From Negativicutes bacterium (GTDB lineage: Bacteria > Bacillota > JAAYKD01): DNA of 59,428 bases. Below are positions 1-59,428 of the stretch, one piece after another; positions within the stretch are counted from its first letter, which is position 1, and each line of letters starts with the position of its first letter. Position numbers and translations under genes: made by a program. Location: the NCBI GenBank assembly GCA_021372785.1, contig JAJFTT010000032.1, positions 1-59,428 on the forward strand, read 5' to 3'. Below the pieces are notes generated by a model. That model was not told where the DNA came from and made no database searches. It was given only the letters and a program-made list of their open reading frames with translations.

Positions 1-2
1 AT

Positions 3-113
3 ACGCTTTCCAGACATCGCATACAGGAGATAAACGGAACACGTATTATCTATCCCGCAACGAAGGAACAGCGGAATATTTATAAGGTGTTCAAGATAGA
101 GGAACCGGTGTAG
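3..113 (+). CDS. C-terminal end of an unidentified, possibly transposase, gene (partial)
   Basis: An open frame runs in from the window edge for 36 codons to a TAG. The peptide (…RIIYPATKEQRNIYKVFKIEEPV) has a basic, tyrosine-rich end reminiscent of the C-terminus of some DDE transposases, but that is only an impression. A strong terminator follows about 40 bases later, which fits a real gene end. The start lies outside the window, so the function is not assignable here. Confidence 0.35.
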   Translation, partial: TLSRHRIQEINGTRIIYPATKEQRNIYKVFKIEEPV

Positions 114-154
114 TTATAAATTTCAGTAGGGATTTTAGGTACTATATAATACGA

Positions 155-195
155 GGGAGCTGCAGCAATTCGTTTTGCTGCAACTCCCTTTTTTG
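155..195 (+). terminator. Rho-independent terminator
   Basis: A long stem (GGGAG-TGCAGCAA paired with TTTGCTGCA-CTCCC, tetraloop-like TTCG) is followed by TTTTTT. It closes the partial gene at the window start and faces clpC, which ends at 217 on the other strand. The TGCAGCAA/TTGCTGCA core recurs in the terminator at 35250-35286. Confidence 0.85.
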
Positions 196-216
196 TGTAC
201 GATTCTTAAGATCCGA

Positions 217-2664
217 TTATTCTGCTTTAAAACGCAGTTTGCCATCGCTGCAGCTGACCAATACTTTTTGTCCGTGCTGGATGCGGCCTTCCAGCAACTC
301 TTCGCTTAAGGCATCTTCTATCTGATGCTGAATCGCTCTACGCAGCGGCCGGGCCCCAAAGAGCGGATCAAATCCCGCTTTGGCTAACAGCTTCTTAGCT
401 TCCGGTTCCAATTCGATTTTAATATTGAATTCCTGCAAGCGTTTCGCTACATCTTTGAGCATGACATCAACAATGGCTTCGATCTCTGTCTCACTCAGTT
501 GCCGGAAAACAATGGTGTCGTCCACCCGGTTGAGAAATTCCGGACGGAAAACGCGTTTCAGTTCCTGGTTCAGGCGTTCTTTCATGGCTTCATATTCGGT
601 GTTTTCTACCTGAGAGGAAACGACAAAACCCAGGGAAGACTGTTTGCGGATGGTCTCGGCGCCGGCATTGGAGGTCATAATCACAATGGTATTGCGGAAA
701 TTAACCGTCCGGCCCAGAGAATCTGTCAGGATGCCGTCGTCCAACAATTGCAGCAAGACATTGAATACTTCCGGATGCGCTTTTTCAATTTCATCCAAAA
801 GCACCACACTATAGGGGTGCTGCCTGACTTTTTCCGTCAGCTGACCGCCTTCTTCGTAACCAACATAACCGGGAGGCGCTCCGATCAGGCGGGACACATT
901 ATGGCGTTCCATATACTCCGACATATCGATGCGAATCAGGGCATCCTCGCTGCCAAACATGGCTTCGGCCAGGGCTTTTGCCAATTCCGTTTTACCAACA
1001 CCGGTGGGACCCAGGAAGATAAAGGATCCGATCGGGCGTTTAGGATCTTTCAATCCCGCTCTGGCGCGCCGGATGGCTCTGGCGACAGCATTGACCGCTT
1101 CCTCCTGACCAATTACTCTCTTATGCAGTTCTTTTTCCAGATTCAGCAAGCGCTGACTGTCTTCTTGAGTCAGCCGCTCTACCGGCACATTCGTCCAGGA
1201 AGAGACAATATGAGCAATATCATCCGCTGTCACTTCCGGCCGCCCGCTGCTTTGCCGCTGTTTCCAATTTTGCCGAATGTTCTCCAGTTCAGTCCGCAGT
1301 TGTGCTTCCGCATCACGCAGCGCCGCCGCTTGTTCAAAAGCCTGGTTATTGATGGCTTCTTCTTTCTCGCTGCGCAATTTATTTAATTTCTCTTCTTTTT
1401 CTTTGACATCAGGCGGCGTAGTATAACTTTGCAGACGTACTCTCGAACCGGCTTCATCAATCAGGTCGATGGCTTTATCCGGCAGGAAGCGATCAGCAAT
1501 ATAGCGATCTGAAAGCCGGACCGCTGCTTCGATGGCTTCTTCTGTTATTATCACGCCATGATGCGCTTCGTAACGGTCACGCAAGCCTTTGAGAATTTCA
1601 ATCGATTGTTCGATGGTAGGCGGTTCCACCATGATCGGTTGAAAACGGCGCTCTAAAGCGGCATCTTTTTCAATATAGCGGCGATATTCTTTCAAAGTGG
1701 TGGCGCCGATGGTTTGCAATTCGCCGCGAGCCAATGCCGGCTTCAGGATATTGGAAGCATCGACTGCTCCCTCTGCTCCGCCTGCCCCTACCAGGGTATG
1801 CAATTCGTCGATAAACAAAATCACTTGTTTGGATGTTTTTACTTCCTCCAGCAACTTTTGCATCCGTTCTTCAAATTCACCGCGGTACTTGGTGCCGGAT
1901 ACTAAATTTCCCATTTCCAGAGCAACCACTCTCTTATCGCGCAGCGTTTCCGGCACTTGTCCAGCTACGATCATGCTGGCCAATCCTTCCGCAATAGCTG
2001 TTTTACCCACGCCCGGTTCGCCGATCAGCACCGGATTGTTCTTGGTACGGCGGGATAAAATCTGGATCACCCGCTCAATCTCCTTATCGCGGCCAATGAC
2101 CGGATCCAGTTTATTATCGGCAGCCAGCTTATTCAGGTCGCGCCCCATCTTATCCAATAACGGAGTCGCCGCTGCCTTTCTCTGTTTTTGATTGGCAGCG
2201 GATTTCTGATTTTCCGGCGGAACATAACCGCCGTCCAGCAAAGCCAAAATCGTTTGACGCAATTCCTCTAATGATACACCCTTATCGATCAGAATCCGGG
2301 CGCCGATGCCTTCGCCTTCCCGCGCCAAGGCCAAAAGCAGATGCTCCGTACCCACATAATTACTTTTCAGACTCACCGCCTCCTGAAAGGCGATCTCGAT
2401 CAGCCGTTTCACCCGCGGAGACGGCTGAATGGGAAAGCCGGATTTCTCTTCGCCGGCCGGGCTATATTCCGGCAGGGCTTCTTCAATCACTTCGGCGGTA
2501 ATTTGCATGCTTTGCAAAGCACTGGCTGCAATACTGTCTGCGCTTTTGGCCAAACCCCACAACACATGCTCGGTGCCAATTACGCTATGATTCATTTGTT
2601 CGGCTAAATTTTGTGCAGCCAATAGCGCTTGATTGGCGCGTTCGGTAAATTGTAGACTATACAT
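217..2664 (-). CDS. clpC: ATP-dependent Clp protease ATP-binding subunit ClpC
   Basis: AAA+ unfoldase of the HSP100 family that feeds proteins to ClpP in the cytoplasm. At 815 residues it has the family length. Order of domains: two Clp N repeats (about 1-145), first ATPase domain with Walker A GEPGVGKT at 215-222, a UVR-type middle segment near 425-460 as expected for ClpC rather than ClpB, and a second ATPase domain with GPTGVGKTE near 550. It is the last gene of ctsR-mcsA-mcsB-clpC and starts 2 bases after the mcsB stop. In Bacillus, McsB marks proteins with phosphoarginine and the ClpC N-domain reads the mark; the linkage here suggests the same. Confidence 0.97.
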
Positions 2665-2666
2665 GG

Positions 2667-3755
2667 CTACTCCTCCTGTTTTTCTTCCTGTTTCATTCTT
2701 GTTTGTGCCAGCAGACGGCGCATCACTGCGGCGCGCTGAACATCCCGCTGGTCGGCTGTGAGCGCTGCTCCCGACACTTGATTCAGCCAGGCCGGTTGCA
2801 GCTGCACCATCAAGCTGTTCAATTCCTGATAGCTCAGATGCTCCAACAGATTCAGTTCCACACCCAGCCTTAAGTCAGACAACTTTTCAGCCGCTTCTTT
2901 GCCATTCAGCAGCCAGGCACTGCTCAAAATTCCCAAAGTACGGCCGATCCGGTCGCGCAGTTGCAGCGGAATTTGCGCAAAAAGCTGCAAACGGGTTTTG
3001 CGCTCTTCTTCCACCACTTGCTTGACAATCGCCTGTAAATTCGTCAGAATCTCTTCTTCGGATTGTCCCAGTGAAATTTGGTTGGAAATCTGAAAAATCT
3101 GACCGATTGCCTCGGTGCCTTCTCCATAAAATCCGCGCACGACCATCCCCAATTGATTGATACCGGTGATAAAGGAACCAATTTTTTTACTGATTACCAG
3201 TGCCGGCAGGTGCACCATTACCGAAGCGCGCAGACCGGTGCCAACATTGGTGGGACAAGCTGTGATATAGCCGAATTCCTTGCTGAAAGCAATCTCCAAC
3301 TGTGCTTCCAGCAGATCGTCTATTTCGTTTGCCAGTTGCCAAGCTTGCTCCAACTGCAGACCGCTAAGCAATACCTGTAAACGAAGGTGATCTTCTTCAT
3401 TGACCATAATACTGACCGCTTCATCCTGACGCAGGATCAGAGCGGTGGATTCTGGCTTTTCCGCCATGACGGGGCTCATCAGGTGCTTATCAATTAAAAT
3501 CCTTTGTTGGTCGGGATTGAGATCCTGCAAACGGATCAGCTGCCAATTAGCTTTTGTCTTTTCACTGAGCAGCGGAAGCAGAGTCGTCAATTGAGCCAAC
3601 AACTTGGCGGTGTCCTCCGCTGTCTGATGTCCGGGAAATGTAAACTGACTGAGATTGCGCGCCAATCGGATCCGGGTTGACAGAATGACATCCTGATCAG
3701 GACCATTCTGCATCCAGAAAGTTGCCGCCTGGGCGTAATGCTGCTCTACAGACAT
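2667..3755 (-). CDS. mcsB: Protein arginine kinase McsB
   Basis: Guanido-kinase-like enzyme that phosphorylates arginines on proteins and in Bacillus also inactivates CtsR under stress. The 362-residue length is typical. Visible family signatures are the N-terminal ILSTRIRLARNL block, the ACPTNVGTGLRASVMVHLP catalytic block (the guanido kinase CPxNxGTGLRASV signature) and NQLGMVVRGFYGEG. It lies between mcsA (3 bases upstream) and clpC, so translation is probably coupled across the operon. Confidence 0.97.
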   Translation of the reverse strand: MSVEQHYAQAATFWMQNGPDQDVILSTRIRLARNLSQFTFPGHQTAEDTAKLLAQLTTLLPLLSEKTKANWQLIRLQDLNPDQQRILIDKHLMSPVMAEKPESTALILRQDEAVSIMVNEEDHLRLQVLLSGLQLEQAWQLANEIDDLLEAQLEIAFSKEFGYITACPTNVGTGLRASVMVHLPALVISKKIGSFITGINQLGMVVRGFYGEGTEAIGQIFQISNQISLGQSEEEILTNLQAIVKQVVEEERKTRLQLFAQIPLQLRDRIGRTLGILSSAWLLNGKEAAEKLSDLRLGVELNLLEHLSYQELNSLMVQLQPAWLNQVSGAALTADQRDVQRAAVMRRLLAQTRMKQEEKQEE

Positions 3756-3758
3756 GGC

Positions 3759-4289
3759 TTATTCCTCCTTCTGCGCGGACTGAGACAATTGCTTGATCTC
3801 GTCGCGTAAGGTTGCGGCGCGTTCAAACGCTTCTTCGCTGATCGCCTGCTGCAGCTGCTGCTTCAATTCAGCCAAACGATACTGACGCTGCAAGCCTTGA
3901 CCTGCCCGCAGCGGAATTTTACCTGTATGCTGATTGCTGCCGTGAATGCGTCGGAAGAGCGGCGGCAGATGCTCGCCGAAGGTAACATAGCATTGAGCGC
4001 AGCCGAAGCGCCCCTGACGTTTGAATTGATCAAAGGTCATACCGCAAAACGGGCAGGTCAGCGGATCGGCTTTTTCACCTTCTTCCGGTTTTGCTGAGGC
4101 AGTCTCCTGCATTAAACCGGAAAGTAAATGGTGCATAGAAAATTGAATGGGAAAAGCCAGATTGATACCAAACGCGCTATGCTTAGCAGCACAGGTTTCA
4201 CAAAGATGAAGTTCGATTTTTTGTCCGTTGATCATTTGTGTTAAGTGAACATTAGCAGTTTTTTGTTGACATTCCTGACAAAGCATCAT
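3759..4289 (-). CDS. mcsA: McsA, zinc-binding activator of McsB
   Basis: 176-residue partner of McsB. Two CxxC pairs are visible at the N-terminus (CQECQQK near 4-7 and CETCAAKH near 30), two more in the middle (CPFCGMTF and CAQCYVTF), and a UVR motif at the C-terminus (LKQQLQQAISEEAFERAATLRDEI). Zinc binding by these pairs and stimulation of McsB are known from Bacillus. The start ATG follows an AGGAGG site; a second ATG follows immediately. Ten bases separate it from ctsR. Confidence 0.96.
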   Translation of the reverse strand: MMLCQECQQKTANVHLTQMINGQKIELHLCETCAAKHSAFGINLAFPIQFSMHHLLSGLMQETASAKPEEGEKADPLTCPFCGMTFDQFKRQGRFGCAQCYVTFGEHLPPLFRRIHGSNQHTGKIPLRAGQGLQRQYRLAELKQQLQQAISEEAFERAATLRDEIKQLSQSAQKEE

Positions 4290-4298
4290 TCATTCCTC

Positions 4299-4769
4299 CT
4301 ATTCATTCTCGGTAGTTAACAAGGCCAGAATCATATTGCGTAAAATGGCAGCCCTCACCTGATCGCGCAGCGGCAGCGGAATGGTCAGACTTGATTGACT
4401 CATGGCAGACTGCATAATTGCTTTTTCCCGTTCGGAAATAATCTCTTCATCGGCGAGACGGTCACAAATATGATAGGCGCTTCCCGAATCGATCATCGAG
4501 GGCAGCTGATTGAGCAGCTGCCGCGACCAATGGCTGTTTTGATCGGAATACTGTATACGGGTAATACTGACATGTCCGCCGCCGCCTCGTCTGCTTTCCA
4601 CTAAGAATCCCCGTTCCGGTGTGAAGCGTGTTGTCAGTACATAATTGATTTGCGAGGGCACGCAAGAAAATTGCTCTGCCAGATTGCTGCGGACAATTTC
4701 CACAGTAGTGGAATCGGATTCCTCCACCAGGGCACGTAAGTATTGCTCAATAAGATCTGCAAGTGTCAC
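4299..4769 (-). CDS. ctsR: Transcriptional repressor CtsR
   Basis: Class III heat-shock repressor, 156 residues, with an N-terminal winged helix-turn-helix (SNLAEQFSCVPSQINYVLTTRFTPERGFLVESRRGGGGHVSI). The glycine-rich RGGGGHV wing is the temperature-sensing and DNA-contacting element in known CtsR proteins. The start is GTG with a GGGGAG site upstream. It is the first gene of the operon and sits directly downstream of its own operator, so autoregulation is expected. Confidence 0.97.
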   Translation of the reverse strand: MTLADLIEQYLRALVEESDSTTVEIVRSNLAEQFSCVPSQINYVLTTRFTPERGFLVESRRGGGGHVSITRIQYSDQNSHWSRQLLNQLPSMIDSGSAYHICDRLADEEIISEREKAIMQSAMSQSSLTIPLPLRDQVRAAILRNMILALLTTENE

Positions 4770-4844
4770 AAGAATTCTCCCCTTTCAAAAGCAGTATACC
4801 GAAGCAGGAAACGGTTAAAATCCGGATTCCTTTTTGTTTCTGAC

Positions 4845-4868
4845 TTTGACTATCTTTGACCTTTGACT
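4845..4868 (-). promoter_or_regulatory. CtsR operator (tandem heptads)
   Basis: On the minus strand the heptads AGTCAAA, GGTCAAA, (GAT), AGTCAAA lie in tandem; 4845-4861 is the classic arrangement of two heptads separated by three bases. It begins two bases downstream of the -10 box at 4871-4876, so bound CtsR would cover the transcription start. Confidence 0.93.
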
Positions 4869-4870
4869 CC

Positions 4871-4899
4871 AGTATAAACAATTTCAACCGGTTTGTCAA
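4871..4899 (-). promoter_or_regulatory. Sigma-A promoter of the ctsR operon
   Basis: Minus strand TTGACA (4899-4894), 17-base spacer, TATACT (4876-4871), about 100 bases upstream of ctsR. Near-consensus, with the CtsR operator immediately downstream. Confidence 0.92.
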
Positions 4900-4910
4900 G
4901 AGCAGAAAAC

Positions 4911-4961
4911 AAAAAACTGTATTAACAAAAGGATGGGGATCCTGTTGGTAAAACAGTTTTT
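4911..4961 (-). terminator. Terminator after the rhomboid gene
   Basis: Imperfect hairpin of about 22 base pairs with loop CCCC (arms AAAACTGT…GGAT and ATCC…ACAGTTTT) ending in a T run on the minus strand. It separates the rhomboid gene from the ctsR promoter; the A/T runs at both ends could make it work both ways. Confidence 0.8.
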
Positions 4962-4975
4962 ATAGAACCTTTTGC

Positions 4976-5707
4976 TCAATGGAATGTTTCGTCTGAGTCG
5001 GCATCATCTTGCCAAAAGTCCAAGGGTTCCGGATTGCGCTTTTTCGTCTGGTTATACCAGTAACCGACCGCCGCGCCAAATAGGAAACCTCCCACATGAA
5101 CCCAGTAAGCCACATTTTGCCCGGCACCGGCCATGACCTGACGTCCGCTGCTCACCTGCAGCAAAAACCAGATGCCCAGGTAAACAACTGCTGGAACATT
5201 GAAAGGGACCAAAAACAGCACAAAAAACGGAATGATCGTACGGATCTTCGCCCTGGGAAACATCATGAAATAAGCTCCCAAGACACCGGCAATGGCTCCG
5301 CTGGCTCCGATAACCGGCGTCATCGAAGCAGGTTCGGTAGCAATTTGCAGTAAATTGCCGATCAAACCGCTGCACAGATACATCAGCAAAAACCGCCAGC
5401 ATCCCAGTTTATCTTCTACATTATCCCCGAAAATCCAGAGATATAAAACATTGCCTAACAAATGCCCCCAACCACCATGAATAAATTGTGCGGTAACCAG
5501 AGTAAGCCAAAACGGAATTCCGGCAAATGGCCAGTCGGAAGCTCCACTGAAATAAGCCGGCGTCATGCCGTAAACACGATCGAGCAAGATCAGATCGCGT
5601 GCACTTAAGGTAGTTGACCAAATAAAAATCAGGGTATTCACGGCAATTAAAATTAAAGTCATAACCGGCCAATGTTTGGCACGGATACTGTCCCGAACCG
5701 GAATCAT
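4976..5707 (-). CDS. Rhomboid family intramembrane serine protease
   Basis: 243-residue multi-pass membrane protein. An N-terminal membrane helix (MTLILIAVNTLIFIW) is followed by a loop segment and the rhomboid core: HGGWGHLLGNVLYLWIFG, the catalytic serine motif GASGAIAG, and the catalytic histidine in YWVHVGGFLFGAAVG in the last helix. Both dyad residues are present, so it is probably active. The C-terminal tail is acidic. Substrate unknown. It is followed by its own terminator and lies 33 bases downstream of the rRNA methyltransferase gene. Confidence 0.9.
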   Translation of the reverse strand: MIPVRDSIRAKHWPVMTLILIAVNTLIFIWSTTLSARDLILLDRVYGMTPAYFSGASDWPFAGIPFWLTLVTAQFIHGGWGHLLGNVLYLWIFGDNVEDKLGCWRFLLMYLCSGLIGNLLQIATEPASMTPVIGASGAIAGVLGAYFMMFPRAKIRTIIPFFVLFLVPFNVPAVVYLGIWFLLQVSSGRQVMAGAGQNVAYWVHVGGFLFGAAVGYWYNQTKKRNPEPLDFWQDDADSDETFH

Positions 5708-5740
5708 CCACTCTCACCCCGCAATCCATTCCTAACCAAT

Positions 5741-6916
5741 TCAGACAATTTGCAGAATCACATTCTTTAAATAATGGCTTTCAGGATAACCCAATTGCTG
5801 CGGATGATCCGCTCCCTGCGACCGCCATTCAACCAAACGCAGGCGGCAATGCGCGTCGACCGAAGCCTCGACCAACATCTCCTGAAACATCTCACTGCTC
5901 ATATGGAAAGAACAGGAATTGGTCACCAAAAAGCCCCCCGGTTTCAGGAGTTTCATCGCCCTTAAATTGATTTCCTTGTAACCGCGATAGGCGCTTTTCA
6001 AACTGCTTTTGCTTTTGGCAAAGGCAGGAGGGTCGAGAATAATCACATCATAGAGGCGTTTCTCGTTGCTGTACTGCTTTAAGGCATCAAAAACATTCGC
6101 AACGGAGAAGTTGATTTTGTTTTCCACCCGATTCAATTTTGCATTCAGCCTCGCTTGCTCTACCGCGGCTTCGGAAATATCCAAAGCATCCACCGTCGCG
6201 GCGCCGTAGGCCGCCGCATGAATGGCAAACGCACCAGTATGACAAAAGCAATCCAGGACGATCGCATCTTTTACGAAAGGCGCCAAAGCGGCGCGGTTGG
6301 CACGCTGATCATAAAAATAACCTGTTTTCTGACCTTCCGCAATATCCACCATAAACTTCAGCTGATTTTCGGTGATCATGATTTGCGCCGGACCCGGCTC
6401 GCCGACCCATTTCTGATAGAGTTCGCAGCCTTCCAATAACCGGACGCGCGCATCATTGCGCAGAAAAATAAACTGCGGCTGAAACACCTGCTGCAAACCC
6501 TTGATCACCGCATCCAAGCGGACCTCGATGCCAAGCGTCAGACACTCCACCACCAAGGTAGTGCCAAAGCGGTCTACCACCAGCCCGGGCAGATCATCCG
6601 CCTCGGCAAAGACCAGACGGCAGTCGTTCACACCGGGAAGGAACTGATCGCGCCAGTGTTTTGCGGTCTTGAGGCGCTCCAGAATACTGGCTTCATCAAA
6701 CAGTTCACCTTGCGTGTAACCGGTCACGCGGACGGTGATCAGAGAATTGTCATTGAAATATCCCATCGCCAAAAAATAACCGTTGTGGTTGACGATCTCC
6801 ACGTCGCAGCCCGGTGTCAATTCGCCTTCTGTTTTTAAAATTTCATTGCCATAAACCCAGGGATGACCCTGTTCCAGGCGTTTTCTCCGATCACGCTTTA
6901 AATATACTTTTGCCAA
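5741..6916 (-). CDS. Class I rRNA large-subunit methyltransferase (RlmI/YwbD type)
   Basis: 391 residues. An N-terminal PUA-like domain (AKVYLKRDRRKRLEQGHPWVYGNEI) is followed by a RlmI-like segment and a Rossmann SAM-binding domain (VLDCFCHTGAFAIHAA, near residue 220) with the NPPY-like motif DPPAFAKSK. The family modifies 23S rRNA; E. coli RlmI makes m5C1962, while the Bacillus relative YwbD appears to have a different target, so the exact site cannot be given. The CxCHTG/NSCS cysteines resemble those of the m5C class. Confidence 0.9.
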   Translation of the reverse strand: MAKVYLKRDRRKRLEQGHPWVYGNEILKTEGELTPGCDVEIVNHNGYFLAMGYFNDNSLITVRVTGYTQGELFDEASILERLKTAKHWRDQFLPGVNDCRLVFAEADDLPGLVVDRFGTTLVVECLTLGIEVRLDAVIKGLQQVFQPQFIFLRNDARVRLLEGCELYQKWVGEPGPAQIMITENQLKFMVDIAEGQKTGYFYDQRANRAALAPFVKDAIVLDCFCHTGAFAIHAAAYGAATVDALDISEAAVEQARLNAKLNRVENKINFSVANVFDALKQYSNEKRLYDVIILDPPAFAKSKSSLKSAYRGYKEINLRAMKLLKPGGFLVTNSCSFHMSSEMFQEMLVEASVDAHCRLRLVEWRSQGADHPQQLGYPESHYLKNVILQIV

Positions 6917-7089
6917 AGTGATTCGCTCCTTAAGAGTGTTTACTCATTTTTTTGGAATTGCTGTTTTCAGCTTGTTTCCAGTATACCCTATTATAAGCAT
7001 AAGGGAAAGAGTCTGTTCTCTAAATATTTACAAGACGGTAAAAGATGTCTATGGTTCTCTGATACGGTCTTGCTTACGACACAATTTCC

Positions 7090-7131
7090 TTTGAGTCTGC
7101 TTTCCCCCCTGGCAGGGTATTCAGACTCAAA
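7090..7131. other. Hairpin (10-bp arms)
   Basis: TTTGAGTCTG and CAGACTCAAA enclose a 22-base loop that itself holds CCCTGCCAGGG-type pairing. No T run follows on either strand, so terminator function is uncertain. It lies just downstream of the interrupted small gene at 7143-7430. Confidence 0.5.
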
Positions 7132-7142
7132 GAAGATCCCTC

Positions 7143-7430
7143 TCATTCATTGACATCAATTTCCCGAATATACCAATAAAGGGCGCACTTTGCATCCTCC
7201 AGGCTCAAATTGCTATTATAAGCGATTTTTTCTTTTCCGCTGAACACTTTCCAGTGCGCGGTATTATCAGCTTTTTTCTTCTGCACGCTTGTTTCTTCTT
7301 TTAAGTACTTCCGATATTCGTGGTGGGACTCTGCTTTTTGCTTGGTCAGATAATATCCAAGAGAACGCTGATCATTTCTTTGCTATTCCTCAAGACCTTC
7401 AATTACCTTGCACAGTTGGTAAATCTTCAT
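7143..7430 (-). pseudogene. Small gene interrupted by an in-frame TAG
   Basis: The minus strand has a start ATG at 7430 preceded by GAGGTG at good spacing. The reading frame runs 15 codons (MKIYQLCKVIEGLEE), meets TAG at 7385-7383, and then stays open for 79 more codons to TGA. The second part is well formed, charged and soluble (…KVFSGKEKIAYNSNLSLE… ending YWYIREIDVNE). One substitution would give a 95-residue protein. No family recognised. It may be a recent pseudogene or a base-call error. Confidence 0.55.
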
Positions 7431-7475
7431 ACCAGATACACCTCTTTCATCAATGAGTGAATGATCAGAATAAAA

Positions 7476-7691
7476 TTGCTTTCTCAGAATAAGACGGAAG
7501 TTTCAAAAATTAATCTCCTGTCTGACTAAAAATATCAATATAATACTGTTTATTTTAGGTTCAATAAACTTAAATGGATTCGTTCTGCTCAACCGTATTT
7601 GCATCGGATAAATGATTCATATTACGACACGAATCTACATAATTCATTGGAAATTAATTCCGAAAACTTCCGTCTTATTAATAGAAAGAAA
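7476..7691. repeat. MITE-like inverted-repeat element
   Basis: Two 43-base arms, 7476-7518 and 7649-7691, are inverted copies with about 34 of 43 matches, including a perfect 16-base core (AATAAGACGGAAGTTT and its complement) and a matching AATTAAT block. They enclose about 130 AT-rich bases with no gene. The size and structure fit a miniature inverted-repeat element or a very large hairpin. No clear target duplication is visible. It ends 46 bases before the start of the next gene, so it may carry or disturb that gene's promoter. Confidence 0.6.
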
Positions 7692-7737
7692 AATGCAAAG
7701 CCAAACAAATAAAAAAAAGAAATGGCAGGTGAAAGGA

Positions 7738-8511
7738 ATGAATGAATATAAACCGGTTCCGGATATACCGGAACTAACGATTCGCGATGCGCTCCTGCTC
7801 AACGAGGCAGCCAAAGTGATTGTGCAACGCCGCGCCGCTGCTTTTGACACTGCCATGCAAGCAGAACTCTCGCCGGCAGAGTTGCAGCAAATGCAACGAA
7901 AAATCCATACCGCGCAATTACAGCAAAGCCTGCTTGCTTTAGGCAAACGGACGGCAATGGTGACAGCCGGTCTGCTTTTCGTCATCCTGCTGGGGGTCGG
8001 CGGTTATCAGCAAGTAGAAGCATTCCGTCTGATCGTCAATGATGTTTATTATCAAGTATTTCCGCAATATACGGAGTATCATTTTCAAAATGAAGACGAA
8101 GCCTTGCAAAACGCAAATGACAACTCGACGAATCCTGCCTCACAGATAGCCAGGGATCGGCGACTGGAGTTAAAATCGGGCGGCGTGCTGAGCTGGGGCG
8201 AGCTTCCGGCAGGGTATAAGTTGGATACAATCACCGATACCGTCGCTTCTGTTTCTATCATCTTTCGGAATAGTAGCGATAAGATCAGTTTCCAACTATT
8301 GCCAACATCAGCCGGCGTTGTGCTGGATACGGAAGATGCAGAAGTCAGTGATATAGAGCTTAGTGAAAGTCGCGCTCAGTTGATTTGTAAAGGCGACAGT
8401 GTCAGTTTATTGTGGCTGTTCGATCAGAAAATGTATGTGTTAGTAGCAACGAATTTAGAGAAAGAAACCCTGATCGCTTTTGCCGAATCAATTAAAATTT
8501 CATATGAATGA
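7738..8511 (+). CDS. Single-pass membrane protein, DUF4367-like (anti-sigma type)
   Basis: 257 residues from the ATG at 7738, which has AGGTGAAAGG just before it; a longer frame from 7612 would start inside the inverted repeat and is rejected. The cytoplasmic N-terminal part (about 80 residues) is helical, one membrane segment follows (AMVTAGLLFVILLGVGGY), and the outside part ends in a DUF4367-like beta domain (SWGELPAGYKLD… to …LEKETLIAFAESIKISYE). In related genomes such proteins often sit beside an ECF sigma factor; none is present here, so the usual upstream partner may have been lost. Function inferred only from architecture. Confidence 0.65.
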   Translation: MNEYKPVPDIPELTIRDALLLNEAAKVIVQRRAAAFDTAMQAELSPAELQQMQRKIHTAQLQQSLLALGKRTAMVTAGLLFVILLGVGGYQQVEAFRLIVNDVYYQVFPQYTEYHFQNEDEALQNANDNSTNPASQIARDRRLELKSGGVLSWGELPAGYKLDTITDTVASVSIIFRNSSDKISFQLLPTSAGVVLDTEDAEVSDIELSESRAQLICKGDSVSLLWLFDQKMYVLVATNLEKETLIAFAESIKISYE

Positions 8512-8765
8512 TCAATAGAGGAATCCTATCCGGTTACTATCGGTACATATATCACTTCATTCACAGGGATGATATTGCTGGAATATAACTATAAAAAAAT
8601 ATATTATTAAATATTTATGAAACTTTATGTAGATTACAGCTTTTATGGAAATTTTTATTTATCTGTATCGTCTATATAGCAGAAGCCGCAAGAGAAAGAG
8701 GAAATGAATTTATTTGGAAGCAAAATGGTATGCACTATTTCTGATTAAATTCAATTGATGCTTAA

Positions 8766-9190
8766 CAAACTTGTAAACAACAGTGCCTAAGGGAGTTGTC
8801 GGGTTCGGTGCTGGCTTGGAGTAATAATGCTGTAACAAACACGAGTGTGTCTGTTAGTTTTATCGATCCTTTTTTTCATCGGATACCGCTGAGTTTAACG
8901 TTACTTCAGGTTATGCCTTTGATAATAACACCATGAAAACCCAGCAAAGTCAAATCGTCTTTCAGGAAGTCAGTAGTGATCCATCAATACCCGTCACTCA
9001 AGTTATTTCGGATATTGACGTTTCTCAGCATCTATTGAGAATATCTGGCGCCGATTATAATCAAAATGAAACTGAAACCTCTTTTTCCGGAATTTCTGCT
9101 GTTGCAGCTGAGAACAGAAATAATCCTATTGCTGTTTCTACAGGTCATTGGATCGGTGCGTATTTTCCAATCACAGGACAGCTTGGCTAG
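8766..9190 (+). pseudogene. Frameshifted remnant of a serine/threonine/asparagine-rich protein
   Basis: One frame reads …VLAWSNNAVTNTSVSVSFIDPFF up to a run of seven T (8870-8876); the reading then continues in another frame as SSDTAEFNVTSGYAFDNNTM and on to the stop at 9190 (…IGAYFPITGQLG). The residue style is the same on both sides of the T run, which argues for one gene broken by a slip. The part from 8933 is open as 85 codons but has no ribosome site. Upstream, 8512-8765 holds only a 14-codon frame (8704-8748) with an AGAGGAA site, possibly the old start. No family recognised. Confidence 0.45.
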
Positions 9191-9204
9191 GCATTCGATA
9201 CCGG

Positions 9205-9244
9205 TTACAGTTTCAGGACTGTAAGCTTCTGAGTAAATACTCAG
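9205..9244. promoter_or_regulatory. Two adjacent palindromes upstream of the next gene
   Basis: TTACAGT-N6-ACTGTAA (9205-9224) and CTGAGTA-AA-TACTCAG (9229-9244) lie back to back, about 30 bases before the start at 9274. They could be operator sites or a folded leader. No known factor can be named. Confidence 0.4.
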
Positions 9245-9273
9245 GAGATTTAATCTAAAAAGGAGTGATCATC

Positions 9274-9993
9274 ATGAAGAAGAGAACGCTTATCATAGCT
9301 ACAACCGTTATGCTCGTCTTGGCATCGGCGTTTGTTTTTCTAAATGCAAACGAAAATACTGAATATGACTGGATTGCAGCAGAAACCGCGATGGTTCGCA
9401 GTGATTTACTTACCAATCAAAAAACCATCGCCACCGTCAACGGAGTTGGGTTACCGGAACGCGAATTATCAAGAGCCGTCTTCAATATCGAAGTACTCTA
9501 CAAAGTAGAGCTACAAAAATATCGCAAATTGCTGGCAGCCGGTCAAATCACGCAGGCAGATTATCAGCAAAAAGCAGATGCGCTAACCAGGCAGAAGAAT
9601 GAAACCGATGTGAAAGAGAAACTGCTCGCAGAAATGATTGAAGACGAGATCTTTTATCAGGCGGCAGTCGAACGGGGATTCTCAGCCAGCGAAGCCGATG
9701 CAAAAGCCTACTATGAAAATGTTTCTTCCAAGCTGCCAGCGGAGCAAGTCGAGATTCTAAGCCAGTATGCCAAGGGTTTGGGGCTGACGTTCGAGGAATA
9801 TGCCCAGGAATATATTCTGCCACGCTATCAGGTAAAACTGACCATCGGCAAGCTGTTTAGCGGGCTGTTGGAAGAGTTGAAAGCGAAATACCCCAAGGAA
9901 GCAGTTGACAATCTTTATCTGCAGAATTCAAGTGAATACAAAGAACTTGTGAGTCAACTGAAAGAGAAAGCTGTGGTTGTGCGAAACGATTAG
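9274..9993 (+). CDS. Membrane-anchored SurA-N-like protein without a PPIase domain
   Basis: 239 residues from the ATG at 9274, eight bases after AAAAGGAG; the GTG at 9265 overlaps that site and is less likely. An N-terminal hydrophobic helix (TLIIATTVMLVLASAFVFLNA) is a signal anchor. The rest is helical and matches the SurA/PrsA N-terminal style: IATVNGVGLPERELSRAVFNIEV, then DVKEKLLAEMIEDEIFYQAAVERGFSASEADAKAYYE. No parvulin domain follows. It probably acts outside the membrane as a holdase-like or substrate-binding protein. The lipoprotein gene starts 12 bases downstream, so the two are likely co-transcribed. Confidence 0.65.
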   Translation: MKKRTLIIATTVMLVLASAFVFLNANENTEYDWIAAETAMVRSDLLTNQKTIATVNGVGLPERELSRAVFNIEVLYKVELQKYRKLLAAGQITQADYQQKADALTRQKNETDVKEKLLAEMIEDEIFYQAAVERGFSASEADAKAYYENVSSKLPAEQVEILSQYAKGLGLTFEEYAQEYILPRYQVKLTIGKLFSGLLEELKAKYPKEAVDNLYLQNSSEYKELVSQLKEKAVVVRND

Positions 9994-10005
9994 GAGGGGC
10001 ACTAC

Positions 10006-11781
10006 ATGAAAGGACATCACTCAAAGGTTTGGGCTGCTCTGCTGCTTTTTATTGCTATCTTGTTGTCCGGTTGTCAAACGATCAAATATCCGGATACGAT
10101 TGCGGATATGGTCAAATTATGGGAAGGAAACAAAAACGCGTTTGATGAGTTTGCCCAGCTGATTTTGGAGAATATCCCCGACAGCCAATCAACGCTGATG
10201 CTCAGTTACAACCAACCTCCGGGTAAATGGTCCTATTTCTATGATAAAGGAATCCCCGGCAAGGCAGATTTGAAAGAGCTGACAGAACTAACGGATGCGG
10301 AAAAAATCAAAGCATTCATCGATCAATATTCTGTGTATCAGGTCATTGCCGATCAAAAGCAAGTAGAGATTCATGTTTATAAAATGTCACTGGCTGACCA
10401 GCCGGGACATGGCAGTGAATATCCACCGGAGAATATGAAGTTCGTCCGTTTTTTCACCTATGCCGTTGAGGAACGATACGCCTCAGATCAGGAAGGTTAT
10501 CTGAGTGAACATTGGTTGGCTTCGCGGCCTCATGTTGATATTAAGGTTGGCGATGGGTTCACCACCTTAACGTATTCTGTGGAATCCTTACAAAAAAAAG
10601 GATATGAGTTGATTGAACCGGGCATAGAGCCAATATCCGAATTACCCTTCTTGTATCATGATAAAAAAACTTGGGAAGACACTGTTAGCACTGTAAGAAA
10701 CCATCCGGCAGATTATCTTTACGAAATGGATGGCGAACATTTGCTGATCCTTTATGAAAAAGACCGACAGTTGCAAGCCACGATCTACAACTGGAAAAGC
10801 CGGACAGAAGTGCAAACCGTCATTTTGGATTTACAGGGCGGATTCATCGCTGATTATCATGTAGAACGGCTGAACGAAAATACATTCGCTTATGCGGCGG
10901 CGATGGCGGAGGAGGAAGGCGCCGAAATCCTTTCGCTGCTCAGCATAGAGCAGAACGAAATCAAAGTCACTGTCGCCGGTGTCTTACCAGTGGCGGGACA
11001 ATGGACAAGAAAAGGGATAGCGATTAATGAAACACTCAGTGAAATGGCGTATATCGACGCAGCAGAAAACCGGATCGTCTGGGGGGATTGGTCTCCGGGT
11101 CAAGATTTTGTTGAACAAGGCAGTTTGGGCAGCGAAGAATTGGCTATCGATGCCTTGGGACACTTGGAGCAGCTTCAGATTTCAGCCAAACATACCCTCA
11201 CCTATACCTGGGGAGGCGCCATACCGGGCACAGACAATGAGCAGCTCTCCGGCTTTGGTGTCGTCAATCTGCTCAATGGTCAAGTGGTGCACACGCAAGG
11301 TAATGCGGGAGTGAATTTAACCCCCACAAAACATGGGGTATTACTTGGCGGGGGAGATGTTCAGTATGGCAATCGGTTTTCTGGTCCCGACTACGGTGGT
11401 CCGCCCTTACCGGAACACTATGAAGGAATCAATCACTATATTACTGAGGAAAACATCCGGGCCTTTGGACATTTCGAGTTCAGCAGTGAGAATCGGCAAT
11501 TTGTTCCCGGATATCATGAGCAATATATGGCCTTTCAATTGTTTGGCGAAAAATTATCCCATGTGACCAATTTCTACATCGCATGGTATGATTACCCGAA
11601 AGACAGCTGGGACAAAGATATTTGGGTCATCAAGGATACCGCAATTTTCATGGGTGCGCGCGGCCGCGATAGTACACGTCCCGATGCAACCTATACGATC
11701 AGCGATACCGGTAAAAGAATTTATGCTTTGGGATTTGGAGAGAAAGGAGAAACCGTTCTCAACATCATTGAAGTGAAATAG
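10006..11781 (+). CDS. Large lipoprotein of unknown function
   Basis: 591 residues starting at ATG after a GGAGGGGC site. The signal peptide ends in a lipobox (ILLSGCQ) with the modified cysteine at about residue 23, so it is attached to the outer face of the cytoplasmic membrane. The mature part is rich in beta strands with repeated aromatic residues and could contain propeller-like repeats (LLILYEKDRQLQATIYNWK, ENRIVWGDWSPGQD), but I recognise no family. It follows the SurA-N-like gene at 12 bases; together they may form an export or envelope-stress module. Confidence 0.75.
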   Translation: MKGHHSKVWAALLLFIAILLSGCQTIKYPDTIADMVKLWEGNKNAFDEFAQLILENIPDSQSTLMLSYNQPPGKWSYFYDKGIPGKADLKELTELTDAEKIKAFIDQYSVYQVIADQKQVEIHVYKMSLADQPGHGSEYPPENMKFVRFFTYAVEERYASDQEGYLSEHWLASRPHVDIKVGDGFTTLTYSVESLQKKGYELIEPGIEPISELPFLYHDKKTWEDTVSTVRNHPADYLYEMDGEHLLILYEKDRQLQATIYNWKSRTEVQTVILDLQGGFIADYHVERLNENTFAYAAAMAEEEGAEILSLLSIEQNEIKVTVAGVLPVAGQWTRKGIAINETLSEMAYIDAAENRIVWGDWSPGQDFVEQGSLGSEELAIDALGHLEQLQISAKHTLTYTWGGAIPGTDNEQLSGFGVVNLLNGQVVHTQGNAGVNLTPTKHGVLLGGGDVQYGNRFSGPDYGGPPLPEHYEGINHYITEENIRAFGHFEFSSENRQFVPGYHEQYMAFQLFGEKLSHVTNFYIAWYDYPKDSWDKDIWVIKDTAIFMGARGRDSTRPDATYTISDTGKRIYALGFGEKGETVLNIIEVK

Positions 11782-11797
11782 TAAAAATACGCCCAAT

Positions 11798-11841
11798 GAA
11801 CCTCATTCTGTCTTTTAGTATCGGATGATTGAGGTTCTTTT
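11798..11841 (+). terminator. Probable terminator after the lipoprotein gene
   Basis: GAACCTCA and TGAGGTTC pair across a loop of 24 bases, followed by TTTTAG. The loop is long and the T run short, so it is weaker than the other terminators here. Confidence 0.5.
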
Positions 11842-11901
11842 AGTGTAATCGTAGTAAGAGTCAAATGACAACGTGGTTACAAAAAAAGATAGAACCATAC
11901 T

Positions 11902-11943
11902 AAAAAAAGCAGACCGGGGCTACCGTTAAGCAGCTCCGGTCTG
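11902..11943 (-). terminator. Terminator of the EF-G-like gene
   Basis: On the minus strand CAGACCGG…CCGGTCTG with an inner GAGCTGC/GTAGCCC region is followed by CTTTTTTT. It lies 23 bases past the stop of the gene ending at 11967. Confidence 0.85.
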
Positions 11944-11966
11944 TATTCTTACGGTCTGATTTTAGT

Positions 11967-14051
11967 TTACTGCTCTTCATCCTCACTCTTAAAGGCAGCG
12001 ATGATGCCTTCAGCGATCATGGCAGGGATTTCCTCATAATGATCAAAACTCATTTTGAAGGATCCCCGTCCTTGCGTCATGGAGCGTAAATCGGTGGCAT
12101 AGCGGAACAACTCTGCTTGCGGCGCTTGCGCGCGAACCAATTGGCGGCCGCGGCCGATCGGTTCCATGCCGAGCACCCGGCCCCGTTTTTTATTCATATC
12201 GCCGATGATGTCTCCCATGTAATCATCCGGCACGGTCACTTCAATGTTCATAATCGGTTCCAAAAGAACCGGTTTTGCCAACGCGAAACCTTTTTTAAAG
12301 CCGATATGCGTAGCCAGCTTAAAAGCCATTTCCGAAGAGTCAACAGCATGATAAGAACCATCGACCAAGGCAACCCGAATATTGACCACAGGATAACCAG
12401 CTAAAACGCCTTTGGCCATGATTTCGGTTAAACCTTTTTCAACAGCCGGGATGTACTGACGCGGAACAGAACCGCCGAAGATCTTATCAACAAATTCGTA
12501 ACCGTCTTCTTTTGGCTCCATTTCCAGCCAAACATGACCGAACTGGCCTTTGCCGCCAGACTGCTTCTTATGTCGTCCTTCTACGCGCACCTTGCTGCGA
12601 ATCGTCTCACGATAAGGCAGTTTGAATTCTACGATTTGCACTTCAGCGCCGAATTTTTTGGCCAGGCGGCCGATCATCACATCAAGATGCAACTCGCCCA
12701 GACCTGAAATGACAATCTGTTTGGTTTCGGTATCTTTATGCATGCTGAAGGTGGGATCTTCTTCCGCCAGACGGGCAAGGCCAATGCCGATCTTATCTTC
12801 GTCACCCTTGGTTTTCGGTTCCACAGCCACGCTGAGACAGGGTTCCGGAAAATGAATGGGATCGATAAGCAGAGGGAATTCTTTATCTCCCAGCGTTTCA
12901 TTGGTTGTGGTATCCTGCAATTTTGCGATGGAGCCGATATCACCGGCGACCAACTCCATGACATTTTCCTGGCGTTTGCCTTTGGGAACAAAGAGGTTGC
13001 TGATCCGCTCATTGCGCCCTTTATTGACATTCCAAACATTGGAATCCGTTCTGATCGTACCGGAAAGAACCTTGAAAATTGTCAGTTTGCCAACAAAGGG
13101 ATCAGCCATCGTCTTAAAAACATGCACCGCCAAATGGCCGGCGGGATCCGCAGTCAATTCCACTTCCTGTTTGGTTTCGGCATGATGCGCTATGACCTTC
13201 GGCATATCGGTCGGAGCCGGCAAATACTCCACAATAAAGTCCATGATGGGTGCGGCGCCGATGTTTTTCGCGCCGGAAGAGCAAGCGACCGGTATAAATT
13301 TATCTGTAATGATACCTGTTTTGATTGCGTTCTTGAGTTGCTCCTCCGCAATTTCCGCACCGTCCAAATACATCATCATTAATTCATCGTCAGCTTCCAC
13401 CGCTGATTCGATTAACAGGTCGCGATAGCGTTCCACTTCGTCCGCCATACCGGCAGGGATTTCTTCTTCTTTGCAATTTTTCCCGCCGGCATCGGTATAA
13501 CGATAGGCTTTTTTGGTGATCAGGTTGACGATGCCGCTGAAGTTCGCCTGGGAACCAATCGGGATTAATACAGGAGCCACTCTGGTGCCAAATGCGCTGC
13601 GCAGACTTTCAAATGCTTTTTCATAGTTCGCATTTTCTCTGTCCATACGATTGACCACAACCATCCGCGGTAGATGGCGATCCTCGGCATGTTCCCATAC
13701 AATCTCTGTGCCCACTTCAACACCGGAAACTGCATCTACTAAAATAACGGCGGTATCCACCACATGCATGGCGGCAACGACCTCGCCGATAAAGTCTAAA
13801 TATCCAGGCGTATCCAGCAAATTGATTTTATAATTCTTCCATTCAATGGGAACAATGGAAGTATTGATGGTCATTTGACGCTTGATTTCTTCCGCTTCAA
13901 AGTCCATAAAGCTGGAACCATCGGTGGTTTTCCCCATCCGATCTGTCACACCTGCTGTATAGAGCATTGCCTCCGCTAAAGTTGTCTTGCCTGCACCACC
14001 ATGGGAAAAAAGTCCTATGTTACGAATTTTGTCTGCAGAATAATTTTTCAC
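11967..14051 (-). CDS. Elongation factor G-like GTPase (EF-G paralogue)
   Basis: 694 residues with all EF-G domains. The G1 motif is SHGGAGKTT, G3 is DTPGYLDF and G4 is NRMD, then the domain II segment VFKTMADPFVGKLTIFKVLSGTI, and domains III-V ending …LRSMTQGRGSFKMSFDHYEEIP. The first motif departs from the AHIDAGKTT of canonical fusA and is typical of the second, EF-G-like group found beside a true EF-G in many Bacillota and Actinobacteria. The function of this group is not settled (ribosome-associated GTPase). It starts with GTG, seven bases after GAGGAGG. It is not in a str operon, which supports the paralogue reading. Confidence 0.9.
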   Translation of the reverse strand: MKNYSADKIRNIGLFSHGGAGKTTLAEAMLYTAGVTDRMGKTTDGSSFMDFEAEEIKRQMTINTSIVPIEWKNYKINLLDTPGYLDFIGEVVAAMHVVDTAVILVDAVSGVEVGTEIVWEHAEDRHLPRMVVVNRMDRENANYEKAFESLRSAFGTRVAPVLIPIGSQANFSGIVNLITKKAYRYTDAGGKNCKEEEIPAGMADEVERYRDLLIESAVEADDELMMMYLDGAEIAEEQLKNAIKTGIITDKFIPVACSSGAKNIGAAPIMDFIVEYLPAPTDMPKVIAHHAETKQEVELTADPAGHLAVHVFKTMADPFVGKLTIFKVLSGTIRTDSNVWNVNKGRNERISNLFVPKGKRQENVMELVAGDIGSIAKLQDTTTNETLGDKEFPLLIDPIHFPEPCLSVAVEPKTKGDEDKIGIGLARLAEEDPTFSMHKDTETKQIVISGLGELHLDVMIGRLAKKFGAEVQIVEFKLPYRETIRSKVRVEGRHKKQSGGKGQFGHVWLEMEPKEDGYEFVDKIFGGSVPRQYIPAVEKGLTEIMAKGVLAGYPVVNIRVALVDGSYHAVDSSEMAFKLATHIGFKKGFALAKPVLLEPIMNIEVTVPDDYMGDIIGDMNKKRGRVLGMEPIGRGRQLVRAQAPQAELFRYATDLRSMTQGRGSFKMSFDHYEEIPAMIAEGIIAAFKSEDEEQ

Positions 14052-14262
14052 GCATGTTCCTCCTCGCTTGCTTTACGGATCTTGTCTCTGATATACGGCA
14101 CTTTTACTCGTATTGGTATGTTATTCGAGCAGCAAATACATTTGTCCTTCTGTTACAGATAATATGAATCCGCTTATTTTAGCCCGATCGCTTTCTATAA
14201 GGTTATTTATATTTGATTATGCAGGCAGGACAATACCGTAAAAAAACCGAATCTGTCTGATA

Positions 14263-14292
14263 GCAATGAGCAAAGCACGCCTTGCTCATTGC
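14263..14292 (+). other. Perfect 11-bp hairpin in the yedF leader
   Basis: GCAATGAGCAA and TTGCTCATTGC enclose an 8-base loop and end 26 bases before the yedF start. The 3' flank is GCGCAAATAAAAAATG, without a T run, so it is not a standard terminator. It could be a regulatory fold, a protein site or an mRNA-stabilising hairpin. Confidence 0.6.
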
Positions 14293-14318
14293 GCAAATAA
14301 AAAATGAGGTGACGGAAC

Positions 14319-14921
14319 ATGAACCTGATTACCATCGACAATTGCGGTCTCGCTTGCCCGCAACCGGTGATCAACACAAAAAAAGCATTGGACAGCCTCT
14401 CAGCCGGACAAAGTTTGATCAGCATTGTTGACAATGCTGCTGCCAAAGAAAATGTCACCCGGTTTGCTATAAACAACGGCTGTACAGTCAATGTGGAAGA
14501 AAAAAACGGCATCTATTCTCTGACTCTGACCAAGAGCAAAAGCATGCCGGCTGCAGCAGCCCCTCCGGCAGAAATCCCCAGTACCGGCGGCAAAGTGATT
14601 TTTGTGCGCAGCAATCGGCTGGGAACGGGCAGCGATGAGCTTGGCAGCCTCTTGATCAAATCTTTTTTCTATGCGGTCAGTCAAACAGCGGACTACTTGC
14701 CGGCAAAAATCGTTCTGATCAACAGCGGCGTAAAACTAGCGGTCACAGATTCACCCGTATTGCAAGATCTGCAAGCCTTGGCGGCAGCCGGTGTGGAAGT
14801 GTTGGCCTGCGGTACCTGTCTTGATTTTTACGGACTCAAAGATCAGCTTGCTGTCGGGCAGATCTCCAATATGTACAGCATCTATGAAGTCCTGGCCGGC
14901 CATGCTGTGCTCACCCTCTAA
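14319..14921 (+). CDS. yedF: Selenium metabolism-associated protein YedF
   Basis: 200 residues. The N-terminal TusA-like domain (about 1-70) carries the cysteine motif CGLACPQPV; the C-terminal part (about 88-200) is a DsrE-like fold with VIFVRSNRLGTGSDELGSLLIKSF and the ACGTCLDFYG cysteine pair. This two-domain form is found mostly in genomes with selenium use, where a role in selenium or sulfur delivery is assumed but not proved. No selD, selA or selB lies in the window. GAGGTG precedes the start. The metallophosphoesterase gene follows at 14 bases. Confidence 0.85.
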   Translation: MNLITIDNCGLACPQPVINTKKALDSLSAGQSLISIVDNAAAKENVTRFAINNGCTVNVEEKNGIYSLTLTKSKSMPAAAAPPAEIPSTGGKVIFVRSNRLGTGSDELGSLLIKSFFYAVSQTADYLPAKIVLINSGVKLAVTDSPVLQDLQALAAAGVEVLACGTCLDFYGLKDQLAVGQISNMYSIYEVLAGHAVLTL

Positions 14922-14935
14922 GCCGCTTCATAAAA

Positions 14936-16099
14936 ATGAAAAGAAAGAGAACGAAAATGCAGTCATTCATGTCAATTTTAGCTCCGCTGGCTTTGGGATA
15001 TTATCTCGGTTTACAGGCTTTGTCTTGTTGGAAAGGGCTCCTGCCCGGCAACACCAGAATCATTTACTGGCTGATTTACTGGTCTCTGACACTGTTGCCC
15101 TGGCTGCTGCAAACTTTTGGCGGCACGGTCTCCAGCGAGCTCGCCGAATACGGCAGCCGTCTCGCTTTCACTCAGCTGATTTTCTATGCTGCCCTGTTTT
15201 GCTTCAGCTTATTGTTGAAGTTACTGCGTCTCATTCTTGTCAATGGACTTGGTTTGAGCGGGCTTGCCCACGCTACTTTCTTACCCTTCTGGCCATTTTT
15301 GGTCATTGCGCTCTCTCTGGCTGTCTGCTTCTTTGGCTACAACACAGCCAGAACCTATGCAGTCACACCCTATCAGATCAGCTTAACAGGCACGGCGGCG
15401 GCTGAGTATAAAATCGCCGCCATCTCCGATCTGCATCTGGGCAGCGTCCATCAACGAGCCGATTTAAAAAAGATGATTGCTGCCGTCAATGCGCTGGATG
15501 CCGACCTCGTTTTAATTCTGGGGGATATTCTGCACGATGATTACGCTCCCTTTCGGGATCACCAAATGGCAGAAGAGTTTCGGAATTTAACCGCTCCTTA
15601 TGGTGTGTACGCTGTTCTCGGTAATCACGACGCCTACGCCAATCGCGAGACAGAATTAATGGCCGAATTGACAGCGGCCGGTATCACGATGCTGCAGGAT
15701 CAAGCGCTGGTGATTGACGATCATTTTGTTTTGGCCGGACGCAAGGATCGCGCCGGCATGCGCAGCAGAACAACCAGTGCACGCGCCGCCTTACCGGAAC
15801 TGCTGCAGGACCTGCCCGTCGATTTACCCGTCGTTCTGATGGATCATCAGCCGCGCGATCTGCAGGCAATTGCCGCGGACCAAGAAGTTGATCTGCAGCT
15901 CAGCGGCCACACCCATGCAGGTCAATTCTGGCCGGTAACCTGGGTTACCGACCACATTTATGAACTGAATTACGGTTACCGGCAGATCGCCGCAACGCAA
16001 TTTATTGTCACAAGCGGCATCGGCACTTGGGGACCGGCGTTTCGCCTGGGAAGCGTCAGCGAAATTGCCTTAATCACCTTGACCATCACAGCAAAATAG
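14936..16099 (+). CDS. Membrane-bound metallophosphoesterase
   Basis: 387 residues; ATG codons at 14936 and 14957 are both possible. The first 140 residues hold about four membrane helices (SILAPLALGYYLGLQ; IIYWLIYWSLTLLPWLL; LIFYAALFCFSLLLKLLRLILV; FWPFLVIALSLAVCFFGY). The catalytic domain shows the calcineurin-like metal motifs in order: SDLHLGS, GDILHD, GNHDAY, the histidine in MDHQP, and SGHTHAGQ. This matches YkuE-type phosphoesterases; the substrate is unknown (lipid or cell-wall precursors are possible). All metal ligands are present. Confidence 0.9.
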   Translation: MKRKRTKMQSFMSILAPLALGYYLGLQALSCWKGLLPGNTRIIYWLIYWSLTLLPWLLQTFGGTVSSELAEYGSRLAFTQLIFYAALFCFSLLLKLLRLILVNGLGLSGLAHATFLPFWPFLVIALSLAVCFFGYNTARTYAVTPYQISLTGTAAAEYKIAAISDLHLGSVHQRADLKKMIAAVNALDADLVLILGDILHDDYAPFRDHQMAEEFRNLTAPYGVYAVLGNHDAYANRETELMAELTAAGITMLQDQALVIDDHFVLAGRKDRAGMRSRTTSARAALPELLQDLPVDLPVVLMDHQPRDLQAIAADQEVDLQLSGHTHAGQFWPVTWVTDHIYELNYGYRQIAATQFIVTSGIGTWGPAFRLGSVSEIALITLTITAK

Positions 16100-16150
16100 T
16101 ACATCAATTCAATCAGCACATTCGGTTCTCATTTCCGGATCATGCATTTT

Positions 16151-16180
16151 GGGGGGCGAAGGAACTTCGCTCCCCTTTCG
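16151..16180 (+). terminator. Terminator after the metallophosphoesterase gene
   Basis: GGGG(G)GCGAAG-GAA-CTTCGC(T)CCCC hairpin followed by TTTCG. GC-rich with a short T run; it probably separates yedF-phosphoesterase from the amidohydrolase array. Confidence 0.65.
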
Positions 16181-16296
16181 CGAATTGTGCCCCTGAGATC
16201 GCAGGATGACGGTTTCATGCATTCTGCCCGGTCAATCCGAAAACGGCACTGCTCTTATTATAAGATCATGCCAATCCGAAGAAGGAGGTCTGCTTT

Positions 16297-17445
16297 TTGA
16301 AAGCGATTGTCAACGGAACACTCTATACTATGGTCAACGGTATCATCGAAAACGGTACGATTCTGATCGACGCAGGCAAAATTATCGCCATTGGTAAAAA
16401 CATTACCCTGCCGGAAGGTAGCGAAATCATCTCAGCCAAAGGTTGCACGGTTCTGCCTGGCCTGATCGATGCCGACTGCAAAGTGGGTATTTTTGAAGAA
16501 GGTCAGGGCCCCATTGGAAATGATACCAACGAACCTGTTTCCTTGGGAGCCGAATTCCGTGCTTCCGATGCTACCTGGTGGGAAGATGTGGCTTTTGATG
16601 ATTGCCGCAAAGCCGGAATTACCGCTTTGTCCATCGGTCCCGGCAGCGCTAACCTGATCAACGGTCAGAGCTTTGTCACCAAGACAGCGCCGGGTGTGAT
16701 CGATCATCAGATTGTGCGCGCCTTTGCCGGTTTAAAAATCAATATCTGCGGCACCAAAAGTAATCAGCATGACCGCACCATGGATATCGCCTCTCTGCAG
16801 GCTCAATTGCAAAAAGCCAAAGAATTGGCCGCCAAGAATCAAAAGCAAATCGAAAAGGGAGAGGCTCCGGAAGAAAATTTGAAACTGGATCCTCTGATTG
16901 CCTTGCTCAATGGCAGCAACTTTGCCCGCATCAATGTATTTGCCAACCACGACATTTTCAACGCGCTCGAACTGGCCAAGGTCTGGGGTTTCCCTCTGGT
17001 TTTAGAACGCTGCTACGAAGGTCATCTTGCACTGGAAGAAATCGTCGCCTCCGGCTGCAGTGTGATTGCCGGCCCCACATTCATCAACCGGGTGGGCAGC
17101 GCAAAGAACTTGTCCCTCAAGATGCCGGGCGTTCTGGCCAAAGCCGGTGTCAAAGTCGCTCTCTGCAGTGATCATCCCACCCTGCCCAGTGAAAATTTGG
17201 CCACACAGGCGGCGCTTTGCTGCCGGGATGGCATGCCGGAAGAATTGGCGCTGCAAGCCATCACCTCGGTGGCTGCCGAAATCTTAGGCGTAGCCGAGCG
17301 AATCGGCTCTCTGGCAGTCGGTAAAGATGCCGATCTCGCCATTTTCAGCGGACATCCTTTCAAAACCGCAACGCAGTGTCTGGCTACGCTGATCAACGGT
17401 GAATTTGTTTACCAGGCAGAAAAAGGCGGTGCATGTTCATGCTAG
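16297..17445 (+). CDS. Degenerate COG1228-type amidohydrolase paralogue 1 (metal ligands lost)
   Basis: 382 residues; TTG start eight bases after AGGAGG. It has the amidohydrolase frame: a beta-sandwich N-terminus (VNGTLYTMVNGIIENGTILI), PGLID at the first barrel strand and the C-terminal IGSLAVGKDADLAIFSGHP. Where active relatives have HxH it has DADCK; the GENPK lysine block is missing; HAHRADDI is replaced by VFANHDIFNAL and IEH by LERCYEGH. Only the SDHP near the last ligand remains. It is therefore probably not a hydrolase and may be a structural or regulatory partner of the next gene, with which it overlaps. First of four co-directional paralogues. Confidence 0.85.
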   Translation: MKAIVNGTLYTMVNGIIENGTILIDAGKIIAIGKNITLPEGSEIISAKGCTVLPGLIDADCKVGIFEEGQGPIGNDTNEPVSLGAEFRASDATWWEDVAFDDCRKAGITALSIGPGSANLINGQSFVTKTAPGVIDHQIVRAFAGLKINICGTKSNQHDRTMDIASLQAQLQKAKELAAKNQKQIEKGEAPEENLKLDPLIALLNGSNFARINVFANHDIFNALELAKVWGFPLVLERCYEGHLALEEIVASGCSVIAGPTFINRVGSAKNLSLKMPGVLAKAGVKVALCSDHPTLPSENLATQAALCCRDGMPEELALQAITSVAAEILGVAERIGSLAVGKDADLAIFSGHPFKTATQCLATLINGEFVYQAEKGGACSC

Positions 17446-18635
17446 CAATTACCAATGCGACTCTGGTTACGATTTCCGGTCCGATCATAAAAAAGGGAAC
17501 GATCATCCTCGACGGCGGTAAAATCGTCGCAGTGGGAAAAGACCTGACGATTCCGTCTGAAGCAGAAGTCATCGACGCGGAAGGCAAATATGTCATGCCG
17601 GGTCTTGTGGAAGCGCACTGCCATATCGGTGTGATGGATTTCGATCGCAATGACGATGACAATCAGTTTGATGCGGACGGTGCGCCCAATGGCAGCGCCG
17701 GTTTCGGTCCGGCCGTTACACCGGAATTAATGAGTTATTATAGCTTCAACCCGCGTCATGTACAGGTGAAGCAGTCTCTGGCAGCCGGTGTCACAACCAT
17801 GCTGACCCGTCCGGGTTCCGGTAAGATCATCTCCGGCATGGGTATGGTGGTAAAAACCTACGGCAAAAACCGCAAAGAAATGGTTCTGCTCAATCCGGCA
17901 GAGGTCAAGATGGCGTTGGGTGAAAATCCCAAGCATAACTTTGGCTCCCGCAATCAGTCTCCTTCCACCCGTATGGGCAGCGGCGCCCTGCTGCGTGATG
18001 CGTTCATCAAAGCGAAAGCGTATATGGCCAAACGGGAAAAAGATCCCGAAACTCCGCTCAATTTCCAAATGGAACCTCTGGTCAAATTGCTGAAAGGCGA
18101 ATTGGTGGCGCATGTGCATGCTCATCGCGCCGATGATATCATGATGGCCCTGCGCGCTTCCGATGAGTTCGGTTTCAAATTAACCATTGAACATGCTTCC
18201 GAGGCACATCTGCTGCTGGATGAACTGAAAAAGCGCAACGTCCCCTGCATCCTCGGTCCCTCCATGGCTCGCACGAAAGTCGAAACCGCCCGCAAGGATT
18301 TTGCTTCTGCCGGCATTTTGGAACGAGCCGGGATCAAAGTCTGCATTACCACCGATGCCGGTGTGGTGCCGCAGGAATATTTACGCACCTGCGTCTGCCT
18401 CTGCCACCGTGCCGGCATGAGCGAAGCGGGTGCACTGCGTGCCATGACACTGACCTCCGCCGAAATCATTGGTGTAGCCGACCGTCTCGGTTCTCTGGAT
18501 GTCGGTAAAGACGCCGACGTTTTGGTGCTGAACGGCCATCCTCTGGAATTGATGTCGCAGGTTGAACAGGTTTATGTCAATGGCAGACTCGCTTTTGACA
18601 TTGATCGGGATAAAGAAGCTTGGGAGATGGCTTAA
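17439..18635 (+). CDS. COG1228-type amidohydrolase paralogue 2 (intact metal site)
   Basis: 398 residues from the ATG at 17439, nine bases after the AAAGGCGG site; an ATG at 17433 is less well spaced. It overlaps the upstream gene by 7 bases. The metal-site blocks are all present: PGLVEAHCHIG (HxH), VKMALGENPKH (likely bridging lysine), VAHVHAHRADD, IEHASEAHLL and TTDAGVV. C-terminus IGVADRLGSLDVGKDADVLVLNGHP. The family includes imidazolonepropionase and Zn-dependent Xaa-Arg/Pro dipeptidases; substrate cannot be read from sequence. Co-expression with the degenerate paralogue 1 suggests a hetero-oligomer. Confidence 0.88.
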   Translation: MLAITNATLVTISGPIIKKGTIILDGGKIVAVGKDLTIPSEAEVIDAEGKYVMPGLVEAHCHIGVMDFDRNDDDNQFDADGAPNGSAGFGPAVTPELMSYYSFNPRHVQVKQSLAAGVTTMLTRPGSGKIISGMGMVVKTYGKNRKEMVLLNPAEVKMALGENPKHNFGSRNQSPSTRMGSGALLRDAFIKAKAYMAKREKDPETPLNFQMEPLVKLLKGELVAHVHAHRADDIMMALRASDEFGFKLTIEHASEAHLLLDELKKRNVPCILGPSMARTKVETARKDFASAGILERAGIKVCITTDAGVVPQEYLRTCVCLCHRAGMSEAGALRAMTLTSAEIIGVADRLGSLDVGKDADVLVLNGHPLELMSQVEQVYVNGRLAFDIDRDKEAWEMA

Positions 18636-18647
18636 GGAGTGATTATG

Positions 18648-19796
18648 ATGTTCGCAATCAAGAATGCCCGCCTTTTTACCATGTCGCACGGCAGAGTGGA
18701 AAACGGCAGTCTGCTGATCCGGGACGGTATAATCGCAGCGGTCGGCGCAGAGATTGAGATTCCGGCTGATTGTGCCGTGCTGGACGCCTGCGGCAAAGTT
18801 CTGACACCCGGCTTGATCGAGGCCTGCGGCCGCCCCGGCTTACACGAAGAAGTTGTTGGTGCCATTGGTGCCGATGAAGATGAAACCCAAGAAAAAATGG
18901 GCGCCTATTTACGCGCTCTGGACGGAATTTTACCCAATGATCCCTCTTTTGACGATGCTTTGCGCGGTGGGGTAACCACTGTCAATATCTGTCCCGGCAA
19001 CTCTGCCATCGTAGCCGGTCAGAGTGTTATCGTGCATACCGCCGGCAGTCCGATCATCGATCGCCGCATCCTCAAGCAGCCTTTTGCTTTGTTCGTCAAC
19101 CTGGTAGGCGGCGGCAACCCCATGACAGGCTTGCGTGACCGCAGCGAAATGGTGGCAAAACTGGTCGGCGAGCTGCAGAAAGCCAAAGAATGGCTGGCCA
19201 AATGCAATCAAGCGCTTGCGGAAGGCAAAGCGGCGCCGGAGGCAGGCTTCCGCCTGGCGCCAATGGTTTCTGTCCTGCAGGGCGAAATGCCGCTGATCAT
19301 GCAGGCAGTCTATCTGCACGATATTCTTAATGCCCTGGAATTGGCGGAGCAATGGGGTTTTCGGTTGATTTTGCAGCGCGTCAGCGAAGCCTATTATTGC
19401 GTGGAAGATTTGCTGCAGGCGCAGGTGCCGATGATCGTCGGACCGATTCTGATGAATCGCCGCGGTTTGTTTAACACCACTTCACATAAAACACCGGGAA
19501 TTCTGCAGCAAGCCGGTTTGAAATTCGCCATTTCCACCGAACACCCGCAAACCGGGATTGAATACCTGGTGACAACCGCCGCCATCGCCAATCGGGAAGG
19601 CATGGATGAAGAGGAAGCGCTGAAAGCCATCACCCTCTACCCCGCCCAATTGCTTGGGCTCGACAGTCAGCTCGGTTCTCTGGATACGGGTAAAAAAGCA
19701 GATCTGGTCTTATGGACCGACCATCCCTTTGAAACCAAGAGTTACGTCGAACAAGTGTGGATCAATGGTCAGCCGGTTTACGAAAGGGGGAAATGA
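18648..19796 (+). CDS. Degenerate COG1228-type amidohydrolase paralogue 3 (metal ligands lost)
   Basis: 382 residues from the ATG at 18648, eight bases after AAGGAG (another ATG at 18645). It resembles paralogue 1 more than 2 or 4: shared GQSxxxxTA, ALVPMxxxL-type segment, and the block HDILNALELAEQWGFRLIL. HxH is replaced by EACGRPG, the lysine block is absent, the IEH position reads LQRVSEAYY, and the last aspartate block reads STEHP. It is likely a second non-catalytic partner. Translation follows paralogue 2 by 12 bases. Confidence 0.85.
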   Translation: MFAIKNARLFTMSHGRVENGSLLIRDGIIAAVGAEIEIPADCAVLDACGKVLTPGLIEACGRPGLHEEVVGAIGADEDETQEKMGAYLRALDGILPNDPSFDDALRGGVTTVNICPGNSAIVAGQSVIVHTAGSPIIDRRILKQPFALFVNLVGGGNPMTGLRDRSEMVAKLVGELQKAKEWLAKCNQALAEGKAAPEAGFRLAPMVSVLQGEMPLIMQAVYLHDILNALELAEQWGFRLILQRVSEAYYCVEDLLQAQVPMIVGPILMNRRGLFNTTSHKTPGILQQAGLKFAISTEHPQTGIEYLVTTAAIANREGMDEEEALKAITLYPAQLLGLDSQLGSLDTGKKADLVLWTDHPFETKSYVEQVWINGQPVYERGK

Positions 19797-19797
19797 A

Positions 19798-21003
19798 ATG
19801 GCAAAATACGCAATCACAGCCGCGCGGATCTATACGGTTGATACTGCCGGTGTACTGGATAACGGTATTCTCCTGGTGGATGGCAGTAAAATCATCGCCG
19901 TAGCGGACCATCTCAGCATTCCTTCCGACTTCGAACTGGTTGATTTCGGCCGTCAGCAAATCCTGCCCGGCATGGTAGAAGCGCACAGCCATTTGGTGGC
20001 GCACGACTGGAATCAAAACGAGTATGCTGAAAGCGAGTTGAACGGCACCTCGCTTGGCATTGCCTGTTCGCCGGATGTCGATTATTTTTATCACTTTAAC
20101 CCGCGTCACCGTCATCTCAGCGATGCTCTGGCGGGAGGCGTTACCACCGCCAATATTTTACCCGGCAGCGGCAAGGTCATTACCGGCGTCGGTTTTGCCG
20201 CCAAAATGGCCGGTAAGACCAGAGAAGATTTGCTGCTCAAGCGCAATACCGGCGTAAAGATCGCCTTGGGCGAAAACCCGAAGCGGGCTGTCGGTTCTAA
20301 AGGCGTGATCCCAACAACCCGGATGGGCTCTGCTGCCGTGCTGCGTGAAGCTCTCTGCAAAGCGCAGGAGTATATGCTAAAAAAAGAAGCTGCGCTGGCG
20401 GAAGGCAAAGAATTCGCCATCAATACCCAGTTGGAGCCGCTGATTCCCTTACTGAAACGGCAAGTGCCCGGCAAAATTCACGCGCACCGGGCGGACGATA
20501 TGATGACCGCCATGCGGATCGCCGATGAATTTCAGCTGATCATCACCCTCGAGCATACCACCAGCGGCCATTTACTGACGGATGAGATCAAAAAGCGCCA
20601 GATCATGTGTACGCTGGGACCGACTTTGGGTTCCCGCGGCAAACAGGAAGTCCATGCCAAACAGTATCAGACCGCCGCTTTGCTGGAGCAAGCCGGCATT
20701 CTCTTTTCCTTCACCACCGATGCTTCGGTGATGGCGATTGAACTGCTGCGTTTGAGCGGTTCATTGGCCTGGAAAGAAGGCTGCTCGGAAGCTACAACCC
20801 TGAAAGCGCTGACCCTGAACGGCGCAAAAATTACCGGTGTGGCCGATCGGGTCGGATCGCTGGCGGTTGGTAAGGATGCCGATTTTGCAGTTTACAACGG
20901 CCATCCCCTTTCCATTCGCAGCAGCTGTATCGAGACCTGGGTCAACGGAGAAAAAGTTTGGGATAAAGCCACCTGGCTGGAGCCCTGGCAGCGCGGATAC
21001 TAA
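19798..21003 (+). CDS. COG1228-type amidohydrolase paralogue 4 (intact metal site)
   Basis: 401 residues from the ATG at 19798, one base after the upstream stop and preceded by AAAGGGGG; a longer frame from 19654 would lie inside paralogue 3 and is rejected. The metal-site blocks match paralogue 2: PGMVEAHSHLVAHD, VKIALGENPKRAVGS, KIHAHRADDM, LEHTTSGHLL and TTDASVM. The order degenerate-intact-degenerate-intact suggests that a gene pair was duplicated. The operon ends next to a decayed insertion sequence, and no terminator is visible. Confidence 0.88.
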   Translation: MAKYAITAARIYTVDTAGVLDNGILLVDGSKIIAVADHLSIPSDFELVDFGRQQILPGMVEAHSHLVAHDWNQNEYAESELNGTSLGIACSPDVDYFYHFNPRHRHLSDALAGGVTTANILPGSGKVITGVGFAAKMAGKTREDLLLKRNTGVKIALGENPKRAVGSKGVIPTTRMGSAAVLREALCKAQEYMLKKEAALAEGKEFAINTQLEPLIPLLKRQVPGKIHAHRADDMMTAMRIADEFQLIITLEHTTSGHLLTDEIKKRQIMCTLGPTLGSRGKQEVHAKQYQTAALLEQAGILFSFTTDASVMAIELLRLSGSLAWKEGCSEATTLKALTLNGAKITGVADRVGSLAVGKDADFAVYNGHPLSIRSSCIETWVNGEKVWDKATWLEPWQRGY

Positions 21004-21019
21004 TGTGCTTGAAATCTTC

Positions 21020-21956
21020 CGTTGTTGTAAAAATGAACCTAACGTTCACCGGCGGTTTTAAACTGTCATATTCATGAAATCTGTGAAGGTAATACATTTC
21101 CGCTTTTAGCGTACCCTAAAACGCCTCCATCGGACCGTTGTCGATGCAACAATCAGCACGGGACATGCTCTGTGTCATACCCGCAACGTCCAATTTGGCT
21201 CTAAAGACCTTACTTGTATATTGATACCCATGGTCACTGTGAAACAATGGCTTTGCATCAGGGTATTTTTGAATCGCCGTATCAAAGGTGGCAAATGCAA
21301 GTTGATTATCATTCCGATGCCCAATGACATAGGAAATGACGCTCTTGTCTTTCAGGTCAAGAATTGCACTGAGATACATTTTATCGCCATTTTCATACTT
21401 GAACTCCGTAACATCCGTCAGCCATTTCTCATTGAGATTCTCTGCCACGAAATTACGGTACAAAAGATTCTCCGCCGCGGTTCTGGCGTAGATTTTATGT
21501 AGTTTGGTCTTTCTCTGCGGATGACTGATTTCAACCTGATTGTTCTCATTACTTTGTATATGCGTTTTAGATTGCAGTGCAGTCCGCAACGGCGCTCCGG
21601 ATTGAGCCGCATCCGGCGATATCCGAATATACCGCTGGCTACCTGAAAAGCTGACATATGAGGTTAATCAATTCGGTATCCTTAGCTTCTTGTTTGGATT
21701 AGTTGCGCCGCAACCATTTGTAGTAGGACGAACGCTTGAGCTTGAGTATGTCGCAAAGCGCGCGGATGGGATATTTCTCTCTTCGTTCAGATTTTCTACC
21801 GCTAGGTATTTACTTTCAAGGCGCACCCGACTGAATCCACATCCCACCCCCTTTCGAGCGCCTCCAATTTTTTTAGCAGTTCATTCTCATCTGAAGCCGC
21901 AGGTTTTCGGCTTCCTTCAATTTCAGCTGAGCGCGTAGTTTCTCTAATTCGTTCAT
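21020..21956 (-). pseudogene. IS3-family orfB (integrase) remnant
   Basis: Read with frame changes, it gives an IS150-type orfB: coiled N-terminus (MNELEKLRAQLKLKEAENLRL near 21956), then KLKRSSYYKWLRR near 21700-21740, GIFGYRRMRLNPERRCGLHC and NLKRIYKVMRTIRLKSVIRR (21500-21630), then in another frame NEKWLTDVTEFKYENGDKMY, LSAILDLKDKSVISY and HSDHGYQYTS (21160-21420). DDE residues are visible. At least two frameshifts and a stop in place of tryptophan (MEAF-stop-GTLKAEMYYLHRF near 21117) break it, and the C-terminus is replaced by unrelated sequence. Confidence 0.85.
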
Positions 21957-21965
21957 AGAAGCTTC

Positions 21966-22563
21966 TTATTTTCGCTTGCCCCTGTGGTCGATAAAACCGC
22001 CGGCTCCGGTCTTTTCGTACTTTTTAATCCATCCGTAAATCTGCTGGTATGATATCCCGTACTTTTCAATTGCTTTACCATAGTCGTTGTTGTTGGCTAT
22101 GCAATGGTTGACTATAGCTATGCGCTCATCCGGCGTTGTCTCACGCCTTTTCGTCATGTAGATTGCACCTCCATTGTTGAGCCGGCTGAAATCTTCCTGA
22201 CTATTATACTTCTTTATCCATCGCCGAACTATATGTTCATCACTTAGGGCATATTTCAAGCAAAGACCTTTCATGGATGAACTGCCGGATAAATATCTCT
22301 GAGCCACTTTGCGTTTCAATTCAGTACTGTACTTCCTACTTTTCACCTGCAAAACCACTCCCTCCGGCCTGTAAACTTTATACAGAATTACAGAATCTGC
22401 GCAGCTTAGATTCTGTAATTCCAAGTTCTTGCACTATCTCCGCGGCTCCCATTTCACCACGGAGATAGCTCTCAACCATTACAATTATTGTTTCAGATAA
22501 AATCTGACTTCTTCGTGGTACAAATATACTCCCCTTTCTGTAGCAGTGTTTTTTTATTTCCAC
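21966..22563 (-). pseudogene. IS3-family orfA (helix-turn-helix) remnant
   Basis: Two overlapping frames make up one orfA. The first (22563-22378) reads VESYLRGEMGAAEIVQELG then ITESKLRR; the second (to 21966) reads SRKYSTELKRKVAQRYLSGS, RRWIKKYNSQEDFSRLNNGG and ends with a second helix-turn-helix GKAIEKYGISYQQIYGWIKKYE. The frame breaks at the inverted repeat 22385-22421. Confidence 0.85.
22385..22421. repeat. Perfect 14-bp inverted repeat at the orfA break
   Basis: GAATTACAGAATCT and AGATTCTGTAATTC flank nine bases. It lies exactly where the orfA frame changes and looks like a locally templated inverted duplication. Confidence 0.7.
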
Positions 22564-22637
22564 TGTCTACTTTAAGGGGAGCATATCATTTGGCGAGCGG
22601 TTATTTTCAGGTGGCATTCTATTCTGATCTGATCGGG

Positions 22638-23834
22638 TTATTTCGCTTCTTTCAGCAAGGCCTCTACTCTGTCCAGACCTTCTTTGATATTGTCCATGCT
22701 GTTGGCATAGGAAAAACGCATATAGCCTTCGGCTTCAAATGCCACCCCGGGCACAATGGCTACTTTTGCCTCGTTGAGAATCAGGTCGCATAATTCGGTG
22801 GAAGTTGCGATTTTGACACCCCGGATGGTTTTGCCAAAAACGCCTTTGACATTGGCAAAGACATAGAAAGCGCCGCCCGGAGTACGGCAGGACAAGCCGG
22901 GGATAGCATTGACCCGCTCTACCAGGTAGTTGCGCCGCTTTTCAAATTCCACCCGCATCGCTTCAATCGATTCCTGCGGGCCGTTCAGAGCGGTGACAGC
23001 GGCTTTTTGGGCAATATTGCAGGGATTGGCGGTGATATGGCTTTGCATGCTGCCCATCACTTTGGCAATGCCGGCGTCACAAGCGGTATAACCGATCCGC
23101 CAGCCGGTCATAGCGTAGCTTTTGGAAACACCGTTGATCACAATCGTCCGTTTTTTGATCTCTTCGCCTAAATTGACAATGGAGGTGTATACACGTCCAT
23201 CGTATAACAACTGCGCGTAAATTTCATCGGCAATCACATAAATATCGTTTTCAACGCAAAGATCGGCAATTGCCTGCAGGTTCTCTTTGCTGTAAACACC
23301 GCCGGTGGGATTGGAGGGGGAATTGAGCAGCAAAACCTTGGTCTTTGGCGTGATCGCCGCTTTTAATTCAGAAGCCACCATGACAAAATCATTTTCTTCC
23401 CTGGTTTCCACAAAAACGGGAACGCCGCCAAGCAAACGAATTTGTTCGGTATAGCTGACCCAGCAGGGAGTAGGCAGAATCACTTCGTCGCCGTCATCCA
23501 ATAAAGCAGCGAACGCATTGTATAGTGAATGCTTGGCGCCATTGGATACTACAATCTGATTGGGCTGATAATCCTGATTAAAATTGATCTTCAGGCGGTT
23601 GCAGACCGCTTTTTTCAGATCCGGCAAACCGGATGCGTCGGTATATCGGGTAAAATGCTGATTAATCGCCTCAATACCGGCTTGCCCGATGTGATCCGGC
23701 GTGTTAAAATCCGGTTCTCCAACCGCAAAACTAATGACATCTAAGCCTTGTGCCATCATGGCTTTGGCTTTGGCATCCAAAGCGAGAGTGGGAGAGGGAC
23801 TGATTTGACGAGCGCGTTTGGAAATTGCTTTCAT
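22638..23834 (-). CDS. Pyridoxal-phosphate aminotransferase, aspartate aminotransferase type
   Basis: 398 residues, fold type I, subgroup of AspB/AspC. Visible blocks: VISFAVGEPDFNTPDHI at the N-terminus, YTDASGLPDLKKAV, NSPSNPTGGVYS, the ADEIYAQLLYDG motif and the PLP lysine in NGVSKSYAMTGWRIGY; the C-terminal arginine block is MRFSYANSMDNIKEGLDRVEALL. It transfers amino groups between aspartate-like amino acids and 2-oxo acids in the cytoplasm. Single gene, with a palindrome in its leader; the decayed IS lies just downstream. Confidence 0.93.
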   Translation of the reverse strand: MKAISKRARQISPSPTLALDAKAKAMMAQGLDVISFAVGEPDFNTPDHIGQAGIEAINQHFTRYTDASGLPDLKKAVCNRLKINFNQDYQPNQIVVSNGAKHSLYNAFAALLDDGDEVILPTPCWVSYTEQIRLLGGVPVFVETREENDFVMVASELKAAITPKTKVLLLNSPSNPTGGVYSKENLQAIADLCVENDIYVIADEIYAQLLYDGRVYTSIVNLGEEIKKRTIVINGVSKSYAMTGWRIGYTACDAGIAKVMGSMQSHITANPCNIAQKAAVTALNGPQESIEAMRVEFEKRRNYLVERVNAIPGLSCRTPGGAFYVFANVKGVFGKTIRGVKIATSTELCDLILNEAKVAIVPGVAFEAEGYMRFSYANSMDNIKEGLDRVEALLKEAK

Positions 23835-23864
23835 TTTTCTATTTCCTCCGTTTCATGATCAGGT

Positions 23865-23885
23865 TTTGCAGAACAGTTCTGCAAA
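23865..23885. promoter_or_regulatory. 21-bp perfect palindrome upstream of the aminotransferase
   Basis: TTTGCAGAAC-A-GTTCTGCAAA, centred about 41 bases before the start codon at 23834. A second, shorter palindrome CATTCTAGAATG lies at 23919-23930. The pair looks like operator sites; the cognate regulator is not in the window. Confidence 0.55.
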
Positions 23886-24018
23886 GAAATGTCCTTACCT
23901 GCTTTGCAACTCTTTTTCCATTCTAGAATGACGGATCAAACCCTTCCGATCTACAGAAAATAACCAAAGACAGTCAATAATCTGCTGATCAAACGGTTGA
24001 TGGAGCAAATCATGGCTA

Positions 24019-24888
24019 TTAAAGCAGGTGAAAATACGGTTGACGCTGATGAAAGGTAGTGAAGTATCGGAAACCCGCCGCGCGCGCCAGGGCGTAGCCT
24101 TGCTCTAAACCAAAAGCTAAACTAGCCGGGGCATGCGCATCCGAGCCCACTGTCAAAATTTCACCTCCCATTTCGCGGTACCATTGCAATAACATGAGAT
24201 TCGGCATCGTTTCCCGGCAGGGCTGCCGCAGACCGGAGGTATTAATCTCAATCCCTTTGCCCTGGCGAATCAGATTTGCCAGGGCAGATCTGATTTGTTC
24301 TTCGTATTTTTGCGCCTGAAAGGAACCGAATTTCTCCGTGCCAAACCGTTTAATGATGTCACAATGCGCCACAACATCAAAAAAATCCATACCGGAGAGC
24401 AGAATCAAATCATCGAAATAAGCCGGGTAGGTTTCCGCTTCGCTCAAACCGGCCTGCCACGGCACACTGATAATCATACCGCTCTCATGCATCAAATGAA
24501 TGGAAGCCAGCACAAAATCATAGGGCCGTGCCTCGATCAGCGCCTGGGCTTGCTGCGGCGCATGATGGCCTTGCCCCGCCTCCACACCATAACCGATTTT
24601 GATTCGCCGGTCAAATTGCCGGCGTGCTGCGGCAATTTGTTGCTGATAATCCGTCTCATCGATAAATCCGGAGCGCGGTCCGTTGTTCAGATTTTTGGTC
24701 CGGCTGCGTTCTCTTTCATCAAAATCCAAATGTTCGGTAAAGCAGATTTCCTCCAAACCCAGCTCAATTGCTTTCTCGATCTGCTCCGCCATACTTGCTT
24801 TGCTGTCCAGGGAAACGCTGGAATGCAGGTGAAAATCCGCGTAATAATTCAAAACAATATCACTTCTTACTTTCTTCTTCTCAATCAT
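24019..24888 (-). CDS. PHP-domain histidinol-phosphatase-type phosphoesterase
   Basis: 289 residues from the ATG at 24888, which overlaps the upstream stop by 8 bases (ATGATTGA); the longer frame from 24972 lies inside the neighbour. PHP metal motifs are in order: YYADFHLHSS, CFTEHLDF, GVEAGQGH, SIHLMH, VVAHCDIIKRFG and VGSDAHAP. This matches the HisJ/HisK family, which removes phosphate from L-histidinol phosphate, but no his genes are near and the PHP family is broad, so the substrate is open. Confidence 0.88.
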   Translation of the reverse strand: MIEKKKVRSDIVLNYYADFHLHSSVSLDSKASMAEQIEKAIELGLEEICFTEHLDFDERERSRTKNLNNGPRSGFIDETDYQQQIAAARRQFDRRIKIGYGVEAGQGHHAPQQAQALIEARPYDFVLASIHLMHESGMIISVPWQAGLSEAETYPAYFDDLILLSGMDFFDVVAHCDIIKRFGTEKFGSFQAQKYEEQIRSALANLIRQGKGIEINTSGLRQPCRETMPNLMLLQWYREMGGEILTVGSDAHAPASLAFGLEQGYALARAAGFRYFTTFHQRQPYFHLL

Positions 24889-25612
24889 CAAAACCGCTCT
24901 CTGCATCGGATGCCTGCACCGGCAGTAGAGCCCAGAAGTCATCCGTGCAGCAATCGGCCAGGCGAATTTCACTGTAATCCGCCGCCCACAAAAAGGGATT
25001 GCGCTCCGTCATAAGATGGAGCTGTTCCATTTCGTCTTCATAATGCGCCCTGGTCAGGTTGCCCTGACGCAGCCGCAGTTTCAGGTCGTCCGCCAAAGCC
25101 CGATAACCCCAGGCTTTCGGCGCTATTTCCGCGCGGACCAACATCAGGCGCAAGGCTCCTTCCCCCATCAGAGAAACAGCGCAGCGGAGTTTCTCCAAAC
25201 TGTCTCCCATAGGAGTGCAGAGATAGAGCCGGCAGATCAAGGCGCGTTCCTGATAAATCGTGCAGAGCTCGTCTTTGAGAAAAGGACAGGGATGCTTTTT
25301 CCACTGCGGGAAAGCTAAATTTTCTGACAGGTCCAGCCATTTGCGCGCAAAAGCTGTCACGTCGAGCTGCTGCCGGTCAGCCAGACGCCGGACGGATAAA
25401 TAGTCCGGCGTAACATCATAATGATGGCAGCAATTCGCCCGGCAGCCGGCGCAAACACCATAACGTGTCTGCAGCCTTGGTTTGAGCAGATCGGCGTCAT
25501 CCGTGGCCAGCTGCATCGCCCGCAGTAGATCCGCTACGGTGGCTGTCTGACTCAGTGCACGCAGGACCAGTTGGGCTTCGCCGCTTTCATACGACATTTC
25601 CAAAGTCAGCAT
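24881..25612 (-). CDS. YkgJ-type cysteine-cluster protein
   Basis: 243 residues from the ATG at 25612, nine bases after GAAGGGAG. The zinc/iron-chelating cluster typical of the family is visible as CAGCRANCCHHY near residue 63, CPFLKDELC near 110 and CRLYLC near 127. The flanks are helical without membrane segments. Function of the family is unknown; a bound metal or iron-sulfur cluster is inferred. Translationally coupled to the PHP phosphatase. Confidence 0.8.
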   Translation of the reverse strand: MLTLEMSYESGEAQLVLRALSQTATVADLLRAMQLATDDADLLKPRLQTRYGVCAGCRANCCHHYDVTPDYLSVRRLADRQQLDVTAFARKWLDLSENLAFPQWKKHPCPFLKDELCTIYQERALICRLYLCTPMGDSLEKLRCAVSLMGEGALRLMLVRAEIAPKAWGYRALADDLKLRLRQGNLTRAHYEDEMEQLHLMTERNPFLWAADYSEIRLADCCTDDFWALLPVQASDAESGFDD

Positions 25613-25787
25613 CCGCTGCAACTCCCTTCTATCCTATCATCCGGATCGATCTCTTCTGCTTTGCGAAGAAGCTTTGCGTCTGTTGTCAAGCTTTTATTTC
25701 GCTTTTCCTGCAGCGAAGAAAAAGCAGCGAACTGCCGGAACGCTTTGGTTCACCGCATACCAAAAAACATCCGTCAGAGAAATACCG

Positions 25788-26276
25788 CTATTTTTCCGGA
25801 TAGCTCGCTTTGCCGCTGATGCTGCTGATCGTAATTTCCAGGAGCGCAACCTGATCGGCAGCTTTTTCGTCGATCGCAGGCAATTTAACCGCTGGATCAT
25901 GCTTGAGGACAAGTTGCATCAGGCGATCTTCTTTCTGCGGATGCTCTTCCAGCAAGCTGCAATGACCCATGACTATCACGCTCTCAAAAAAAGCACCGTA
26001 AGCGCAGAAAGTATCGGCTTTCTTTAATTGCAGCATACGGCTGACGGAAAAACAAACCAGCGGATTTTGCTTTAACCAGAGCAGTTTCTTGCCTTCTTTG
26101 GCAGAATGAATATAGATTTTACCATCAGCGAAAAGGTAATTGACCGGAATCGTATAGGGCTCATTCTGCCAAGCCATGGCAAGATTGCCAAACTCACCCT
26201 GTTCGAGAATCCCGATCGCCTGATCCTGTGACAGTGCTCTGTCACTGCGGCGCATGGCCATTGTCTCATTTTTCAT
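25788..26276 (-). CDS. Pyridoxamine-phosphate-oxidase-fold flavoprotein (NimA-like)
   Basis: 162 residues, split-barrel fold. Blocks: MRRSDRALSQDQAIGILEQGEFGNLAM at the N-terminus, EPYTIPVNYLFADGKIYIHSA, and SVIVMGHCSLLEE. The pattern is that of the 5-nitroimidazole reductase (NimA)/PPOX family that binds FMN or haem. AGAGGAG precedes the start. Likely a small redox protein; resistance cannot be inferred. Confidence 0.85.
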   Translation of the reverse strand: MKNETMAMRRSDRALSQDQAIGILEQGEFGNLAMAWQNEPYTIPVNYLFADGKIYIHSAKEGKKLLWLKQNPLVCFSVSRMLQLKKADTFCAYGAFFESVIVMGHCSLLEEHPQKEDRLMQLVLKHDPAVKLPAIDEKAADQVALLEITISSISGKASYPEK

Positions 26277-26574
26277 TGGACGGCACTCCTCTGTTTTTTT
26301 TAAAATCCCATTTAAATCCCATCTGTCCTGGTCCTCTCAAGGTAAAAAACAAGTCATTCTTTTCCCGGCTTACTTTGTTCATTTCGATCAGCGCAGCGTT
26401 TATCCTGCCGGACACGCAATTTTTCTGCTCTGACCGCTTGCTTTCCCCTGCAGATCCGTTCCGTCGTATCCCTACTCTTCTCTCATCCTGACCATATGCG
26501 CTGCATATGCGCGCCGCGGGGAAAAATAAATTAAATATCTACAAAAAAAACTTCTGAAATCTACCGGAATGCTA

Positions 26575-26603
26575 TTGCATATTTATTCTATGTTTGGTAT
26601 ATT
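26575..26603 (+). promoter_or_regulatory. Promoter of the ABC substrate-binding protein gene
   Basis: TTGCAT, 17 bases, TATATT, about 85 bases before the ATG at 26689. The same core (TTGCAT-17-TATATT) occurs before the permease gene at 28459-28487. The rest of the intergenic stretch 26277-26574 shows only a CATATGCGC direct repeat (26493-26512). Confidence 0.75.
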
Positions 26604-26688
26604 ATTGCACAAGCTTATTGTTTCCGGCGACGCACCGACTCAGGGCCGCTGTAAAACGATATCAAATAAAACAGGAGGAAATCACACA

Positions 26689-28278
26689 ATGAAAAAACGG
26701 TTTGCATCTATTGTTTGTCTATTGCTGGTTGCTGCCATACTGTTCGGCTGTAACACCACTCCGAAAAAAGAGGTTCCCACTTCGATTCGCATCGGCACCT
26801 CGTCTGATGTCATTCAACTGGTTCCTTTCCTTTCTACCGACGCCAATTCCAGCGACGTGCATCAGTTGATTCATGATGGTTTAATTGCTTTCAAAGACAA
26901 TTATGAAATCATCCCCGCCCTGGCTGAAACCTGGGAAACCTCAACCGACGGCAAGGTCTGGACTTTCCATTTAAGGAAAGGCGTCGTGTTCCACAATGGC
27001 GATCCTTTCACTTCCGCTGATGTCAAATTCACTTACGAACAAATACTTGATCCGAATACCAAGTCCAATGCCTATAAGAATTACTCCATCATCGAAAAAA
27101 TTGATACTCCCGATGATTCGACGGTCGTTTTCACACTCTCCAATGCTTTCGGACCTTTTCTGGGTCGGATGAGCATGGGGATTCTGGACAAGAAATACAT
27201 TACCGATAACAAATACAACACCAACAACTACAATGGCTACAACCAGGCACCCATTGGCACCGGCGCCTGGAAGATGAAAGAATGGGTTCCTGAAACAACT
27301 CTGACACTGGAAGCCAATGATACCTACTGGGGTACGAAACCGATTTTGAAAACTGTCATCTTCAAACCGATACCGGAAGCTTCTGTCCGTCTGATCGCCT
27401 TTAAAAACGGCGAAATTGACTACATCGCCGGAATTTCTCCGGATGATGTGGCAGCGGTTGCGGCGGAAACCAATAAATACACGGTTTTCTCCTATCCTCA
27501 ATTACGTTTTGCCTATCTTGCCTGGAACAACCAATATCAAGTCTTCCAGGATAAAGCACTCCGTCAGGCACTCACTTATGCTACCGATAAAGACACCATC
27601 ATATCCAGCGTGCTGAACGGTTATGGTGTAAAAGCCAACACCACCTTTGCTCCCAATCACAGCTACTACAAAGAAATCAAAGAACTCTATCCGTATGATC
27701 CGGCCAAAGCCATTCAAACCCTGGAAGATGCCGGCTACACCAAAGGTACCGATGGTATTTATGTCAGCCCCACCGGTATCAAAGCTTCTTTTGAAACCTT
27801 AGTCAATGCCAGCGACGAAACCTTCACTCAAATCGCTCTCTTATTGCAGCAAAGCTTTAAAGCGATCGGCGTAGAAATGACGATCAAGACCATGGAAAAA
27901 AGCGCCATGTATGCGATTATGGACGATGTGATTTTAAACGGCGCCGATAACGCCACCTACCAATCGATGGTAGGCTCTATGGGTCCGGAAGCGGATCCCG
28001 ATCAATCGCGTTATCTGCATTCCGAAGGCGGTCTCAACGATTATCGTTACAAAAATGCAGAGGTTGATGCTATGCTGGACGCCGGCAAAGTGGAAACCGA
28101 CCCTGCGAAACGTGCGGTCATCTATGATCAACTGCAAGCCTATCTTGCCGAAGATCTGCCGATGCTCTTCTTATACTTCCCCTATGCCAATAATGCACTC
28201 AGCAATTCCTTCACCGGTATGAATGCTTCACCCTATGGTTTACTGACCAATTTAAAAATTGTTGCACCCGTGAAATAA
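26689..28278 (+). CDS. ABC transporter peptide/nickel-type substrate-binding lipoprotein
   Basis: 529 residues from the ATG at 26689 after AGGAGG. Lipobox AILFGCN gives a lipid-modified cysteine at about residue 21, so it is tethered outside the membrane. The SBP family 5 fold is clear: AETWETSTDGKVWTFHLRKG then VVFHNGDPFTSADVKFTYEQI, GTGAWKMKEW, LRQALTYATDK and the acidic C-terminal YDQLQAYLAEDLPMLFLYFP. It captures oligopeptides or similar solutes for the two permeases downstream. Confidence 0.92.
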   Translation: MKKRFASIVCLLLVAAILFGCNTTPKKEVPTSIRIGTSSDVIQLVPFLSTDANSSDVHQLIHDGLIAFKDNYEIIPALAETWETSTDGKVWTFHLRKGVVFHNGDPFTSADVKFTYEQILDPNTKSNAYKNYSIIEKIDTPDDSTVVFTLSNAFGPFLGRMSMGILDKKYITDNKYNTNNYNGYNQAPIGTGAWKMKEWVPETTLTLEANDTYWGTKPILKTVIFKPIPEASVRLIAFKNGEIDYIAGISPDDVAAVAAETNKYTVFSYPQLRFAYLAWNNQYQVFQDKALRQALTYATDKDTIISSVLNGYGVKANTTFAPNHSYYKEIKELYPYDPAKAIQTLEDAGYTKGTDGIYVSPTGIKASFETLVNASDETFTQIALLLQQSFKAIGVEMTIKTMEKSAMYAIMDDVILNGADNATYQSMVGSMGPEADPDQSRYLHSEGGLNDYRYKNAEVDAMLDAGKVETDPAKRAVIYDQLQAYLAEDLPMLFLYFPYANNALSNSFTGMNASPYGLLTNLKIVAPVK

Positions 28279-28314
28279 ATCTTTGCTTTCCATTGTGCAG
28301 CAAGCACAGAGACA

Positions 28315-28340
28315 GGGGCCGTTTCATAACGGCCCCTTCT
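28315..28340 (+). terminator. Hairpin between binding-protein and permease genes
   Basis: GGGGCCGTT-TCAT-AACGGCCCC, nine perfect pairs, followed by TTCT. With the separate promoter at 28459 it probably reduces read-through so that the binding protein is made in excess; it may also protect the 3' end of its mRNA. Confidence 0.75.
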
Positions 28341-28458
28341 AATGCTCCCGCTGTTGCTCACTGCCGTTTTTCACCGCTTCTTTTGCGGAGAACCACAGCG
28401 GTTTTGCGGCATTTGAACAATCAGACTGAAATCTTTAAAATAACACGTCCTTTCAGAC

Positions 28459-28487
28459 TTGCATACTTATTCGTTTGATAGTATATT
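28459..28487 (+). promoter_or_regulatory. Promoter of the permease genes
   Basis: TTGCAT-17-TATATT, identical in hexamers and spacing to the promoter of the binding-protein gene, 128 bases before the permease start. The region 28341-28458 shows nothing else. Confidence 0.75.
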
Positions 28488-28615
28488 ATGCGGAAGACAC
28501 TGAACCACAGTACCAGCTGTTTCCCACCTTAGTCTTTTTTTAAGTTGAGATGCTAAAATATCCGCCTGACGGGTCGGCAGCCGTGACAGTGCGCATGAGA
28601 AAAGGGGTTCGCTCA

Positions 28616-29536
28616 ATGAAGAAATTTATCTTGCAGCGTACATTATTGGCTCTTCTTACTTTGTTCGGCATCACTGTGATCGTCTTCTCTTTGATGCATC
28701 TGGCGCCGGGGGATCCGGTTTCTGTGATCGCCGGCCGCGAAACGGATGCTAAAATTGTCGCCGCAATTCGGAAAGAATGGGGGTTTGATCAACCAATCTA
28801 CCTCCAATATTTTACCTGGCTGGGGAAAGCCCTGCAGGGTGATTTTGGTATGTCGTTTGTCAATCGTATGGACGTCACCGACTTAATTGCTTCACGGCTG
28901 CCGTATACGTTGAAATTGAATCTGATTGCTTCTGTCTTGGGTTTGTGTATTGCCTTTCCGGTTGGTATACTCTCCGCGGTCAGAAAATACTCTGTCTTTG
29001 ATTATATTGCGACCTTTTTCGCTTTGCTTAATCAGAGTATGCCGTCATTTTGGTTATCGCTGATGATGATTTCCGTTTTTACCGCAAAACTCGGCTGGCT
29101 GCCTTCCTCCGGCAGCGATTCATGGCTGAATTATATCATGCCCGCCTTTGTTCTGGGCACCACCTGGGCTGCCGGCTTAACCAGAATTATCCGCAGTTCC
29201 ATGCTGGAAGTTCTGGGAGAAGATTATGTGCGAACTGCCCGGGCCAAAGGTTTAAAAGAAAGAGTCGTCGTTTATCGCCATGCCCTGCGTAACGCCATGA
29301 TTCCGATTGCGACTTCTCTCGCTTATTGGATCGCTTACCTTGTCACCGGTTCCGTCATCGTAGAGGTCATCTTTGCTCTGCCCGGCATTGGCCGTCTGAT
29401 GATCAGCTCTCTCTCCAATCGCGACTATTTTGTCGTGCAAGCGGTGATTCTGCTCACGTCGAGCGCTGTCTTGATCGCCAACCTGGCAGTGGACATTCTC
29501 TATTGTGTTATTGATCCGCGTATTCGTTACGACTAA
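28616..29536 (+). CDS. ABC peptide transporter permease, DppB/OppB type
   Basis: 306 residues from the ATG at 28616 after AAAAGGGG; the frame open from 28550 is not used. Six membrane helices. Typical blocks: FILQRTLLALLTLFGITVIVFSLMHLAPGDP at the N-terminus and the EAA-like loop DYVRTARAKGLKERVVVYRHALRNAMIPIAT near 225. Ends with VDILYCVIDPRIRYD. It pairs with the DppC-type permease 12 bases downstream. Confidence 0.93.
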   Translation: MKKFILQRTLLALLTLFGITVIVFSLMHLAPGDPVSVIAGRETDAKIVAAIRKEWGFDQPIYLQYFTWLGKALQGDFGMSFVNRMDVTDLIASRLPYTLKLNLIASVLGLCIAFPVGILSAVRKYSVFDYIATFFALLNQSMPSFWLSLMMISVFTAKLGWLPSSGSDSWLNYIMPAFVLGTTWAAGLTRIIRSSMLEVLGEDYVRTARAKGLKERVVVYRHALRNAMIPIATSLAYWIAYLVTGSVIVEVIFALPGIGRLMISSLSNRDYFVVQAVILLTSSAVLIANLAVDILYCVIDPRIRYD

Positions 29537-29548
29537 AGGAGAAGAGCT

Positions 29549-30469
29549 ATGATGATGAAAAAACAAACCATACCATTGGAGCAGAATCCGGAAAAACTGG
29601 AAATGGAGCTGATCACGGATGCCGATGCCGGCAGCGGATTAAAAGGGGTCTGGACGCGATTCCGTAAGCATAAACTGGCTGTGGTCAGCTTATTTATGAT
29701 CGCCACCCTGCTGCTGATTGCGTTGTTTGCTCCGATTTTATCTCCTTATGATCCGAATGCGGTAGATCCAATCAACCGCCTGGCTGGACCAGGTGCGGCG
29801 CATCTTTTAGGTCAGGATCAGTTGGGGCGCGATATCCTGAGCCGAATTATCTGGGGTTCGCGCGTATCCTTAAGCATCGGTTTCCTTGCCGGTTCGATTT
29901 CGCTGGTAGTCGGGGTTGTTCTGGGTGCCTTGGCGGGCTTCTATGGCGGTTGGGTTGATAATGTAATCATGCGGATCGCTGAGATTTTTGTGACGATTCC
30001 GCAGTTTTTACTGGTCATCGCAGTGGTAGCCGCTTTGGGTCCGAGCATGAATAATCTCTTGATCGTCATTGGACTGACTTCCTGGAACAGTTATGCCCGC
30101 CAGGTACGGGCGAAAGTCATGCAAATCAAGCAACTGGATTATACCGAGGCCGCCCGGGCTTTGGGGTGTGACGATCAACGGATCATCTTCAAGCATATCC
30201 TGCCCAATGCTGTCGTACCGATCATCGTTACGGCCACCTTGAATATCGCCAGCGTCATTCTCCTGGAATCCAGTCTGACTTTTCTGGGTTTTGGCGCTCA
30301 GCCGCCGCAGTCCACTTGGGGTTCCATTCTGAATGAAGGCAGAGCCTACATTCTCAATGCGCCGCATATCTGCACTTATCCCGGCATTGCCATTATGATT
30401 ACGGTGCTGTCTTTCAATCTGATGGGAGACGGGCTACGTGATGCTTTGGATCCGAAAATGAAAATCTAG
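29549..30469 (+). CDS. ABC peptide transporter permease, DppC/OppC type
   Basis: 306 residues; three ATG codons in a row follow AAAGGAG, and the first is used here. N-terminal cytoplasmic tail, membrane helix (LAVVSLFMIATLLLIALFAP) and the family blocks HLLGQDQLGRDILSRIIWGSR and the EAA loop LDYTEAARALGCDDQRIIFKHILPN. Ends …MGDGLRDALDPKMKI. The DppD/DppF ATPase genes that normally follow are missing: a terminator comes directly after. Confidence 0.93.
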   Translation: MMMKKQTIPLEQNPEKLEMELITDADAGSGLKGVWTRFRKHKLAVVSLFMIATLLLIALFAPILSPYDPNAVDPINRLAGPGAAHLLGQDQLGRDILSRIIWGSRVSLSIGFLAGSISLVVGVVLGALAGFYGGWVDNVIMRIAEIFVTIPQFLLVIAVVAALGPSMNNLLIVIGLTSWNSYARQVRAKVMQIKQLDYTEAARALGCDDQRIIFKHILPNAVVPIIVTATLNIASVILLESSLTFLGFGAQPPQSTWGSILNEGRAYILNAPHICTYPGIAIMITVLSFNLMGDGLRDALDPKMKI

Positions 30470-30485
30470 ATTCTAAAAAAAAAAA

Positions 30486-30540
30486 CAGGGGTTGTCTGCT
30501 CCGGCTTAAGCAAAGTCAGGAAGAGACAACCCCTTTATTT
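30486..30540 (+). terminator. Terminator of the peptide-transporter operon
   Basis: AGGGGTTGTCT (30486-30496) pairs with AGACAACCCCT (30523-30533) and is followed by TTATTTG; an A run lies on the other side, so it may be bidirectional. Confidence 0.8.
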
Positions 30541-30650
30541 GAATTGCCGTAAATTCTATATATAAAAAACATAATTTCGCCATAGCATTTCGGTATGATC
30601 TGTTTGTAGTCAAGAAGTTGATTCACAAAAAAAGAAGGAGGTCATTACAA

Positions 30651-31172
30651 ATGACAAATCTTAAAAAAGTCTTCGCACTTACCGCTATGGTATTCACCAT
30701 CAGTGCAGGTTCCCTCAGCGTTTACGCTGCCTCCAATTACAATACCCCTGCTGAAGCCTTAGCTGGCTTGACCGGCAGGACCTACGAAAGTGTTACCGCA
30801 GAGAGATCAAATACCGGTACCACCTACGGCGGAATTGCCTCTGCTGCAGGAGTGCTGACGGAATTCAAATTCGAATTGCTGGAAATGCAAAAAGATCAAT
30901 TGGCAGCAAAGGTTGCCGCTGGCAGTCTCACTCAGAGTGAAGCTGATTCTCTGCTGGTTACGATGCAGGAACAACAGGCAAGCTGCACTGGTGAAGGCAG
31001 CGGCATAAAAGCAGCTTTGGGAATGGGCCGCATGTCCGGCAACCAACAGCAAATCGGCGCCGGCAGTGGGCAAATGAATGGCAGCCGCTTACAGGACGGC
31101 ACCGGCTTTGGCGGCAGAAACAATGCAGTTCAAAACGGATTGCGCGATCAATCCTGTCTCGTTACCGAATAA
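30651..31172 (+). CDS. Small secreted protein, DUF2680-like
   Basis: 173 residues from the ATG at 30651 after AGAAGGAGG; an upstream in-frame extension to 30618 is unlikely. A signal peptide (LKKVFALTAMVFTISAGSLSVYAAS) has a cleavage site near YAA-S. The mature part has a short helical domain with the pattern ELLEMQKDQLAAKVAAGSLT then QSEADSLLVTMQEQQA, as in secreted DUF2680/YckD proteins, then a glycine-, glutamine- and asparagine-rich disordered tail. Function unknown. Single gene with its own terminator. Confidence 0.7.
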   Translation: MTNLKKVFALTAMVFTISAGSLSVYAASNYNTPAEALAGLTGRTYESVTAERSNTGTTYGGIASAAGVLTEFKFELLEMQKDQLAAKVAAGSLTQSEADSLLVTMQEQQASCTGEGSGIKAALGMGRMSGNQQQIGAGSGQMNGSRLQDGTGFGGRNNAVQNGLRDQSCLVTE

Positions 31173-31199
31173 CGACGCTCATTTTTATCCTGCAACCTT

Positions 31200-31242
31200 A
31201 AAAACAATCGGGACTGTGCAATGCACCGTCCCGATTGTTTTT
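31200..31242. terminator. Bidirectional terminator
   Basis: AAAAACAATCGGGAC and GTCCCGATTGTTTTT pair perfectly around a loop that itself contains GTGCA/TGCAC. It serves the secreted-protein gene on the plus strand and the dehydratase operon on the minus strand. Confidence 0.9.
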
Positions 31243-31257
31243 AGGTCTATTAACTTA

Positions 31258-32550
31258 TCACAGACGTCCTTTTGCGATGTAAGCCGCCATTTCTGCCGCT
31301 GGGACCATGCCGCCGCCGGTTGCCCAAGCAAGATGAGTCGCATTGCGCCATTGCTGTTCGCTGAACCGCTTCCGATAAGCCGCATCGCTTTGCGTCAGTT
31401 GATAGCCGAACAAACCGGCGCAGGCGGAAGGTTCCAAAGCGATCCCTTCCGTATCATACAGCCGGGTCAGCATGGGATATGCTTTGGCATCCTGCAGGGT
31501 ATAAATACCGTCCAGACGGTGACCGATGATGCGGCCGATCAATTTGGACGGCCGTCCAACCGCCAGACCGTCCATCGCCGTTTTGCCGGACAAACCGATG
31601 TCCTGCACGCAGATTTCATCATGCAGCCCGGTCGCCACGCCCAAAAGCATGCAAGGTGACTGCACCGGCTCGGCAAAAATGCAATGCACATGACTGCCAA
31701 ATTCTTGCTTCAGACCGTAGGCAATCCCACCGGGACTGCCGCCGACGCCGCAGGGCAAGTAAACAAAGAGAGGATGTTCCGCATCCACACAGACTCCCGC
31801 CGCCAGCAACTGGGCTGCCGTTCGCTTTCCCGCCACGCTGTAACCATAAAAAAGCGTAAAGGAATTTTCATCATCAACGAAATGGCAGGAAGGGTCCAGG
31901 GCTGCCTGCCGGCGCCCTTCCCGCACCGCCAGCATAAAATCACCGTCATACTCCACCACACGCGCACCTTTGGCGCGCAGCAAATCCTTTTTCCACTGAC
32001 GCGCATCGGCAGACATATGCACTGTCACTTGAAAACCAAGCTTCGCACTGATGATGCCAATCGCTAAGCCTAAGTTACCGGTCGAACCTACGGCCACCGC
32101 ATATTGCGAAAACAGCCGCTGAAATTGTGGTTCTGCCAAAATACTGTAGTCTTGATCCGCCTGCAGCATGCCTTTTTCCATGGCTATCCTCTCAGCCAGG
32201 ACTAATATTTCGTAAATTCCACCGCGTGCCTTCACGGAGCCGGAAATAGGCAATGTATGATCGCCTTTCAGAAAAAAACGGCCGCTCAGTACAATAGGAG
32301 ATTCGCTGCGCAGAGAATCCGTCAAGCGGGGCAGTGGCAGCAATTCGGATTCGATCAACCCTCCGCCGGCTGCCGTTTCCGGAAAGGCCTTTATAAAATA
32401 AGCGGCAAAACGCTGCAAACGCTGCCTGGCGTCTTCCACCCCGTCTGCGCTGGCCAGAGGGGATTCTGTTTCCTGCAAATTCGGATTCAACCAAAAAACC
32501 TCCTCTGCCGCAGCCAAACGCCGCAGCAACGGGTTATTCGCAATTTGCAT
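31258..32550 (-). CDS. dsdA: D-serine ammonia-lyase (DsdA type)
   Basis: 430 residues, PLP fold type II, matching D-serine dehydratase length. The PLP lysine sits in [12 protein letters not shown]; the phosphate-binding loop is VGSTGNLG; further family blocks are [47 protein letters not shown] and [11 protein letters not shown]. The reaction is D-serine to pyruvate and ammonia. It is the last gene of the operon dipeptidase-kinase-like-PqqD-like-dsdA, which suggests use of D-serine released from peptides. Confidence 0.9.
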
Positions 32551-32553
32551 CTT

Positions 32554-32823
32554 CTATTCTCCTTCCAGCAAATCCGCCGCTCTTAATGTGCATAGCAGAT
32601 CAGCTATGCTCTGCCGTGCCGTGTTTGCATCCACTTCGTATTCCGCCAGCAGCGCTTCCAGCAGCTGAGCTTGGCTGCTGCCCCGCTCCAAATAACGCCA
32701 GAGAAAAGCTGCGCTTTCATTTAACTGGATCAAACCGTTGAATTGCTCCGCTGCCTCTTCGACGGCGACGACGACGGACTGTCCGGCATAAGGCCTTAAC
32801 AGGAATCCTTTTTTGATTTTCAT
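32554..32823 (-). CDS. PqqD-like small protein
   Basis: 89 residues, matching the PqqD/RRE winged-helix fold: an N-terminal strand region (KIKKGFLLRPYAGQSVVVAVE), then the family block GLIQLNESAAFLWRYLERG and a helical end LLEALLAEYEVDANTARQSI with ADLLCTLRAADLLEGE. PqqD-like domains bind leader peptides of ribosomally made, modified peptides. It starts inside the kinase-like gene's end (4-base overlap) and dsdA follows 3 bases later. Confidence 0.85.
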   Translation of the reverse strand: MKIKKGFLLRPYAGQSVVVAVEEAAEQFNGLIQLNESAAFLWRYLERGSSQAQLLEALLAEYEVDANTARQSIADLLCTLRAADLLEGE

Positions 32824-33527
32824 GCTGACCCTTCTTTCATGGCCCCATAGGCAAGTTCAACTGCCTCTGCTGAGATGGTACAGTTCAATTCGTAAATAGG
32901 TACCGTATCCGCGAAATACTGCAGTAAATCCAGCAGGTGCTGCATTGGCTGCGCTTCGGTCGGCCGCAGTGTCTGGTTGAGCAGCAGCGGCAGCAAGCGG
33001 TTCTGCTCAAGCCTTCGGATACTGTTTTGAGAGCTCTGCCGCAGCAGGCTGACAGCCCGTAGCGGCGCCTTGCTATTGGTTTGCAATTGGTGTTTTCCGC
33101 CCCAGGGTGTACCGTACACAACAAAATGCCCGTTTTGCAGCCGTAAAACGGGTTTATCATCGTTGAGCATGCTCACACGTTCCGCAAAGCGCTGACGCCA
33201 GAGCGCGGCATGCGTCGATTTCCCTGTACCGCTCGGAGCGGTGAATAAATAAGCTTCCCCGTCCAGAGCCAGCGCCGAGGCATGCAGCAAAAAGCCTTCA
33301 TAATCAAGCAATGCGCGGCAAATTTGACGCTGCAGACAATTGCTCTCATGCAGCGCCGGCGGTAAATGCGGATCTTTTTGTTGTTCTGCCGCCAGCATGG
33401 CATCGCTCACAGTGATAATCACCTCTGCCGGAGCATCGCACAGATACGCACGGCACAGGTTGTTAAGTTCGTTAAAACGCGGAGTGAAACTGAAAACCAG
33501 ATCGGCAATACGAAGATTCGGCATCAT
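32820..33527 (-). CDS. HPr kinase-like protein (PEPCK-type ATPase fold)
   Basis: 235 residues. A P-loop APSGTGKSTHAALW lies near residue 100 after the HASALALDG segment; the remaining HprK-like positions are NDDKPVLRL and YGTPWGGK. It is shorter than HPr kinase and lacks its N-terminal domain. Relatives beside PqqD-like proteins occur in lasso-peptide and similar clusters, where some phosphorylate the peptide; here no precursor or cyclase is visible. Substrate unknown. Confidence 0.75.
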   Translation of the reverse strand: MMPNLRIADLVFSFTPRFNELNNLCRAYLCDAPAEVIITVSDAMLAAEQQKDPHLPPALHESNCLQRQICRALLDYEGFLLHASALALDGEAYLFTAPSGTGKSTHAALWRQRFAERVSMLNDDKPVLRLQNGHFVVYGTPWGGKHQLQTNSKAPLRAVSLLRQSSQNSIRRLEQNRLLPLLLNQTLRPTEAQPMQHLLDLLQYFADTVPIYELNCTISAEAVELAYGAMKEGSA

Positions 33528-33534
33528 AGCATGA

Positions 33535-34512
33535 CTATCTTACAACTTCTTTGATGACGCGCAGCACATTGCCATAGGCGATCTTTTCAATCTGCGCTTC
33601 GCTGAAGCCTGCTTTGCTGAGCGCGTCAAAAATTATCTGCATCCGGGAAGCATCCTTCACTTCCAGGTTGCTGGTGATACCGTCAAAATCGGAACCCAAA
33701 CCCACACATTCAATGCCGCCCAGCTGCACAAAATGCCGGATATGACGTACCATATCCGATACCAGGCTGTCTTTGCTGCTGATATCCGCACTCAGAAAAT
33801 TGGAACAGAAGTTGATCCCGGCAACGCCGCCGCTCTTCGCAAGCAGGGGGATCATTTCATCCGTTAGGTTGCGCTGATGGCCGGATAAGGCGCGGCAATT
33901 GGAATGTGACGCCACAAATGGCTTCTTGCTGAGACGGGCAACATCAAAAAACCCACCGTCAGAAAGGTGAGAGACATCGACCAGCATGCCTTTGTCATTC
34001 ATCCACTCCACAGCTTCGCAGCCAAAGGCTGTTAAGCCTTTGTTCATCACAGCAGCATCCAAAGAATTGGGAAAGCCAAAACAGTTGGCGTAATTCCAGG
34101 TGAAGGAAATCAGCCGGACGCCCAAATCATAATAATGCTGCAGCCGTTCAAAGCTTCCTTCTACCGGCCGGCCGTCTTCGATGGTTAAAAAGGCTGACAT
34201 TTTGCCTGCTTTGTTGTTGGCCTGCAAGTCGGCCGCATTGCGGGCGAAGCCGATCAGATCGCTGTGTTTGCCGATTTCCCGCAGCAAGGCAGCCTGCATC
34301 GTATCGATCATCACATCATCCGGCGGCAGCTCGTGACCTCTCTCTTTTGCCTGCGCGCGAGGCGGCAGGAACATGGCGAAAAACTGCGCCATATAATCGC
34401 CTTTCTGCATTTTTTGAAAATCAATATTCAAGTCGTTGGCAAAAAGATTGAATTCATCCGGTTTGCGGTAAGCGCCGCCTAAAGTGTCACAATGCATATC
34501 AATGATTTTCAT
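33535..34512 (-). CDS. Membrane dipeptidase family M19
   Basis: 325 residues from the ATG at 34512, nine bases after GAAGGG; an in-frame GTG 21 bases upstream overlaps that site. Dinuclear zinc motifs: IIDMHCDTLGG near residue 6, FLTIEDGRP with the bridging glutamate, VDVSHLSDGGF, ASHSNCRALSGHQRN and GLGSDFDG. There is no signal peptide, so it acts in the cytoplasm. M19 enzymes cleave dipeptides, often with a D-residue at the C-terminal position. First gene of the dsdA operon, 7 bases before the kinase-like gene. Confidence 0.92.
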   Translation of the reverse strand: MKIIDMHCDTLGGAYRKPDEFNLFANDLNIDFQKMQKGDYMAQFFAMFLPPRAQAKERGHELPPDDVMIDTMQAALLREIGKHSDLIGFARNAADLQANNKAGKMSAFLTIEDGRPVEGSFERLQHYYDLGVRLISFTWNYANCFGFPNSLDAAVMNKGLTAFGCEAVEWMNDKGMLVDVSHLSDGGFFDVARLSKKPFVASHSNCRALSGHQRNLTDEMIPLLAKSGGVAGINFCSNFLSADISSKDSLVSDMVRHIRHFVQLGGIECVGLGSDFDGITSNLEVKDASRMQIIFDALSKAGFSEAQIEKIAYGNVLRVIKEVVR

Positions 34513-34871
34513 TTGCGAGAACCCTTCTTTCACTCATCTTTGCTTCTCTTTTCGTCAGTTGATCGCAAATTCCTGCTTGCGATGCACAATTACCATACCT
34601 TTACCGTTTGTTTTACTTTGCTTTTTTTTGCGCTGCGCTGCTATGAGCAAAAGGCCGCCTGCGCAAGTATTTCATCTAGGGTACAGATAAAAACATTTTA
34701 TGCTTGCTATTGTCAATATTCTTGGACCTCTATTTGATCGCTTTGCCCGGATCAGCGCCTTGAAACCATTGATCGTCATTTTCTTTTCCAAATTCCTGCC
34801 GCAGGAGTGAATGGGGCCAGCTGATCGTTCCCTATTGTTTACCTTGATACAAATATACAAAAACATTTGAG

Positions 34872-34949
34872 TATAGCGTGAAAAGGAACTATTTGCACCC
34901 TTTTCATCTCTATAGCGTGAAAAGGAACTATTTGCACCCTTTTCATCTC
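34872..34949. repeat. Two tandem identical 39-bp repeats
   Basis: 34872-34910 and 34911-34949 are identical. Each can fold (TGAAAAGG with CCTTTTCA around 12 bases). The stretch 34513-35009 has no supportable gene; one minus-strand frame reads the repeat as a duplicated 13-residue block, but it has no ribosome site. Confidence 0.85.
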
Positions 34950-35009
34950 TATTTGTGCCTTGAGCACTGCGAAAGGAATGGATTTTAAAATGAAAGATAT
35001 TTTGACCGA

Positions 35010-35249
35010 TTTCAACCAACGATTACACCCTGGTATCCGGGTAGTGATTTGGATCTCTTCTTGTTTGGCAGACTCAGCCTATTTTTTAGTGCCTGATACG
35101 GTTCGTGTTCCCTGGACCGGGAGTTTGCTCATCACGCTTCCTTCAGATTCCATCTCGCGATGGACACCCTTGCGCTTGGCTAATGGTTGGCTGCTACCTA
35201 CCCCCATAGCGGACTTTCACCGCCTAGTTACGCACCATGCGTGGCGCAC
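35010..35249 (-). mobile_element. 5' fragment of a class C group II intron
   Basis: On the minus strand the sequence starts GTGCGCC at 35249 and continues with the characteristic domain I of bacterial class C introns: TAACTAGGCGGTGAAAGTCC, GGTAGGTAGCAGCCAACCA, AAGCGCAAGGGTGTCCATCG, GGAATCTGAAGGAAGC and AACACGAACCG. Homology fades near 35010, before any reverse transcriptase or domain V, so this is a truncated, non-mobile remnant. It sits directly behind the T run of a terminator, the usual target of this class. Confidence 0.82.
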
Positions 35250-35286
35250 AAAAAAGTGCTGCAGCAATTTTTCGTTTTGCTGCAGC
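35250..35286 (-). terminator. yitT terminator and group II intron target
   Basis: On the minus strand GCTGCAGCAA-loop-TTGCTGCAGC is followed by ACTTTTTT and then directly by the intron start. It lies 24 bases past the yitT stop. Confidence 0.88.
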
Positions 35287-35309
35287 CCCTGATTCTCTGG
35301 CTGTCTCAC

Positions 35310-36194
35310 TCAGGAATTTCTATTTTTTTCCAGTTCCGCTACGCGCAGATTTTGGAATCCTTCACCCAAAACCTCGTTGGACTCCAGAATGATGGTAAAG
35401 GCTTTCGGATCGATCTGCTTGACTACCTTTTCCACAGTGAACATTTCCTTATTATTGCAAGCGCACATCACGACCTGCTTATCTGTCCTTTTATAGCCGC
35501 CTTTGGCTTGCAGCAAGGTGGAGCCGCGCCCGCTGTATTCGTCAATTCCATCACAGATTTGTTCGCCTTTCTCAGTGACGATCAAAGCCATTTTACCGGC
35601 ATTCACACCATACATGAATTTATCCACGACCAGAGAATAGAGATAAGTGATCATCATGCCATAAATGATACCGTCGATATCACGAAAAATCAAGCCGGCA
35701 ACCAAGACGATCGCAGTATCGGAAATAAAGATAATCCTGCCCAGCGGAATATGCGGATTGGCTGATTTCACAGCCATTGAAATAAAATCCGTGCCGCCGG
35801 TGGAAGAATTGCGCATATAGATCAAGGCATAACCCACTCCTGCCAGGACGCCGGTGCAAACGGCAGCCAACAGGCGGTCTCCGGAATAAACCGGCAGCAA
35901 AGGGGCAACATAATCGATGATCAGGGAGGAGGTCAGCGTACAGCGCAGAGAGCGAAAGAAAAAACCCTTGCCGAGGCGACGAAAGCAGAGCAGGGCAACC
36001 GGTATATTTAATAAAATCACCGTCGCACCAATGTTATAGCCAAAGAGGCGATGCAGGATTAAGGCAATACCGGAAATGCCGGTCATTGGGAATTCCGCAT
36101 ACAGTGCGAAATTATACAAACCGATCGCAATCAGAAATCCCCCTGCCAGCTCCACCACTGTATCCAGCGCGATCTTTTTCAGTTTCTTTTTCAT
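35310..36194 (-). CDS. YitT family membrane protein
   Basis: 294 residues. Five membrane helices fill the first 190 residues (ELAGGFLIAIGLYNFALYAE with EFPMTGISGIALILHRLFG, TLTSSLIIDYVAPLLPV and later helices), with the family motif RNSSTGGTDFISM. The soluble C-terminal DUF2179 domain runs from about 215 (RGSTLLQAKGGYKRTDKQV … MCACNNKEM). Transport or sensing role is assumed; the ligand is unknown. An AGGAGG site precedes the start, and the leader carries a terminator (36216-36258). Confidence 0.9.
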   Translation of the reverse strand: MKKKLKKIALDTVVELAGGFLIAIGLYNFALYAEFPMTGISGIALILHRLFGYNIGATVILLNIPVALLCFRRLGKGFFFRSLRCTLTSSLIIDYVAPLLPVYSGDRLLAAVCTGVLAGVGYALIYMRNSSTGGTDFISMAVKSANPHIPLGRIIFISDTAIVLVAGLIFRDIDGIIYGMMITYLYSLVVDKFMYGVNAGKMALIVTEKGEQICDGIDEYSGRGSTLLQAKGGYKRTDKQVVMCACNNKEMFTVEKVVKQIDPKAFTIILESNEVLGEGFQNLRVAELEKNRNS

Positions 36195-36215
36195 GATGAT
36201 CCTCCTCCCTTACAC

Positions 36216-36258
36216 AAAAAAAGCGTTTCGCAAATTACACTATAATCCGCAAAACGCT
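36216..36258 (-). terminator. Terminator in the yitT leader
   Basis: On the minus strand AGCGTTT(TGC)…(GCG)AAACGCT is followed by seven T, ending 21 bases before the yitT start. The promoter at 36302-36274 lies directly upstream, so the transcript would end after about 50 nucleotides unless the fold is changed. It looks like an attenuator. Confidence 0.8.
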
Positions 36259-36273
36259 CTTTTGTTATTTTTT

Positions 36274-36302
36274 AGTATAGCAAAGATGTTAAGATTTGTC
36301 AA
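36274..36302 (-). promoter_or_regulatory. Promoter of yitT
   Basis: Minus strand TTGACA (36302-36297), 17 bases, TATACT (36279-36274): near-perfect sigma-A promoter. Predicted start of transcription is near 36267. Confidence 0.88.
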
Positions 36303-36365
36303 CCAAAAAATACCGCATGCGCTGCCGGTATGCTCTTCCCTTTCTCCGCTTTGCTGTTTTTCCGA

Positions 36366-36422
36366 CAAAAAGACAGCCTCTTGCCACAGCCGATCTGTTT
36401 TTGACGGTTGCAGACAAGAGGC
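36366..36422 (-). terminator. Terminator of the aminotransferase gene
   Basis: GCCTCTTG (minus strand from 36422) pairs with CAAGAGGC across a 31-base loop, followed by TGTCTTTTTG. It ends transcription between the MalY-type gene and the yitT promoter. Confidence 0.7.
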
Positions 36423-36485
36423 TTTTGTCTCTTATCGTCTGCTCTTCTCTTTTTGGATCGCAGCGCGCCGGACAGTTGCTGCCGC

Positions 36486-37685
36486 TTAGTCGTCTGCGAA
36501 TTGTTGGGCGATCCGCTCAAAGGCTGTCATGATGACGCTGCGTGCCGCCGGCAGACAGACCCGCTCAAAGCCGGCGCCAAACTGCGGATCGTGCACCAGA
36601 CCGCTTTGCAGCATGACATTGGCTTTGCCGTAAATCCGGTCCTCAATTTCTGCATGACTGAGACCATAACCGCTGAAATCCAGCCACAAGCAATAGGTCC
36701 CCTCCGGGCGCCACAGTTTGACTTTTGGCATCCTTTCCTGCAAAAAAGCCTGCACGGCGTCGATATTGCCGTCGATATACGCATTAACCTGATCCAGCCA
36801 TTCTTCGCCTTCGGTGTAGGCCGCAATCAAAGCCGCCACCGCAAAGGGAGTAGGCATGCGCATGCCCATCGCTTTATGATAGGCTGCCCGCAGAGTATCA
36901 TCGGCGATGATGGCGTTGGAACAGGATAAGCCAGCCAGATTGAAGGTCTTATTTACGGCGTTGAGCACAACGATATTGCTTAAATCATCAACAACGGCAG
37001 CCAAAGGGTAATGCCGGACGCCCTTGCGCAGGATATCGCAATGCACCTCATCGGAGATGAGAATCACCTGATGTTTTTTGCAGATCGCCGCCAGCGTGCG
37101 CAATTCTTCCGGCTGCCAAACACGCCCGACCGGGTTATGCGGCGAGCAAAGCACAAAACATTTATTCCTGGGGTCAGCGCATTTTGCTTCAATATCCGCA
37201 AAATTCATACTGTAATAGCCCTCCTGATTGATCAGTTGGCTGCTGACCACCTTGCGCCGACAGTCCTCTTCAATGGCACTGGTAAAATGACCGTAAACCG
37301 GGCGGCAAAGAATAATGCCTTCGCCTTCCTTGCTGAATGCTCTGATTGCGCCGTTGAGTGCTTCCACCGTACCGTTGGCATAGAGGATATGTTCCGGATT
37401 GATCTCCCAGTTGTGTCTGGTTTTAAACCAATGCACAATCGCCGCGCGATAGGCAGGAGCAGCCAGATCGGAAGTATAACCGTAAATACGGAAATCGGCC
37501 ACACGATGCATGGCGTCCACAATCGGTTGGGCAGCCGGAAAATCCATATCCGCAACCTGCAGAGGGATGGTCTGTTCGTCAAACCTAAATTTACCATTCA
37601 TCATCGCGGACATCATTGGCATCATGTCCCACTTCATCGAATAAGTCCCGCGCCGCTCAACCACTTCATCGAAATTATACTGCAT
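36486..37685 (-). CDS. MalY/PatB-type aminotransferase (cystathionine beta-lyase-like)
   Basis: 399 residues from the ATG at 37685, preceded by AAAAGGGG; the frame is open further upstream to 37757 without a ribosome site. Fold type I PLP enzyme with MalY/PatB traits: N-terminal NFDEVVERRGTYSMKWD, VADMDFPAAQPIVDAM, ILYANGTVEALNGAIRAF, CSPHNPVGRVW, ISDEVHCDIL and the PLP lysine in NAVNKTFNLAGLSCSNAII. Relatives cleave C-S bonds of cystathionine or act as transaminases. It follows the radical SAM gene by 73 bases. Confidence 0.88.
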   Translation of the reverse strand: MQYNFDEVVERRGTYSMKWDMMPMMSAMMNGKFRFDEQTIPLQVADMDFPAAQPIVDAMHRVADFRIYGYTSDLAAPAYRAAIVHWFKTRHNWEINPEHILYANGTVEALNGAIRAFSKEGEGIILCRPVYGHFTSAIEEDCRRKVVSSQLINQEGYYSMNFADIEAKCADPRNKCFVLCSPHNPVGRVWQPEELRTLAAICKKHQVILISDEVHCDILRKGVRHYPLAAVVDDLSNIVVLNAVNKTFNLAGLSCSNAIIADDTLRAAYHKAMGMRMPTPFAVAALIAAYTEGEEWLDQVNAYIDGNIDAVQAFLQERMPKVKLWRPEGTYCLWLDFSGYGLSHAEIEDRIYGKANVMLQSGLVHDPQFGAGFERVCLPAARSVIMTAFERIAQQFADD

Positions 37686-37758
37686 GCTGCGATCCCCTTT
37701 TCTTAATTGATATGACTCCCGATCTTTATGATACGCGCCCGATTCTGCAAGAGTCAAG

Positions 37759-39105
37759 TCAATGTTTTTCCTGCCAGAGGCGATCGGCTACCAGCTGCCA
37801 GTTGGTAGCAGCTGTTTGACATTTTGCGCAAAGCTCATCCACATTTTCTTTCTCTGCTGAATCGGTGGAAACCGCATTCGACGCGTGCACCATTTCTGCC
37901 AAAGCGCCGTAATTGTCAAGCAGCGGGCAAGGCCGCAGCATATTCTTGTTGAAAGGCTGATGCGTTCTATATTGCATAAACAGCGGCGATTGATAAGCCT
38001 GCAGAAGAGTTTTTTCGTGAATATTGGCATCGCTGTAATGAATAAATGCACAAGGCTCAATATCCCCGTTTGCGCTGATATGCAAATAAGAGCGACCTCC
38101 CGCAATACAGCCATTCACATATTCGCCGTCATTCCAAAAATCAATTGTAAAAATCGCTTTGCTGCTGCGGAATTCCCGTATTTGCTGATACATAAACGCG
38201 CGTTGCTCGGCACTGACCATCAGTTCTACCGGTGAGCCGACGCCAACCGGCATAAAGGTAAAGAACCAGGCAAACTTGGCACCCTGCTCGATCAGGAAAT
38301 CAAAATACGCTTCGCTGCCGACGATATTTGTATTCTGGCTGGTATAACAGCAGGATGCGCCGAAGGGAAGTTTTTTTGCTTTGAGAAGCTGCATTGCATG
38401 CAAGACCTTTTGAAAAGTTCCCGCGCCGCGGCGTGCATCCGTTTCGGCTTCAAAGCCTTCGATGCTGATCGCCGGAATAAAGTTTTTGACGCGCAGCATT
38501 TCGTCTGCAAAGGCTTCGTCGATCAGAGTTGCATTCGTGAAAGCCAGGAATTGACAATCCGGATGCGCTTCACAGAGGCGTATGATATCCTGCTTGCGCA
38601 CCAAAGGCTCTCCGCCGGAATAGATATACATATAGGTCCCCAGAGCTTTTCCCTGCCGGATGATGTCATCCAGTGTCGCATAATCCATCTGCAGCCTGTC
38701 ACCGTATTCCGCTGCCCAACAACCAATACAATGCAGATTACAGGCAGAGGTGGGGTCCATTAAAATTGCCCAAGGAATATTACATTGATATTTCTCCCTG
38801 TTTTTCTGCTGACGCTGACCGCCAAGAACTGTGGCATTGATAACGAAATTTTCGAACATTGTCTTTCTAACCCCATCGTCGATATCGGTCCATAGGCTCT
38901 TCATCAAGCGGTACCAATTGCCATCGGGATGTTCCAACACACTGTGCATCGCTTTCCTTTGACCAAGCATCGTATCGTTATGGTCAAACAGATCAACCCA
39001 GTGCAACAACTTAGGAAATGCCTGATCCGGATCTTCATTCAGATATTTGAATGCTGTCTTCAAAGCGATTCCTTCTATATTTTCTTTCACTGTTTTTTCG
39101 TTCAT
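37759..39105 (-). CDS. Radical SAM protein with SPASM-like C-terminus
   Basis: 448 residues. The [4Fe-4S]/SAM motif CNLHCIGC lies near residue 122 after LMDPTSA; the glycine motif YIYSGGEPL follows. The C-terminal part holds further cysteines in SPASM-like order (NGCIAGGRSYLHISANGD, IEPCAF, RPCPLL, ELCAKC). An N-terminal helical segment of about 100 residues precedes the barrel and is not part of the standard domain. No radical SAM substrate peptide is visible nearby. Regulated together with the TetR gene and degV remnant upstream. Confidence 0.85.
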   Translation of the reverse strand: MNEKTVKENIEGIALKTAFKYLNEDPDQAFPKLLHWVDLFDHNDTMLGQRKAMHSVLEHPDGNWYRLMKSLWTDIDDGVRKTMFENFVINATVLGGQRQQKNREKYQCNIPWAILMDPTSACNLHCIGCWAAEYGDRLQMDYATLDDIIRQGKALGTYMYIYSGGEPLVRKQDIIRLCEAHPDCQFLAFTNATLIDEAFADEMLRVKNFIPAISIEGFEAETDARRGAGTFQKVLHAMQLLKAKKLPFGASCCYTSQNTNIVGSEAYFDFLIEQGAKFAWFFTFMPVGVGSPVELMVSAEQRAFMYQQIREFRSSKAIFTIDFWNDGEYVNGCIAGGRSYLHISANGDIEPCAFIHYSDANIHEKTLLQAYQSPLFMQYRTHQPFNKNMLRPCPLLDNYGALAEMVHASNAVSTDSAEKENVDELCAKCQTAATNWQLVADRLWQEKH

Positions 39106-39162
39106 ACTACTCTCTCCTTCTCTATTTATTTTAGACTGGCCGATCGAATACGTCTGCTCAGA

Positions 39163-39635
39163 TCACCTCCCAAAAAGCAAAGAAACGCTGCCGGAACTGA
39201 TATGGCTGCCAATCATCGAACCAATCTCCCTGAACCTAACCTCGGCGGGATAAACAGATTTCAACGTTTTTTCAAATAATCCGCTTTCCCGGCACCGCTG
39301 CCTGATAAATCAACACTGTTTTGAGCTGATCAACTGCCACTGGTAGCTGTATCAAGTGAAATAGAGCCCCGGAATCCGGTTAACCGCTCCGTATCTTTCG
39401 ATTGGAGACACGCTCTCCCTGCAAATCAACTTTCAGCGCGGCTTGCTATCCGGCCGATCCCCTGTTGCAGCGATGGGCAAAGTCAACCTGGTGCCGGCTG
39501 TAAATCCTTTGCACCCCAGGTATAAGGAACCTCATCGAGCCTGTATTGCATGAGAGGAACAAGAATATTTCCCTTCTCCCAACCATGCGACGGCAAATCA
39601 GACCTCACATGGATGATAATACGGTATTCTTTCAC
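39163..39635 (-). pseudogene. Decayed DegV-family fatty-acid-binding protein gene
   Basis: The start (GTG at 39635 after AAGGTGA) reads MKEYRIIIHVRSDLPSHGWE and then VPLMQYRLDEVPYTWGAKDL, which is the DegV N-terminus, and stops at 39483. After a scrambled middle, the frame to TGA at 39163 reads LFEKTLKSVYPAEVRF then REIGSMIGSHISSGSVSLLF, which matches the DegV C-terminal IGTHxGPG segment. With 473 bases left instead of about 840, it is frameshifted and internally deleted. DegV genes often sit beside TetR regulators, as here. Confidence 0.65.
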
Positions 39636-39782
39636 TGCACATCACCTTTCTCTTGTCTCAGTCAACCGATGCAACGGCGCTTTCCGTCCCCCGATTTTTT
39701 TAGAATAAAGCAATCTTCCCTGAACTGTCAGCCAGGACTCTTTCTGACCTTCCCTTTGGCTCGAAGACAAGCATTGTCTTGA

Positions 39783-39798
39783 TTAAACGTCCGGTTAA
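39783..39798. promoter_or_regulatory. TetR-type operator copy 2
   Basis: TTAAACG-TC-CGGTTAA, one mismatch from the operator at 40651-40666. It lies between the tetR stop and the degV remnant, so it would have controlled degV and possibly the radical SAM gene. A half-site pair CCGGTTAACCG is also present at 39376-39386. Confidence 0.7.
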
Positions 39799-39853
39799 TT
39801 GCATCGATGACTTCTCTTCCGGGCGTTCCCTATTTCTGGAAGCAAACGATTCT

Positions 39854-40594
39854 TTAGACCAATTTGGCTGTAAAGGATAACAGAATATCCGGACCGGCAA
39901 TAAACGACGGCAGAAGCGTCTGTATTGAGCGCATAAAATGATCACGGATGCCTTCTTCCGGGATACCAAAAACATTATAGAAATCATCCGCATAAACAGC
40001 GTAACTGATCAGCGGCTGTAAGAAGAAAAAGAAATTGAAAACTGTAATTTCCACGGGAAAAGCAAATTCCGCATCCACAGCTTTGATTTCTTGATACAGC
40101 GGATTGCTTTCATTCCCTTTGATGAGTTCCGTAAAACGGAACAAATCATTGTGGTGTTTGCCGCTTTTCAACGATTCTAAAAAAAGAATTTTTACTAACT
40201 GCTTGCGCTCGAGGATAAAATCGATTGTGCGCCCATAAAACTGCAGCATCTGCTGCAGAAAGTATTTCGCCGCTTCTTCGTTGACAAAATGAAACCGATC
40301 CGGCAGGATGTCGAGCAGGTTATTGGAAATCATGCTGAGAATATGGTCCTGGATGAAATTCATCGACAGGGATTTCGATTCTTCAAACAACTGCTCCAGC
40401 ATTATATCCAGAATTGCCTCTTTGTTTGCAAAATAGTAGTAGATCAAAGCTTTATTGACGCTCGCTTTTTTGGAGATTTCACTGATGCTGGTAGCATCAA
40501 AACCTTTTTCCGCAAAAAGTGTCTGAGTCGCCTGGAGAATACGATCTTTTGCCTCATAGAATGTAAGATGGTTCGCTGTACTGTTACTGTTCAT
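39854..40594 (-). CDS. TetR/AcrR family transcriptional regulator
   Basis: 246 residues. The N-terminal helix-turn-helix is clear: RILQATQTLFAEKGFDATSISEISKKASVNKALIYYYFANKEA (about residues 17-60), followed by a helical ligand domain. Its promoter and palindromic operator lie directly upstream, which fits autorepression, and a near copy of the operator lies downstream. The neighbouring degV remnant suggests a fatty-acid or lipid-related ligand, but this is inference. Confidence 0.92.
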   Translation of the reverse strand: MNSNSTANHLTFYEAKDRILQATQTLFAEKGFDATSISEISKKASVNKALIYYYFANKEAILDIMLEQLFEESKSLSMNFIQDHILSMISNNLLDILPDRFHFVNEEAAKYFLQQMLQFYGRTIDFILERKQLVKILFLESLKSGKHHNDLFRFTELIKGNESNPLYQEIKAVDAEFAFPVEITVFNFFFFLQPLISYAVYADDFYNVFGIPEEGIRDHFMRSIQTLLPSFIAGPDILLSFTAKLV

Positions 40595-40650
40595 GCCATT
40601 TCCCCTCTTGCTTCACGTTCTTCTGAGAACCGAAGAAGACGACAATTTAG

Positions 40651-40666
40651 TTAACCGTCCGGTTAA
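40651..40666. promoter_or_regulatory. TetR-type operator copy 1
   Basis: TTAACCG-TC-CGGTTAA, a 16-bp inverted repeat three bases downstream of the -10 box of the tetR promoter. Size and position fit a TetR-family operator. Confidence 0.82.
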
Positions 40667-40669
40667 ACT

Positions 40670-40698
40670 ATTCTAACAAGTAAGCCGAATCTTGTCAA
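40670..40698 (-). promoter_or_regulatory. Promoter of the tetR gene
   Basis: Minus strand TTGACA (40698-40693), 17 bases, TAGAAT (40675-40670), directly followed by the operator. Confidence 0.88.
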
Positions 40699-40748
40699 GT
40701 AGATTCGACTTTTTTTGTTGCGGCATGACTTTTTTCGGCAGCAGCGCT

Positions 40749-41555
40749 TTACTCTGTCTTGCGTCCGATATACATCAGATGCTCCGCCATACCCAGGAAT
40801 TCCTCACGCTCGCATAACTGATGCGCCAGCTCCAGCCATTTGCGGATGACTGCTTCCGGTAAATCCTTTAACGTGAGCTCATTGGCGGCAAGAATCCCTT
40901 CCTGCGCAAAAAAGCGCAATTGCTGCAACGGAAACTGCGCCATAAAAGGTGCAATTTCGGCAATCGTGTAAAAATAAGCTTCGGTAAAGGCATTTCCTGT
41001 AAAGGGAATATTTTGTCTGACACAATCGAGATAATACTCTTCTTCCGCTTTGACGACAGACTCCGGCATAGACTTCAGAAAATCGATGATTCCGCTATAA
41101 AGCTGGATAAACGATACATAGAGCAGGCCGCCAGGCTTCAGGCAGCGCAGCGCTGCCTCGATAGCCTGGTTGCGATCCTCTTCCTGAGTCAAGTGATAAA
41201 GCGGCCCCATCAATAAGACATGATCGAAACTGCTCTGAAGCAAGCGGTCGGCATATCTGGCATCACCGGCCAGCGCAGTAAGATTCACGTCTTGGGCCGC
41301 CGCCATTTGCTGTGCGAACTTCACATTTTCCGCTGAAAGATCAACCAGCGTCACCTGACAGCCTTTTTTGGCATAGTAAAGCGCATAACGGCCGGGACCG
41401 CCGCCGATATCCAGCACACGCTCACCCGGCTTGATGTATTGATCCAACATTCGGATAGTCAGCGCAAATTCGAACGGATGCCTCTCCAGACGGTTCCACT
41501 CCGCTTCAACATGTTCATCATAGTATTGTTGGACTTTTTTCACGATATCGCTCAT
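40749..41555 (-). CDS. Class I SAM-dependent methyltransferase
   Basis: 268 residues. The Rossmann motif I VLDIGGGPGRYALYYAKKG lies near residue 45, motif II VTLVDLSAENVKFA, then DHVLLMGPLYHLTQEEDR and GLLYVSFI. The fold belongs to the small-molecule methyltransferases (type 11 group); the substrate is not known. The tetR promoter lies between it and the regulator; no obvious operon partner besides the GNAT and VOC genes upstream. Confidence 0.85.
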   Translation of the reverse strand: MSDIVKKVQQYYDEHVEAEWNRLERHPFEFALTIRMLDQYIKPGERVLDIGGGPGRYALYYAKKGCQVTLVDLSAENVKFAQQMAAAQDVNLTALAGDARYADRLLQSSFDHVLLMGPLYHLTQEEDRNQAIEAALRCLKPGGLLYVSFIQLYSGIIDFLKSMPESVVKAEEEYYLDCVRQNIPFTGNAFTEAYFYTIAEIAPFMAQFPLQQLRFFAQEGILAANELTLKDLPEAVIRKWLELAHQLCEREEFLGMAEHLMYIGRKTE

Positions 41556-41597
41556 TGCTCTATCCCCTTTCGTCTGATGATCTGATCTCTTGCATCT

Positions 41598-42038
41598 CTA
41601 CAACAAAAGTTTATAACGGCACATCCGGCTGCCGTTGCAGCACAGATCGTGTCCGGCAGGCAAAGTAAAAATCTCCTGCAATTGGGCGCCGAGCAGCAGG
41701 CAGGTTTTCCGCGAGGCGGTATTTTCCGGCCGACAGGTGATGATCAGGCTTTCCATCTGATGCCGGCGCGCCAACTGCAGCAGCAGCCGACAGGCTTTTG
41801 CGGCATAATGATGTCCCCGCCAGGCCGGATAGATGGTAAAACTCAAGTTTCCATCGATTGCGGTCTTGCAGTTTGTACCAATCCGCAGATCGCAGCGTCC
41901 CAGTTCCACATCATCGCTGCGTCGCCGTATCTTAAAATAATACGTCGGCAGATTCCCGGTTAATTCCTCTGCCTCGACAGCTGCCTGCAGCTGCAAATAG
42001 ATTTCCTGATCTTGCAAATCGATCGCATCATATAACAT
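41598..42038 (-). CDS. GNAT family N-acetyltransferase
   Basis: 146 residues from the ATG at 42038 with AGGTG at good spacing; a longer frame to 42080 has no site. The fold is visible as RRRSDDVELGRCDLRIG, GNLSFTIYPAWRGHHYAAKA (the acetyl-CoA loop in a divergent form), LITCRPENTASRKTCLLLGA. Related to RimJ/RimL-like acetyltransferases. Substrate unknown. Confidence 0.82.
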   Translation of the reverse strand: MLYDAIDLQDQEIYLQLQAAVEAEELTGNLPTYYFKIRRRSDDVELGRCDLRIGTNCKTAIDGNLSFTIYPAWRGHHYAAKACRLLLQLARRHQMESLIITCRPENTASRKTCLLLGAQLQEIFTLPAGHDLCCNGSRMCRYKLLL

Positions 42039-42209
42039 CTTTTCACCTCGCCATGCGCCTGAGTGCATTCGGTATTTCAATGGATGCTGAATCTGGTTTT
42101 ACCGCAATCACACAGAGTGTTCGGCTGCTGCCTGTAAAGGGAGCACCCGCCGCGTCAGCATAAAAGCGAAAACCGTCAAAGCCTGTTCGCGCAGCTCCGC
42201 AGCGGACCG

Positions 42210-42719
42210 TCAGCATAGCGGCCGCGATGCCTCACCGCCGCCGCTATTTTTCGGCATCGCGTCAGCCCAAAGCTTGACCAAAGCGATGGGATGCTGAATG
42301 GCGGCGGCTGTTTTTTCGATGCTCAAACCTTCCCCCAAATAACGCTGGGCAATCACCATCATGGATTCACCGATTTCGATCATATGAAAATCGGGATCAT
42401 AGATGCGCACCACGCGCTGCTGCCAGGGATATTTCTTTTCCGGATGCACAGAAACAATTTCTCCGTATGATTTTAAGCGCCGCAGAAAAGCATCAAAATC
42501 GGTCACTTCAAAACAGAGCTCCATGTTATGACTTTTCCGAATGACAGAGCTCGCCGCAATATTGGTCAATTCCGCAAAATCCTGCTGAATGCCAAAACCG
42601 CCGCTGAAGGTCACGTATTTCCCTAAGTCCAGCACCACTTTCTGCTCAAACAGTTCGCCGTAAAATCTCTTGGATACTTCCACATCCCGGACAGCCAGTA
42701 AAGTGATTTTAAATTCCAT
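42210..42719 (-). CDS. Glyoxalase/VOC superfamily protein
   Basis: 169 residues from the ATG at 42719, seven bases after a GGAAGGAAC site. VOC fold: KITLLAVRDVEVSKRFYGELF at the N-terminus, SHNMELCFEVTDFDAFLRRL, and RVVRIYDPDFHMIEIGESM with the C-terminal glutamate ligand. A helical extension after residue 125 (LSIEKTAAAIQHPIALVKLW) is not part of the standard domain. Likely a metal-dependent lyase or binding protein. Confidence 0.85.
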   Translation of the reverse strand: MEFKITLLAVRDVEVSKRFYGELFEQKVVLDLGKYVTFSGGFGIQQDFAELTNIAASSVIRKSHNMELCFEVTDFDAFLRRLKSYGEIVSVHPEKKYPWQQRVVRIYDPDFHMIEIGESMMVIAQRYLGEGLSIEKTAAAIQHPIALVKLWADAMPKNSGGGEASRPLC

Positions 42720-42787
42720 CCCGTTCCTTCCTCTCTCCCTTTGTCCAGACAAATTGCCAGGGCAGTAGTTTGTTATTTCTGACGCCG

Positions 42788-42964
42788 TCAGGTTTTCGCC
42801 GCACTTTCTCCAGCGATCATAAAACCAATTCCCGCGCGTGCTTTGGTCTGTTTTGCTTTGGGCGGCTCACCCGCATAACCAAACGGCAGCAGGAACAAAC
42901 CGCTGAGCGCAGCTGGCAGACTGAAGATGCGCTTCACTGCTTTTTGTTTCAAATAACCGATCAA
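42788..42964 (-). pseudogene. C-terminal remnant of a nitroreductase-family gene
   Basis: The minus-strand frame ending at 42788 reads KQKAVKRIFSLPAALSGLFL then LPFGYAGEPPKAKQ, close to the conserved C-terminus of NAD(P)H-dependent nitroreductases (LPxGYPxExP). A stop lies immediately upstream and there is no start, so only this tail is left. The stretch 42965-43424 shows nothing else I can support; a 60-codon frame at 43034-43216 has no ribosome site or family. Confidence 0.5.
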
Positions 42965-43424
42965 TCAGGCGGATAAACCATTTGCCACCGATATCGCCTT
43001 AAACTTACGCGCCGGTCTGCGCGTTTCAATTCCTTATTTCAGTTCTATTTTGACACAATCCTTTCCTTTATTACACGATCTGCATTTTGATGATTTTCTT
43101 TGCTTGTTCAGCGCGATGAGCCGCTCCGGGGTGACAATATAAAAAAGCCGTGAGAAAATTCCCACAGCTTGCGTTGATTTACCAAGATTACCTGTGGAAA
43201 ACAAAATCAAAACCAAACTAAGCAGAAGAAAAGCAGACCGTTTCGTGCAACAGCCGATGCTCTTTCTGCAGTTATGATTTTCATTCTCTGTTCCACGTTC
43301 GCACCCATCTTACCGATTCTGTAATATCAGGTGTGCCGGATTGCCATCAATCCTTGATGCTTTCTGCTGTCGCACGCCCAAGATAACATGCAAAAATCAA
43401 ATTGTCATCGGCAAAACTGAACTT

Positions 43425-44609
43425 TCATCCTTTGAAAGCAGTCAGTAATTCCTGCAGTACTTCGGTGCAGTCCGCGATCAAACCATAATGACTGATTTCA
43501 AAAATCGGCGCCTGCGGATCGTTGTTCACAGCAATGATGCACTCGCTGCGACTGATCCCAGCCAAATGCTGAATCGCACCGGAAACACCAAAACTCAGCA
43601 GCAGCCTGGGCGCCACGGTAAAACCTGTTTGCCCAACCTGGTGCGCATACTCCGCCCAGCCCGCATCAACCAGCGGACGGGAAACACCGACCGCCGCACC
43701 CAGCAGTTCTGCCAGTTCGTAGATCCATTTCATATTTTTCGCATTACCGATTCCGCGGCCGGCCACCACCAAAATTTCCGCTTCGGCAATGGAAGCAGCC
43801 GCTGCGGCCGGCTCCGTTTGCAGCAGCCGCAGCGTTTGCGGCAAAGCTTGCGGGGCAGAACAGACAATCACTTCTCCCGAGCGCTGAAAATCCAAACCCG
43901 GTAACGCTAAAATACCGGGACGCACCGTTGCCATCTGCGGTCTGTGGTTCGGACAGATAATCGTCGCCAGTAAATTGCCGCCAAAGGCCGGTCTGGTTTG
44001 CTGCAGAAGGCCGCTGAGCGGGTCGATTTCCAAGACGGTGCAGTCGGCCGTCAAACCGGTGCGTTGCCTGGCGGCGACGCGCGGAGCTACCGAACGGCCA
44101 AAATCAGTTGCCCCAAAGAGGACCACTTCCGGACGGTATCCTTTTATCAAGTGACAAATCATCGTATAAAAAGCAGGCTCCAATTGTGCGGCGAATCGCG
44201 GATCCTGGCAGACATAAACCAGATCGGCGCCTGCCGCGATCAATTGCCTGGCCTGGAATGCTGTCTCAGCCGGGCTCAGCAGAACCGCTGCCAGACGGCA
44301 GCCGCGCAGTTTGGCAAGTTCGCTGGCTTTGCCCAGCAATTCGAAACTGACCGGCAGCAATTCGCCTGATTGGCTGCGCTCGCAGACTACCCAGATATCT
44401 TGATATGCCGTTAAATCAAGCGCAGGACTGTCTTCTTTTGCGATGCTGAGCGCGTTTTGGGGGCAGCTCTGCAAACAGATACCGCACAAAGTACAACCTT
44501 CCCCCAACACAGCTTTGCGGTTCTGCAGTGTCAGCGCCGCGGCTGGGCAACTTTTGCAGCAGAAACCACAGCCAATACAGAGATCCCGATCAATCCTCAA
44601 TCCAGTCAT
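43425..44609 (-). CDS. etfA: Electron transfer flavoprotein alpha subunit with N-terminal ferredoxin domain
   Basis: 394 residues. Two [4Fe-4S] motifs stand at the N-terminus (CIGCGFCCKSCP near 11 and CTLCGICLQSCP near 39). The EtfA adenosyl domain follows (LTAYQDIWVVCERSQSGELL) and the C-terminal FAD domain is complete (VVAGRGIGNAKNMKWIYELA, VSRPLVDAGWAEYAHQVGQTG, FGVSGAIQHLAGI, IIAVNNDPQAPIFEISHYGL). The extra ferredoxin domain is known from bifurcating lactate dehydrogenase (Lct) complexes of acetogens. It follows etfB directly. Confidence 0.92.
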   Translation of the reverse strand: MTGLRIDRDLCIGCGFCCKSCPAAALTLQNRKAVLGEGCTLCGICLQSCPQNALSIAKEDSPALDLTAYQDIWVVCERSQSGELLPVSFELLGKASELAKLRGCRLAAVLLSPAETAFQARQLIAAGADLVYVCQDPRFAAQLEPAFYTMICHLIKGYRPEVVLFGATDFGRSVAPRVAARQRTGLTADCTVLEIDPLSGLLQQTRPAFGGNLLATIICPNHRPQMATVRPGILALPGLDFQRSGEVIVCSAPQALPQTLRLLQTEPAAAAASIAEAEILVVAGRGIGNAKNMKWIYELAELLGAAVGVSRPLVDAGWAEYAHQVGQTGFTVAPRLLLSFGVSGAIQHLAGISRSECIIAVNNDPQAPIFEISHYGLIADCTEVLQELLTAFKG

Positions 44610-45392
44610 CTATTTCAGTTCCTCCCTGATCCGCGCAGCCAAAGCCTGCACCTGTTCTGTTAAGCTGCCCGCAAAGAAGACGCACGCATGGCTCCGCTGC
44701 GGTACGCCGGTGCGCACCACCTGGGTGGGTGAGCCGCTTAAGCCGCAGCGGCTGACATCCGCCTGCAGAGCCACCGCATCCAGCAATTGGAACGGCGCAG
44801 TTTCGCCAAACTCCACCCCGCTGATACTGGGCAGCCGCGGCTGATTGATATCTTTGGCAATGGTCAGCAAAGCCGGCAGCCTGATCTGCAGCAATTGGCG
44901 CTGACCGTCCAGACTGCGGCGCACCGTCATTTCCCGCGGCTTAATCTCGAGGATCTTCTCCACATTGGTCAGATGCGGTATTTCCAGGTGCTCCGCCAAT
45001 TCCGGCCCGATCTGCGCCGTATCGCCGTCAATGGCCATGCGTCCGCAGAGGATCAAATCAAAATCACCCAATTGCCTGACGCCCAGGCTCAAGACATAAG
45101 AAGTGGCCAAGGTGTCGGCACCGGCAAAAGCACGGTCGGATAACAGCAGGGCCCGATCGGCGCCGCGACTCAGCGCATCCCGCAGTAAGCGTTCCGTGGC
45201 CGGAATGCCCATGCTGATCACGCTGATTTCGCCGCCCAGTTGTTCTTTGATTTCAATGGCCTGTTCCAGCGCATAGGTATCGAAGGGATTGATCACCGAC
45301 TGATTGCCGTCGCGCAAAATTGTTTTCGTGACCGGATCGAGTCGCACTTCATTGGAAGAAGGCACTTGTTTGATACAAACGATGATTTTCAT
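44610..45392 (-). CDS. etfB: Electron transfer flavoprotein beta subunit
   Basis: 260 residues. KIIVCIKQVPSSNEVRLDP at the start, the EtfB block INPFDTYALEQAIEIKEQ and ISMGIPATERLLRDALSRGAD, LILCGRMAIDGDTAQIGPELAE and the AMP/FAD-binding loop. The IDGDTAQIGPELAE segment is typical of the group that holds a second FAD. It overlaps the oxidase gene by 4 bases (ATGA). With the FAD oxidase it should form a complex that passes electrons to ferredoxin. Confidence 0.94.
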   Translation of the reverse strand: MKIIVCIKQVPSSNEVRLDPVTKTILRDGNQSVINPFDTYALEQAIEIKEQLGGEISVISMGIPATERLLRDALSRGADRALLLSDRAFAGADTLATSYVLSLGVRQLGDFDLILCGRMAIDGDTAQIGPELAEHLEIPHLTNVEKILEIKPREMTVRRSLDGQRQLLQIRLPALLTIAKDINQPRLPSISGVEFGETAPFQLLDAVALQADVSRCGLSGSPTQVVRTGVPQRSHACVFFAGSLTEQVQALAARIREELK

Positions 45393-46972
45393 ACCTTTTC
45401 GCCTCCATCCGCCTCGAATAAATTACCGTTGCCCAACAGATTCCGCGGGTCAAAGACCTTTTTTAAAGCTGCCATCTCGGCAATATGCTCTGCTCCGTAC
45501 ATGGTCAGCAGCATCTTGGTTTTCAGTTTGCCTACGCCGTGCTCCGCCGCCACCGCGCCGCCCATTTGGCAGATTTGGGCTGCCCATTGCTGATATAAGG
45601 CTTTGCCTTTCCAAAAATCCGCTTCATTGCGAGGCAGAATATTCACATGCAGGTGATTGTTGCCGATATGACCCCATATGGCCGACTGCAGCTGATTTTC
45701 CCGTAAACCCCGGCGATAGAGCGCCACAACTTGAGCCAATTGATCATCCGGTACCGACATATCCGTGCCTAATTTTGTGATCATCGGATAATTTTGTTTG
45801 CGGCGATCAATCAGCAGATTGGCGCTTTCCGGAACGGCATGGCGGAAGAACTGTAATTGGGTCAGATCCGCTTCTGTTCTGGCAACCCAGGTATCCGCTT
45901 TATTGCCGCCAGATTGCTGCAGAACAGCCCCGATCTGCCGCAACTGCGCTAAGGCTTCGGCTGCATCCTGACAATGCAGTTCGGTGTAAATACAGTAGCG
46001 ATAGGATTCCGGCACCTCCGGCAGGCGGGCGAAGGCGCTGCTCAGGCGTTTTTGCTGGCGCAGCAGCTCCAGCGCATCCGCATCAAAGGCTTCCAGGGCT
46101 GCCAGATGCTGTACTTGGCTGCGCAGCCGCATGGTAAACTGAACAGCCTGATCCTCATCGGCAAAAAAGCAGCTGACCCCCCAAATCAGCCTGGGATGTT
46201 CCATCAGCGCCAGCTCAATTGCCGTGATCACACCCAGGGTACCGTCTGAGCCAATCAGGAGATCGATCGCATCCATATTATCTTCAATATAATAACCGGA
46301 GGCGCTCTTGGTTTGCGGCATCCGGTATGTAGGCAGATTCAGTTCCAGAGTCTCCTGATTCGTCAGCGGCAGAGATAAACGGCGGCCACGGGCAAACACC
46401 TCGCCGCGGCGTAAGGCAATCATACGGCCGTCGCTCAGCAGCATGCGCAGCGCGCTGATGTGATGACGGATCGGACCGTAGAGGAAAGTGCGAGCGCCGG
46501 AGGCATTGCAGGCTGTCATACCGCCAATCGTAGCCGATGCTTCGGTTGGATCCGGCGCAAAAAATTGCCGCGGGGCTTTGCCAAAGTCCTCATAAGCCTG
46601 CAAAGCAGCCGTATCCCAGCCGGAGCTGGCAAATTGCTTTTTTTTAATCATTTTTTTGAACTCCGATAAAACCAAACCCGGTTGGACGGTAAAATAAAAC
46701 CGTCCCGATTCATCCCGGCGGCAGCCGATCACCCGATTCATCCGGCTCAGATTCATCACATGCCCCCGCAAGGGCACAGCGGCGGCAGCCAGACCCGTAC
46801 GGGCTCCCTGAATGGTCAGCGGTGTCGCGCTTTGATATAGGTACGCAAGTATAGAAAGGATTTCCGCTTCGCTGACCGGAAAAGAAATACTGTCCGCCTG
46901 ACCGACTGTCCGCGATTCGTCCCGCAGATATTCCGCATATTGCTCATTCAGCGGTTTGATTAAGTTGTTCAT
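45389..46972 (-). CDS. FAD-linked 2-hydroxyacid oxidase (GlcD/LctD type)
   Basis: 527 residues. FAD-binding PCMH domain: FPVSEAEILSILAYLYQSATPLTIQGARTGLAAAAVP (about 30-65) and TEASATIGGMTACNASGARTFLYGPIRHH (about 145-175), DLLIGSDGTLGVITAIEL, and the C-terminal catalytic block GHIGNNHLHVNILP and GGAVAAEHGVGKLKTKMLL. First gene of glcD-etfB-etfA. It resembles the lactate dehydrogenase subunit of bifurcating Lct complexes, but it is about 60 residues longer than LctD; lactate, glycolate or another 2-hydroxyacid are all possible. The D-2-hydroxyacid dehydrogenase at 50919 is a separate enzyme. Confidence 0.88.
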   Translation of the reverse strand: MNNLIKPLNEQYAEYLRDESRTVGQADSISFPVSEAEILSILAYLYQSATPLTIQGARTGLAAAAVPLRGHVMNLSRMNRVIGCRRDESGRFYFTVQPGLVLSEFKKMIKKKQFASSGWDTAALQAYEDFGKAPRQFFAPDPTEASATIGGMTACNASGARTFLYGPIRHHISALRMLLSDGRMIALRRGEVFARGRRLSLPLTNQETLELNLPTYRMPQTKSASGYYIEDNMDAIDLLIGSDGTLGVITAIELALMEHPRLIWGVSCFFADEDQAVQFTMRLRSQVQHLAALEAFDADALELLRQQKRLSSAFARLPEVPESYRYCIYTELHCQDAAEALAQLRQIGAVLQQSGGNKADTWVARTEADLTQLQFFRHAVPESANLLIDRRKQNYPMITKLGTDMSVPDDQLAQVVALYRRGLRENQLQSAIWGHIGNNHLHVNILPRNEADFWKGKALYQQWAAQICQMGGAVAAEHGVGKLKTKMLLTMYGAEHIAEMAALKKVFDPRNLLGNGNLFEADGGEKV

Positions 46973-47009
46973 GAAAAAGGCCTCCCCGTCTGGATTATGG
47001 TAGCTGAAG

Positions 47010-47042
47010 ATCAGGCCGGAATCGAACCCATCCCGGCCTGAT
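47010..47042. other. 10-bp hairpin between the amidohydrolase and oxidase genes
   Basis: ATCAGGCCGG and CCGGCCTGAT enclose 13 bases that include GGTTCGATT on the minus strand. It lies between the stop of the amidohydrolase (47086) and the start of the oxidase (46972). There is no T run; it may weaken read-through or stabilise mRNA. Confidence 0.6.
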
Positions 47043-47085
47043 ACGCAAAGAAGGATTTCTATTTTTCAGCCTTACCCCAGGAAAA

Positions 47086-48708
47086 CTACGGCGATTTATA
47101 AACCACTTTCCCGTCGATCACCGTCTGCAGGACTTTTAAATCAGCAATTTTCTCCGGATCAATCCGCAAAATATCATCACTCAAAACTGCAAAATCCGCC
47201 AGTTTACCGGGTTCCAAACTGCCGATTTGGTGCTCCAGGCCCAGATAGTAAGCACCATTCTTGATGAACAGTTCCAGCATTTCCATCACACCAATACATT
47301 CTTCGCTGCCCAGCTGCACCCCGCGGGAGGTGCGGCGCGTCACTGCTGCCCGCATGCCCAGAAACGGGTTATAATGAGCGGACGTCATATCGGAATTAGC
47401 GAAAACGCGAATGCCGTTAGCCAGATAGGTGCGCAGCGGAATAAAGCGATTGACCCGCTCCACTTCCAAATTATGAAAATAAATATCCCCCTCTGCAAAG
47501 ATAAAGCCGGGCTGCACAGAAACGCCGATGTCACGGCGCCGCATGATTTCCAGGGCTTCTTGCGTTGGCAGATAACCATGAATGATATGGTGGCGGCGAG
47601 TTTCTACTCTGCTATCCTCGGCCATGATGCGATCAAAACTGCGGCAGGCAATGTCCTGGGCCAAATCGCCGCAGCAATGAATGCCGATCGACCAACCTGC
47701 CCGGTGACCGATGCGGAAATATTCCTCTAAACGGCTGATATCCAGGCGCAGCGGAATTTTTGTCTCGCTGCCGTCGAGCCAAGGCTCGTTCATCAGAGCA
47801 GTCTTGGAGCCGACACCACCGTCAATCGCCATTTTCAAGCCAGCCAGGCGCAGATAATCATCACCAAATCCCTCAAATATGCCCAGGGTCGGCACCAGAT
47901 TCTGCAGATCTTTACCTTGAGCGGCATACAATCCATACCAGGCCGGCATCATGGCGACACGCTGCGCCAATTTTCCGGCATTGCGCGTTTTTTGATAGGC
48001 CTTCATTTCCTGCGGACCGACACCCGGATCCAGCAAGGAGGTGATGCCGTATTTCAGATACTCCCGGCCGGCCCGCTCGATGGCCGCCATCAGCTCGCTT
48101 TCTTGGTCGGCAGTGCCGGCATTGCGGGGAATACAGGCCCGCACCGCGTTTTGCGCGCCATTGATCAGATAACCGTTCGGTTCACCGTCTTCCCGGCAGA
48201 CAATGGTTCCTCTTTCGGGTTGGGGGCTGCCTTTTTCTATCCCTGCCGCCTGAAGGGCCAAAGAATTGGCGACGCTGCCGGCAAAAAGGCGATGCAGCAG
48301 GACCGGATGATGCGGAGCCGCCTGATCCAATTCCCAGCACGTGGGCGGCCGATCTTCCTCAAACTGTGACTCAATCCAACCGGCGCCTTCGATCCAGCTG
48401 CCGGCAGGCAGGACCGCCGCTTTAGCGGCGACCAACCCCAGCAGATCGGCAATCGTTTTACAATCGAACAACAACACGCCGGCCATGCTGATTCCGGCTT
48501 CCACGACATGGTTATGGGAATCGATAATGCCGGGAATAACCGTTTGACCCTGCAAATCGATGATTTCCATGGAACCGTCCAGATTTTCCAACAACTCCTG
48601 ATTGCTGCCGGTCATGCTGATTATATTGCCGTCAACCAGCATTGCCTGCACGATTTCCCGTTTCTCATTCAGTGTAATGATATTTCCGTTATAATAGAGC
48701 TTCATCAT
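47086..48708 (-). CDS. Amidohydrolase family protein, YtcJ type
   Basis: 540 residues, the usual length for amidohydrolase_3 proteins. N-terminal KLYYNGNIITLNEKREIVQAMLVDG, HxH in VIPGIIDSHNHVVEAG, SIGIHCCGDLAQDI with the later histidine, HHIIHGYLP and the last ligand block FANSDMTSAHYNPFLGMR; ends with LEPGKLADFAVLSDDIL. It probably hydrolyses an amide or similar C-N bond; substrate unknown. The nucleotidyltransferase gene overlaps its 5' end by 20 bases. Confidence 0.88.
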   Translation of the reverse strand: MMKLYYNGNIITLNEKREIVQAMLVDGNIISMTGSNQELLENLDGSMEIIDLQGQTVIPGIIDSHNHVVEAGISMAGVLLFDCKTIADLLGLVAAKAAVLPAGSWIEGAGWIESQFEEDRPPTCWELDQAAPHHPVLLHRLFAGSVANSLALQAAGIEKGSPQPERGTIVCREDGEPNGYLINGAQNAVRACIPRNAGTADQESELMAAIERAGREYLKYGITSLLDPGVGPQEMKAYQKTRNAGKLAQRVAMMPAWYGLYAAQGKDLQNLVPTLGIFEGFGDDYLRLAGLKMAIDGGVGSKTALMNEPWLDGSETKIPLRLDISRLEEYFRIGHRAGWSIGIHCCGDLAQDIACRSFDRIMAEDSRVETRRHHIIHGYLPTQEALEIMRRRDIGVSVQPGFIFAEGDIYFHNLEVERVNRFIPLRTYLANGIRVFANSDMTSAHYNPFLGMRAAVTRRTSRGVQLGSEECIGVMEMLELFIKNGAYYLGLEHQIGSLEPGKLADFAVLSDDILRIDPEKIADLKVLQTVIDGKVVYKSP

Positions 48709-49684
48709 TCAGCTTGCCCTCCGCTTCCATTTTTGATTGAACTCTCATCGATTTTTTCTCATTCAGCATGATTTCCTGCAGCTTCATTTGGATCCTCTCG
48801 CATTGCGCCTGCACATTTGGTGTCAGACGGGCAGCCAGATACTCAGCCAATTGCAGATAGAGCAAGAGACCTGTCTCCACACGCTGCAGCAAAGGAAAAC
48901 CATCGGCCAAACCGAAGGCCAGCCCCATCATCTCCACCAAGTCTCTCCCTTTGGCTTCCGCCGAATACGCCAGACACAACTGCTCGTAAAAATCATTTTC
49001 GCTTTGCAATAAAACCCCTTTGGCTACCAGCATCAATTTAACCAGACCGTAAGTCAAGCCATAGAGACCCAGCAGCATTTTACCATCCTGTTTATCCCGC
49101 ACTCCCGCCATTGCTTTATAACATTCTTCCTGCCAGACCAGCATTTCACGATTCAGGTACGCATCGGCTTTTTGCCGCATAGTTTCATCCCAGACAAAAG
49201 CATACGCATCCTGCTGCAGCCGCCGTAAGATTCCTCTTGGATCATAAAGAATCCGCATTTGCCGTAAGCCGATCATATCATAGACAGCTCGCACCGGATC
49301 AGCAAAGCAGAGGCGTAAATCTCTTTCAGCGCTGTGCTGAATCACCCGATAAACACCGTGATACAAATCAATTTGCGGCTCCGGTATCGCTGCGGCTTGT
49401 TCTTTTGTCAGGCAGATCACGTCCAAATCGCTGTATGGCGTGGCATCTCCTCTGGCATAACTGCCCATTACGGCAATCCCCTCGATCTCAGCGCAAATTA
49501 AATCAGGTGTCATGGCATCGATCTGTTCACTGGATAACAATCGGCTCACCACCCTTTCCAGACTCCGGCTTTTTCTGCTATTCCATTCTATTTCGGTTGA
49601 TCGTATTCCTGCCCTGCCGCCGCCGCAGTGAAAAACGCTGTCTGTTTTTAAAAAAATACTCTCTTGCGGATGAATTTTTTTCAA
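48689..49684 (-). CDS. Nucleotidyltransferase-domain protein
   Basis: Open frame of 331 residues; the TTG at 49684 has no ribosome site and the true start may lie up to 150 bases further in. The nucleotidyltransferase motif GSYARGDATPYSDLDVI lies near residue 74. The rest is helical (DAYAFVWDETMRQKADAYLN, NDFYEQLCLAYSAEAKGRDL), like the C-terminal domain of aminoglycoside-type or HEPN-linked transferases. A substrate cannot be named. Confidence 0.78.
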   Translation of the reverse strand: MKKIHPQESIFLKTDSVFHCGGGRAGIRSTEIEWNSRKSRSLERVVSRLLSSEQIDAMTPDLICAEIEGIAVMGSYARGDATPYSDLDVICLTKEQAAAIPEPQIDLYHGVYRVIQHSAERDLRLCFADPVRAVYDMIGLRQMRILYDPRGILRRLQQDAYAFVWDETMRQKADAYLNREMLVWQEECYKAMAGVRDKQDGKMLLGLYGLTYGLVKLMLVAKGVLLQSENDFYEQLCLAYSAEAKGRDLVEMMGLAFGLADGFPLLQRVETGLLLYLQLAEYLAARLTPNVQAQCERIQMKLQEIMLNEKKSMRVQSKMEAEGKLNDEALL

Positions 49685-49729
49685 TCTTATTCAAGCTTTT
49701 ATTGTACAATCAATACAGAGCTGATGCAA

Positions 49730-49926
49730 ATGAGAATTTTAATTGCGGAAGATGAACCACCTTTTTCCTACGCTTTTACCAAGCCGATACGTCCCGCGCC
49801 AGAGGCACCGGCAGTTAGAGTCTCTTGGGTTTGGCCATCGCAAAAAGCATTGCGGACGGACACAAAGGCCGAATCCGGATCAACGGTAAAACAGGCGAAT
49901 GGGTTGAATTCATCGTAACCCTCTAA
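49730..49926 (+). pseudogene. Two-component system remnant: response-regulator start joined to kinase end
   Basis: The frame starts with MRILIAEDEPP, the beginning of a response regulator receiver domain. After a few codons another frame gives RFYQADTSRARGTGS-stop-SLLGLAIAKSIADGHKG then RIRINGKTGEWVEFIVTL-stop, the G-box end of a histidine kinase. One large deletion has therefore removed the rest of both genes, and a stop and frameshift added damage. The strong terminator of the old operon (49951-49990) is still present. Confidence 0.82.
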
Positions 49927-49950
49927 AAAAGATTCAACAAAATGGGAAAA

Positions 49951-49990
49951 GCGAGGTTGGCAGAATGACTCTGTCAGCCTCGCTTTTTTT
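49951..49990 (+). terminator. Terminator of the lost two-component operon
   Basis: GCGAGG-TTGG-CAGA-ATGAC-TCTG-TCAG-CCTCGC followed by TTTTTTT. It ends seven bases before the stop of the gene at 49997 on the other strand and may act both ways. Confidence 0.88.
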
Positions 49991-49996
49991 CTTGAT

Positions 49997-50497
49997 TCAG
50001 ATTTTAGTGATCTCCACTTTATAAGGATGCGGCTGATCGCGATTGAAACTGGTGGTAATCAGGCAGCGTCCTTTGCTGCCCTCCACAATACCCGTTAGGA
50101 GGCCGTCCTTGCATAACTGCAAGCCTTGCAGTCCGTCGACTGTTCCAACGGCTTCTTCGATGTATTGCAGCAGTTGGTTGTAGCGTTCATGATACCGTTT
50201 CATGGTGTACGTTTCGATCAAAGCCGGAATCTCCGCATTGGGAGTCTGGATCAATTCCAGCACAAATTCGTCTTTCGCGTATTTTTGACAATAAGCTGCA
50301 TAGACCGCGTCCCGGTGGTTTAAATCGTTTTCACCCATGAAGTCATTCTGTCCGCTGACCAAATCGAGTTCCAGCTGATGCAATTCGGCGGCTACTCTGA
50401 GATACATTGCTTTCTCAGTTTGCTGATAGTTCGTAAAAAATTCGACGATAGCCGGAATCCCGGAAATACAGGCATCCATGCGCATAGCGATCGGCAT
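49997..50497 (-). CDS. Hypothetical protein, helical then beta
   Basis: 166 residues from the ATG at 50497, eight bases after AAAGGAG; the frame is open further upstream to 50539. No family recognised. A helical first two thirds (FTNYQQTEKAMYLRVAAELH, ETYTMKRYHERYNQLLQYIE) is followed by a beta-rich end (GLLTGIVEGSKGRCLITTSF). No membrane segment or signal. It is a single gene with a near-consensus promoter and a leader of about 70 bases. Confidence 0.75.
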   Translation of the reverse strand: MPIAMRMDACISGIPAIVEFFTNYQQTEKAMYLRVAAELHQLELDLVSGQNDFMGENDLNHRDAVYAAYCQKYAKDEFVLELIQTPNAEIPALIETYTMKRYHERYNQLLQYIEEAVGTVDGLQGLQLCKDGLLTGIVEGSKGRCLITTSFNRDQPHPYKVEITKI

Positions 50498-50571
50498 TGA
50501 AAAAACTCCTTTCTCTGCAAAATCGGCTTTCACTGTCAAAAATTTTTCTGACCCTTCCTTTTTACTGTTTA

Positions 50572-50599
50572 ATTATAACATATGCCATGTGATTGTCAA
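50572..50599 (-). promoter_or_regulatory. Promoter of the hypothetical gene at 49997
   Basis: Minus strand TTGACA (50599-50594), 16 bases, TATAAT (50577-50572). Consensus hexamers. The rest of the gap up to 50918 shows nothing I can support. Confidence 0.88.
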
Positions 50600-50918
50600 A
50601 TTTTTTCTGTTGATTCAGGCTTATTCAGACAATTCCAATGAACTATGAACTGCTGCCCGGCCTTCCATTCAAGGTCGCTTTGCCCGTCTCCCTCAAAAGT
50701 ACCGGATAAACTAACATCGGCAGAGAATTGGTTTTATTGACTCAAACAGAATGGAACGGAGAATCGCTTATTTTTTTACTTGTGGTTTCCTGCATCTCCG
50801 CTTTGGTCAGCGCGTCAAGCGGTCATTCTGTTTGCTCAGCATAAGGAGCAAGGGCGAAACGAGTTTTCAAAGCCGCACCGCTCCTTTTGAAAGTTCAATA
50901 TTGCACCTACCGAACAGA

Positions 50919-51914
50919 TTAAGCCGGGACTACCTCATCGACAAGCGGTTCTCCTTTGGCAAAGCGAACGGCGTTTTCCACCACTTCAACCAGTTCTTTT
51001 CTTTTCCCTTCCACACTCATATCGGCAGCGTGCGGCGTGATCACAATATTTTCCAGGGCAAACAATTCTTTGAGCAGCGCCTGATCCAGGCCGCCGGTCG
51101 CCCTGACTTCCAGTTCATGTTCCAGGACATCAATGCCGGCACCCCAAATCATCCCCTCTTTCAGAGCCGTGAGCAAATCCTGATCCAGGGCCACTTTCCC
51201 TCTGGAAATATTGATATAAATGGCAGTTGGCTTCATCATTTTGAATTTAGCCAGATCCATATAAGCGGTTGTCTCCGCCGACAGTGGCATATTGGTGGTG
51301 ACCACATCGGACATCCGCAATAAGGTTTCCAGATCGGTATAGACGGCGCCGCATTCCGTTTCAAACGCCGGATTTCTTTTCCGGTTATGATAAAGAACAG
51401 TCATTTGAAAACCGCTTAATTTGCGGGCAATCTCCTGACCGATGTTGCCTGCGCCAATGATCCCTAAAGTTTTTCCGGTCAAATCCAGCCCCAGTCTGCC
51501 GCCGTCTCCATGCTGCCATTGCCCGCTTTTGGCGCGCTTGTTGCGCGCGGGAATCATCTTCGCCACAGCCAGTATCAGGGCAATGGCATGCTCGGCACAG
51601 ACATCCCGTTTTGCCCAGCCATTATTGGAAAAACGGACACCGCGCTCTCTGGCATAGGCAACATCAAAACCATCGAAGCCGGCTGAGGTGCTGGAAATAT
51701 ATTTCAGCATCGGCAGTTGATCCAGGACGGTGCGCGTAAAGCGGCCGGTGCCGCTGATCACAACATCGATCCCCGCCAGCAATTCGACAAAAGCATCTCC
51801 CTGCGGCGGCGTTTCGGTCTCCTGCACTTCATGACAAACAATATCATAATAGGGTTCCAGTTGGTCCAGGTATGGTTGATCCAGTTTCTTTTCAATGTAT
51901 AACTTCATTTTCAT
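50919..51914 (-). CDS. D-2-hydroxyacid dehydrogenase
   Basis: 331 residues of the NAD-dependent D-isomer dehydrogenase family. Catalytic domain split around a Rossmann domain with LGIIGAGNIGQEIARKLSG; the catalytic arginine (INISRGKVALDQ), glutamate (GIDVLEHELE) and histidine (ITPHAADM) are in the expected order. It reduces 2-oxo acids to D-2-hydroxy acids or the reverse; substrate unknown. An AGGAATTGCG site precedes the start. Confidence 0.93.
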   Translation of the reverse strand: MKMKLYIEKKLDQPYLDQLEPYYDIVCHEVQETETPPQGDAFVELLAGIDVVISGTGRFTRTVLDQLPMLKYISSTSAGFDGFDVAYARERGVRFSNNGWAKRDVCAEHAIALILAVAKMIPARNKRAKSGQWQHGDGGRLGLDLTGKTLGIIGAGNIGQEIARKLSGFQMTVLYHNRKRNPAFETECGAVYTDLETLLRMSDVVTTNMPLSAETTAYMDLAKFKMMKPTAIYINISRGKVALDQDLLTALKEGMIWGAGIDVLEHELEVRATGGLDQALLKELFALENIVITPHAADMSVEGKRKELVEVVENAVRFAKGEPLVDEVVPA

Positions 51915-51964
51915 CGCAATTCCTCCCAGTTATTCTCCGGAGAGCCGCAGCTCCTTCTGCCGGT

Positions 51965-51982
51965 GTGAGGCAACAGCCTCAC
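51965..51982. other. 7-bp GC-rich hairpin in the dehydrogenase leader
   Basis: GTGAGGC-AACA-GCCTCAC, 51 bases upstream of the dehydrogenase start. No T run. Between it and the terminator at 52108 nothing else is visible. Confidence 0.5.
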
Positions 51983-52107
51983 GAAAAAACCATATTCAAC
52001 AAGAAATTCGCTGCCGGCTGCAAAATACCTGCCCGTCTTGCAAAGGTAGCTACTTTTTTATGCAACCGCTCACGATTTGCTCAAAACATGAGCCACAAGA
52101 GGTAACT

Positions 52108-52146
52108 AAAAGGGTTTGTTGTCTATTCTAAACAGACAGCAAACCC
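52108..52146 (-). terminator. Terminator of the ABC permease operon
   Basis: On the minus strand GGGTTTGCTGTCT pairs with AGACAACAAACCC (one G-T wobble) around nine bases and is followed by TTTTAG. It lies about 80 bases past the ATPase gene. Confidence 0.8.
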
Positions 52147-52225
52147 CTGAAGCTGCATCGTTTCTTCACGAACCAGACTCTTGACGGCGATTCGGATTAC
52201 TGCCGTTTCGTCGCGGACACGTTTT

Positions 52226-52954
52226 TTACGAAGCCGGCAGCGCATCCGGCTGTAATTCCACCGCTTCAATCTTACCGTCTCTTAAACGGATTACTCTCTG
52301 CGCGTACTGCGTCAAGCCTGTATCGTGCGTGATAATCACAAAGGTCTGTTTTTCGATTTCCCGGAATTTTTGGAACAAGCTAATCACAATATCCCTGGTT
52401 CGGCTGTCGAGATTGCCGGTTGGTTCATCAGCAAGCACAACTGCCGGTCTATTGATCAGAGATCTGGCGATGGCTACTCGTTGCTGCTCGCCGCCGGAGA
52501 GCTGATCCGGTCGATGATGCGCTCTTGGCGTTAAGCCAACTTCATTCAACAGGAAGGCAGCTCGTTCTCTTGCCTCTTTTTTACTGCCGCCCATGATTTT
52601 CAGCGGCAGCTCCACGTTTTCCAAAGCCGAAAGATGCGGAATTAGATTGAAAAACTGAAAGACATAGCCGATACTTTTTCTGCGCATCAAGGCCAAACGA
52701 TCTTCGGACAGCGACACGATGGATTGTCCATTGATGCGGATATCTCCGCTGATTGGCCGATCGAGTCCTCCGATTAAGCTTAATAACGTACTCTTGCCAC
52801 TGCCGGAAGGACCGACAATCATGGCAATTTCACCGGACATCACCTGCAGATTGACATTGTTGACGGCATAAACTGCTTCTCCTAAATAAAACGCTTTGTT
52901 GAGATTGATCGTTTCCAGAATAATCTGCGGACTGTTTTGACTCTCTTCCTTCAT
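52226..52954 (-). CDS. ABC transporter ATP-binding protein, MacB/LolD type
   Basis: 242 residues. Walker [12 protein letters not shown] near residue 51, Q-loop [20 protein letters not shown], signature [13 protein letters not shown], Walker [14 protein letters not shown] and H-loop ITHDTGL. The group works with FtsX-type permeases in lipoprotein release, antibiotic export or mechanical signal transfer. It is the only ATPase of the operon and must serve both permease pairs; it starts 4 bases inside the last permease gene. Confidence 0.95.
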
Positions 52955-54537
52955 TGTTTTCCTCCTGACAAATCGGTATTTTCGTTTTGCCCGCTCTGAA
53001 AAGCGAGACGCCTGCGGTCGTAGGTTGCCAGAATTTCTGTGGGATAAGCATACCTGGCAGCCTCGGGATCATCCGGCCGGAAAACCAGCACCCCGGTGAA
53101 AGGATCGTATTCTGTGAAGATGCCGTCGCAAGGCGCGATCCATTCCCGGTAGCGGAAGCCAAACCAGCTGGCCTGGATGATCACGCCTTCCCCTTGCCGA
53201 ACATGCTCCCCCGGATGGCGCAGAAAGGCCCCATCCAATTTCTGATCAACCACATCGGCCTGCAGCAGTCGGACATTTTCCTGCCGTTCCCGGTAAAGCA
53301 ACTCCGCCTTGGGACGCAGAAGATGATTGATTTTTGTGCTGACCAGCGGAATCTGCCTGGCAAATACCAATTGATTGACGCTGGCGGCCTTGCTCAATAA
53401 AATGGGATAAAGCACTGCCAATAGAAAAATCAGCAGGGTGATGGCGGCATTCTGTCCCATCAAAGCAAAGAGCTGGCTATGCGACAATTCTGCCGACCAT
53501 TGGAATTGCGGCAAGAGCAGCCGGAGGATGCCGTAACCCAAAGAAATTCCCGCCAGAAAAACCAAGCCATATTCAACGGCATAAAGGCTGACGATCTGGG
53601 AAAAACGCAGCCCGATTGATTTGAGAATGGCTAGTTCCTTACGGCGTTCCAAAAAAGTCATCAGCGCAATGGTCATGATCCCCAGCCCAAGAAACAGATA
53701 AATCAGACGGAGCACCCAGCCGGCCGGCGCCTGAATATCGGCGATCACTGTTGTCGCTCTCTCGCTTGGCATGGAGGGGTAAATGAGTTCCGAGCCTGGA
53801 TAAACCCGCTGCATATTTCGCTCCAGACCGCTGGTATGCAGCTGGATCTCCGAACAGGCTAAAATTTGACCATTCGCTTGCGAATTGCCGGTTAAGCGCC
53901 AGAGATCGTCTTCCAGAATCAGAGGTTTCTGCAGATCATAGGCGTCATTGACAATACCGACTAAGCGAAATTCAGCGCTCCGAAAGGGGACCTGATCGGT
54001 AAAATAAGCCAATTGTATGGTATCACCGATTCTGTAACCGCACTGTGCTGCTAAGGCCGCCGGCAGCACGATCTGAGCGGACTGCAAATGATTGTCCTCA
54101 ACCCCATTCGTGTTATCCCAATGGAAGAAGTAAGATTCTTTATTGATTCCCCAGACTTCCCAGGCAGCAAATGGGCTGTAACAAAGATGCATACTCACGT
54201 TCTCCGCTTGGCTGAACGGTCTGGGTACACTGAGGATGTTGGTAATATTGGCTTTCCCTTTGCCATAATCATATGGATTGAGCGGAGCAGGCAGTTCTTC
54301 CAGCGGTTTTGGCAGCATCCCTTGCGGTAGACGGACCAGCAAATCATACGGCAATTGCAGTTTCACCGCCTGTGAACTGCCCGTATTTCGTTCACTGATT
54401 AACATACTCTGGTAGAGAACGCTCAAATTGGCAGTCAGCATCACCAAAACGCCAATTGTTAATAAGCGAAAACGCCAGCGTACGATATTCTTGCCAGCCA
54501 ATGGCCAGACTGCCAGCATTGATTTAAGTTTATTCAT
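52951..54537 (-). CDS. FtsX-type permease with barrel-sandwich tail, copy 2
   Basis: 528 residues. N-terminal membrane helix (LLTIGVLVMLTANLSVLYQSM), a large outside domain (about 45-275), then three helices (LRLIYLFLGLGIMTIALMTF; YAVEYGLVFLAGISLGYGIL; NAAITLLIFLLAVLYPILL). The cytoplasmic-side tail (about 400-500) is unusual: RHPGEHVRQGEGVIIQA, then YREWIAPCDGIFTEYDPFTG, which has the two-strand-turn pattern of biotinyl/lipoyl or HlyD-type barrel-sandwich domains. It is a paralogue of the permease at 56114-57661 and overlaps the permease of its own pair by 8 bases. Confidence 0.85.
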   Translation of the reverse strand: MNKLKSMLAVWPLAGKNIVRWRFRLLTIGVLVMLTANLSVLYQSMLISERNTGSSQAVKLQLPYDLLVRLPQGMLPKPLEELPAPLNPYDYGKGKANITNILSVPRPFSQAENVSMHLCYSPFAAWEVWGINKESYFFHWDNTNGVEDNHLQSAQIVLPAALAAQCGYRIGDTIQLAYFTDQVPFRSAEFRLVGIVNDAYDLQKPLILEDDLWRLTGNSQANGQILACSEIQLHTSGLERNMQRVYPGSELIYPSMPSERATTVIADIQAPAGWVLRLIYLFLGLGIMTIALMTFLERRKELAILKSIGLRFSQIVSLYAVEYGLVFLAGISLGYGILRLLLPQFQWSAELSHSQLFALMGQNAAITLLIFLLAVLYPILLSKAASVNQLVFARQIPLVSTKINHLLRPKAELLYRERQENVRLLQADVVDQKLDGAFLRHPGEHVRQGEGVIIQASWFGFRYREWIAPCDGIFTEYDPFTGVLVFRPDDPEAARYAYPTEILATYDRRRLAFQSGQNENTDLSGGKQ

Positions 54538-56023
54538 CGCGCAATACCCCCATGACCGACATGGAAGCGGATTTCAGTGCCGGGAACAAACCGAAAAATA
54601 GAGCAATCAGGGTAGTAGAACCAATGACCAAACCGTAGTTCTGCAAAACGCTGCTAAGAATTGATAAAAACGGATTCTGATTGGTGATTTGATTCAATAT
54701 CGATTGGATCTCGACCAGGAGGAACCCCAGGCTTCCTCCTAAAATGGTGACCATCACAGCCTCTGTTAAAACCATCACTACAATATTTTTCCGCATAGAA
54801 CCAATTGCTTTCAGAATCGCCATCTCTCGTTTGCGCTCGGTCACCATAATCAGAATATTGGCTGCCACCAAAAGCGCCGCATTCAACAGAATGAGCAGCA
54901 AAATCGGCAGACGCAGATCCGCGGAGATCACAGCTTGCTGTTCTCGCATGGCCTGGTTGCGCAGCTCTGTGCTCACACTAGCGGGCAGGACCTGAAAAGC
55001 CGCTGCCGGTTCCAGAGAAAAATTGCGCAGCAATCGCTCTTCCGCTTTGGGCGCGCTGATAAACTGAAAATGCGGCATCTGATTGCTGAGATCATAGACC
55101 GTATCTTCCAAGTAAGTTAAGCTGTTGATCTGGATACTGATTTGTTCGGGATAATAAGGCAGCGATTGACTGGCCTGATTCCAGAGCTTCCACCAGTAAC
55201 CTTGGGGCAAATAAAGTTCGCTGCTGTAGGCATAAATCTGTGCGCCATCCGGCAAACCGGTGGCAGAATTCAGATAGGTTACATAGCGTGTGGGGATCGC
55301 GACAATACCAATCACTTGCAGGTCAATCGTTTGCCGCAGAAACCAGCGGGTCAGCAAGCGATCCTCGCTTCGTATGACGGCGGGAAGCTCCAGGCGGAGC
55401 CAATCGCCGACTTTGATCGGATTTTCGATACCGGGGATCGACTGCGGTACCACGATACAATTGGAGTCCATTTCTGCTTCGGTAAACCAATGCCCGTCAA
55501 TGATATATTCTTCCAGGGAATGATCCGCCGATTCTGCGCCGCTTGCTGATTTTCCCTGCAGAAAAACCGCTGTTTTTTCGACCTCCTGCGCAGAAGCTAT
55601 GGCGGCGTCGGTGATCCAGGCGGGCATTTGATAGATTGGATTGACTCCATCAACACCCGCGACGGCACTGATGGCGGCTAAGTCGTTTTCCGAAAAGTAA
55701 TTCGCCTGTTCTGCAAGCCGTAAGTAACCGGCCTTGGTATATTCAGGGTAATACAAGCCGTAATCCGTGAAATCACTCAGCGGCTGATCGGTGAAGGTCC
55801 ACCTTTCCCCTTCTTTTGGCATCTCGAGCGATAATCGCTCTGCATAAGCGATGATCTCTCCGCCATCCATCCGACGGACAAACTGGCCTGCCCCGCCGGC
55901 ATAGCCTTTTCCTAAGCTAACCGAATAGCTCAGGAAGGAAGCTGCCAGCGCCATGGACAAAATCGCCAACAGGCTGCGGGCCAGATTCCTCCAGGCATTG
56001 GTAACACCCAGTTTGAGAAACAT
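54530..56023 (-). CDS. FtsX-type permease without tail, copy 2
   Basis: 497 residues. N-terminal helix (SLLAILSMALAASFLSYSVSLG), outside domain (about 50-365) and three C-terminal helices (PILLLILLNAALLVAANILIMVTE; VVMVLTEAVMVTILGGSLGFLL; YGLVIGSTTLIALFFGLFP); ends VMGVLRDE. The GxxAxIxxKxxGxxR-type cytoplasmic loop MAILKAIGSMRKN is the coupling loop of the family. Paralogue of the permease at 57654-59141, with the same ending sequence. Confidence 0.88.
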   Translation of the reverse strand: MFLKLGVTNAWRNLARSLLAILSMALAASFLSYSVSLGKGYAGGAGQFVRRMDGGEIIAYAERLSLEMPKEGERWTFTDQPLSDFTDYGLYYPEYTKAGYLRLAEQANYFSENDLAAISAVAGVDGVNPIYQMPAWITDAAIASAQEVEKTAVFLQGKSASGAESADHSLEEYIIDGHWFTEAEMDSNCIVVPQSIPGIENPIKVGDWLRLELPAVIRSEDRLLTRWFLRQTIDLQVIGIVAIPTRYVTYLNSATGLPDGAQIYAYSSELYLPQGYWWKLWNQASQSLPYYPEQISIQINSLTYLEDTVYDLSNQMPHFQFISAPKAEERLLRNFSLEPAAAFQVLPASVSTELRNQAMREQQAVISADLRLPILLLILLNAALLVAANILIMVTERKREMAILKAIGSMRKNIVVMVLTEAVMVTILGGSLGFLLVEIQSILNQITNQNPFLSILSSVLQNYGLVIGSTTLIALFFGLFPALKSASMSVMGVLRDE

Positions 56024-56113
56024 ACGCTCATCCCTCTCATTTGTTTCAAGCGATTTCCGGTTTCGGCTGCAGTTTTGCGACTTTTTCTTCGCTCTCTACT
56101 GCTGACAACATCC

Positions 56114-57661
56114 CTATTCAAAGAGTCCGTGTGCCGGATCACTCTGTCTGGCAATATCCGCTGCATCCGGCAGAACGAGCAGCATGCCGGAAAAAGGATC
56201 AAACTCCAAAAAACCATCACACGGCGCGATCCATTCTTTATAAACGAAGCCGGAGAAACTCTCCTGGATCACGAGAACCTCCCCCTGCTTGACATGTTCT
56301 CCCGGTTGCCTTAAGAAGCTGCCGAATAACTTGCCTTCTTCGACTTCCAACTGCAGCAGCCGCACCTTGCGCTCTCTTTCCAAACGCAGTTGCTGGGCGG
56401 TTGGTTTGACCAAATGATCCAAGCGTTCCACAATCAGCGGGATTTTTCGCTTATAAATCAATTGATTGACTGAGGCTAGTTTGGCCAGTAAGATTGGATA
56501 CAATAAGCTGAGCGTTAAGACCAAGGCTGTAACGAAGAGATTCTGGATACTTAAATTCTCCAGAGTCCCCGGCGGCAGGCTCTGATACCAGCTAAAACGC
56601 GGGATCACGACCCGCAAGACAAGCAAACTGCCAAACAAGCCCACAGCCGCGGCACAGCCATACTCCGCTGTCAGCAAAAGGACGATCTGCCGATTGCTGA
56701 AGCCGATGGATTTTAGGACAGCCAACTCTTTGCGCCGCTCCAGAAAGGTAATTAAGGAAAGCGTCAAGACACCAAAGCCCATAAACAAATAAATCAGTAA
56801 TAAAATCCAAACTGAAGGCGCCTGCACCTTTGTTGTTAACTGCTGCGTTCGATTTTGAGCGATCCATTCATAAAGAAAAACCGCTCCGGGATAGACCTGC
56901 TGCATATTTTCTTCCAACCCGGTGGCATGGGTTAGCAATTCATTGCAAAATAACAATTGCCGATTGGGCACTGAGAGTGAGAAAAGGCGCATAGCATCCT
57001 CAAAGAGCATCAACGGCTGGGCTAAATCATCTTCCGTATCAAAGATCCCACAGATATGGAATTCGCTGTCGACTTGGATCCCGGACGGATTGATCACGCG
57101 CATCAGAACCGGATCGCCAACGCTAAGCTGATACGCGGCTGCTTCCCGAGCGGGTATCAACAAATCTCCTGTTTGCTTGAGCCAAGCGCCGGTTAATTGC
57201 TCTGCAGAAAATTGAAAGATCGCCGTATCCTGCCGCACCCCCAGGATGTCCCAACGGTTGTAGGCGGTATCGGCAAGCCCTCCGGCTGCCGATTCGGCGT
57301 ACTGGAATGCGGTTGGTACACTGGGGATTTCATAAGTAAATTCTTTCCAACGGTTTTGCTCCCAAGAATAAGACGTTTTGACGATTAACTTGGAATCCAG
57401 GGGATTCGGTAATTCTGCCAGATCGAGCGGTTCCATATTTTCTGGCAGTTTAATCAGTAAATCATAGGGCAACTCCAGTCTTTCTGCTTCCGCGCCGGAT
57501 TTTGCCTGCTGGCTGATCAACATACTGTGATATAAGACGTTCAGAGTGGTAGTCAACAAGACTAAAACCGCGATGACAGCGAGTCTGCCCCACCAGCGCT
57601 GCATATTCTTGCCTGCCAATTTCACTAAGGCTGCCGCGCGATTCCGATTGGCTTTATTCAT
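56114..57661 (-). CDS. FtsX-type permease with barrel-sandwich tail, copy 1
   Basis: 515 residues from the ATG at 57661, chosen because it gives the same 8-base overlap and the same MNK start as copy 2; the frame is open to 57694. Layout as in copy 2: helix LAVIAVLVLLTTTLNVLYHS, outside domain, three helices (ILLLIYLFMGFGVLTLSLITFL and others), coupling loop ERRKELAVLKSIGFSNRQI and a tail with RQPGEHVKQGEVLVIQE and YKEWIAPCDGFLEFDPFSG. Followed by a 90-base gap before the second pair. Confidence 0.85.
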   Translation of the reverse strand: MNKANRNRAAALVKLAGKNMQRWWGRLAVIAVLVLLTTTLNVLYHSMLISQQAKSGAEAERLELPYDLLIKLPENMEPLDLAELPNPLDSKLIVKTSYSWEQNRWKEFTYEIPSVPTAFQYAESAAGGLADTAYNRWDILGVRQDTAIFQFSAEQLTGAWLKQTGDLLIPAREAAAYQLSVGDPVLMRVINPSGIQVDSEFHICGIFDTEDDLAQPLMLFEDAMRLFSLSVPNRQLLFCNELLTHATGLEENMQQVYPGAVFLYEWIAQNRTQQLTTKVQAPSVWILLLIYLFMGFGVLTLSLITFLERRKELAVLKSIGFSNRQIVLLLTAEYGCAAAVGLFGSLLVLRVVIPRFSWYQSLPPGTLENLSIQNLFVTALVLTLSLLYPILLAKLASVNQLIYKRKIPLIVERLDHLVKPTAQQLRLERERKVRLLQLEVEEGKLFGSFLRQPGEHVKQGEVLVIQESFSGFVYKEWIAPCDGFLEFDPFSGMLLVLPDAADIARQSDPAHGLFE

Positions 57662-59141
57662 CCCGCAGCACCTCCATGACTGATTTAGAGGCAATCTGCA
57701 AGCCGGGAATCAGAGCGAAAATTGCCGCACTTCCACATGTAATCAACAATACAAGCAGGTAATTCAGCAGCAAACTGCCTAAAATCTGGCTAGCATTGGC
57801 CAGATTGCTCAATTGATTGAGTACACTGGGAATGCTTATCATCAGATAACCGCTGCTCGCGCCCAGGAAGGTAATGGTCATCGCCTCTGTCACGATCATT
57901 TGGGTAATATCGCGGCGCCGAGCACCGATTGATTTCAGTACCGCCATTTCCCGCTTGCGCTCGATGATGAGAATGAGGATATTGGCGCAGAGCAACAAAG
58001 CCGCATTAAACATGACCAAGGCAACAATCGGCAGCCGCAAGTCTGCCGCGATGACCCCCTGGCTGTCGTTGGATTTTGTTTCTTTCAGCGCGGCCAGCCG
58101 TGCCGGCGGTATTCTGCTGAAGGCCTGTTGTGGCTCCAGTAAAAATTGATTCAGCATCCAATCGTTCAGGGTTGGCACACTGTTGATCTGAATGTTGGGC
58201 AGCTGTTCTCTTAAGCTGTAGACAACATCCTCCAAATAAGTTAGATCATCCACCTGCAGTATATACTGTTCCGGTAAATAAGCGAGCGTTCCGGCCGCTT
58301 GCTGCCAGATGGCCTGCCAGGTAGCCAAAGGAAGATAAATATCATTATGATAACCATGGATTTGTTCTGTCTTCAATTCTCCCATGGTAAAAAAATCGAC
58401 ATCACGGGTGTGCAGGGCGACAGTGCCAATCACTTTCAGCTCAACTGACGTTGTTGACTGCCAATTAAAACGCAAACCTTGCTCTCCCTGCACGACCTGA
58501 GGAATTTCTATTTTCAGTGTATCGCCGGTCGTCAACGGCTTGACTCCCGAAGGCAGCAATTGATTGGAAGCAACCACCGCCGCGAAACTGCCGTCGTCTG
58601 TCTCCTGCAGCCAGCGCCCGCTGTTGATCATACCGGCTAAGCTGCGTTCCTCGCTGGTTTCCTGCGATAAATCCTTGCCATAAAGCGAGTTCGCCACGGT
58701 TTCCCTCACGCCATGTTCCGATTGATATTGACTATAAATGGGCAGGCGATGGACCGGGTAAACCCCCGTGATACTTTGGTTCTGCCGTAATGCCGCCGCG
58801 ATGGACTTCCACGCCGTCTCGTCCATTGGATTGTTGGCCATATAACCGGATTGTTCGTATTTTGAATAGAAAAAATTCAGGTCCGTCAAAGGGCTGAGCG
58901 CCTCCAGACGAAACTGCCAATCTTGCTTGCTGCCGGGTTGCTCGCTGATTAGCTTCTGCCGATAAATGGTAATCTCCCCGCCCAGCATTTGGCGTAAAGG
59001 CTGACCTGCACCCTGGCTATAACCACGACCCAACGTGAGCAGATAGGCCAGAAAAGCAGCCGCAAATGCCATGGAAATAATCGCCAATAAGCTGCGAGTC
59101 AAATTTCGCCAGGCATTGATGAATCCTAATTGATAGAACAT
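57654..59141 (-). CDS. FtsX-type permease without tail, copy 1
   Basis: 495 residues; first gene of the operon. Same layout as the permease at 54530: helix SLLAIISMAFAAAFLAYLLTLG with the shared GRGYSQGAGQPLRQMLGGEI, outside domain, coupling loop EMAVLKSIGARRRDI, three helices and the ending VMEVLRDE. The two tail-less copies share clear blocks throughout the outside domain (VELKVIGTVALHTRDV / IDLQVIGIVAIPTRYV), which shows an old tandem duplication of the pair. Confidence 0.88.
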   Translation of the reverse strand: MFYQLGFINAWRNLTRSLLAIISMAFAAAFLAYLLTLGRGYSQGAGQPLRQMLGGEITIYRQKLISEQPGSKQDWQFRLEALSPLTDLNFFYSKYEQSGYMANNPMDETAWKSIAAALRQNQSITGVYPVHRLPIYSQYQSEHGVRETVANSLYGKDLSQETSEERSLAGMINSGRWLQETDDGSFAAVVASNQLLPSGVKPLTTGDTLKIEIPQVVQGEQGLRFNWQSTTSVELKVIGTVALHTRDVDFFTMGELKTEQIHGYHNDIYLPLATWQAIWQQAAGTLAYLPEQYILQVDDLTYLEDVVYSLREQLPNIQINSVPTLNDWMLNQFLLEPQQAFSRIPPARLAALKETKSNDSQGVIAADLRLPIVALVMFNAALLLCANILILIIERKREMAVLKSIGARRRDITQMIVTEAMTITFLGASSGYLMISIPSVLNQLSNLANASQILGSLLLNYLLVLLITCGSAAIFALIPGLQIASKSVMEVLRDE

Positions 59142-59413
59142 GCGTTCACCTCTTCGTACAGATGAGTGATTTCAGCAAATCTTTTTTATGTAATGAAAAA
59201 AGAGGGTAGAATATCCATTTTCTTTAATATAGCATTATATTTTATTAAATTGTTCTATCATTCTCCTGGTTTTCCCTTTTTAAAAAAATCGATCCATGAA
59301 AATTTAACCGTCTCGCTGCCAGGTATAATACCGTATTTTTGAACATTATCCGACAAAAACAGCCAATTATGTTTTCTTAGAAAGCATATTTATGCTATTT
59401 TATGAATTTTTAC
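59142..59413. other. Upstream region of the ABC operon, no gene
   Basis: Very AT-rich stretch with a GAGGTG ribosome site before 59141. On the minus strand TATTAT and TATAAT-like boxes are present but no pair with a convincing -35 box at the right distance. No open frame of note. Confidence 0.5.
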
Positions 59414-59428
59414 GGGGGGGGGGGGGGG
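59414..59428. other. Terminal run of 15 G
   Basis: The window ends in an uninterrupted G run after AT-rich sequence. This is typical of read-end artefacts of two-colour sequencing at a contig edge rather than genomic sequence. Confidence 0.8.

Follow-up and report, generated by a model that had tools for sequence, protein, structure and literature searches.

Why a bacterial genome keeps, within a single operon, two amidohydrolase genes that have lost most of their metal ligands beside two that have retained them is the question raised by positions 16,297 to 21,003 of contig JAJFTT010000032.1 from a Negativicutes bacterium, whose 59,428 nucleotides constitute the window analysed here. The region is one operon of four TM0814-type amidohydrolases (PDB 3ooq), g1 to g4 (Table 1), without internal stops in any of the four forward-strand ORFs, and the alternation of degenerate (g1, g3) and intact (g2, g4) members described in a previous sequence-only reading is confirmed by ORFs and alignment. 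The spacing of seven bases or closer indicated in that reading holds for g1/g2, whose 7 nt overlap is identical in the sister genus (G001), and for g3/g4, in which g4 starts 1 nt past the g3 stop, but not for g2/g3, separated by 9 nt when ATG is the g3 start. A promoter and terminator scan at the four-gene array gave nothing usable.

Table 1. Genes and residue motifs of the amidohydrolase array (positions in the window).
Feature	Coordinates	Strand	Length	Remarks
g1, degenerate amidohydrolase	16297..17445	+	382 aa	TTG start behind AAGGAGG; without HxH, GENPK Lys, HAH and IEH; beta8 Asp and beta1-alpha1 loop motif present
g1, Asp-Cys-Lys at HxH position	16474..16482	+		from sequence and alignment
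g1 loop, residues 67-97	16495..16587	+		E67, D76, N78, E79, R88, A89, D91, D97, as in solitary homologs
g2, intact-ligand amidohydrolase	17439..18635	+	398 aa	further in-frame ATG at 17433
g2 HxH	17616..17624	+		from sequence
g3, degenerate amidohydrolase	18645..19796	+	383 aa	in-frame GTG at 18639
g3 loop, residues 68-99	18846..18941	+		motif E, D, D for N, E, R, A, D, D
g4, intact-ligand amidohydrolase	19798..21003	+	401 aa	loop motif gone

All four genes match PF01979 and PF07969 above cut-off, and the closest solved relative of both types is the Thermotoga maritima amidohydrolase 3ooq, presumably TM0814, detected by phmmer with E values of 4e-77 for g2 and 2e-47 for g1, both of which align to it from end to end; a model of a g2-g3 fusion reaches a target-normalised TM-score of 0.91 against the same structure. 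The metal ligands (HxH, Lys, His, His and Asp) are found together in one chain in g2 and g4 and not in g1 and g3, which are therefore 3ooq-type homologs and not members as enzymes. In particular, g2 and g4 have HxH, GENPK, HAHRADD, IEH/LEH and TTDA, with H60, H62, K165, H227, H229, H252 and D306 retained in g2. The corresponding sites of g1 are DCK, a deletion across GENPK, NVF and LER, with CSDHP retained, and those of g3 are CGR for HxH, Met for the lysine (GGGNPM), QAV for HAH, LQR for IEH and Glu for Asp (STEHP). The loss of HxH, the GENPK lysine, HAH and IEH from genes 1 and 3, and their presence in genes 2 and 4, is thus borne out by the alignment; as a correction to that claim, the beta8 Asp is still present in g1. 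The degenerate genes also share the same substitution at several ligand-shell positions (H238R, D218H, R225E, K267G) and, since these are identical and the ligand loss is common to the sister genus, chance decay does not account for it.

The intact genes show a loss of their own. In the beta1-alpha1 loop, a conserved acidic/Arg motif (E67, D76, E79, R88, D91 and D97 in g1 numbering; E..D.NE..RA.D..D) is complete in g1, near-complete in g3 (N78D) and lost in g2 and g4, the changes in g2 being E to D, D to N, N to S, E to A, R to M, A to S, D to Y and D to H. In 3ooq ligands and loop motif lie in the same chain, whereas here g1 and g3 lack the former and g2 and g4 the latter. Judged by 24 solitary homologs, 114 alignment columns are invariant to at least 95%; g1/g3 retain 16 of them that g2/g4 have lost, and the loop, with 14 invariant columns, accounts for seven of the 16 (hypergeometric p 5.5e-4, somewhat flattering because the loop was chosen after the table had been inspected). 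The columns found only in g2/g4 are 25 of the 114 and include all ligands except the beta8 Asp; just one of them lies within the loop. This reciprocal retention points to a possible joint active site, built by an active and a dead protein, and the loop loss in the intact genes is the best clue to the mechanism. The proposal that the degenerate member is a partner subunit agrees with its being kept under selection and, in every case found, beside an intact gene, but was made without this clue.

The history of the array is in keeping with an old division of the two types. Identity is 40% between g1 and g3 and 45% between g2 and g4, against 28-33% for the cross pairs, so that the closer likeness of 1 to 3 and 2 to 4 stands; g1+g3 and g2+g4 each form a clade with the sister-genus orthologs with support of 100/100 (100/99 each in a second tree). 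As the trees group 1 with 3 and 2 with 4, and the four-gene order is kept in the sister genus, a ready-made unequal pair was duplicated and both of its members were kept, as originally claimed. Both losses predate this duplication, because substitutions are shared within each type, namely H238R and D218H in g1/g3 and D97H and D91Y in the loop of g2/g4.

Degenerate genes were searched for in 399 genomes of the phylum with g1 as query and, for two small families, with each family's own degenerate genes as queries, a reach from which divergent solitary degenerate genes may escape. Twelve were found in eight genomes and all 12 adjoin an intact gene (one such neighbour is truncated where its contig ends), as expected if type-1 genes sit beside type-2 genes, while the solitary homologs have six of six ligands in 54 of 54 cases. 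A scan of named genomes with a single query sequence matched the sister MAG and one unrelated amidohydrolase. The recurrence of the degenerate-intact pattern in other genomes, including its pair and triplet order across lineages, had previously been missed. Ligand loss probably represents at least three separate events: a 65-row tree, with G002 left out, has three ligand-loss changes. A single loss common to all degenerate genes is rejected: constraining the first nine to one clade fails the test (p-AU 0.029), although pairwise joins do not (0.22 and 0.11), and the G354 degenerate genes branch elsewhere in the tree.

Position 97 offers a view of reciprocity in these pairs. No single chain of the 65-row set combines ligand loss with loss of the position-97 acid (Fisher test p 0.018, with relatedness ignored and too few independent contrasts between tandem status and D97 loss). 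In f127 the intact partner has D97 replaced by Gly and the degenerate partner retains D97, and in G354 an intact gene with Thr is flanked by two degenerate genes with Asp. The intact partners of f57 show only a mild D97E change, and in some pairs of two intact genes (L144, L146) neither chain has the acid. The G002 pairs go against reciprocity, with the acid retained in the intact chain and Glu in the degenerate partner.

The explanation advanced here, which has about even chances of being right, is that the array encodes two paralogous heteromeric hydrolases in which the ligand-less chain completes or shapes the active site of the intact chain by a loop in trans. What has been observed is how residues are divided between the two types, that the pair was duplicated, that the degenerate genes are under purifying selection and that those found adjoin an intact gene; both the physical complex and the trans placement of the loop are putative. 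In the simplest pairing, g1:g2 and g3:g4, the intact chain would hold the metal centre typical of TM0814-type amidohydrolases and, no longer able to finish its own active site, would be complemented over the subunit interface by the acidic/Arg beta1-alpha1 loop of the ligand-less chain, a pseudoenzyme. The pair probably goes back to a homo-oligomer able to work unaided, whose gene would have been duplicated long ago. Each copy may then have dropped what the other still supplied, the pair thus becoming obligate, and the whole pair was duplicated before the split of the two genera. AlphaFold2 models of read-through fusions folded each half well and placed the halves relative to each other without confidence. 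No confident interface was obtained for the g2-g3 fusion (pTM 0.53; a shallow alignment with about eight rows over the second half, no positive control, and possibly not a true partner pair) or for the f57 intact-degenerate fusion (pTM 0.56; likewise shallow and without positive control), MAFFT having put nearly all single-gene rows of the fusion alignments onto the first half.

It is possible, if rather unlikely, that the degenerate chain has a purely structural or regulatory role, stabilising or tuning the intact chain within a hetero-oligomer without any contribution to the active site, the loop change of g2/g4 being an unrelated adaptation to a new substrate. This reading accounts equally well for the fixed adjacency of the genes, the purifying selection and the duplication of the pair, the G002 pairs lack the reciprocal pattern, and there are pseudoenzymes, the AdoMetDC prozyme among them (PMC5201418), that donate no residues to the paralog they activate; however, it leaves unexplained why g1/g3 have retained exactly those loop residues that g2/g4 lack, and why position 97 is split likewise in f127 and G354. 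An improbable alternative is that g1 and g3 act on their own in a new function, for instance binding a ligand or catalysing a reaction that needs no metal, and have only the operon in common with g2/g4. The fold persists together with a remodelled yet conserved pocket (g1 is 71% identical to its G001 ortholog), and g1 has retained the DHP His along with the beta8 Asp; against this, no solitary degenerate gene was found, and losses in several lineages each occurred beside an intact paralog. Decay towards pseudogenes, highly improbable despite the many invariant positions lost (43/114 in g1, 49/114 in g3), is contradicted by the open frames, the overlap and array order conserved in two genera, and a dN of 0.22-0.24 for g1 and g3, near that of intact control paralogs (0.12-0.20) and of g4 (about 0.20-0.23) with dS mostly saturated, so that selection on the degenerate members is not relaxed.

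As for the reaction of the putative heteromers, NCBIfam has no equivalog past its cut-off for the array genes and therefore no substrate can be named. The neighbours of the array are TusA/DsrE, metallophosphoesterase and transposase genes, with no aspartate transcarbamoylase partner gene, and no constant neighbour gene was found across homolog loci. Peptidases recur near the homologs (M42 with 5-oxoprolinase-type CT domains, M20 several times, M24, M55 and asparaginase II), a recurrence that gives at most a hint that the hydrolysis may serve to break down peptides or amino acids. No paper was found in the literature on TM0814 or 3ooq, nor any on tandem amidohydrolase pseudoenzymes.

Enzymes paired with a dead paralog are already known as individual cases. 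Here one bacterial family seems to have formed such pairs repeatedly, and its apparent intermediates, in which both chains have metals and one already lacks D97, are extant, so that the steps from homomer to obligate heteromer are directly testable. More tentatively, the family may have made obligate heteromers from a homo-oligomer several times by reciprocal loss, the metals staying with one paralog and nothing but a loop working in trans with the other, to give one composite site per pair, the finished pair then being duplicated as a unit in this array. The plain annotation "amidohydrolase" of both genes would hide a likely two-subunit enzyme, and co-expression of the pair offers a way towards the activity of a family that is widespread but uncharacterised.

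Among known systems, N-acetylglucosamine-6-phosphate deacetylase (NagA) provides a precedent in geometry within the same superfamily, its sites at the dimer interface having all metal ligands in one subunit and the substrate-binding Arg in the other (PMC6016474), but it is a homodimer of identical chains from a different superfamily branch. In Trypanosoma brucei AdoMetDC the active enzyme has a catalytically dead paralog, the prozyme, as partner (PMC5201418); this eukaryotic system, with a fold unrelated to that of the array proteins, works by relief of autoinhibition. The pseudo-dihydroorotase of Pseudomonas ATCase is an amidohydrolase-superfamily chain without zinc ligands that is an essential subunit (PMC7053772). 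The analogy with it drawn in the sequence-only reading is loose: the dead dihydroorotase serves a different enzyme, aspartate transcarbamoylase, in assembly, whereas the likely partner here is the chain's own paralog. M16B peptidases, which include the mitochondrial processing peptidase alpha/beta and bacterial two-gene enzymes encoded in operons, pair an active chain with a dead homologue that lacks the ligands and supplies other residues needed by the active site (PMC11266112). Their fold and chemistry are unrelated to those of the array, and their heterodimer is proven whereas the present one is proposed; the likely pairing with its own paralog brings the degenerate amidohydrolase closer to the M16B alpha/beta peptidases than to the dihydroorotase/ATCase complex.

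Judged from the sequences, the array g1–g4 is a set of enzyme–pseudoenzyme paralog pairs that have reciprocally lost conserved residues and belong to an uncharacterised amidohydrolase family. All four products match PF01979/PF07969, and the closest solved structure to g1 and g2, as to the predicted g2-g3 model, is 3ooq from Thermotoga maritima. The intact g2 and g4 carry the metal-ligand motifs HxH, GENPK, HAHRADD, IEH/LEH, and TTDA, whereas in g1 and g3 HxH is replaced by DCK/CGR, HAH by NVF/QAV, and IEH by LER/LQR, the GENPK lysine is absent, and the β8 Asp is retained in g1 and is Glu in g3. Pairwise identity is 40% for g1-g3, 45% for g2-g4, and 28–33% across; the alternation of ligand-less and intact genes and the closer likeness within each kind, both claimed in the sequence-only reading, are thereby borne out. 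Its spacing of 7 bases or closer is correct as to the tightness of the array and not in detail: there is a 7-nt overlap between g1 and g2, in the sister genus too, followed by gaps of 9 nt (g2-g3) and 1 nt (g3-g4). Because of this overlap and these short gaps, the four genes are likely a single operon.

Coordinates of the array, its neighbours, and related loci
Feature	Location	Strand	Description
g1	window 16297-17445	+	degenerate amidohydrolase
g2	window 17439-18635	+	intact amidohydrolase
g3	window 18645-19796	+	degenerate amidohydrolase
g4	window 19798-21003	+	intact amidohydrolase
TusA-DsrE fusion gene	window 14319-14921	+	two genes upstream of the array
Transposase pieces	window 21116-22424	-	integrase core and HTH, probably IS3 type
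G354 array	L156 5346-8827		degenerate-intact-degenerate
G354 array with preceding genes	L156 (G354:C14:8000-22000) 2423-8827
G002 sets	L065 1-2225; L066 1-3126		very divergent intact-degenerate sets
G311 triplet	L078 5793-9327		intact genes
f127 pairs	L144 1486-3819; L146 317-2640; L152 317-2637		intact-intact
Pair conserved in both genera	L009 3804-9302; L062 5381-10806		intact-intact
f53, f104, and f11 pairs	L036, L042, L049, L052, L053, L055, L056, L059, L084, L089		separate co-inherited tandem pair type

The main evidence comes from 114 columns that are invariant at 95% or more across 24 solitary homologs. Twenty-five of them, covering every ligand but the β8 Asp, are retained in g2/g4 and gone from g1/g3, and 16 show the reverse. 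Seven of these 16 (E67, D76, E79, R88, A89, D91, and D97, g1 numbering) lie in the β1-α1 loop, an enrichment (p 5.5e-4, 14 invariant columns in the loop) calculated for a loop picked after seeing the table; the 16 also include H293 and P294, from the DHP motif. Were the loop used only at the metal site of its own chain, there would be no reason for a site-less chain to retain it, and a chain bearing the site would find it hard to do without; were it used at the neighbour's site, both losses would be tolerable once the two chains were always made together. The earlier interpretation, a kept pair with a working degenerate member, was right in kind and incomplete, the loop loss in g2/g4 having been missed.

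The genome (2.1 Mb, 74 contigs) encodes ten family members, the six outside the array having all ligands and including two tandem pairs; family members (E 1e-40) occur in 206 of 399 sampled genomes of the phylum. In the sister-genus genome, the only other genome of the same taxonomic family compared, orthologs of g1, g2, and g3 stand in conserved order on a 3.5-kb contig ending within g3 and matching JAAYKD010000012.1, a Bacillota MAG, and the g4 ortholog lies at the end of a different small contig. A 99-row tree recovers g1+g3 and g2+g4 as clades (100/100 each) with the sister-genus orthologs inside, which bears out the proposed duplication of a pair with both members kept; another tree, built on 65 rows, gives the same result. 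The two clades are not sisters, although deep placements have weak support. Ligand-shell replacements are common to g1 and g3 (H238R, D218H, R225E, A149N, K267G) and others to g2 and g4 (E67D, D91Y, D97H, H293A; g2 numbers here and in the invariant-column comparison run one ahead of protein P0002), so both kinds of loss would most simply predate the doubling.

Between the two genera, dN is 0.22–0.23 for g1, 0.11–0.16 for g2, 0.22–0.24 for g3, and 0.20–0.23 for g4, and 0.12–0.20 for five intact control paralogs. Almost every comparison shows saturated dS, and the only two finite Nei-Gojobori values, both controls, give dN/dS ratios of 0.05–0.06. These values do not fit relaxed selection (a ratio near 1), though the exact ratio is unmeasurable, and the suggestion that the degenerate genes have a job, against which relaxed selection would have counted, came through this check.

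Homologs from the loci covered were divided into solitary genes and members of tandem sets. Twelve degenerate genes were found: g1, g3, and their sister-genus orthologs (four), two in G002, of the same taxonomic order, one each in G103, G332, and G374 (genome group f57), and, in group f127, one in G311 and two in G354. An intact gene adjoins all 12, the G374 partner being cut by a contig end, and the expectation that the degenerate type always sits beside an intact one thus met no solitary case. Six of six ligands are present in 54 of 54 other solitary genes, with the G374 gene and a fragmentary gene at the edge of a contig excluded from the count. On the 65-row tree (G002 left out) parsimony requires three changes to ligand loss, and such loss likely occurred at least three times in these sequences. 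A single clade of the first nine degenerate genes was rejected (p 0.029); joining the window with f57/f127 (0.22) or with G002 (0.11) was not.

The G354 triplet is immediately preceded by genes for a DUF6754 protein and for three membrane-like proteins without Pfam match, and is followed by an M20 peptidase on the opposite strand. The G002 sets, of which L066 reads intact-degenerate-intact, have replacements different from the window's (PGLILPVCSIG, VNAY, IHGAY), and their intact members have HCE/HCQ in place of HAH. G311 shows an unusual expansion to 12 family members, with tandem pairs besides the intact triplet.

At position 97, the last acid of the loop, every complete solitary gene has an acidic residue, and in tandem sets one member often does not: g2, g4, and the C36-type second gene have His there, the L106-type second gene Gln, the f127 intact partner Gly, and the G354 intact gene Thr; degenerate partners, where present, retain Asp, except in G002. 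Among 48 tandem chains of the 65-row set, ligands alone are lost in nine, the acid alone in 17, and both in none (Fisher p 0.018, relatedness uncorrected). The exceptions are G002 (acid in the intact chain, Glu in the degenerate one), f57 (Glu in the intact chain), L144/L146 (acid absent from both chains), and the f53/f104/f11 pairs (an acid in both). In the f127 intact-intact pairs L144, L146, and L152, neither chain has the acid, and a shifted Asp (INMLAAD/INMLADD) may substitute for it. The f53/f104/f11 pairs form mirrored tree clades, with overlapping genes and the ligands kept in both chains. The pair conserved in both genera is flanked by a threonine-aldolase-like gene and putative phosphate butyryltransferase and butyrate kinase genes (named from sequence), and its second member lost loop E67 and D97.

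Since the g2 stop and the g3 start are in frame, a read-through g2-g3 chain was modelled (mean pLDDT 84, pTM 0.53; g2 loop 67-88 below 50), as was an f57 intact-degenerate pair (pLDDT 85, pTM 0.56). In both fused models each half has good confidence and the relative placement is undefined; about eight rows covered the second half, and the runs lacked a positive control. Around the window array no functional hints were found, with TusA/DsrE and then a metallophosphoesterase gene upstream and transposase remnants beginning about 110 bp downstream of g4. Family members elsewhere have among their neighbours M42, M20, M24, and M55 peptidases, asparaginase II, and 5-oxoprolinase-type domains, which loosely suggests a role in peptide or amino-acid breakdown.

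Because the loss is reciprocal, a composite active site is the leading idea, and one easily tested: the products would assemble as heteromers (in the simplest case g1 with g2 and g3 with g4), where the metal would be bound by the intact chain and the ligand-less chain would lend its loop across the subunit interface. The dihydroorotase analogy drawn earlier holds insofar as the pseudo-DHO of Pseudomonas ATCase is an amidohydrolase subunit that is catalytically dead; the enzyme it serves, however, is a different one (PMC7053772). NagA, of the same superfamily, offers a geometry for a residue lent in this way, its active sites lying at the dimer interface, where one subunit provides all the metal ligands and its partner a substrate-binding Arg (PMC6016474). 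The closest working parallel to the proposed heteromers is given by the M16B peptidases, whose bacterial forms derive from two-gene operons and whose alpha chain is without zinc ligands yet supplies other necessary residues (PMC11266112).
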